Assembly: GCA_017448455.1 (NCBI GenBank)
Contig: JAFSLL010000249.1
Span: 1-32,179, forward strand
Length of the DNA stretch: 32,179 bases
Reading direction: 5' to 3'
DNA from: Oscillospiraceae bacterium
GTDB lineage: Bacteria > Bacillota > Clostridia > Oscillospirales > Oscillospiraceae
Positions 1-32,179 of the stretch are shown piece by piece (position 1 is the stretch's first letter; every line of letters begins with the position of its first letter). The notes under the pieces are model-generated. The model ran no database searches. It saw nothing but the letters and a program-made list of their open reading frames with translations, and had not been told where the DNA came from. Both the position numbers and the translations under genes were made by a program.

Positions 1-759
1 ATCGGTATTCTGCGCTTCATCTTCATCAAGGAAAAGTACACGGACGAAGACGCCACATCTCCCCGCGTAACGCTCAAGGACATGTTCACCATGCTCAAGT
101 CCAACCCCTATACCTGGTGCATGGCCGGCGTCAACGGTGTGACGCAGTTTATCGCCGGCCTTGGGGCGGTGACCTATTACTTCACCTGGATCGTCGGCGA
201 CATCAGTCTGCTCTCCATGTTGCAGCTCTTCAGTATCCTGTGCCTGTTTGTTATGCTGGTTTTCCCGGTGGTCATCCGGAAGAAATCCGCCAACTATCTC
301 ATTATGATCGGCGCTATTCTCGGTATCGTCGGCTACTCGATGAACTTCTTTGCCGGCAAGAGCCTTGTCTTGCTGACGATCGCCTCGCTGCTCGGCGGTG
401 TGGCCGTGCTGCTCGGCTCCTATCTGCGCACGATCATGGTCATGGAGATCGCAAAATACAATCAGTGGAAGGGTCTGCCCAGCATGGAAGCGACCGCGGC
501 CGCGCTGGCCAACTTCTTCGGCAAGGTCTTCACGGCCTTCGGCTCCTTTATTCTCGGCATCCTGCTGACTGCAGGCGGCTACGACGGAACGCTTGCCGTG
601 CAGAGTGAGAGCGCGCTGCATATGATCCGTCTTCTGTACAGCTTTATTCCTGCCGCGTCGATGTGCATCATGCTCTTCTGCGCGCTGGTCTACAGGAAGC
701 TGGACAAGCAGCTGCCCCAGATCGAGGCGGAGCTCGCTGTCCGCGAGGCTGCCAACTGA
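1..759 (+). CDS. GPH-family sugar:cation symporter, C-terminal part (5' end outside window)
   Basis: The reading frame is open from base 1, so this is the C-terminal 252 residues of a gene that starts outside the window. The sequence is strongly hydrophobic, with about five to six membrane spans. The cytoplasmic loop KEKYTDEDA...VTLKDMFTMLKSNPYTWCMAG resembles the central loop of glycoside-pentoside-hexuronide symporters of the major facilitator superfamily. The tail is a charged cytoplasmic end. By family, it should import a glycoside or oligosaccharide together with a cation; the substrate cannot be read from the sequence. It lies 82 bases upstream of a GH3 glucosidase gene on the same strand, with a hairpin between, which suggests import coupled to intracellular hydrolysis. 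A second GPH symporter is encoded at 20810-22216. Confidence 0.85.
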   Translation: MGILRFIFIKEKYTDEDATSPRVTLKDMFTMLKSNPYTWCMAGVNGVTQFIAGLGAVTYYFTWIVGDISLLSMLQLFSILCLFVMLVFPVVIRKKSANYLIMIGAILGIVGYSMNFFAGKSLVLLTIASLLGGVAVLLGSYLRTIMVMEIAKYNQWKGLPSMEATAAALANFFGKVFTAFGSFILGILLTAGGYDGTLAVQSESALHMIRLLYSFIPAASMCIMLFCALVYRKLDKQLPQIEAELAVREAAN

Positions 760-782
760 GCTTCACACAATAACTAACCGCA

Positions 783-812
783 AAAGGCGCTGAATTTACG
801 TTCAGCGCCTTT
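783..812 (+). terminator. Intercistronic hairpin / weak terminator
   Basis: A perfect 12-bp inverted repeat (AAAGGCGCTGAA / TTCAGCGCCTTT) with a 6-base loop follows the symporter stop codon. The right arm ends in three T followed by CTC, so the U-tract is short. Only 29 bases separate it from the GH3 start, with no recognisable promoter between. It may terminate partially or protect the upstream message rather than stop transcription fully. Confidence 0.7.
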
Positions 813-841
813 CTCAAAAAAACTACAAAAGGAGTATCACG

Positions 842-3511
842 ATGCAGTTTACACCGGATCAGATCGCACAGATGTTCGGCGGCTTCATGCCGCCGGCTGA
901 GCATCCCTTCCCGGAGCACATCCGGAACGCGCGAACCATCGCAGCGGACGGCATGGTCCTGCTCAAGAACGACGATCACGCGCTCCCGATCTCCCCGCAA
1001 AAGCTTGCGCTGTTTGGCGCCGGAGCCGATGAGACTGTCGCCTGCGGTACAGGCAGCGGCTACGTGACGGCACCCATGGTGAGTGTACGCCAGGGCCTGG
1101 AAAACGCCGGCTTTACCATTACGTCGACGAGCTGGCTCGACCGTTTTCTGGTTGAGAGCAAACGCGTGAATGATGCAGATACCACCCTCTCCGACTTGGA
1201 CCGTTTCTTCAGCGGAATGAAGATCCTGATCGATGAGGCGGAAGTCACCGAAGAAGATCTCCAGTTGTCGTCGGAGGCGGAGACCGCCGTCTACGTGATC
1301 CGCCGAAACGCCGGGGAGAACGGTGACCGGGATGCCGTCCGGGGGGATTACTTTCTGAGCGACGCGGAGGAAGCCAACCTCCGGAAGGTCGCCGCCGCTT
1401 TTTCAAAAACCGTTGTGGTCCTGAACACCACGGTTATCGACGCCAATTTCCTGTTTGAGATTCCCGGCATTGACGCTGCTGTTCTGATGGGTCTGGCGGG
1501 GATGGAGGGCGGCAACGCGCTGGCAGATGTGCTGACGGGGAAAAAGAACCCCTCGGGGCACCTGACGGATACCTGGGCCAGGGCCTATGGAGACAATCCG
1601 GCTGCCGCGACCTTCGGCAAGAACGGCGGGAACTCGCTCCAGCAGGACTACTGCGAGGATATCTTCGTCGGCTACCGGTATTTTGATACTTTCGGCATTG
1701 AGCCGCTTTTCCCCTTCGGATACGGCTTGTCCTATACCGCGTTTTCCTTGGTCTGCACGGACTTTTCGGCAGACTGGCATGAGACCCGCCTGACCGTCGC
1801 GGTTAGCAACACGGGAGACAGGAGCGGGCGAGCTGTTGCCCAGGTCTATGTAAGCGCGCCGGAAGGGCGTCTTGCCAAGCCCTATCAGGAACTGAAAGGC
1901 TTTGCAAAAACAAAGGAACTGGCCCCTGGTGAGACTCAGACGCTGACCATCCGCATCCCGACGGAGAGCTTTGCCTCGTATGACGAGGAAAAAGCCGCCT
2001 TTCTCATGGAGCCGGGTCACTATCTTTTCCGCCTTGGTGAGCACAGCCGGAGCACCGCACCCGTGGCCGAGATCGTTCTGGACAAGGAAGCGGTCCTCCG
2101 ACAGGTGCGCAATGAGGTAAAGCCGGATCACGAGCTGGAGCGCCTGGTTCCGCCGGCACGCAAGGCCAAACCCGCATTCGAAGTGCGCCGGGTGCTGCTT
2201 TCTGCTGAAGAGTGCCCTACGGTAGACGGAGCCTGTCCTACGCGCGAGGCCGACAGGATCAGCCGCAAGCGCTTCGAGGCCGTCGAGACGGCCCCGGATG
2301 CCACGCTGATCGACGTCCGGGAGGGGCGCGTCTCCCTAGACAGTTTCGTAAAATCCCTGGAACCGGAGGTCTTGTTCCGCCTGGTTGCTGGCGCGGCCTT
2401 TGAAACGCCCTATGAAGCGAAAGCGCGCCTGAAAACGCCGGTTACACCGGTCAACGGCCCTTCCTCCAGCGGCACGACGACCGCGCTTTTCACGCAGTCT
2501 TTGGGGATCCCGCAGCTGAAAATGACCGACGGCCCTGCGGGATTGCATCTGGGCTTCTGCCAGACGACCTGTAATCCGGTAGGCATGCTCATTGCCCAAA
2601 CCTTCGACTGTGAAGCGGCAAGGCTTTACGGGGAGGGGATCGGGAAGGAGCTGGCATTCTACCACCAGGCCGTTATCCTCGGCCCGGGCATGAACATTCA
2701 TCGCGATCCGCTGTGCGGCAGAGCCTTCGAGTACTTTTCCGAAGACCCACTGCTCACCGGGCTCATGGGCGCCGCCGCTACACAGGGGGTGCAGGCAACG
2801 CCGGGCGTCGGTGTCTCTATCAAGCACTTCTGCTGCAACAACCAGGAACAGGATCGCCCGATTACAAATGCGACCGTCTCGGAGAGAGCGCTGCGCGAGA
2901 TTTACTGGAAGGGCTTTGAGATCTGTGTACGCCAGGCCGACCCCATGACGGTGATGTCCAGCTACAACTGTGTCAACGGGATACACACCTCTTCACACTA
3001 CGAGCTGCTGACGGAAGTGCTCCGTGGTGAATGGGGCTTTCAGGGCCTGGTGATGACCGACTGGGGCAGCCAGAGTACGAAGCCTTATGACATCCACGCG
3101 GGAAACGATCTGATCATGGGCGGTTACCGGAGCGAGTTTTTTGCGGCCGCTTTCTACGGGAAAGAGCCGGAGTTTGCGCAGGACGGTTTCGTGCGCAGCG
3201 AAGACTTTCCGATCTACGGCGGTTTCATGACAGACCATGTGGAGTTCTGGAATTCGTTCGAGCCGGATGCAAACGGCCCGGATCAAGTTTCGGTGACCGT
3301 CGCTGCTGGACAGAGCCTGAATGAAAAAATCACAGGATTTATCGAGCTGGGAATTGCCGCCGTGGAAGAACATGCAGACGGGAGCCGCACCGTCACTTAC
3401 CGAGGCACCAACCGCGGCAAATGGCTGGATATCGACGAACTGCGCGCCTGTGCGGCCAGAGTGCTGGAGACGATCATGAAGTCTGTCTCCTATGATTTGA
3501 TGATCGGTTAA
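842..3511 (+). CDS. GH3 beta-glucosidase-type glycoside hydrolase with reversed domain order
   Basis: An 889-residue glycoside hydrolase of family 3, probably a cytoplasmic beta-glucosidase, since no signal peptide is seen. The order of parts is unusual. The alpha/beta 'GH3 C-terminal' domain comes first (about residues 100-260, with GMEGGNALADVLTGKKNPSGHLTDTW). A fibronectin-III-like domain follows (about 320-395, PYQELKGFAKT and LAPGETQTLTIRI). The catalytic (beta/alpha)8 barrel comes last (about 490-880). In the barrel, DGPAGLHLG, GPGMNIHRDPLCGRAFEYFSEDP, KHF at 661-663 and the nucleophile motif VMTDWG (Asp740) are all present. This reversed order is known from some rumen Firmicutes glucosidases. 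The start is supported by AAAGGAG about 8 bases upstream. Substrate specificity (glucose, xylose or arabinose) is not readable. Confidence 0.9.
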   Translation: MQFTPDQIAQMFGGFMPPAEHPFPEHIRNARTIAADGMVLLKNDDHALPISPQKLALFGAGADETVACGTGSGYVTAPMVSVRQGLENAGFTITSTSWLDRFLVESKRVNDADTTLSDLDRFFSGMKILIDEAEVTEEDLQLSSEAETAVYVIRRNAGENGDRDAVRGDYFLSDAEEANLRKVAAAFSKTVVVLNTTVIDANFLFEIPGIDAAVLMGLAGMEGGNALADVLTGKKNPSGHLTDTWARAYGDNPAAATFGKNGGNSLQQDYCEDIFVGYRYFDTFGIEPLFPFGYGLSYTAFSLVCTDFSADWHETRLTVAVSNTGDRSGRAVAQVYVSAPEGRLAKPYQELKGFAKTKELAPGETQTLTIRIPTESFASYDEEKAAFLMEPGHYLFRLGEHSRSTAPVAEIVLDKEAVLRQVRNEVKPDHELERLVPPARKAKPAFEVRRVLLSAEECPTVDGACPTREADRISRKRFEAVETAPDATLIDVREGRVSLDSFVKSLEPEVLFRLVAGAAFETPYEAKARLKTPVTPVNGPSSSGTTTALFTQSLGIPQLKMTDGPAGLHLGFCQTTCNPVGMLIAQTFDCEAARLYGEGIGKELAFYHQAVILGPGMNIHRDPLCGRAFEYFSEDPLLTGLMGAAATQGVQATPGVGVSIKHFCCNNQEQDRPITNATVSERALREIYWKGFEICVRQADPMTVMSSYNCVNGIHTSSHYELLTEVLRGEWGFQGLVMTDWGSQSTKPYDIHAGNDLIMGGYRSEFFAAAFYGKEPEFAQDGFVRSEDFPIYGGFMTDHVEFWNSFEPDANGPDQVSVTVAAGQSLNEKITGFIELGIAAVEEHADGSRTVTYRGTNRGKWLDIDELRACAARVLETIMKSVSYDLMIG

Positions 3512-3524
3512 CTGCCGCTGCCTT

Positions 3525-3553
3525 TTGACTTTCTCCCCTTGCTATGGTAACAT
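3525..3553 (+). promoter_or_regulatory. Promoter of the first AraC-type regulator gene
   Basis: TTGACT (3525-3530), a 17-base spacer and TAACAT (3548-3553) form a good sigma-A-type promoter between the GH3 stop and the AraC-type start. The regulator can therefore be transcribed independently of GH3. Confidence 0.6.
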
Positions 3554-3573
3554 AAAGAAAACCATACAGGGGG

Positions 3574-4794
3574 GTGGAGGTCATTCAGTCCCAACAGGCA
3601 GACATCACAGAGCTTATGAAAAATGACATCGGATTCCTTCAAATCCTCAGCGATCTTTCGGGGATCCCGGTCGTTCTCTGGTTGACAGAAAGAGTCGACG
3701 AGTACGCCTGGGCCAGCGGCACCTCCTCCCATCCCTGTCTGAACGACGGCGAACTCCGTGCGGCCCTGGAGAGACATACGCGCAAAGGCACGCCGAATAT
3801 CTATTTTGCAGATGAACAGGCTTTTTACGGCGTGATCCCCATCGGCCCGTTCTCGCTGGCCATCGGCCCTGCGGCCATCGGCACCGCGTCAGGCAGCGGC
3901 CTGCGCAAAAGCGATGCGGATATGGTTCTCGCGAAAACGGATCTCGCCACGCTGACGCAGTATATGAAACTGGCGTATTGCCACTTCACCGGCACGCCTG
4001 CGGCTCAGGAAGAGTTTCCGCTCAGCGTCGATGTTCTTGAGCAGTGGCAGAGCGGCAGTGACCTGGAATCTTATCAGCTGAATCAGTCGGAGAACGAGCG
4101 CACCTACCAGATCGGCGCAGACTTTGAAAAAGCCCTTTTGCAGGCGGTCAAAGGCGGGGATATCGAAGCGCTGAAAAGCCTGCTCTCCAGCTCTGCCCCG
4201 GCATCGGAAGAGATCATGGAACTCACCCTCCCCCAAAGCAAGGAGAGCGAGTATATGGCGGTCTCGACCATCACGCTCCTGACAAGAGCAGCCATCGCGG
4301 GCGGTGCAGCAATGGAGACTGCTCATGAACTGGGCGCCGTCTATCTGAACCGGGTGGGGAAAGCCGCGAGCAGGGGAGAGAGCGTCTTTGGACTGTCCTA
4401 CGGCGCCATGATCGAGTTTACAGAGCTGGTCAGGCGCTCGAAGGAGGAGAAAAGCGCGCTTTCCTATGTGGAGGCCTGCAAGCAATACATTGAAAAGCAC
4501 TTCCGCAGAAAGCTCGAGGTGAGCGAGATTGCCCCGGCCATAGGGATCAGCCGAACGTATCTCTCCCGTCTGTTCCGGGAGACAGAAGGGATCACGATAC
4601 AGCAGTACATTCAAAAAGTAAAGTGCCGCCATGCAGCGCAGATGCTTCAGTATTCCACCCACTCCATATCGCAGATCGCGCAGTACAACGGCTTTTCTTC
4701 CCAGAGCTATTTCGGCTCCTGCTTTCTTGCGTGGTATGGGATGAGCCCGCTTGCCTACCGCAAAGCCAATCAAAAAGATTTGATACATGATTGA
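3574..4794 (+). CDS. AraC-family transcriptional regulator
   Basis: A 406-residue regulator with an AraC/XylS DNA-binding domain at the C-terminus (last about 100 residues: YIEKHFRRKLEVSEIAPAIGISRTYLSRLFRE, then ISQIAQYNGFSSQSYFGSCFLAWYGMSPLAYRK), giving the expected two helix-turn-helix units. The N-terminal 300 residues are an uncharacterised sensor region with an IGPAAIG stretch and a helical segment TITLLTRAAIAGGAAMETAHELG. The same layout occurs in the regulator at 16138-17334, so the two are paralogues. The GTG start at 3574 sits in a G-rich run that is too close to serve as a normal ribosome binding site. An internal ATG at 3616 is the alternative. It probably controls the adjacent GH3 gene or the arabinose operon downstream; this is inferred from position only. 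Confidence 0.88.
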   Translation: MEVIQSQQADITELMKNDIGFLQILSDLSGIPVVLWLTERVDEYAWASGTSSHPCLNDGELRAALERHTRKGTPNIYFADEQAFYGVIPIGPFSLAIGPAAIGTASGSGLRKSDADMVLAKTDLATLTQYMKLAYCHFTGTPAAQEEFPLSVDVLEQWQSGSDLESYQLNQSENERTYQIGADFEKALLQAVKGGDIEALKSLLSSSAPASEEIMELTLPQSKESEYMAVSTITLLTRAAIAGGAAMETAHELGAVYLNRVGKAASRGESVFGLSYGAMIEFTELVRRSKEEKSALSYVEACKQYIEKHFRRKLEVSEIAPAIGISRTYLSRLFRETEGITIQQYIQKVKCRHAAQMLQYSTHSISQIAQYNGFSSQSYFGSCFLAWYGMSPLAYRKANQKDLIHD

Positions 4795-4818
4795 CAGAAT
4801 TGGCACACCGCTTATAGA
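4791..4818 (+). promoter_or_regulatory. Promoter of the GH2-GH43-araABD operon
   Basis: TTGACA (4791-4796) overlaps the stop codon of the AraC-type gene. After a 16-base spacer comes TATAGA (4813-4818). A start about 7 bases later would place the leader hairpin at 4828-4890 at the very 5' end of the operon mRNA. Confidence 0.65.
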
Positions 4819-4827
4819 ACGCAGAAC

Positions 4828-4895
4828 AGCTCCTCTGTTACTATGATCATGAGAGATTTAAACCTATCCCATGATCATGGAAGAGGAGCTTTTTT
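4828..4895 (+). terminator. Leader hairpin with U-tract before the GH2 gene (terminator or attenuator)
   Basis: The outer arms AGCTCCTCT (4828-4836) and AGAGGAGCT (4882-4890) pair perfectly, and the right arm runs into six T (4890-4895). Inside, two copies of the self-complementary ATGATCAT (4843-4850 and 4871-4878) can pair with each other and extend the stem. It can be read as the terminator of the AraC-type gene. However, the operon promoter lies upstream of it and only 20 bases remain before the GH2 start, so operon transcripts must read through it. That makes attenuation plausible. Confidence 0.65.
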
Positions 4896-4915
4896 ATACC
4901 AGACAGGAGGAGAAC

Positions 4916-7216
4916 ATGAAAACACTTTCACTGAACAAAGGTTGGAAATGCAACGGCCAGGCTGTCACCCTTCCTCACGACGCACAGATCACAGAAAAGC
5001 GGAGCAAAGATGCCTCCAACGGCGGACATGGCTATTTCCCCGGCGGCGTCTATACTTATGAAAAGACCTTCACCGCTCCGACCGAGTGGGAGGGCAAAAC
5101 GATCCTCGTCGAGTTCGAGGGCGTGTATAAAAACGCGACCGTCAGCCTGAACGGAAAGGAACTGGCATTTCATCCCTATGGCTATACCGGCTTCTTTGTA
5201 GAGCTGGCGGATTTGAATTACGGCGCAGAGAACACGCTCACCGTCGTCGCGGACAACAGTAAACTGCCGAACTCTCGCTGGTACTCCGGCTCCGGCATCT
5301 ATCGCCCGGTGTGGCTGCACGTCTGCGAAAAGGGCGGCCTTCGCCCCGAGAGTGTGAAGATCAGCACACTTTCTATTGACCCCGCCGTGGTAAAAATCAA
5401 AAGCTCCGTTTCTGTCAAGGCAGAGGTGGACGGCATCACCGGCAAAGGAATGAGCTTTGAACTGACGATCCCTGATGCGAAGCTCTGGAGCGCTGAAACG
5501 CCCTATCTCTATATCGCGAAGATCACAGCAGGCGAAGGCGATACCATGGAAATCCCCTTTGGCATCCGCCGGATCACTTGGTCGAACAGGGGACTGTTCA
5601 TTAACGGCAAGGAAACCTTGCTACGGGGCGGCTGCGTCCATCACGACAGCGGCATCCTCGGTGCTGCCACTTATGCCGAGAGCGAGGAGCGCCGGGTGCG
5701 TATTCTGAAAGAGAACGGTTTCAACGCCATTCGTTCTTCTCACAACCCCGCCTCCAAAGCGCTGCTGGATGCCTGCGACAGGCTCGGCATGTACGTCATG
5801 GACGAGACCTTCGACATGTGGTACAACCGCAAGAACCCCTATGATTACGGCGTGGACTTCAACGACTGGTGGGAGCGCGATACCACTGCCATGGTGGAAC
5901 GCGACTTCAATCATCCCTCCGTCATTCTCTATTCCATCGGCAACGAGGTTGCCGAGCCCTTTGAACAGAAGGGCGTCGACGCCGGACGCGCGCTGGTCGA
6001 GCTCTGCCATAAACTCGACTCCACCCGTCCCGTCACCTGCGGCACGAACCTGATGATCATCGGCCGCGCTGCCAAGGGCCAGGGCATCTACCAGGACGGC
6101 GAGCAGAAGACCGGAGGCGGAGAGGGCAAGCCCGAGAAGGAAGGGCAGAATGCCTCCCTCATGTTCAACATCATGGCCTCCTTTGTCGGCTCCGGCATGA
6201 ACAAGGGCGGCAACTCCAAGAAGGTGGACGAGCTGACGACACCATTCCTGGATAGTCTGGACATTGCGGGCTACAATTACGGCTCCGGCCGCTACCCGCT
6301 GGAGGAAAAGGCGCACCCCGACCGCGTCATCTTCGGCAGCGAGACCTTCCCGCAGGACATCTGGAAGAACTGGCAGATGGTGAAGAAGTACCCCTATCTC
6401 GTCGGCGACTTTATGTGGACTAGCTGGGACTATTTAGGCGAGGCCGGTATCGGTGCCTGGAGCTACACCGGCGGTATGCCCTTCAATCGGCCCTATCCGT
6501 GGGTGCTGGCCGGTGCGGGCGTCATTGACATTCTTGGTATCCCGGACGGCAGCTGCAAATATGCTTCCACGGTCTGGGGATTGGAAGGAAATCCCGTCCT
6601 TGCGGTACGTCCTGTGAACCATCCCGGCGTGCGCCCTTCGAAATCGGTCTGGCGCGGCACCAACGCCATCCTTTCCTGGAGCTGGTCTGGCTGCGAGGGC
6701 AACAAGGCCGAGGTCGAGGTCTACTCCGACCAGGCGCAGGTCGAGCTGCTGATCAACGGCAAGAGCATCGGACGAAAGAAGGTCAAGGAGTGCAAGGCGC
6801 TCTTTAAGGTGAAATACGCTCCCGGCACGGTCACGGCGGTGGCCTACGACGCCTCCGGCCGCGAGACCGGCAGAAGCGAGCTTGTCTCCGCCTCCGGCCC
6901 CTTTGGGATCGCGGTACGGCCGGAGAAAACGGAAGCCAAGACCGGCGAGATCGTCTATGTCCCGGTGAACGTCGAGGGAGCCAACGGCATCGTCGAATCC
7001 AACGCCGACCGGAAGATCACCGTGACCGTCGAGGGCGGCGAGCTGCTGGCCTTCGGCAGTGCCAATCCCTGCACCGAGGAGCAGTACCACACCGGCAGCT
7101 TCACCACCTATTACGGACGTGCGCTCGCTATCGTCCGGGCTGGCGAGAGCGGCACGGTCAAAGTAAATGCCTCAGACGGCAGAGAGTCCGTTTCCGCTCA
7201 GATCCAAATCGTGTAA
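4916..7216 (+). CDS. GH2 beta-galactosidase-like glycoside hydrolase
   Basis: A 766-residue family 2 hydrolase, probably cytoplasmic. In order it has an N-terminal jelly-roll (about 1-150, GVYKNATVSLNGKEL and NSRWYSGSGIYRPVWLH), a short immunoglobulin-like segment, and a TIM barrel with NAIRSSHNPASKALLDACDRLGMYVMDETFDMW. The acid/base is Glu344 in SIGNEVAEP and the nucleophile is Glu476 in FGSETFP. A DUF4982-like module (VYSDQAQVELLINGKSIGRKK) and a C-terminal Ig-like domain follow. The start at 4916 has CAGGAGGAG just upstream. An upstream in-frame ATG at 4871 lies inside the hairpin and is unlikely to be used. Beta-galactosidase activity on galactan side chains fits the arabinose operon, but beta-glucuronidase or another GH2 specificity cannot be excluded. 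Confidence 0.9.
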   Translation: MKTLSLNKGWKCNGQAVTLPHDAQITEKRSKDASNGGHGYFPGGVYTYEKTFTAPTEWEGKTILVEFEGVYKNATVSLNGKELAFHPYGYTGFFVELADLNYGAENTLTVVADNSKLPNSRWYSGSGIYRPVWLHVCEKGGLRPESVKISTLSIDPAVVKIKSSVSVKAEVDGITGKGMSFELTIPDAKLWSAETPYLYIAKITAGEGDTMEIPFGIRRITWSNRGLFINGKETLLRGGCVHHDSGILGAATYAESEERRVRILKENGFNAIRSSHNPASKALLDACDRLGMYVMDETFDMWYNRKNPYDYGVDFNDWWERDTTAMVERDFNHPSVILYSIGNEVAEPFEQKGVDAGRALVELCHKLDSTRPVTCGTNLMIIGRAAKGQGIYQDGEQKTGGGEGKPEKEGQNASLMFNIMASFVGSGMNKGGNSKKVDELTTPFLDSLDIAGYNYGSGRYPLEEKAHPDRVIFGSETFPQDIWKNWQMVKKYPYLVGDFMWTSWDYLGEAGIGAWSYTGGMPFNRPYPWVLAGAGVIDILGIPDGSCKYASTVWGLEGNPVLAVRPVNHPGVRPSKSVWRGTNAILSWSWSGCEGNKAEVEVYSDQAQVELLINGKSIGRKKVKECKALFKVKYAPGTVTAVAYDASGRETGRSELVSASGPFGIAVRPEKTEAKTGEIVYVPVNVEGANGIVESNADRKITVTVEGGELLAFGSANPCTEEQYHTGSFTTYYGRALAIVRAGESGTVKVNASDGRESVSAQIQIV

Positions 7217-7229
7217 ATGAGGTGCGTCC

Positions 7230-8657
7230 ATGAAGCAGGTTTTTAATCCCTATCTTCCGCTGTGGGAATACGTTCCCGACGGAGAGCCCCATGTGTTCGG
7301 CGAGCGCGTCTATCTCTACGGCAGTCACGATGCCTTTGGCGGCAAAAAGTTCTGCCCCAATGACTATGTGTGCTGGTCCGCGCCCGTGACCGATTTGACG
7401 GACTGGCGCTATGAGGGCGTAATCTACAGGAAAACACAGGATCCGCGTATGGCCGACGGCGGGCATGAGCTTTGGGCGCCGGACGTGGTGCAGGGCAGGG
7501 ACGGACGTTATTACCTCTACTACTGCCCGGACGATAAAATCAAGTCCATCGGCGTCGCGGTCTGCGACAGCCCGGCCGGACAGTATGTCTTTTACGGTCT
7601 CGTGAAGGACACCGAAGGCGGCGTCCTGGGCGAACGGCCCAGCGACACGATTCAGTTTGACCCCGGCGTGTTTATCGACGACGGGGAGATCTATCTCTAT
7701 TCCGGAAACGGCCCCCGTACCAAAAAGGAAATCGGCAAGGAGCCGAAGGCCTCGGTGGTCATGACCCTCTGCGACGATATGGTGACGCTGAAGACCGAGC
7801 CGAAAAAGCTGCTGCCCCTGCTGGGCGAATCGGAAGGCACAGGCTTCGAGGGCCATGAATTCTTTGAGGCCAGCTCCATCCGCAAGATCGGCGGGCGCTA
7901 TTATCTCGTCTATTCCTCCCTCACCAACCATGAGCTCTGCTATGCCGTGAGTGATCGGCCGGACGGGGACTTTCGCTACGGCGGCGTGATCGTGTCCAAC
8001 TGCGATCTTTTCCCCGGCAAAGAGGGAAAGCCGCTCAACTGCTTCGGCAACAACCACGGCGGGCTGGAGCTGATCAACGGCAAATACTATATCTTCTACC
8101 ACCGGGAGACCAACCGCAGTATCTGCTCCCGTCAGGGCGGCGCGGAAGAGGTCACCATCCTGCCCGACGGCAGCATCCCCCAGGCGGAGCTGACGTCCTG
8201 CGGACTCAACGGCGGACCACTCAAGGCGGAGGGAAGCTTCTCGGCGGGCATCGCCTGCAATCTCTACGGAAAGCTGACGCCCACCTATTCGCACCCCATG
8301 GCCATGATGAACCGTCACCCCTATATCACGCAGGACGGACCGGATTTCGACCCGGAAAAAGGCGGCACGCCGCCCCGGTCATACATTGCCAACGGCAAAG
8401 ACGGCCTTGTCGCGGGCTTCAAGTATTTCGATCTGACTGACGCCGAGCAGATCACGGTGCGCGTGCGCGGCTCGGTCCGGGGCAGGCTGTTTGTCCGCAC
8501 CGATCCCAAGGGGGAAATCCTTGCGGAAATCGGACTTTGCCCCTCCAAAGACTGGAAAGCATACACCGTCTCTCTCGCCCCCTGCGCGGGGACGCATCCG
8601 CTTTATCTCTGCTACGAAGGAAAGGGAAAGCTTGATATTCTGGACTTCTCCTTTTGA
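7230..8657 (+). CDS. GH43 arabinofuranosidase/xylosidase-like hydrolase with C-terminal CBM6-like module
   Basis: A 475-residue five-bladed propeller hydrolase of family 43. The three acidic catalytic positions are visible: Asp17 in PDGEPHVF (base), Asp144 in FDPGVFIDDGEIYLY (pKa modulator) and Glu213 in HEFFEASSIRKIGGRYYLVYSS (general acid). The last about 130 residues (FKYFDLTDAEQITVRVRG...LFVRTDPKGEIL...LDILDFSF) look like a CBM6-type beta-sandwich. There is no signal peptide, so it should act on imported oligosaccharides. It starts 13 bases after the GH2 stop with a GAGGTG ribosome binding site and is followed by araA. Alpha-L-arabinofuranosidase activity that feeds arabinose to AraA is the natural inference; xylosidase activity is the main alternative. 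Confidence 0.88.
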   Translation: MKQVFNPYLPLWEYVPDGEPHVFGERVYLYGSHDAFGGKKFCPNDYVCWSAPVTDLTDWRYEGVIYRKTQDPRMADGGHELWAPDVVQGRDGRYYLYYCPDDKIKSIGVAVCDSPAGQYVFYGLVKDTEGGVLGERPSDTIQFDPGVFIDDGEIYLYSGNGPRTKKEIGKEPKASVVMTLCDDMVTLKTEPKKLLPLLGESEGTGFEGHEFFEASSIRKIGGRYYLVYSSLTNHELCYAVSDRPDGDFRYGGVIVSNCDLFPGKEGKPLNCFGNNHGGLELINGKYYIFYHRETNRSICSRQGGAEEVTILPDGSIPQAELTSCGLNGGPLKAEGSFSAGIACNLYGKLTPTYSHPMAMMNRHPYITQDGPDFDPEKGGTPPRSYIANGKDGLVAGFKYFDLTDAEQITVRVRGSVRGRLFVRTDPKGEILAEIGLCPSKDWKAYTVSLAPCAGTHPLYLCYEGKGKLDILDFSF

Positions 8658-8689
8658 AAAAACATCACATCAGGAAAGGAGTTCACACA

Positions 8690-10156
8690 ATGAAAAAGGT
8701 TGAATTCTGGTTTGTGGTCGGCAGTCAGTTCCTGTACGGCCCGGAGGTTCTGGAGACGGTTGAGACCCGCGCAAAGGAGATGGCGGCAGAACTCTCCAAG
8801 GTGCTGCCGTACCCACTGGTATATAAGGTCACCGCCAAAACCAACAAAGAGATCACCGATGTGGTCAAGGAGGCCAATTACCGCGACGAGTGTGCCGGCA
8901 TCATCACCTGGTGCCACACCTTTTCTCCCAGCAAAATGTGGATCAACGGCCTGGCCAATCTCCAAAAGCCCTACTGCCATCTGGCCACCCAGTACAATAA
9001 AGAGATCCCGAACGACGAGATCGACATGGACTTCATGAACCTGAACCAGGCGGCGCATGGCGACCGGGAGCACGGGTTTATTGGTGCCCGGCTGCGTAAA
9101 CCGCGCAAGGTCGTGGCAGGCTACTGGCAGGATGAGAAGGTCCACAAACGCATTGCAGACTGGATGAAAGCCGCGGTAGGCGTCGCTGTCTCCAAAGAGA
9201 TGAAGGTCATGCGTTTCGGTGACAACATGCGCGAGGTCGCCGTCACCGAAGGCGACAAGGTCGAGGTGCAGACCAAGCTCGGCTGGCAGGTGAACACCTG
9301 GGCCGTGGGCGATCTGGTCAAGGAGATGAACGCCGTCACGGATGAGGAAGTGGACGCCCTCTATAATGAGTATCTGGCAAGCTATGATCTCAATACCGAC
9401 AACACCGCCGCCATCCGTTATCAGGCCCGCGAGGAGATCGCCATGAAGAAGATGCTGGATCGGGAGGGCTGCAAGGCTTTCACGAACACCTTCCAGGATC
9501 TTTACGGTATGGAGCAGCTGCCGGGCCTGGCTTCCCAGCACCTGATGGCCCAGGGCTACGGCTACGGCGGCGAGGGCGACTGGAAGGTCAGCGCCATGAC
9601 CGCTATTCTGAAAGCCATGGGTGAAAACGGTAACGGTTCCTCCGGCTTTATGGAGGACTATACCTATCACCTCGTCGAGGGTCAGGAGTATTCTCTCGGC
9701 GCCCATATGCTGGAGGTCTGCCCGTCTCTGGCAGCAGACAAGCCCCGGATCGAGACCCATCATCTGGGCATCGGTATGAACGAAAAAGACCCCGCCCGTC
9801 TGGTGTTTGAGGGCAAGGCCGGCAGGGGCATCGTGGTTTCCCTGATCGACATGGGCGGCAGACTGCGCCTCATCGTGCAGGACATCGAGGCCGTGAAGCC
9901 CATTATGCCCATGCCGAACCTGCCGGTGGCCCGGGTTATGTGGCGGGCGCTGCCCGATCTCACCACCGGCGTGGAATGCTGGATCACGGCCGGCGGTGCG
10001 CATCACACAGTGCTTTCCTACGACGTGACCGCTGAGCAGATGCGCGACTGGGCACGGATGATGGATATCGAGTTTGTCCACATCGGCGCGGATATGACCC
10101 CCGAGAAGCTGGAAGAGGAACTGCTGGTCAAGGATCTGGTGTGGAAGCTGAAATGA
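8690..10156 (+). CDS. araA: L-arabinose isomerase
   Basis: A 488-residue enzyme converting L-arabinose to L-ribulose in the cytoplasm. The whole protein matches the family: [18 protein letters not shown] at the N-terminus, [57 protein letters not shown] and [23 protein letters not shown]. The manganese ligands are present as Glu295 (GEGDW), Glu322 (FMEDYTYH), His339 ([10 protein letters not shown]) and the GAHHT pair near residue 438. ATG 8690 is preceded by AGGAAAGGAG at a normal distance; an earlier in-frame ATG at 8654 lacks this. It is third in the five-gene operon. Confidence 0.97.
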
Positions 10157-11709
10157 TGAATTTAGAAAAGACCGTATTGGGCATCGAGCTGGGTTCGACC
10201 CGCATTAAGGCCGTTCTCATCGATGAACGGCACGTTCCCGTAGCCCAGGGTGATTTTGAGTGGGAGAACCTGTTGGTGAACGGCGTCTGGACCTACTCCA
10301 TGGACATGGTGCATACCGGCCTGCAGGCCTGTTTTGCCAATCTGCAGGCCGACGTCAAGGCCAAATTCGGCGCGGAGCTGACCACGGTGGGGGCGATCGG
10401 CGTTTCCGCCATGATGCACGGCTATCTGCCCTTCGACAAGGACGGAAAGCAGCTGGCGGAGTTTCGCACCTGGCGCAACACCATTACGGGCGAAGCCGCT
10501 GAGGAGCTGACAGCACTCTTTGGCTTCAACATTCCCCAGCGCTGGAGCATTGCCCACCTGTATCAGTCAATCCTCAACGGCGAGGAGCACGTCAAGGACA
10601 TCGCCTTCCTCACCACGTTGGCGGGGTATATCCACTGGCAGCTGACCGGCGAGAAGGTCATGGGCGTGGGCGAGGCCAGCGGCATGTTTCCCATTGACAG
10701 CGAGAAGCTCGACTACGACGAGGGCATGGTGCAGAAGTTCAAGGCCCTGACGGGCATCGAGCTGCGCGACATTCTTCCGAAGGTCCTGACGGCGGGGCAG
10801 AGCGGCGGAGCTCTCACCGCCGCGGGCGCCCGCTTCCTGGACCCTACCGGCACCCTGCGGCCAGGCATCCCCGTGGCCCCCTGCGAGGGCGACGCGGGCA
10901 CAGGCATGGCCGCGACAAACTCCGTCCGTCCCCGTACAGGCAACGTCTCGGCGGGCACCTCGGACTTTGCCATGATCGTCACCGAAAAGCCCCTGGGTGT
11001 CCACCGGGAGATCGACATGGTCACCACGCCCGACGGCGCGCCGGTCGCCATGGTGCACTGCAACAACTGCACCAGTGACATCAACGCCTGGGTCAATCTC
11101 TTTGCCGAATACTCCGAGATGATGGGTACGCCGGTCAACAAGGGGGAACTCTTTGTTAAGCTCTTCAACAAGGCGCTGGAGGGCGACTCCGACTGCGGCG
11201 GACTTCTCAGCTTCAACTACTTCTCCGGCGAGGGCGTCACCGATCTGGACGAGGGGCGGCCGGCCTTTGCGCGCATGCCCAACGCGAAGTTCACGCTGGC
11301 AAACTTCATGCGAACCCATCTGCTGTCTGCCTTAGCGACGCTCAAGATCGGGCTGGATATCCTGACCCAGACCGAGCAGGTCGCCATCGACAAGCTCTAC
11401 GGCCACGGCGGCTTCTTCAAGACGCCGGTTGTGGGCCAGCGGATGCTGTCTGCTGCGGTGGATGCTCCGGTCTCTGTGATGGAGACGGCGGGCGAGGGCG
11501 GCCCCTACGGCATGGCGCTGCTCTGCGCCTACATGCTTTGGAAGGACGAGGGCGAGACGCTGGCGGATTATCTGGACAACAAGGTTTTTGCCGATGCCAA
11601 GTCCACCACACTTATGGCAGAGCCTTCCGATGTGGCGGGTTTCTCGGTGTTTCTGTCCCGATACAAAAAAGCGCTGCCCATGGAGCGCACTGCAACGGAG
11701 GTGCTCTGA
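10153..11709 (+). CDS. araB: FGGY-family carbohydrate kinase, probably L-ribulokinase
   Basis: A 518-residue sugar kinase of the FGGY/actin-fold family. The phosphate-binding start [17 protein letters not shown], the GTSDFAMIV segment and the C-terminal GHGGFF...[20 protein letters not shown] motif are visible. Its place between araA and araD argues strongly for phosphorylation of L-ribulose to L-ribulose 5-phosphate. The sequence is not the classic E. coli AraB type, so the assignment rests partly on context. The ATG at 10153 overlaps the araA stop codon in an ATGA arrangement, implying translational coupling. A second ATG follows directly at 10156. Confidence 0.85.
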
Positions 11710-11710
11710 A

Positions 11711-12406
11711 ATGCTGGAAAAACTGAAAAAGCAGGTTTGTGAAGCGAATCTCCTGCTGCCGAAGTACGGCCTCGTGACCTTTACCTGGGGCAATGTCTCC
11801 GGCATCGACCGGGAGAAGGGGCTCTTCGTCATTAAGCCCTCCGGGGTGGATTATGACGGCATGCGCCCGGAGGACATGGTCGTAGTCGATCTGGACGGCA
11901 AGGTGGTCGAGGGCAAATGGAAGCCCTCCAGCGATACGGCAACGCACCTGGAACTGTACAAGGCCTTTCCGGAGATCGGCGGCATCGTCCATATGCATTC
12001 GAGCTACGCCACCTCCTGGGCCCAGGCCGGGCGGGACATCCCCTGCTACGGCACGACCCACGCGGATTACTTCTACGGCAATATTCCCTGCCTGCGCTGT
12101 CTGACAAAGGAAGAGATCGAGGCGGCCTATGAGAAGAACACCGGCCTTCTGATCGTAAGCGAGTTTGGCAGGCTCGGCAAAGATCCAGCTGCCGTACCCG
12201 GGTGCCTTTGCAAGAACCACGGCCCCTTTGCATGGGGCAAGGATCCCTTTGAGGCGGTTCACAATGCGGTCGTTCTGGAGGAGGTCGCCAAAATGGCCTA
12301 CCGCTGCGAAACGATCAACCCGCAGGTTCAGCCCGCCCCGCAGGAGCTGCAGGATAAGCACTATCTCCGCAAGCACGGCAAAAACGCCTATTACGGGCAA
12401 AAATAG
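11711..12406 (+). CDS. araD: L-ribulose-5-phosphate 4-epimerase
   Basis: At 231 residues it equals the usual family length. It belongs to the class II aldolase/adducin fold and converts L-ribulose 5-phosphate to D-xylulose 5-phosphate, the entry to the pentose phosphate pathway. Visible active-site features are [33 protein letters not shown] with Asp75, and the zinc ligands His94 and His96 in [13 protein letters not shown] and His170 in [12 protein letters not shown]. The start lies one base after the kinase stop, with GGAGGTG 7 bases upstream. It is the last gene of the operon and is followed by a strong terminator. Confidence 0.97.
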
Positions 12407-12418
12407 GGTCAAAGATCT

Positions 12419-12461
12419 AAAACGATGGCGCGGCAGCAAATCACTGTCGCGCCATCGTTTT
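12419..12461 (+). terminator. Rho-independent terminator of the araABD operon
   Basis: A 14-bp perfect stem (AAAACGATGGCGCG / CGCGCCATCGTTTT) with a 15-base loop ends in a T-run, 12 bases after the araD stop. Its A-rich left flank means it could also serve the convergent DUF6809 gene on the minus strand. Confidence 0.9.
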
Positions 12462-12469
12462 TGCCCGTT

Positions 12470-12751
12470 TTATATTTCTCTTATTGTTCCATCAGTCAGC
12501 ACGTCGATCATGATCTTGGCAGCCAGACGAAATGCGTAGATAAATGTCTCGCAATCAGTGAGCACGTTGATCTCCCGCTGGGCGGTCATGTAGTTCTCGA
12601 ACATTTCCTTCTGCTTTTCGGTGAGGGTGTCGGTCAGTGCGTCTCCGGCTTTCACAAGTTCGTCCAGCGCTTTCGCATACTGGCTGTTGCGCTTAAAGCT
12701 GCGCTCGCTGGGGCGCACATCCCCGAGGTAAAGGTCTTCCAGAATCAGCAT
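12470..12751 (-). CDS. Small protein of the DUF6809 type
   Basis: A 93-residue, mostly helical protein (LEDLYLGDVRPSERSFKRNSQYAKALDELVKAGDAL, then EMFENYMTAQREINVLTDCETFIYAFRLAAKIM). This pattern resembles the DUF6809 family, small proteins of unknown role that recur in clostridial mobile DNA. The start is supported by GAGGGGG about 8 bases upstream on the minus strand. The ribosome binding site overlaps the stop codon of the upstream tnpV gene, so the two are cotranscribed. The family name is given from memory of the sequence pattern. Confidence 0.7.
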   Translation of the reverse strand: MLILEDLYLGDVRPSERSFKRNSQYAKALDELVKAGDALTDTLTEKQKEMFENYMTAQREINVLTDCETFIYAFRLAAKIMIDVLTDGTIREI

Positions 12752-12763
12752 TTTCGCACCCCC

Positions 12764-13144
12764 TCAGCAATAGACAAGCTCGCTCAGCACGATCTCTTCC
12801 GCACGGTTTTGCATGCTGTTCATGCGGCGCACCCACTCCATCTGATCGGTGGCTTTGAGCGCTTTAGTCACGCCTTCCAGCTTTTCCATCTGATGGATAA
12901 GCAGATCCATACGCACCTCGCAGGCTTTGTCAATCTCCAGTAGGTGCGAATACATTTTTCCGGACAGCATCAATTCCGAATAGAGTACAGGATGTTGCTC
13001 TTTCAGATAGCGCTTCCGCATACGCCCATATTTGCCTACGGGTTTCTTCTCCGTCTCCCCGATGACAATGTTAGGAAGAAGAACATCACCAACACTAGTA
13101 TAAGTGCCGCCGCTCTGCTCAAAGAAGGATTTCTGTGTTTTCAT
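12764..13144 (-). CDS. tnpV: TnpV-like transposon-associated protein
   Basis: A 126-residue protein: MKTQKSFFEQSGGTYTSVGDVLLPNI, RYLKEQHPVLYSELMLSGKMYSHLLEIDKACEVRMDLLIHQM, and MEWVRRMNSMQNRAEEIVLSELVY. This is the pattern of TnpV, a small accessory protein of clostridial transposons whose biochemical role is not established. ATG 13144 is chosen because GGAGGT lies 7 bases upstream; a longer frame starting at 13165 has no such site. No transposase or recombinase gene is beside it, so this looks like a leftover or passenger module. It lies between the araD terminator and a truncated kinase gene. Confidence 0.8.
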   Translation of the reverse strand: MKTQKSFFEQSGGTYTSVGDVLLPNIVIGETEKKPVGKYGRMRKRYLKEQHPVLYSELMLSGKMYSHLLEIDKACEVRMDLLIHQMEKLEGVTKALKATDQMEWVRRMNSMQNRAEEIVLSELVYC

Positions 13145-13211
13145 TGGGTATACCTCCAAAATCATATTTGGAAGTATCGAAAGCGTGAGTTTCGGTTATT
13201 TGTATCCTTAA

Positions 13212-13310
13212 CTAAATGAATCCCCCCAGCAGTTCTCCCCTGCTGTCCATCAGAATCGCTTTCGTTCCCTGTGTGCTCTGGTCAATGCCGATGATTGTAC
13301 TTATGCCCAT
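13212..13310 (-). pseudogene. Truncated FGGY kinase (xylulokinase-like), first 32 codons only
   Basis: The 32-residue frame MGISTIIGIDQSTQGTKAILMDSRGELLGGFI is a typical FGGY-kinase N-terminus, including the phosphate-binding GIDQSTQGTKA motif. It then meets a TAG stop (13212-13214) where homology would continue for about 450 more residues. Upstream on the minus strand there is an AAGGATGGTG ribosome binding site at good spacing. The gene is divergent from the LacI-family gene at 13459. The rest of the kinase is absent, and the tnpV pair takes its place. Xylulokinase is the most likely original function, judged by sequence and by the divergent regulator. Confidence 0.65.
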
Positions 13311-13353
13311 GGAATCACCATCCTTCTTTGCATAAAATATGTCTTTGAGGAAA

Positions 13354-13409
13354 CTAAATCTAAACAAATAATTTAGCAGAATTTTACTAAATTTACTAAA
13401 TTTACTGGA
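13354..13409. promoter_or_regulatory. Candidate operator region of the LacI-family regulator
   Basis: The AT-rich divergent region holds three tandem 9-base repeats: TTTACTAAA (13383-13391), TTTACTAAA (13392-13400) and TTTACTGGA (13401-13409). TTTACTAAA is itself palindromic around the central C. There is also an inverted pair CTAAAT (13354-13359) and ATTTAG (13371-13376). The third repeat overlaps the -35 of the regulator promoter, which would suit autorepression. Confidence 0.45.
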
Positions 13410-13433
13410 CAAATCAAATAAATCCGCTATACT
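13406..13433 (+). promoter_or_regulatory. Promoter of the LacI-family regulator gene
   Basis: TGGACA (13406-13411), 16 bases, then TATACT (13428-13433), placed 25 bases before the preferred TTG start. Confidence 0.6.
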
Positions 13434-13458
13434 GTGTTCGTGGAAAGGGGTGACACCA

Positions 13459-14465
13459 TTGTCTGTAACCGCAAAAGAACTGGCTTCGCAGCTGGGTTTA
13501 TCGGAAGCGGCGGTCTCCATCGCGCTGAACAACCGTCCGGGCGTCAGCACCGCTACACGCCGCCGCGTGATGGACGCCGCGCGGGAAGCCGGATACGATT
13601 TTTCACGCAGGGCAGTCGCACAGAGCGAAAAAAAGGATCCATCTGTTTTGTTATCTATAAGAAAAGCGGAGCCGTCGTGGATGATACGCCCTTCTTCTCC
13701 GAACTCTCCGAGGGGATCAGCCTCAGCTGCAAAAAGGCGCACTATGATCTGACGATCCGCTATCTGTACGAAGACGATGATCTGGCAGACCAGATGTTTT
13801 CCCTGAGAACCGGCGGTTTTGACGGCATTCTGCTGCTCGCTACCGAGATGAACGAAGCTTCTCTGCTTCCTTTTGATGCTTTTTCCATTCCCATTGTTCT
13901 GCTGGATGCCTATTTTGAGACGCTGAATTACGACTGCGTGCTGATGAACAATGTGCAGGGAGCTTACCTCGCCACGTCTTATCTGATCAGCAAACGGAAA
14001 ATCCAGCCAGGCTATCTCCGCTCAAGCTATCGGATCGAGAACTTCAACCAGCGTGCGGACGGCTTTTACAAAGCGATTCGGGATCATGGCATGTCTGCCT
14101 CGAAATCTCCGGTTCATCTGCTAAGCCCCTCTCAGGAAGGCGCGTATGAGGATATGAAAGCGCTGCTGAGTGCAGGAGAGGAACTGGCCAAAGCTTATTT
14201 CGCGGACAATGACAACATTGCCATCGGCGCCATGCGCGCGCTGAAAGAAGCAGGATACCGCATTCCGGAGAACATCGCCATTGTCGGCTTTGACGACCTG
14301 CCGCTGTGCGAATATCTTACTCCGCCTCTCACCACCGTCGAAGTTCCCAAACGTTTTCTGGGAGAGACCGCTGTCGCCCGCATGATCGAGCGAATCGAGA
14401 ACAAATACAGCCTGCCGCTGAAAATTGAAACCGCGGTCAGACTGAAGAAAAGAAAAAGTGTATAG
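13459..14465 (+). pseudogene. LacI-family transcriptional repressor split by a -1 frameshift
   Basis: The DNA-binding part (SVTAKELASQLGLSEAAVSIALNNRPGVSTATRRRVMDAAREAGYDFSRRA) lies in one frame. The sugar-binding part (GSICFVIYKKSGAVVDDTPFFSELSEGI ... GYRIPENIAIVGFDDLPLCEYLTPPLTTVEVPKRFLGETAVARM) lies in the -1 frame. The switch falls on a run of seven A (13628-13634) read as GAA AAA AAG. Slipping back one base joins the halves exactly into a normal 335-residue repressor. The downstream half has no stop for 276 codons, so either the lesion is recent or the shift is programmed. The TTG at 13459 is preferred because GGAAAGGGG lies 8 bases upstream; GTG 13450 overlaps that site. The gene precedes the DUF5605 hydrolase by 38 bases and is divergent from a broken kinase. 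Confidence 0.75.
13629..13635 (+). other. A AAA AAG heptamer at the LacI frameshift point
   Basis: The heptamer sits in phase (gaA AAA AAG), like the slippery site of E. coli dnaX, and a -1 slip gives precisely the frame of the sugar-binding half. A weak purine run (GCAGGG, 13607-13612) lies 16 bases upstream. No strong downstream stem was found. Confidence 0.5.
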
Positions 14466-14503
14466 CAAACAGAAAAAAGAATATCATAATCAAGGAGAAG
14501 CAC

Positions 14504-16141
14504 ATGAAACAGTATGAGACTTTTGAGCTGCGCTTTCAGGGTGAAGCGCTCACAGAGAACTACGCGAACATTCCGCTGGACGCCACCTTTACCTGCGACG
14601 GCAAAACGACAGCGGTCAAAGGTTTTTATGACGGCGATGGGCAGTACGTCGCCCGCTTTTTCCCCGAGCAGGCCGGGGAATACCACTGGGCAGTCAGCGG
14701 CTGCATTGCGGCCGAGGGGAACGAGAGCTGTGAAGAGGCGGCAGAAGACGCGCACGGCCTGGTGAAAGCGGTCGACACCCATTTCGAATTTGAAGACGGG
14801 AAGCTGTATATTCCCTTCGGTACCACGGTCTATGCCCTCGCGCACCAGGATGACGACCTGACAGAGCAGACTCTGGCCACTCTGAAAACCGCGCCGTTCA
14901 ACAAGCTGCGCATGTGTGTGTTCCCGAAAGACTATGACTACAACCACAACGAGCCGCCCTGCTACGCGTTTGAAAAGAAAGCGAACGGAAGCTGGGATGT
15001 CAGCCGCCCCTGCATCGCCTTCTGGCAGCGCTTTGAAACCATCCTCGACCGGATCACCGCAATGGGCATCCAGGTCGATCTGATCCTGTTCCATCCCTAT
15101 GACCGCTGGGGCTTTGACACGCTTTCCCAGCGGGAAAACCTGGTCTATCTGGATTATCTGCTGCGCCGTCTCGCCGCGAAGCCGGGGATCTGGTGGTCGC
15201 TTGCCAATGAGTATGACCTCAGCCGCGGCAAGTCGCTGGCCGACTGGGAAGAGATTGAGGAATTTGTCGCCGCTCATGATCCCTATGGGCATCTGCTGTC
15301 CTGTCACAACTGCATCTGCTTCTGGGATGCCAGCCGTCCGAACATCACCCACGCCAGCCTGCAGGTGAAAGGGCTCAGTGCTGTTCCGCGCTGGCTGGAA
15401 CGGTACGGAAAGCCTGTCATGATTGACGAGTGCTGCTATGAGGGTGACCTTCCCCATTTCTGGGGCAGCATCTCCGCCAGGGAGATGGTGAACCGGTTCT
15501 GGCGCAGCTGCGCGGGAGGCGGCTACTGCACGCACGGGGAAACCTTCCTGGATGACAGAGAGGTCCTCTGGTGGGCGAAAGGCGGGGTTCTCAAAGGGAA
15601 GAGCCCGCGGCGCATTGCCTTCCTGCGGGAGATTATGGAATCTCTGCCCGGCCCGCTGCAGCCGGCCGAAGGAGGCATGATTCAGCTCATGCAGATGTCG
15701 GATTCTGAAGTGCAGGAAGTGCTGAAACCGCTCCCGGAAGCAGAGAGATCCATCGCTTCCGAGATCGTCAAGAGCGCCAGACGTATGGACGCATGCGACC
15801 GGGAGATTCTGCTCAGTGGGGAACATGAGTATGCCTCTCACTGCGATGAGGAAGCTTACCTGTGGTTTAACGACCTGCAGTGCCTTGGCATCCAGACCCT
15901 GCAGCTGCCGAAAGATAAGCAGTATCGCGTCGAGTGCATTGATACCTGGGAAATGACCCGGCTGCTGGTTGCCGACAAAGCCAGCGGAACGACAACAATC
16001 CGCCTCCCGGTCAAGGAAGGCCTTGCCGTTCTTGCGACAAGAATACAATCAGAAACCCATCATAGCTGTAAAATCTTTTATCCCCCGGGCATATTCTGCC
16101 CGGGGGATAAAAGATCATGGAGCGCTATACAGCGCCTTTAA
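14504..16141 (+). CDS. Clan GH-A glycoside hydrolase with DUF5060, DUF4038-like and DUF5605 domains
   Basis: A 545-residue protein. The N-terminal 80 residues form a DUF5060-type Ig-like domain (FYDGDGQYVARFFPEQAGEYHWAVSG). A TIM barrel follows (GKLYIPFGTTVYALAHQ, NKLRMCVFPKDYDYNHNEPP, IQVDLILFHPYDRWGFD). Likely catalytic glutamates are Glu236 in WSLANEYDL (acid/base) and Glu309 in PVMIDECCYEG (nucleophile). A DUF5605-like C-terminal beta domain comes last (about 440-515). No signal peptide is seen, so it is probably cytoplasmic. The last about 25 residues are encoded by a 19-bp inverted repeat and do not look like a natural domain end. The start has AAGGAG 7 bases upstream. The stop overlaps the convergent regulator gene by 3-4 bases. 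Substrate is unknown; apiosidase-like or other plant glycoside activity is possible. Confidence 0.8.
   Translation: MKQYETFELRFQGEALTENYANIPLDATFTCDGKTTAVKGFYDGDGQYVARFFPEQAGEYHWAVSGCIAAEGNESCEEAAEDAHGLVKAVDTHFEFEDGKLYIPFGTTVYALAHQDDDLTEQTLATLKTAPFNKLRMCVFPKDYDYNHNEPPCYAFEKKANGSWDVSRPCIAFWQRFETILDRITAMGIQVDLILFHPYDRWGFDTLSQRENLVYLDYLLRRLAAKPGIWWSLANEYDLSRGKSLADWEEIEEFVAAHDPYGHLLSCHNCICFWDASRPNITHASLQVKGLSAVPRWLERYGKPVMIDECCYEGDLPHFWGSISAREMVNRFWRSCAGGGYCTHGETFLDDREVLWWAKGGVLKGKSPRRIAFLREIMESLPGPLQPAEGGMIQLMQMSDSEVQEVLKPLPEAERSIASEIVKSARRMDACDREILLSGEHEYASHCDEEAYLWFNDLQCLGIQTLQLPKDKQYRVECIDTWEMTRLLVADKASGTTTIRLPVKEGLAVLATRIQSETHHSCKIFYPPGIFCPGDKRSWSAIQRL
16073..16115. repeat. Perfect 19-bp inverted repeat (strong hairpin) inside the hydrolase 3' end
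   Basis: The arms at 16073-16091 and 16097-16115 are perfectly complementary around a TATTC loop, with a CCCCCGGGCA core. It lies between the expected end of the hydrolase and the end of the convergent regulator gene, so it may act as a bidirectional transcription stop. The stem has T on its 5' side and A on its 3' side on both strands, the opposite of a canonical terminator. Confidence 0.75.
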
Positions 16142-17334
16142 ATATCCACTTCCTGCTTGCGGAATGTGTCGCGATAGGTTTTCGGCGTCACATTTTTCAG
16201 CTTCCTGAAAATCTTACCCATATAGCTCTGATTGGGAAAACCCACATAAACGGCGATTTCAGACAGTGACAGCTCGGAATAGAGCAGCAGGTTGGCAGCG
16301 CGGAAAACGCGCTCTTCGTTGATCGCGTCCTGAAGACAACCTCCGGTTTCCTGCTTAAACATCCGGGAGAGATAGCTGGGACTGAGACCGATGGTCTCGG
16401 CCATATTCTCCAGATAAATCTTTTCCCGATAGTGCTTCCGAATGTAGTCTCTGGCTTTCTCCGCATAGCCGACAGACTGCGGTTTATTAAGCTTTTCCTG
16501 AACCCGCCCGGTCAGTTCCTCAATCGCCCGGTTGCGATGGTGCAGTATATGAGCCGGATCATGGGCCTCATCGCACTTCTGAATATAGTAGCCGCTGATT
16601 CGATAGGCGGAGGTGGGGGGGACACCCGCTTCAATGGCAGCACGCGAGCAGAGTGTGATCGCTACAATCGCGAGATTACGCCGATGCCGGAGATCGACAT
16701 CGGATAGGCGTCCGGTATCCCGGTCCATGCTCTCCGAAATACGGATCGCGTCTTCTGTGCGGCCTTCCCGGACAGCCTGGAGCACCAGCTGTTCCTCATG
16801 ATAGCTGTGCCGATAGGCTGCATCATCGTTCTCTTCTTCCTCTTTCATGACAAACCGGAGCATTTCCCGCTTTGCCTGCTTCTCGTCCCGATTGATGATT
16901 CGGTTGAGCTGCAGCAGCTCTTCATTTTCCAGGCTTGCATTCTCTATCACCGTATTGGTCAGCAGGATCATATTTCTGATCTCCGGCAGTGTGAAGACAG
17001 GCAAAACCCGGATACTGTCGCTTCGGATGCCATAGCGCGCGTACATCTGTTTCCTCTGAGCGGCGTTCAGCCTCTGATGAGCCATCGGCCCCATGAGCAA
17101 AAAACCGCGCTCACAGCGAATCGCCGCATAATAACAATCCTGCTCATCATGCCAGAGAAACGGAGCTGTCTGTCCCTGTGCCCCTTCCCGCAGAATGCGG
17201 CGGAGATGATCCGACTGCATCAGCGGACTTTCGTCTGCGTTGTCGAAGAACGCAGTCAGACTGCCGTCTCCTTCCTCATACACCAGATCCACCTTGATCA
17301 CGCTGCATAGAATTCTGACATGATTTTCCCTCAT
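16138..17334 (-). CDS. AraC-family transcriptional regulator
   Basis: A 398-residue regulator with the AraC/XylS DNA-binding domain in the last about 100 residues (YIRKHYREKIYLENMAETIGLSPSYLSRMFKQETGG, then LSEIAVYVGFPNQSYMGKIFRKLKNVTPKTYRDTF). The N-terminal part is a putative effector-binding region with CERGFLLMGPMAHQ. The middle contains a helical stretch AIVAITLCSRAAIEAGVPPTSAYRISGYYI, parallel to that of the regulator at 3574-4794. ATG 17334 has GGGAGGG 8 bases upstream. It is divergent from the DUF3237-hydrolase-esterase genes, and the intergenic space carries a bipartite element repeated before the symporter at 20810. That makes it the likely activator of both units. Confidence 0.9.
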   Translation of the reverse strand: MRENHVRILCSVIKVDLVYEEGDGSLTAFFDNADESPLMQSDHLRRILREGAQGQTAPFLWHDEQDCYYAAIRCERGFLLMGPMAHQRLNAAQRKQMYARYGIRSDSIRVLPVFTLPEIRNMILLTNTVIENASLENEELLQLNRIINRDEKQAKREMLRFVMKEEEENDDAAYRHSYHEEQLVLQAVREGRTEDAIRISESMDRDTGRLSDVDLRHRRNLAIVAITLCSRAAIEAGVPPTSAYRISGYYIQKCDEAHDPAHILHHRNRAIEELTGRVQEKLNKPQSVGYAEKARDYIRKHYREKIYLENMAETIGLSPSYLSRMFKQETGGCLQDAINEERVFRAANLLLYSELSLSEIAVYVGFPNQSYMGKIFRKLKNVTPKTYRDTFRKQEVDI

Positions 17335-17384
17335 TGCGGCATCCCTCCCATATCAATATAGCATCCCCTATTGAAAAACGCAAG

Positions 17385-17441
17385 ATAAGAGCAAAAGAAA
17401 CAAAATAAGAATATAGAAGGGCGATCATCCTGTCGTATAAT
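17385..17441 (+). promoter_or_regulatory. Bipartite regulatory element (copy 1) and promoter of the DUF3237 operon
   Basis: ATAAGAGCAAAA (17385-17396), eight bases, then ATAAGAATATAGA (17405-17417). The two ATAAGA half-sites are 20 bases apart, about two helical turns, as expected for AraC-type direct repeats. TATAAT (17436-17441) follows, with no good -35, so activator dependence is likely. A copy with identical spacing lies at 20689-20721. Confidence 0.65.
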
Positions 17442-17461
17442 GCAATCAAAATGGAGGCGCG

Positions 17462-17914
17462 ATGTTCATGAGTGAACCGATTATGATTTTTAAGGTAACT
17501 GCAAACCCGGAGGATTGTACCAGCATGATGTGCGCCTACGGCGGCGTCAGCTTTATTCCCTTCACGGCGACTGTTGAATCAGAGCTGTTCAGCGGAAAAA
17601 CAGTTCCCGGCGCCTGCGACGTGCAGGTGGAAAACCCCGCCGGCAGCCGGAACATGTGCGCAAAATACATGTTCCGTGGGACGGATTGTGCCGGCAACGG
17701 CTGCTTCCTTTTTGTGGAAAACAACGGATACCTGGCCGAAGTCATGCGCCACGATCCCTTTTTCCATGCATACCCCAGATTTATGACGGATTCCCCTGTT
17801 CTGGGAGAATACCTGAGTCAGCAGCGCTTCCGATCGGAAGTGCAGGGGCGCGACTGGGGGGTCGAGATCCGGATCTACGATGTTCTGAAAGAAGGAGAGG
17901 AAAAAGATGCATGA
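17462..17914 (+). CDS. DUF3237-like protein of unknown function
   Basis: A 150-residue soluble protein with a beta-rich pattern: YGGVSFIPFTATVESELFSGKTVPGACDVQVENPAGSRNMCAKYMFRGTDCAGNGCFLFVENNGYLAEV...FMTDSPVLGEYLSQQRFRSEVQGRDWGVEIRIYDVL. This matches the general layout of DUF3237 proteins, predicted beta-barrels found beside sugar and aromatic catabolic genes, without an established biochemical role. GGAGG lies 4 bases before ATG 17462 and 10 bases before ATG 17468; either could be the start. It overlaps the next gene by 8 bases, so the two are translationally coupled. A ligand-binding or accessory role in the breakdown of the same substrate is an inference from position. Confidence 0.7.
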   Translation: MFMSEPIMIFKVTANPEDCTSMMCAYGGVSFIPFTATVESELFSGKTVPGACDVQVENPAGSRNMCAKYMFRGTDCAGNGCFLFVENNGYLAEVMRHDPFFHAYPRFMTDSPVLGEYLSQQRFRSEVQGRDWGVEIRIYDVLKEGEEKDA

Positions 17915-19109
17915 GCGTTTTTTCGGCGTCGGCGAGCCGCTGATCCAGCGGCAGCGGGATCAGGGGATCGACGCCCCCGCCTATCTTGACCTGGTGAAAG
18001 GGCTCGGCTGCAACGCGTTCCGAACCTGGATGCATCTGACGGAGCTTCTGACCGACCCGGTAACGCCGAACCCGAATGAGGTCAGGAAGCATACGGCACT
18101 GCTGAACCGCGCTGCCGAGCTCGACATCGAAGTAACCGCCATGAGCCACGAGTGGTTCCTGCCGGCAGGCTGCAGACAGCGGACAGGCCATGCCATGCCC
18201 ACGCGCGACCTCACACCCGGCAGCCTCTACATGCAGGCATTGGAAATGCTGGAACAGAGCTGGTATACCATGGTCTCCCTGTTCCCGCAGGTGCGGATCT
18301 GGGAAATCGGAAACGAGTGGAACCTCAACGCCTTCCTGCATCCGGACGGCTTTCTGGAATCCGATATGTCGGCCCCCTTTACGGCAGACGAGAAGATGGA
18401 TATCGCCGTAGACATGATGTATTTCGCGGCGCGCGGCGTTCGGCGGGCAAATCCAAAGGCTCTGGTCGCGTCCTTCTCCCCGGCTCTTTCCACCCCCGGC
18501 CTCGGCGGCGACATGCCGGATTACCTGCCGGTGATGTACGGTGTCGCCTGGACACTGGATAAAGTGTACAGCCGTATCAAAAGCGGTAACTTCTGGTCGA
18601 CAGATACCGACGACTACTTTGACCTTGTCGCCTGGCACCCCTATGTGTTTACCAACCGGCCCAGTTCGGACGCAGACCTCTTCCTTGACGTGGACGAACC
18701 GGATCAGCTCTGGCAGAGCTACAACGACGCAGCCTACAGGGTCATGCAGAAGTACGGCGACGGGCACAGGCAGGTGCTTTTAACAGAATCCGGATTTACC
18801 GACTGCGGCAATCCCGAGTGGGAAAAGCGATACGCCGGCTACAACAAAAAGATGCTGGAAATCGCGGCGAAACTGCCATACGTCCGGACACTGCACAATT
18901 TCCGCCTTCTCAATGAGAATTCCATGCTCCGCCGCGGCGGCATCGAGCAGAACCAGATCGGCGGGCTCACAGAAGTCTATTTCGGCATTTTCACCGATCC
19001 CGAAGATGGCTGCCGCCCCCGGGCGCGCGCCTATGCCATCCAGGAAATGACCGCCAGCACAGCAGATTTGAAAGCTCTTGGCGCGAAACTCGCGCAAACA
19101 GTTAATTAA
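17907..19109 (+). CDS. Unclassified clan GH-A-like glycoside hydrolase
   Basis: A 400-residue predicted TIM-barrel protein. It has the paired glutamates of retaining clan GH-A enzymes: Glu137 in IWEIGNEWNLNAF (acid/base, at the end of strand 4) and Glu294 in VLLTESGFTD (nucleophile, strand 7). Other barrel-like stretches are GLGCNAFRTWMHL, DIEVTAMSHEWF and DYFDLVAWHPYVFTNRP. I do not recognise a specific family; it is most like GH5/GH39-type proteins. No signal peptide is seen. The start has GGAGAGG 6 bases upstream and overlaps the end of the DUF3237 gene. It is followed 13 bases later by a carboxylesterase gene, which suggests an acylated glycoside or oligosaccharide as substrate. Confidence 0.75.
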   Translation: MHERFFGVGEPLIQRQRDQGIDAPAYLDLVKGLGCNAFRTWMHLTELLTDPVTPNPNEVRKHTALLNRAAELDIEVTAMSHEWFLPAGCRQRTGHAMPTRDLTPGSLYMQALEMLEQSWYTMVSLFPQVRIWEIGNEWNLNAFLHPDGFLESDMSAPFTADEKMDIAVDMMYFAARGVRRANPKALVASFSPALSTPGLGGDMPDYLPVMYGVAWTLDKVYSRIKSGNFWSTDTDDYFDLVAWHPYVFTNRPSSDADLFLDVDEPDQLWQSYNDAAYRVMQKYGDGHRQVLLTESGFTDCGNPEWEKRYAGYNKKMLEIAAKLPYVRTLHNFRLLNENSMLRRGGIEQNQIGGLTEVYFGIFTDPEDGCRPRARAYAIQEMTASTADLKALGAKLAQTVN

Positions 19110-19122
19110 GGGAGGATTCATC

Positions 19123-20682
19123 ATGGCAGAACATCTGGTAAAAACAACGTCCGGTACCGTGCGCGGCGTGGAGCGCGAAGGCCGGATCGACTACCTCGGC
19201 ATTCCCTATGCCCAGCCGCCTGTCGGTGAGCTGCGCTTTAAGCGCTCGATCCCCGTCATTCCCTGGGAGGGCGTCCGTGACGCGACAGCTTACGGCCATT
19301 CTCCGGTCCAGTACAACAACGGTATTGTCATGGGGGATGAAGACTGTCTCACCGTCAATGTACAGCGTCCCCTGGAAGGGGACAGACTGCCGGTCTTTGT
19401 CTGGATCTACGGCGGCGGTTACAACACCGGCTACTCCTCGGACGAGATGTATACCGGCGAGGCCTTCGTCCGTGACGGCGTACTGTTCTTTTCCTTCAAC
19501 TACCGTACCAATATCCTTGGCTTCTATGATTTTACCACCTATCCCGGCTGTGAGGACTTCGATTCCAACTGCGGCCTCAGCGACCAGATCCTGGCGCTGA
19601 ACTGGATCCGGGAAAATGTGGAAGCCTTCGGCGGAGACCCGGAACGCATCACCATTGCAGGCGAATCCGCGGGCGGGGCATCTGTCACCAACATGCTGGT
19701 CTGCCCCGGCGTCAGGGGCTGCTTCACGCAGGCCATCATCGAAAGCGGTCTGCCCAACTGCGTCATGACGCATGAGCTGGCCCGTGAAAACATCGACCTC
19801 TTCCTGGAGGGGATGCACTGGACGGAAAAGGATCTGCCCCTGCTGCGCACGATGGATCCGCATCTCTTCCTGCTGGGTCACGAGTATGTGCAGGCCAAAC
19901 ACCAGTATAAGAACCCCGGTATGTTTCTGCCCGGTCCGGTGCTTGACGATCTGCTGCCCGTGCGCCCCATTGACGCGCTGCGCGCCGGGGCCGCCGAAGG
20001 CATTAAGCTGATCATCGGAACCAACATGCATGAAGGAACGATGTTTGTCCATCCGGAGAACACCGGCTTCCCCAACTCGTGGGCAATGATCGCGCAGATG
20101 ATGGAAAAAAACGGCAATGCCGACGCGCTGCCCAAGATTATCGGCTTCTACCATGAGGATGGCAGAGACTACTTCAGTTTCTTCAAAGATTCCGCCGTCT
20201 CGATGTCCAGCTCCATTCCTCCGATGACCGGTGATATCCGGCAGATCGGCGGGGACGCCTTTATCCGCTTCGCCACGGATTACGCCTTTGAAATGCCCTC
20301 CGTCAAAGTCGCTGATGCGCAGCGGCGATTCACACCGGATGTCTGGATGTACCGCTATGAGCTGGTGACCAAATCCGGTATCGAAACCGGCTGGAAGGCC
20401 AGCCATGCCTTCGAGCTGCCCTTTGTCTTCGAAAAGCCGGATCATCCCTTTACTCATTTCGAGTTTGACGGAGAGTCGGAGGAGCTCTTCCGGGAGATGG
20501 CTTCTCAGATTCACGGCGACTGGGTCCGCTTTGTCAGGACCGGCGAGCCCAACCCCGACTGGGGCCGCTTCGAGGGGGCCAATTCGCCCGTGCGCATCTA
20601 CGATCGGGAGACGCATACCGAGCAGCTTGACCGCCGCCACCTGATGCAGATCTGGGGCGATCTGCGGTTTTATGAAAAATAA
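19123..20682 (+). CDS. Type-B carboxylesterase (alpha/beta hydrolase)
   Basis: A 519-residue carboxylesterase of the cholinesterase-like family, which hydrolyses carboxylic esters. Visible features are the N-terminal signature FLGIPYAQPP-like (YLGIPYAQPPVGELRFKRS), EDCLTVNVQRP, the oxyanion segment WIYGGGYNTGYSS, and the nucleophile Ser182 in AGESAGGAS. The late histidine motif ASHAFELPFVF is also present. No signal peptide is seen, so it probably acts in the cytoplasm. ATG 19123 has GGGAGG 7 bases upstream; an in-frame ATG at 19078 lies inside the preceding gene and has no such site. With the preceding hydrolase it may deacylate an imported ester-decorated glycoside (acetyl, feruloyl or similar); this is inference. 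Confidence 0.9.
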   Translation: MAEHLVKTTSGTVRGVEREGRIDYLGIPYAQPPVGELRFKRSIPVIPWEGVRDATAYGHSPVQYNNGIVMGDEDCLTVNVQRPLEGDRLPVFVWIYGGGYNTGYSSDEMYTGEAFVRDGVLFFSFNYRTNILGFYDFTTYPGCEDFDSNCGLSDQILALNWIRENVEAFGGDPERITIAGESAGGASVTNMLVCPGVRGCFTQAIIESGLPNCVMTHELARENIDLFLEGMHWTEKDLPLLRTMDPHLFLLGHEYVQAKHQYKNPGMFLPGPVLDDLLPVRPIDALRAGAAEGIKLIIGTNMHEGTMFVHPENTGFPNSWAMIAQMMEKNGNADALPKIIGFYHEDGRDYFSFFKDSAVSMSSSIPPMTGDIRQIGGDAFIRFATDYAFEMPSVKVADAQRRFTPDVWMYRYELVTKSGIETGWKASHAFELPFVFEKPDHPFTHFEFDGESEELFREMASQIHGDWVRFVRTGEPNPDWGRFEGANSPVRIYDRETHTEQLDRRHLMQIWGDLRFYEK

Positions 20683-20688
20683 AGCAAA

Positions 20689-20744
20689 ATAAGAACAAAA
20701 ACAGCATAATGAGAATATAGAGAATTCGAATAATCTCCTATTCT
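20689..20744 (+). promoter_or_regulatory. Bipartite regulatory element (copy 2) and promoter of the symporter gene
   Basis: ATAAGAACAAAA (20689-20700), eight bases, then ATGAGAATATAGA (20709-20721). It matches copy 1 at 17385 at 23 of 25 defined positions with the same spacing. A possible -10 TATTCT (20739-20744) lies at nearly the same distance as in copy 1. The element begins 7 bases after the esterase stop, so the symporter gene has its own regulated promoter. Confidence 0.6.
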
Positions 20745-20809
20745 ATAGTCACGAAATCCAATCGAAACAGCAACGCATACAACAACTATAACGAGAAGGA
20801 GAGACAAAA

Positions 20810-22216
20810 ATGTTCGCAACAAAACATGACGATCCCAATGGTTCCCTTGGGTGGGGAGAACGCTTATCCTACGGTGTTGGTGGTTTTTCGTTCAACATGA
20901 TCAATGGTATTATCGGTTCTTTCCTGACGATCTATTTCACCAGCGCAGTCGGTCTGAACGCCGGTATTATCGCAACAATCCTCGCGGTTTCCAAAGTATT
21001 TGACGGTATCTCGGATCTCGTGATGGGCCGTATCGTTGACAAAACCCATCACAAAATGGGTAAGGCCAGGATCTGGCTGCTCAGAATGTGCATCCCCTTT
21101 GCGGTTACGACGATGCTTCTCTTCTTCGTCCCGCAGAACTGGCCGTCTCTCGCACAGTACATTTATGTTTTCCTGATGTACAACATTGTCAATGCTGTCT
21201 GCCTGACCGGTGTTCTGGTTCCGTTCTATTCTCTGGTTGCCCTTGAAACCGCCAACCCCTATGAGAGAGGTCTTCTCGGCAATATCCAGCAGATCTTCCA
21301 GACACTCGGCAACGTGGTTGTCAACTCCACCTTCGTCGTCCTGCTCGGCAAGTTCACCAGCAGCACGGAGACGCTTTACACGCAGCGCGGCTTCACCCTG
21401 ACCATGCTCGTCTACTGCGCCGTCATGGTGATCGTCTGCCTGTTCTGTGTATTCAACACCAAAGAGCGCGTAAAGGAAGTAGAGAAGAAAGAAATATCCG
21501 AGGAAGAGAAACAGAAAAACAAGGAAAACTTCGGTGTTACGGTTAAGGCTCTGCTCAAGAATCAGTATTGGCTCCTGCTGACACTCGGCAACTTTGTGGT
21601 ATTCACCATCATTATCTTCTACGCCATGGGCACAGTTTTCTACAGCCAGTATGTACTGTATGATATGGGCCAGTACGCGATGCTTTCCAATGCCATCTCC
21701 ATTGCTCAGTTCGCCATCATGTTTGTCACGCCGATCATGATGAAGAAAATCTCCAAGGAAAAGATCTATACTTTCGGTATGCTGGTTATGGCCATCGGCT
21801 TCCTCGGATCGGCCATGTTCACCTCCCACGGCATCCTGCTTGTCAGCAACGTACTGAAAGGTCTTGGTGTCGGCCTCTGCGGCGGTATGGCACTGGGCAT
21901 GGTCGCTGACAGCGTTACCTACGGCAAGCTTAAGACCGGCGTTGACACGGTCGGCATGGGCAACGCGGGCATCTCTGCCGCCCAGAAGATCGGCCTCGGC
22001 CTGGGTCAGGCAATCTTCGGCTGGGTTCTCGCCGGTGCCGGACTGAATGCCGCTCTCGATGCGCAGGGTCTGCCTCAGCCGGAGTCCGTTTCCATCGCCA
22101 TCAAATTCCTCTATGGCTGGGTCCCGGCCATCATGGCGGGCGCCATGTTCGTCATCATGCTTCTGTTCTATCACTGTGAGAGAGACATCCAGAGACTCGA
22201 ACAGAATGCCGCCTGA
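20810..22216 (+). CDS. GPH-family glycoside/pentoside/hexuronide:cation symporter
   Basis: A 468-residue membrane transporter of the major facilitator superfamily with about 12 spans. The N-terminal block (GWGERLSYGVGGFSFNMINGIIGSFLTIYFTSAVGLNAGIIATILAVSKVFDGISDLVMGRIVDKT) carries the typical GPH signature. A charged central cytoplasmic loop (KERVKEVEKKEISEEEKQKNKENFGVTVKALLKNQYW) separates the two halves. It should import a sugar or glycoside with Na+ or H+. Its promoter shares the bipartite element with the DUF3237-hydrolase-esterase unit, so it probably brings in their substrate. GAAGGAGAG precedes the start at normal spacing. Confidence 0.93.
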   Translation: MFATKHDDPNGSLGWGERLSYGVGGFSFNMINGIIGSFLTIYFTSAVGLNAGIIATILAVSKVFDGISDLVMGRIVDKTHHKMGKARIWLLRMCIPFAVTTMLLFFVPQNWPSLAQYIYVFLMYNIVNAVCLTGVLVPFYSLVALETANPYERGLLGNIQQIFQTLGNVVVNSTFVVLLGKFTSSTETLYTQRGFTLTMLVYCAVMVIVCLFCVFNTKERVKEVEKKEISEEEKQKNKENFGVTVKALLKNQYWLLLTLGNFVVFTIIIFYAMGTVFYSQYVLYDMGQYAMLSNAISIAQFAIMFVTPIMMKKISKEKIYTFGMLVMAIGFLGSAMFTSHGILLVSNVLKGLGVGLCGGMALGMVADSVTYGKLKTGVDTVGMGNAGISAAQKIGLGLGQAIFGWVLAGAGLNAALDAQGLPQPESVSIAIKFLYGWVPAIMAGAMFVIMLLFYHCERDIQRLEQNAA

Positions 22217-22239
22217 TCAAACAAGCATATCCACGGATT

Positions 22240-22270
22240 ACGCTTAGGCAGATTCACCCTGCCTAAGCGT
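22240..22270 (+). terminator. Hairpin after the symporter gene (weak terminator)
   Basis: A perfect 12-bp inverted repeat (ACGCTTAGGCAG / CTGCCTAAGCGT) with a 7-base loop, followed only by TCTAAT rather than a T-run. It ends 22 bases before the rhamnosidase pseudogene start. Confidence 0.7.
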
Positions 22271-22292
22271 TCTAATATGGGAGGGAACGGCA

Positions 22293-23380
22293 ATGCATGC
22301 ATATGACCTTACAACAGAGCACATGAGCAATCCCATAGGTCTTGATGTACAGCACCCTCGGCTGTCGTGGAAGTGCGCGGACGGCATTCGGCAGACCGCA
22401 TACCACATTCACGCCGCAGAATCGGAATGGGACCTGGCCAACGGAAAGCTGCTGTGGAACAGCGGCGAAATCCCTTCCGATGAAAGCCTCCACATCGAAT
22501 ACGGCGGCGACACACTCGGAACCGGAGACCGCGTCTTCTGGCAGGTACGGCTGAAGGATGAACAGGGACGTTGGGGAGCGTGGTCGGAAAGCGCTTTCTT
22601 TGAAATGGGACTTTTGGGTGCGGATGCCCAGAAGGCGGAGTGGATCAATCCTGAAAAAGAGTATGATCCGGATTCCGAGCCGCCCGTCAGCCTTCTCCGC
22701 AGAGAATTCCCTCTGGAGAGCGGATTTCTGCGTGCCCGGCTCTATGTCTCTGCCCTTGGCATGTACAAGGCGTATCTCAACGGCAAAGTCGTCGGGGACG
22801 AAGTTCTTGCCCCCGGTTTTACAGATATGGAGCGCCGCAGACAGTACCAGACCTACGACGTGACCAAACTCCTCCATGCCGGTGCGAACGCGGCAGGCCT
22901 TGCGCTTGCTGACGGCTGGGCACGGGGCAGGCTTGGCTTCAGCGGGAAGCGAAACCAGTTCTCTCTGGGCATCGCGGCATGGGCGCAGCTTGTTGTCGAT
23001 TATCCCGAACGCAGGGAAATCGCGCTGATTACCGACACTTCCTGGAAAGCGACGCGGTGAAGCAGGCCTGGTTCCGCCGCTTTACCGACAATGGGCTGAT
23101 TCACGGCGGCAGCCGGCAGTGTCTTTATGTTCGGCCGCTGGCGCTCCGGCTTTTGCCGGCAGAGGCAGCGCAGCGGGCTGCGGACCAGCTGAACGGCATT
23201 GTGGAAGCAAACCGGTATCGGATCGGCACAGGTTTCCTGTCGACTCCGTTTCTGTGTGAAGTGCTGACCCGGGGCGGCCATACGGAAACGGCATACAGGA
23301 CGCTGCTCAACTCGCGTCGTGTGCGCCTGCCAGGATTCCCACGCAGCTCAGGACTGTTAAACACGCTCTCTTTGACCTGA
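22293..23380 (+). pseudogene. Alpha-L-rhamnosidase (GH78) remnant with internal and 3' deletions
   Basis: The first 255 codons (22293-23060) encode the normal GH78 N-terminal region (NPIGLDVQHPRLSWKC, FWQVRLKDEQGRWGAWSESAFFEMG, ARLYVSALGMYKAYLNGKVVGDEVLAPGFTDMERRRQYQTYDVT) and end at TDTSWKATR and a stop. Immediately after, in another frame (about 23050-23310), comes late catalytic-domain sequence (DNGLIHGGSRQCLYVRPLALRLLPAEAAQRAA...GTGFLSTPFLCEVLTRGGHTETAYRTLLN), which then loses homology. The central catalytic barrel and the C-terminal domain are missing. GGGAGGG precedes the ATG, so a 255-residue fragment might still be made. It is not the same subtype as the intact rhamnosidase next to it. 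Confidence 0.85.
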
Positions 23381-23404
23381 ACAGCCTGCGGAGGCCTTTT
23401 CCGT

Positions 23405-23433
23405 CTTGTATTTTTGGGGCGGGACCATTATAA
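23405..23433 (+). promoter_or_regulatory. Promoter of the intact rhamnosidase gene
   Basis: TTGTAT (23405-23410), 17 bases, then TATAAT (23428-23433). The palindrome ATGATCAT (23432-23439) overlaps the -10 and presumed start site; the same 8-mer occurs twice in the leader of the GH2 operon. Confidence 0.7.
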
Positions 23434-23443
23434 TGATCATACT

Positions 23444-23463
23444 CGGGGAGCCGGAGGGCTCCC
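23444..23463 (+). promoter_or_regulatory. 5'-terminal mRNA hairpin of the rhamnosidase gene
   Basis: GGGGAGCC and GGCTCCCC pair perfectly around a GGAG loop. The stem starts about 10 bases after the -10, so it would form the very 5' end of the message, upstream of the GAGGAG ribosome binding site at 23475-23480. It could protect the mRNA against 5' decay. Confidence 0.6.
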
Positions 23464-23488
23464 CACTTGAATATGAGGAGAAAGCACC

Positions 23489-25837
23489 ATGGATATGAGC
23501 CTGTTTATGACCAACTGGATCTGGACACCGGACTGGACAGCGGAAGACCGGCTGGAGACGCGGATTGTTTATTTCCGCAGATGCTTTACGCTGGCGTCTC
23601 TTCCGGGATCCAAGAAGATCCGCGTCACCGCGGACTCCCGCTACAAGCTGTATGTCAACGGCAGATTTGTGCAGAAAGGGCCTCAGAAAGCGATCGACCT
23701 TCGGGAGTGGTATGTCGACACGGCGGAGCTCTCCTCCTTCCTTTGCTCGGGTGAGAACGTAATTGCCGTGGAGGTGCTGCGCTATCCCGCCTTCAATCCT
23801 TCCGCAGGCAGCCCGAATGCCAATGATTCCCTGCTGCACACCGAGATTCCCCATCTCTATGTGGAGGATCTGGATCCGGATGCCGTTCCCTCCCTGAATG
23901 GGAAGACGGGATGGAAATGCCGTGTCGACCGGGACAGGCGGATAATCGGAGAGGATGCCCGCCCCGCGCCGATCCACGCGCAGGAAGACGTGCTTGCCTC
24001 TGCGGAATTCGCCGGCTGGAAGCAGCCGGGGTATGATGACGCCGCCTGGGCGGATGCCGCACCAAAGCTCTTCTTCGACGTGCCGCAGGCGGACGCGCCG
24101 GGAAACCTTGTCCCGCGGATGATTCCGCCGATGGCCTATGAGGAAAAGCGTTTTGACAGCGTCTCCGCCGTGAGAGAAGGAACTGCCGGAAAGGATGCCT
24201 GGCAGGCACTGATCGGAAAGGATGAGCCGCTCACCATTCCGCCGCGGGCGGTCCAGGTGGTCGAATTATCCGCCGGAGAAGAGGAATGCGGGTACCTGCT
24301 TTATCGGTTCGCCGGCGGCAGCGGCGCGAAGATCTCCACGCTCTGTTCGGAGTGCTATGCCTACCCGCAGCCTCCGGTCCGCGGGGCTTATGGCGAAATG
24401 CAGCAGCCCGCGCCCCTGAAGGGGGACCGCACCGACGCGGAGAACGGCCAGCTTCTGGGACACACCTCCCGTTACACGGTTTCCGGTTACGGCAGTGCGG
24501 AAAGCGCGGAAGAATACGAACCCTTCTGGTTCCGGACCTTCCGCTATGTACAGCTGAAGATAGAGACCGCGGATGAACCGCTCACGCTTCTCCGTTTCGC
24601 CTACCGCGCCACCGGCTACCCGCTGGAGGTAAAAACCGGCTTCTCCGTCTCCGACCCCAGTTTCGCTCCGATCTGGGATATCAGCGTGCGCACGCTCAGG
24701 CGCTGCATGCACGAGACCTATATGGACTGCCCCTTCTATGAGCAGCTCCAGTACGCTATGGACGGGCGCAACGAGATCCTTTATACCTACAGCGTCAGCG
24801 CGGATGACCGGCTGGCCAGGCAGGCGATGGAAGCGTTTCGCCGTTCTCAGCGGCCGGACGGGCTGGTAAACTGCGACGCTCCCACCGTCGGGAGCAATGT
24901 CATTCCCGGTTTCTCCATCTACTATCTCCTGATGGTGCATGACCATATGATGTATTTCGGTGATCCGGCCTGGGTCAGACAGCATCTTCCGGCGATCGAC
25001 GGTATCCTCTCATTTTTCGACCGGCATCTCAATGACCTGGGCATGGTCGGCAAAGTCGGCGGCAAGCTCATGCGCGATCGCTACTGGTCCTTCATCGACT
25101 GGACGAGCAAATGGGATACCGGCGTTCCCGGTGCCGGCGATCAGGGCTGCGGATCCATCACGATGGAGAGCCTGCTGTACCTCTACGGTCTGCAGCATGC
25201 CGCAGATCTGGCGGATTATGTCGGGCGCGCCGGTATGGCTGAGGAATACCGTGACCGCGCCGCCGCGCTGAAGACCGCAGTCCGTTCAAGCTGTATGGGA
25301 AGCCGCAGCGGTCATCCCCTGATCCAGGACGGTCCCGGTGTGGACGAATACTCTGTCCACAGCCAGGTCTTTGCCATTCTCACCGGACTTGTCAGTCCGG
25401 AGGAAGGCCGGGCAATGCTGGAAGCAACAGTCGGCGATCCCGCGCTTCCGCAGGCCTCCGTCGCTTTTGCCTTCTATCTCTTCCGTGCTCTGGAAGAATG
25501 CGGCTGGTATGAAAAAACAGATGAGCTCTGGGAGCTCTGGCGCCGGATGCTTCGCGATAACATGACCACCTGTGTGGAAAACGACACCGACGCCCGTTCC
25601 GACTGCCATGCGTGGGCATCCCTGATGTGCTATGAACTGCCCGCAGTCATGCTCGGCGTCCGTCCCGCCTCGCCCGGATTCCAAACCGTAAAGCTCTCCC
25701 CGCAGATGGGAAAACTCACCGAAGCAAAGGGAGAAGTCATCACCCCGAAGGGAACGGTATCCGTCGAATGGAAAAGAGGCGAAGACGGTGCCTGCGTTCT
25801 GAACTTCAGGCTTCCGGAAGGCATGAACCGCGCCTGA
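23489..25837 (+). CDS. GH78-like alpha-L-rhamnosidase
   Basis: A 782-residue, apparently intact and cytoplasmic rhamnosidase-type enzyme. N-terminal beta-sandwich domains (FRRCFTLASLPGSKKIRVTADSRYKLYVNGRFVQKGP, then ENVIAVEVLRY) precede a six-hairpin (alpha/alpha)6 barrel. The barrel starts near FRTFRYVQLKIE and contains ETYMDCPFYEQLQYAMDGRNEILY, the counterpart of the acidic DCP-x-x-E-Q motif that carries the general acid in GH78. The C-terminal beta domain (DCHAWASLMCYELPAVMLGVRPASPGFQTVKLSP) is complete. It should remove terminal L-rhamnose from plant glycosides or rhamnogalacturonan fragments. It has its own promoter and a good ribosome binding site (GAGGAG, 8 bases). Confidence 0.87.
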   Translation: MDMSLFMTNWIWTPDWTAEDRLETRIVYFRRCFTLASLPGSKKIRVTADSRYKLYVNGRFVQKGPQKAIDLREWYVDTAELSSFLCSGENVIAVEVLRYPAFNPSAGSPNANDSLLHTEIPHLYVEDLDPDAVPSLNGKTGWKCRVDRDRRIIGEDARPAPIHAQEDVLASAEFAGWKQPGYDDAAWADAAPKLFFDVPQADAPGNLVPRMIPPMAYEEKRFDSVSAVREGTAGKDAWQALIGKDEPLTIPPRAVQVVELSAGEEECGYLLYRFAGGSGAKISTLCSECYAYPQPPVRGAYGEMQQPAPLKGDRTDAENGQLLGHTSRYTVSGYGSAESAEEYEPFWFRTFRYVQLKIETADEPLTLLRFAYRATGYPLEVKTGFSVSDPSFAPIWDISVRTLRRCMHETYMDCPFYEQLQYAMDGRNEILYTYSVSADDRLARQAMEAFRRSQRPDGLVNCDAPTVGSNVIPGFSIYYLLMVHDHMMYFGDPAWVRQHLPAIDGILSFFDRHLNDLGMVGKVGGKLMRDRYWSFIDWTSKWDTGVPGAGDQGCGSITMESLLYLYGLQHAADLADYVGRAGMAEEYRDRAAALKTAVRSSCMGSRSGHPLIQDGPGVDEYSVHSQVFAILTGLVSPEEGRAMLEATVGDPALPQASVAFAFYLFRALEECGWYEKTDELWELWRRMLRDNMTTCVENDTDARSDCHAWASLMCYELPAVMLGVRPASPGFQTVKLSPQMGKLTEAKGEVITPKGTVSVEWKRGEDGACVLNFRLPEGMNRA

Positions 25838-25869
25838 CTGCATTCGGGAAAAATGCGCTGAACAGGAAC

Positions 25870-25916
25870 AAGGACTCTCGCAGACTGCTTTTTCCAAAGC
25901 ACCTGTGAGAGTCCTT
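25870..25916. terminator. Bidirectional terminator between rhamnosidase and phosphatase genes
   Basis: A long stem (arms 25870-25883 and 25903-25916, one mismatch-like wobble) encloses a second stem TGCTTT/AAAGCA. It is followed by TATTTG on the plus strand. It sits between convergent genes and can serve both. Confidence 0.75.
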
Positions 25917-25994
25917 ATTTGTTTATCCAAGCCTGAAAGGATGGCCGGTCCTGTCTGCCGTGACCGGCTTCTGCTCATCCTTCGGTTCATGCCG

Positions 25995-28900
25995 TCATGT
26001 TTCTTTCTTTTTCCCTTTATATTCCAGGCAGAGCATGGTCACGTCGTCGAACTGCTCGGCATCCTTGACGAAATCGTCCACCGCCTGGTGAACATTCCTC
26101 AGAATTTTTTCCGGAGCGGCATCCGGTTCCTCATTCAAAGCGTTCAGCATCCGCTCCGTTCCGAAGAGGGTGTTGTCCGTATCCATCGCCTCCGGTACAC
26201 CGTCTGTATAAACAAACAGCTTGTCCCCGGGCTCCAGTACAATCTCATAGTCCCTGTATTTTGACCCTTCCATTCCGCCGATTACCAGTCCATGCTTATC
26301 CTTCAGCAGGGCAAACCTCCCCTGCTTCATCAGCGCGGGGTACTCATGTCCCGCGTTGGCTGCCGTAATCCTGCCTGTGCTGATCTCCAGAATGCCGATC
26401 CAGACGGTGACAAACATCTCTACCTGGTTGTTGCTGCACAGCGCCTCATTGGTCTTGTTGAGAATCTCCGCGGCAGACTGCCCGAGCATGGCGCAGCTCT
26501 GAAGAATCACCTTGGAAATCATCATGAACAGCGAGGCAGGTATTCCCTTTCCGCTGACATCCGCGATTACCATGCACAGGTGATCGTCATCGATCAGGAA
26601 AAAGTCATAGAAATCTCCGCCAACCTCTCTTGCCGGATCCATCAGCGCATAGATCTCGAACTCACTCCGGTCGGGATATGGCGGAAAGGTCTGCGGCATC
26701 ATGCTGCTCTGAATCTTTCTCGCCGTATGCAGTTCTGTATTGAGCCGTTCCTGTCTGACGGCTTCTTTCTGCTTCTTCTCCAGATCCTGGGTCTTTTTCC
26801 GCATATAGAGGATGTTTAATTCCGACACAAGGAGAATCGTGGCCAGGCCAAGCATGATATAAAACCAACCCTGCTCGTGAAGGCTTTTTGCCTTGCTGAT
26901 GGTCACGGATGTCGTTTTGTCCTCATGCCCAAGCGCATCCTTCAGCTGAATCTCGAACTGATAGGTGCCTCCCGGCAGATTCGTATAGTTCACCGGTCCG
27001 AACTCACTTCGCCTTACCGTAACGCTCTCACGGTCGAACCCGGTCAGAGAATAGGACACCAGCGGGTCCGTCAGAGAATAATTGAAAACATAGCCGTAAA
27101 CGGTCAGTTTCTGTGTCCCGGCAGGAACCGCAAAAATGCCGTGCTCATTCGGATAAAGCCGGACACCGTCCGCCTCCACGTACGGGACTGTCACCTTCAG
27201 TTGCTGAATGTTTTCCAGCGGTGTTTCGATATTGATCTTCGCGATGCCCGTATTGCCGGCAATATACAGATCCCCGTCCGCCGTCAGCTCACTGTAGGAA
27301 TTGCTGGTGGCAATACAGGGCATGCCGTTTGCCAGGGTGTAGTGTACGGGATTGACATCCCCATTGGCGAGCAGCTCCTGCACCGGCAGAACATAAATCC
27401 CATTGCTGCTGAGGATCCACATGTCACCCCTGCCGTTGTCATAGAGGTCGAAATTGTTGGAGTAAGGAAACTTCTGTATCGTTGTAACCTGATAGTCCTC
27501 TGTCATATAGGCGATGGAATTGCTGGTAACCAGCCAGAACACATGCCGCTCGGGATCCCGCTTGATCCGCATGACGATACCGGAGCTAAGACCGTTCTCA
27601 CTCCCGATGCACTTTGTTCCTTCCTCATTGATCACATAGATCCCGCCGCCGTTGGATCCGAGGAGAATGTCTCCGTTTTCCGCCCAGGAGACCGTCAGGC
27701 TCTCCACATTGAGGATCCCATCCTCTTTTCCGTAGCTGCGGATGACACGATCCCCCTCAATGATGCTGACACCGCCGGAGTTGACAACCAGGAAAGACCC
27801 GTCTTCCCTTTCACACACTGCCCGGACATGATCGGAGAGCAGGCCGTCCGCTTCGGTGAAAGCCGTCACTTTCTCGCCATCATAGCGAAGCAGACCGCAC
27901 GCGCGCCAGGTGGAGATCCAGATGTTCCCTTTGCTGTCATGGAGGATGGAGCGAATCCGGCAACCGTCCAGCAGCTCCAGCAGATCCGTCGCTTCCATCT
28001 GTTCGCCGCCCGCGGTGACTGCCTGCTGCAGCGGCATTTCGGATACCGGCCCGTTTTCATCCAGCACGATCAGTCCGGTATCGGTTCCGGCGAACAGCAG
28101 CCCGTCATACAGGCAGGTTGTGTTTACCACCCTCCGCGGGAGATCATAGCGCTCAAAAAGATCCGAAAACCGATTCGGTACGATCTTCATCACGCCCTGA
28201 CGGGTTGAGCAGAACCACAGGTTGCCCTCATAGTCGGCCATCGCGTGGACAATGGAATTATCCATGGGGATATTCTCAAACTGCTGTACTTCATCGCCGT
28301 CCAAAACCCCGATCCCGTTTCTGGCACTGATCCAGATCCGGTCGCCGATCAGATCCAGATTCATGATGTTGCTAAGCGGCGAGACATCAAACTCCTTCAG
28401 GATCTTCAGGTCGCTGTCCACACTGCAGTATAAAACCTCCGAGGTTTCTGTTCCCATATAGATACAGCCTGAATGATCCCTGTCCGGCAGGATGCTCAGA
28501 CAGCCCGGAAACCCACCTTCCTCATGGGAGAGAAAACTGACGGGTTCCCCATCCCGAAGCGTAAAAATATCGTCATGGCTGCTGACACCGTAGATCAGCC
28601 CGTCACTTCCCCTGCGGAGCATTTCGACATACACGCTGCTGATCCGCTCGTCATCAGACTCATGAATCTGCATGTCCTGATCAATCGTAACAACGCCCAA
28701 GGTTGTGCCGACATAAATCAGGCCGTTATCATCCTCGGCAATATCACAGATTTTGGCTGACCGGAGCCCTTCCGCCTCTCCCCACTTCTGAATGCTGCCT
28801 CGCTCCATCATCGCGAGGCCGTTGTCGTTTGTCCCAATCCAAAGACGGTTCTGTCTGTCCACATGCAGACAGACTACGCTGGTGATCCCCGTTGTGGCAG

Positions 28901-29204
28901 AGTCGACACGTACGAAAGTATTGCCATCATAGCGAATCAGCCCGCTGTATCCGCCGATCCAGATAAACCCGTCCCCGGTTTCGGCAATGGCGTTCATCTC
29001 TGAGGTGGGAAGACCGTTCGTATTGTTGTACAGAACCGCGGAATAGCTGTCACTGTTCCCGATCGGATCCACGATGTCCGGACTGACCTCTTCCGGATTA
29101 TCCGCTTTCGCGCCATCATCTGTGCCAAAAGCCATCGTGCCAGTCTGCGCAAGCAGAACTGCCACCAGGGCCATACATATCCATAATCTGATCTTTTTTA
29201 TCAT
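25995..29204 (-). CDS. Membrane-anchored beta-propeller sensor with cytoplasmic SpoIIE/PP2C phosphatase domain
   Basis: A 1069-residue protein. Residues 1-26 are a signal peptide or anchor. About 55-700 hold many two-component-propeller repeats of the form GDGFIWIGGYSGLIRYDG, NRLWIGTNDNGL and GNIWISTWRACGLLRYDG, giving an outside double propeller. A Y_Y_Y-type Ig domain follows (about 715-785, VSYSLTGFDRESVTVRRSEFGPVNYTNLPGGTYQFEIQLKDALG). One membrane span comes next (WFYIMLGLATILLVSELNILYM), then a charged coiled coil. The C-terminus is a SpoIIE-type phosphatase with its metal-binding aspartates visible (REVGGDFYDFFLIDDDHLCMVIADVSGKGIPASLFM, and QFDDVTMLCLEY). By family it should dephosphorylate a Ser/Thr-phosphorylated anti-anti-sigma factor in response to an outside signal. 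No such partner gene is in the window. The ribosome binding site is weak (AAAGG, 12 bases away). Confidence 0.9.
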   Translation of the reverse strand: MIKKIRLWICMALVAVLLAQTGTMAFGTDDGAKADNPEEVSPDIVDPIGNSDSYSAVLYNNTNGLPTSEMNAIAETGDGFIWIGGYSGLIRYDGNTFVRVDSATTGITSVVCLHVDRQNRLWIGTNDNGLAMMERGSIQKWGEAEGLRSAKICDIAEDDNGLIYVGTTLGVVTIDQDMQIHESDDERISSVYVEMLRRGSDGLIYGVSSHDDIFTLRDGEPVSFLSHEEGGFPGCLSILPDRDHSGCIYMGTETSEVLYCSVDSDLKILKEFDVSPLSNIMNLDLIGDRIWISARNGIGVLDGDEVQQFENIPMDNSIVHAMADYEGNLWFCSTRQGVMKIVPNRFSDLFERYDLPRRVVNTTCLYDGLLFAGTDTGLIVLDENGPVSEMPLQQAVTAGGEQMEATDLLELLDGCRIRSILHDSKGNIWISTWRACGLLRYDGEKVTAFTEADGLLSDHVRAVCEREDGSFLVVNSGGVSIIEGDRVIRSYGKEDGILNVESLTVSWAENGDILLGSNGGGIYVINEEGTKCIGSENGLSSGIVMRIKRDPERHVFWLVTSNSIAYMTEDYQVTTIQKFPYSNNFDLYDNGRGDMWILSSNGIYVLPVQELLANGDVNPVHYTLANGMPCIATSNSYSELTADGDLYIAGNTGIAKINIETPLENIQQLKVTVPYVEADGVRLYPNEHGIFAVPAGTQKLTVYGYVFNYSLTDPLVSYSLTGFDRESVTVRRSEFGPVNYTNLPGGTYQFEIQLKDALGHEDKTTSVTISKAKSLHEQGWFYIMLGLATILLVSELNILYMRKKTQDLEKKQKEAVRQERLNTELHTARKIQSSMMPQTFPPYPDRSEFEIYALMDPAREVGGDFYDFFLIDDDHLCMVIADVSGKGIPASLFMMISKVILQSCAMLGQSAAEILNKTNEALCSNNQVEMFVTVWIGILEISTGRITAANAGHEYPALMKQGRFALLKDKHGLVIGGMEGSKYRDYEIVLEPGDKLFVYTDGVPEAMDTDNTLFGTERMLNALNEEPDAAPEKILRNVHQAVDDFVKDAEQFDDVTMLCLEYKGKKKET

Positions 29205-29371
29205 CTGCTGTATCTGCCTTTATTCTGTATATAAAATCGGAATACGCTTTCCGTCTTCGTTTACCTGTTCCCAATGCTATAATAGGACATTGTATTGGAA
29301 TTACACAATAAAATCAATCCTTTTCTTTGAATTTCCATTTCAGCTTTGTGCCGGGTGGAATGTGGTTTTGG

Positions 29372-29400
29372 TTGAATTCACCGCTTTGCTGTGCTAAAAT
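29372..29400 (+). promoter_or_regulatory. Promoter of the proBA operon
   Basis: TTGAAT (29372-29377), 17 bases, then TAAAAT (29395-29400). A second possible -10 TATAAT lies at 29404-29409. The 225-base gap upstream (29205-29429) otherwise shows nothing I recognise; no T-box motif was found. Confidence 0.6.
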
Positions 29401-29429
29401 GAGTATAATTGGATGCGAGGTGATGCGGA

Positions 29430-30197
29430 ATGCGTGTGGTTGTCAAAGTCGGGACTTCAACCCTGACACACGCCACGGGCAGAATCAATATCCGGCATGT
29501 GGAAACGCTGTGCAAGGTGCTCAGTGACATCAAAAACGCCGGACACGAGGTAATCTTGGTTTCCTCGGGCGCCATCGGAATGGGTGTCGGAAAAATGAAT
29601 CTTTCAGAACGTCCGTCGGACATGCCTTCCAAACAGGCAATGGCCGCCATTGGGCAGTGCGAGCTGATGTATGTCTACGACCGGCACTTTTCGGAATACA
29701 GCCATGTTGTCGCACAGATTCTGCTGACCGGAGAAGATCTCCGGGACGAGAAGCGGCACACGAACTTTATCAATACCATCCTGCGTCTGCTGGAGCTCGG
29801 CACGCTCCCCATCATCAACGAAAATGACACGGTCGCGACAGAGGAAGTTGCCGTCGGAGACAACGACACCCTCGGCGCCCTGGTCGCGGAGAGCATCCGG
29901 GCGGATCTGCTGGTCATTCTGTCGGACATCGACGGACTCTATACCGCCAATCCCCGTCTCGTCCCCGGTGCGGAACTGATTCCCGTCGTAGAGGAACTGA
30001 CGCCGGAGATTCTCGCCTCCGCAGGCGGTGAAGGCTCCGCCCTCGGCACCGGCGGCATGGCGACCAAGCTGAAAGCCGCTTCCATCTGCATGCAGGCGGG
30101 AACGGACATGATCATTCTCAACGGCGCGCGTCCGGAGATTCTTTATGATGTCATGGACGGTGCCCCGGTCGGAACACGTTTTATCGGGAGGAAATAA
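29430..30197 (+). CDS. proB: Glutamate 5-kinase
   Basis: A 255-residue kinase catalysing the first step of proline synthesis, ATP-dependent phosphorylation of L-glutamate. The amino-acid-kinase fold motifs are visible: VVVKVGTSTLTHATGRIN, GHEVILVSSGAIGMGVGKM, QAMAAIGQCELM, PIINENDTVATEEVAVGDNDTLGALVA, LSDIDGLYTANP and GTGGMATKLKAASI. It is the short form lacking the C-terminal PUA domain found in many proteobacterial enzymes, which is normal for many Firmicutes. GAGGTG lies 7 bases upstream of ATG 29430. It is separated from proA by one base, so the two form an operon. Confidence 0.96.
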   Translation: MRVVVKVGTSTLTHATGRINIRHVETLCKVLSDIKNAGHEVILVSSGAIGMGVGKMNLSERPSDMPSKQAMAAIGQCELMYVYDRHFSEYSHVVAQILLTGEDLRDEKRHTNFINTILRLLELGTLPIINENDTVATEEVAVGDNDTLGALVAESIRADLLVILSDIDGLYTANPRLVPGAELIPVVEELTPEILASAGGEGSALGTGGMATKLKAASICMQAGTDMIILNGARPEILYDVMDGAPVGTRFIGRK

Positions 30198-30198
30198 C

Positions 30199-31458
30199 AT
30201 GTACAAAACAGCAGATATTCTTCAGAACGCCAAAGCCGCAGCACCCATTCTTGCCGCCGCCACCCCGGAGCGGAAGAACCTCGCTCTGGAAAAGATTGCG
30301 GAGCGCCTTCTCTCCGAGCAGGAGAATATCCTCCGCGCCAACGCGGAAGATATTGAGGCATCGCGCAGCCGCCTGAGTGAAGTGATGATCGACCGCCTGA
30401 ATCTGACGCCCGAACGGATCGAGGGCATGGCAGCGGGAATCCGGGATGTCATCCTGCTTCCGGATCCGGTCGGCCGCGTAATGGAGCGCGTGGAGCGTCC
30501 CAACGGCCTCGTGATCGAAAAGACCTCCTTCCCCTTGGGCGTCATCGCCATCATCTATGAAAGCCGGCCCAACGTCACTTCCGACGCCGCCGCGCTGGCG
30601 CTGAAATCCGGCAATGCCGTCATTCTTCGGGGCGGGAAGGAAGCGTTCCGCTCCAACGCCGCTATCGTTGAGGCGATCCGCCTCGGCCTGCAGGACGCGT
30701 CACTTCCCCCGGAGCTGGTCGGGTTTGTGGAGGACACGAGCCGGGACAGCGCGCGTGAGCTGATGGAGGCAAGGGGCTTTATCGACCTCCTGATCCCCCG
30801 CGGCGGCGCGGGCCTGATCCGCAGCTGCATGGAGAACGCGAAAGTTCCCTGCATTCAGACCGGCACCGGCATCTGCCACATCTATGTGGACGCCTCTGCC
30901 GATCAGGAGAAGGCACTGAACATCATCGAGAATGCCAAGACCAGCCGTCCCTCCGTCTGCAACGCGGAGGAAGTCCTGCTGGTAAACCGCGCGATCGCGC
31001 CGGAGTTCCTGCCGAAGCTGCATCTCCGTCTGACGGAGGACCGCGCAAAACGCGGCCTGGTTCCTGTGGAACTCCGTCTGGATGAGGACGCGGCGCAGAT
31101 CATCCCGGGAACGCCCGCCGGCGAACGCGATTTTGACACGGAATTCCTCGACTATATCCTCGCCGTAAAACTGGTAGACGATGTGGATGAGGCCATCGCG
31201 CACATTGCGGTCCACTCCACCGGACACAGTGACGCCATTCTCACCCAGGACGCCGATGCTGCGGAGCGCTTCACCCGTCTGGTGGATTCCGCGGCGGTCT
31301 ACGTCAACGTCTCCACCCGTTTCACCGACGGCGGCGAGTTCGGCCTCGGCTGTGAAATGGGCATCTCCACACAGAAGCTGCATGCCCGCGGTCCCATGGG
31401 CCTGCAGGAACTCAACACCTACAAGTATATTGTCCGCGGGGACGGCCAGATCCGCTGA
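30199..31458 (+). CDS. proA: Gamma-glutamyl phosphate reductase
   Basis: A 419-residue NADPH-dependent enzyme of the aldehyde dehydrogenase superfamily. It reduces glutamyl 5-phosphate to glutamate semialdehyde, the second step of proline synthesis. Family motifs are FPLGVIAIIYESRPNVTSDAAALALKSGNAVILRGGKEA, LIPRGGAGLI, the catalytic cysteine in TSRPSVCNAEEVLLV, VDDVDEAIAHIAVHSTGHSDAI and the C-terminal GGEFGLGCEMGISTQKLHARGPMGLQELNTYKYI. The length is normal. GGGAGG overlaps the proB stop region 6 bases before the ATG. Confidence 0.97.
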   Translation: MYKTADILQNAKAAAPILAAATPERKNLALEKIAERLLSEQENILRANAEDIEASRSRLSEVMIDRLNLTPERIEGMAAGIRDVILLPDPVGRVMERVERPNGLVIEKTSFPLGVIAIIYESRPNVTSDAAALALKSGNAVILRGGKEAFRSNAAIVEAIRLGLQDASLPPELVGFVEDTSRDSARELMEARGFIDLLIPRGGAGLIRSCMENAKVPCIQTGTGICHIYVDASADQEKALNIIENAKTSRPSVCNAEEVLLVNRAIAPEFLPKLHLRLTEDRAKRGLVPVELRLDEDAAQIIPGTPAGERDFDTEFLDYILAVKLVDDVDEAIAHIAVHSTGHSDAILTQDADAAERFTRLVDSAAVYVNVSTRFTDGGEFGLGCEMGISTQKLHARGPMGLQELNTYKYIVRGDGQIR

Positions 31459-31475
31459 TCTTCTGTCCCTGTCCG

Positions 31476-31511
31476 AAACAGGCTTCCGTATTGTACGGGA
31501 GTCTGTTTTTT
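31476..31511 (+). terminator. Rho-independent terminator of proBA
   Basis: A 15-bp stem (31476-31490 with 31494-31508, two G-U pairs, otherwise perfect) has a TTG loop and ends in six T. It lies 17 bases after the proA stop. Confidence 0.92.
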
Positions 31512-31601
31512 ATTCCCTGCTCCCAGACGGGAATCTGTCTGCTCCGGAGACCGCGCTTTCCGCGCTGCCGAAAAAAATACAGAAAAATTTTCATTTCCCT
31601 A

Positions 31602-31655
31602 TTGACAGAACTGTATTGTTGTGTTACTGTATTAGCATCTTAATACAGTAACACA
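31602..31655 (+). promoter_or_regulatory. Promoter and perfect inverted-repeat operator of the GntR/ABC operon
   Basis: TTGACA (31602-31607) with a possible -10 TACTGT (31625-31630) is overlaid by a perfect inverted repeat: TGTGTTACTGTATTA (31620-31634), six bases, TAATACAGTAACACA (31641-31655). A further half-copy CTGTATT lies at 31611-31617. The position over the -10 and start site fits autorepression by the GntR protein encoded 14 bases downstream. Confidence 0.8.
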
Positions 31656-31668
31656 AAGGAGGAGCCAA

Positions 31669-32046
31669 ATGGACTGGAAATTTCGATCGGATCAGCCAAT
31701 CTATTCCCAGCTCGTGGAACAGATCAAGCTGGGCATTGTGTCCGGCGCCTTCCTCCCCGGCGAGCGTCTCGCCTCGGTACGGGACATGGCCATGGAGGCC
31801 GGCGTCAATCCGAACACCATGCAGCGGGCGCTGCAGGAGCTGGAACGTGATGGGATGGTATATGCCCAGCGGACAGCGGGCAGATTTGTAACGGAGGATA
31901 TGCGCGTGATTGACCGTGTAAAACAGCAGTTTGCGGAAGAACAGATCCGCAGCTTCCTGGACGCGATGAAGAAGCTTGGTTATCGCAGGGAAGAAATCAT
32001 TCATCTTTTGAGCGACAGAGAGGAGAAGGAAAATGCCGATTCTTGA
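31669..32046 (+). CDS. GntR-family (YtrA subfamily) transcriptional regulator
   Basis: A 125-residue regulator with an N-terminal winged helix (PIYSQLVEQIKLGIVSGAFLPGERLASVRDMAMEAGVNPNTMQRALQELERDGMVYAQRTAGRFV) and only a short helical C-terminal dimerisation tail. That is the layout of the YtrA subfamily, whose members repress adjacent ABC transporter operons, often in response to cell-envelope stress. The ribosome binding site AAAGGAGGAG is strong. The end overlaps the following ABC ATPase gene by 14 bases, confirming an operon. A perfect inverted repeat precedes it and is the likely operator. Confidence 0.93.
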   Translation: MDWKFRSDQPIYSQLVEQIKLGIVSGAFLPGERLASVRDMAMEAGVNPNTMQRALQELERDGMVYAQRTAGRFVTEDMRVIDRVKQQFAEEQIRSFLDAMKKLGYRREEIIHLLSDREEKENADS

Positions 32047-32179
32047 ATGTAAAGATTTATCGAAAGCCTTCGGTGCGGTACAGGCTCTGGACAGTGTCAA
32101 TCTGAAACTGGAGCCGGGCCGTGTGATCGGCCTGCTCGGCCCGAACGGCAGCGGAAAAACAACCCTGATCAAGCTGGCC
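32033..32179 (+). CDS. ABC transporter ATP-binding protein, N-terminal part (runs off window)
   Basis: The first 49 residues are visible: MPILECKDLSKAFGAVQALDSVNLKLEPG, then VIGLLGPNGSGKTTLIKLA with a perfect Walker A motif. The start has GAGAGGAGAAGG just upstream and lies inside the end of the GntR gene. In YtrA-type operons such ATPases pair with membrane subunits encoded downstream, which are outside this window. Substrate unknown. Confidence 0.92.
   Translation, partial: MPILECKDLSKAFGAVQALDSVNLKLEPGRVIGLLGPNGSGKTTLIKLA

Follow-up and report, generated by a model that had tools for sequence, protein, structure and literature searches.

A predicted direct-repeat operator that recurs with an AraC-family regulator in rhamnosidase-esterase-symporter clusters of Clostridia

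Results

The window, by which we mean the whole stretch of 32,179 nucleotides analysed here, comes from an Oscillospiraceae bacterium (assembly GCA_017448455.1, contig JAFSLL010000249.1) and carries an AraC-family gene divergent from a cluster whose products probably degrade plant compounds that bear rhamnose. The regulator (398 aa; 16138..17334, minus strand) has an N-terminal part of about 290 residues with no Pfam match, followed by the C-terminal AraC-type helix-turn-helix that is a trait of the AraC/XylS family (HTH_18, 1.4e-18, 67.4 bits against a cut-off of 33.6; HTH_AraC, 2.8e-12, 46.9 bits, cut-off 26.6). Twenty-seven PDB sequences match it at E<=1e-5, nearly all over this C-terminal region, and the RhaS and RhaR models align with the helix-turn-helix part only, at 48 and 34.1 bits, below their curated cut-offs of 288 and 363. 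A second AraC-type gene lies at 3574-4794.

On the plus strand, the first unit opens with a DUF3237-like gene (17462..17914, start possibly 17468; Pfam DUF3237 at 20.7 bits, below the 24-bit cut-off), whose product is 85% identical to its relative in locus L124. It is followed by a hydrolase-like gene (17907..19109), 83-88% identical in 10 other genomes of the genus and with no match in Pfam, NCBIfam or the PDB sequences, and by a type-B carboxylesterase gene (19123..20682; COesterase 3.7e-89). Next come the gene of a GPH-family sugar symporter (20810..22216, plus strand; MFS_2 2.4e-71; TIGR00792 at 238 bits, cut-off 231.35) and that of an alpha-L-rhamnosidase (23489..25837, plus strand), assigned from Bac_rhamnosid6H and _C matches and from synteny.

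The initial annotation had described two near-identical bipartite elements, one between the AraC-type gene and its divergent target and each ahead of a separate unit, DUF3237-hydrolase-esterase and GPH symporter; the gene layout and content are as it described. Both elements stand at 17385-17417 and 20689-20721 with no mismatch to their joint pattern, and both repeat at exactly 20 bp (17385/17405 and 20689/20709), the same internal spacing that had been claimed. The placement of the core was right; the limits were not, since conservation begins four bases earlier, with CAAG or CAAA, and at the downstream end runs on to the -10 and a CA dinucleotide. We thus place predicted operator 1 at 17381..17415 (half-sites 17381-17397 and 17401-17415) and predicted operator 2 at 20685..20719 (half-sites 20685-20701 and 20705-20719), both on the plus strand with a 20-bp period, on the strength of their conservation and of matches to R1, a sequence-only model of 59 sites whose training included both (E 4.0e-7 and 7.7e-8, respectively). 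Further downstream in the window, no rhamnosidase gene has its own operator, whereas relatives of the one at 23489 in some related clusters do. A chance repeat was rejected, as the joint pattern had no match in 100 dinucleotide shuffles of the window; with up to three mismatches allowed, the 3.5 Mb assembly (91.85% complete, 7.29% contaminated) yields just the two copies of the window, and the backwards pattern none. A search of IMG/VR for the exact consensus returned no match.

The hydrolase is present in 11 of the 102 genomes of the genus, the window's own included, and a full-length AraC orthologue occurs in exactly these 11, with 62-74% identity for the ten relatives. The first seven relatives have the AraC gene, then a divergent rhamnosidase gene, in some cases DUF3237, the hydrolase and, as far as the contig reaches, esterase and GPH-type symporter, in this order. 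The 25-position motif is conserved at these orthologous loci, with at least 18 of 25 positions matched in six of the seven; an eighth locus (G030) has an AraC fragment only. A matrix built from the first matches gave two or three strong sites per genus locus, oriented toward their targets and preceding the rhamnosidase, DUF3237/hydrolase and GPH genes. One match of the 25-position pattern with three mismatches was also seen in G091.

When R1 was run on the 102 genomes, 27 strong matches (E<1e-5) were obtained, none of them outside the 11 genomes that carry the full-length orthologue and 26 in the cluster, a count that is mostly not independent, because the training drew, among others, on nine of the 11 site-bearing genomes (the window's too) and, of the 11, left out only G021 and G137, the latter close to G101. 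The remaining strong match lies in G045 on a contig other than that of the cluster, before a second GPH gene that is 60% identical to that of the window; it has the best score of all and belonged to no training set. The other 91 genomes, a comparison independent of training, gave no match at E<1e-5. With two copies in its own genome and, among the genus genomes, strong copies only in carriers of the AraC orthologue, the motif is not scattered at random. Weak matches (E 0.0017-0.05) numbered 21: 19 in genomes without a full-length orthologue, taken to be chance matches; of the other two, one is in G137 and one lies before the rhamnosidase of G050. Scans of the loci of truncated AraC homologues in G030 and G138 gave no site above 0 bits.

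Beyond the genus, species genomes were scanned with the hydrolase alignment, and the best 80 of 91 confirmed relatives were kept as loci. Judged by their titles, most of these are from Lachnospiraceae or further Clostridia, with many of rumen or gut origin, and they include the complete genome of Blautia parvula. A 35-column matrix built on 20 sites, drawn from the window and from seven genus loci (eight genomes in all), found 100 sites of at least 20 bits in these best 80 of 91 loci (1.18 Mb), 98 of them on the hydrolase strand; six of the loci had served for training and hold 15 of the 100 sites, and L064 has the same two site sequences as one of the six, L062. In the same 1.18 Mb, the reversed matrix found one site and a one-strand Markov shuffle none. 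Sixty of the best 80 of 91 loci have a site of this strength no more than 400 bp upstream of a cluster gene. At E<=0.001, R1 has only two matches in the complete B. parvula genome (6.2 Mb), both of them cluster sites, and no match in three genomes whose loci are site-free. A weak second match in G142 (C22, E 7.3e-4) was left out of the site count, as the 35-column matrix gives it only 10.8 bits. Outside the core cluster, sites were found before an old-yellow-enzyme-type flavoenzyme gene (L124 and L080) and a Gfo/Idh/MocA dehydrogenase gene (L124).

The consensus of 81 non-redundant sites reads CAAAATAARRAYAAAAA in columns 1-17 and CAAAATAANRATATA in columns 21-35. When a half-site matrix that assumes no spacing was run on 71 loci, none of them from the nine genus records, the two half-sites of a same-strand pair lay exactly 20 bp apart in 65 of 84 cases (70 of 104 at a laxer cut-off). 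The proteins were compared as well: 39 relatives align with the window's regulator at 39-74% identity, and the region of the second recognition helix (FPxQSYFGK) is almost invariant in the 40 aligned proteins, which fits a single conserved operator.

We then asked whether the sites follow the AraC gene. In the best 80 of 91 loci, 55 of the 57 in which an AraC gene is linked have a site of at least 15 bits vs 10 of the other 23 (Fisher, 3e-7; after merging of near-identical loci, 47/49 vs 7/15, P 5e-5); for a site of at least 20 bits the counts are 52 of 57 vs 8 of 23 (6e-7; merged, 44/49 vs 6/15, 2e-4). These P-values overstate independence, since the site-free loci come from few lineages and represent fewer independent losses than their number implies. 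Two of the 57 AraC-linked loci in this set fall below 15 bits (L058 at 14.3, L070 at 13.6) and five below 20. For the 10 site-bearing loci in which no AraC gene is linked, the whole genomes were searched, and nine of them have a gene for a related AraC protein at another place (36-59% identity, some of the matches being partial); three of the nine proteins (36-40% identical) may be cousins rather than orthologues; no orthologue was found for the site-bearing L065 (G155), a 4-kb contig of a draft MAG. A search of six site-free genomes for an AraC relative at E<=1e-40, a cut-off chosen because more distant relatives scored about 1e-31 to 1e-34, found none in any of the six; the difference from nine of 10 (P = 10/11440 = 0.0009, a value that likewise overstates independence) is for these six, the further site-free loci without AraC being L082, L083, L084, L088, L089, L091 and L125. 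A generic AraC-type site was rejected on the basis of 11 loci of AraC paralogues (28-38% identity), which have no site, the best scoring 6.8 bits.

This distribution bears on the most serious rival, that the repeats are bound by a different regulator, for example a further AraC-type protein or a two-component regulator whose gene lies elsewhere. Binding by the 16138-17334 product is a prediction, there is the AraC-type gene at 3574-4794 in the window, and these genomes also encode AraC relatives of greater distance; nevertheless, the sites follow the 16138-17334 protein group, linked or unlinked, and are absent from the 11 loci of its more distant relatives. Next to the seven related genus clusters, the one gene that tblastn matched to the protein of the gene at 3574 was the AraC gene of the cluster again. 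We therefore regard a different regulator as unlikely. Because the signal recurs nearly always where this AraC gene is present, it is very probably the on-switch of that regulator, and the earlier proposal that the elements are operators of the AraC-type regulator's regulon gains support from the genomic comparison.

Downstream of the elements, the candidate -10 boxes had been placed at nearly equal distances, which is the case: TATTCT (20739..20744, plus strand) of the GPH promoter is in the family register, with a predicted start at about 20751, and TATAAT (17436..17441, plus strand) of the DUF3237-hydrolase-esterase promoter lies one base beyond it, with a predicted start at about 17448. 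Columns downstream of the element played no part in finding the 81 sites, and they show an extended -10 (TGnTAnnnT) 19 bp downstream of the element, with T52 in 43, G53 in 51, T55 in 74, A56 in 73 and T60 in 72 sites; C66 (54/81) and A67 (57/81) follow and are likely the transcription start. An in-register -10 with at least four of six matches to TATAAT is present in 62 of the 81 sites vs 7.0 expected from shuffles, and a -35-like box (at least 4/6, spacers of 16-18) in three of the 81. By the register of the -10, columns 32-37, at the end of the proximal half-site, occupy the -35 position. A direct repeat of about two helical turns with its proximal half over the -35 is a trait of AraC/XylS-family operators, and the layout is that of a predicted class II AraC-type activator site.

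The same anatomy could be read as mere UP elements or bent DNA that boost a constitutive promoter, as the element is A-rich, has phased A-tracts and ends 19 bp upstream of the -10. Neither would account for the base-specific conservation, with C at columns 1 and 21 and TAA at columns 6-8 and 26-28, nor for the 20-bp spacing or the 91 genomes of the genus with no match at E<1e-5, and we consider this reading very improbable. That the near identity of the two window copies reflects a recent duplication of a promoter segment with no regulatory meaning is hardly credible, since outside the element, and in their spacers, the copies differ, and many lineages have the element ahead of several kinds of gene, with flanks that vary.

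Toward the regulator gene, a weak candidate promoter for araC (TTGCGT-17-TATATT; 17355..17383, minus strand) agrees with 8 of 12 consensus positions, and its -35 overlaps the distal edge of operator 1; a stricter promoter scan did not include it among its sites. In 19 divergent cases, the distance from the AraC start codon to the beginning of the operator is 42-54 bp (eight cases) or 72-185 bp (eleven cases); in the eight, the araC promoter must overlap or abut the operator.

Discussion

Operators 1 and 2 are in all likelihood direct-repeat operators of the AraC-family protein encoded at 16138-17334, which would act as a local transcription activator. The sequences themselves show the operator, its spacing and register, its conservation and its joint occurrence with the AraC gene; from them we infer how binding, activation, inducer and autoregulation may fit together. 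The two half-sites, CAAAATAARRAYAAAAA followed by CAAAATAANRATATA in the same direction, would receive two DNA-binding domains on one face of the helix, with the proximal half-site covering the place of the -35 box. As an extended -10 is present with no clear -35, RNA polymerase should need the bound protein, as in class II activation, and the position of the operator in place of the -35 points to activation of the target units and not to their repression. The N-terminal part of the protein would sense an inducer, probably a rhamnoside or a breakdown product of one, that would turn on both the DUF3237-hydrolase-esterase unit and the GPH symporter at the same time. The rhamnosidases and the symporter point to rhamnosides, and the sites before the flavoenzyme and dehydrogenase genes hint, as a guess, at a modified or phenolic rhamnoside. 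The distal half-site of operator 1 abuts the possible divergent araC promoter, so the protein may limit its own synthesis; given the closeness of the operator to the AraC start and the weak candidate promoter in the window, autoregulation is plausible.

More tentatively, and with distinctly less confidence, one AraC-operator pair, still recognisable where the proteins share about 40% identity, might in many gut and rumen Clostridia govern a so far unrecognised pathway that breaks down a plant ester or phenolic bearing rhamnose. Its regulon would comprise the unclassified hydrolase family, carboxylesterase, DUF3237 protein, GPH symporter and rhamnosidases and, in some genomes, the old-yellow-enzyme-type flavoenzyme and the Gfo/Idh/MocA dehydrogenase. 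The clusters offer a testable regulon, common to many uncultured rumen and gut Clostridia and to B. parvula. The operator can also be used as bait for further genes of the same pathway, helping to narrow the substrate; so far this has brought in the second symporter, the flavoenzyme and the dehydrogenase.

Among known systems, the best NCBIfam match of the regulator is the YSIRK-adjacent regulator TIGR04094, which covers residues 18-388 of 398 at 111.9 bits, below its curated cut-off of 200. E. coli AraC at araI1-I2 binds direct half-sites with a period of about 21 bp, the proximal one overlapping the -35, and its gene is divergent. The arrangement described here is alike in the direct half-sites, the -35 overlap and the divergent regulator, whereas the half-site sequence, the N-terminal part of the protein and the targets differ. 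The initial annotation called the operator previously undescribed. Within the literature searched, where we found no description of the operator or of its regulon, this holds for the operator itself but not for its type: the AraC-family direct-repeat operator is a known kind of device, with 21 bp in published cases. AraC-family rhamnose regulators have been predicted in Bacillales, Bacteroides and Enterococcus (Rodionova et al., 2013; PMC3870299), and in the parts of that work considered here they are local, each group with a unique direct-repeat motif of 21-bp period tied to rhamnose genes. The likeness lies in the local AraC-family regulator, the direct repeat and the rhamnose link; it was judged by period and structure, and the period is 21 bp there vs 20 bp here. 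The lineages listed in the regulator section of that paper do not include Clostridia, and the predicted targets here are a rhamnosidase-esterase-symporter cluster. What appears new, and is well supported by comparison of the sequences, is a 20-bp period and a different lineage within a known kind of operator.

Discussion

The DUF3237 protein of the window (17462-17914) is 85% identical to its counterpart in L124, a locus in a Mogibacterium-labelled MAG, whereas it shares only 33-39% identity with those of same-genus clusters. Because of this disparity, we infer that the DUF3237 gene has been swapped between lineages beneath a conserved operator. Further operator sites were predicted outside the core cluster, at L124:1295, L124:5088 and, in a second locus, L080:6507; they precede a gene for an old-yellow-enzyme-type flavoenzyme in both loci and one for a Gfo/Idh/MocA dehydrogenase in L124, and judging from these positions both enzymes are likely additional members of the regulon. 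Homologues of the AraC-type regulator, 69-75% identical and reduced to the C-terminal part, were found at loci L040 and L160 in two genomes of the genus (G030 and G138, respectively), in which the hydrolase search gave no match and scans of the genomes and of both loci did not find the operator. These fragments are probably relics left after loss of the cluster.

Downstream of the GPH gene, the forward strand at 22293-23380 looks like a decayed rhamnosidase gene, with the N-terminal domains in a single frame (22293-23060) and a catalytic-domain piece in another (22979-23380), followed by a longer rhamnosidase gene (23489-25837). The gap that separates the GPH gene from the one after it contains a strong 12-bp hairpin (22240-22270, forward strand; z -3.64 for 22217-22292) with only a weak T tail, a possible partial terminator or processing site. 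Apart from the rhamnosidase cluster, the window carries a second cluster for sugar use (842-11709), containing GH3, an AraC-type regulator (3574-4794), GH2, GH43, L-arabinose isomerase and FGGY kinase.

The hydrolase-like protein of the first unit (17907-19109, forward strand) matched nothing in Pfam, NCBIfam or the PDB sequences, and is 63-88% identical over the best segment to its relatives in the best 80 of 91 loci. It possibly belongs to an unclassified glycosidase family; its GNEWN and TESGF stretches are, we presume, reminiscent of clan GH-A glycosidases.
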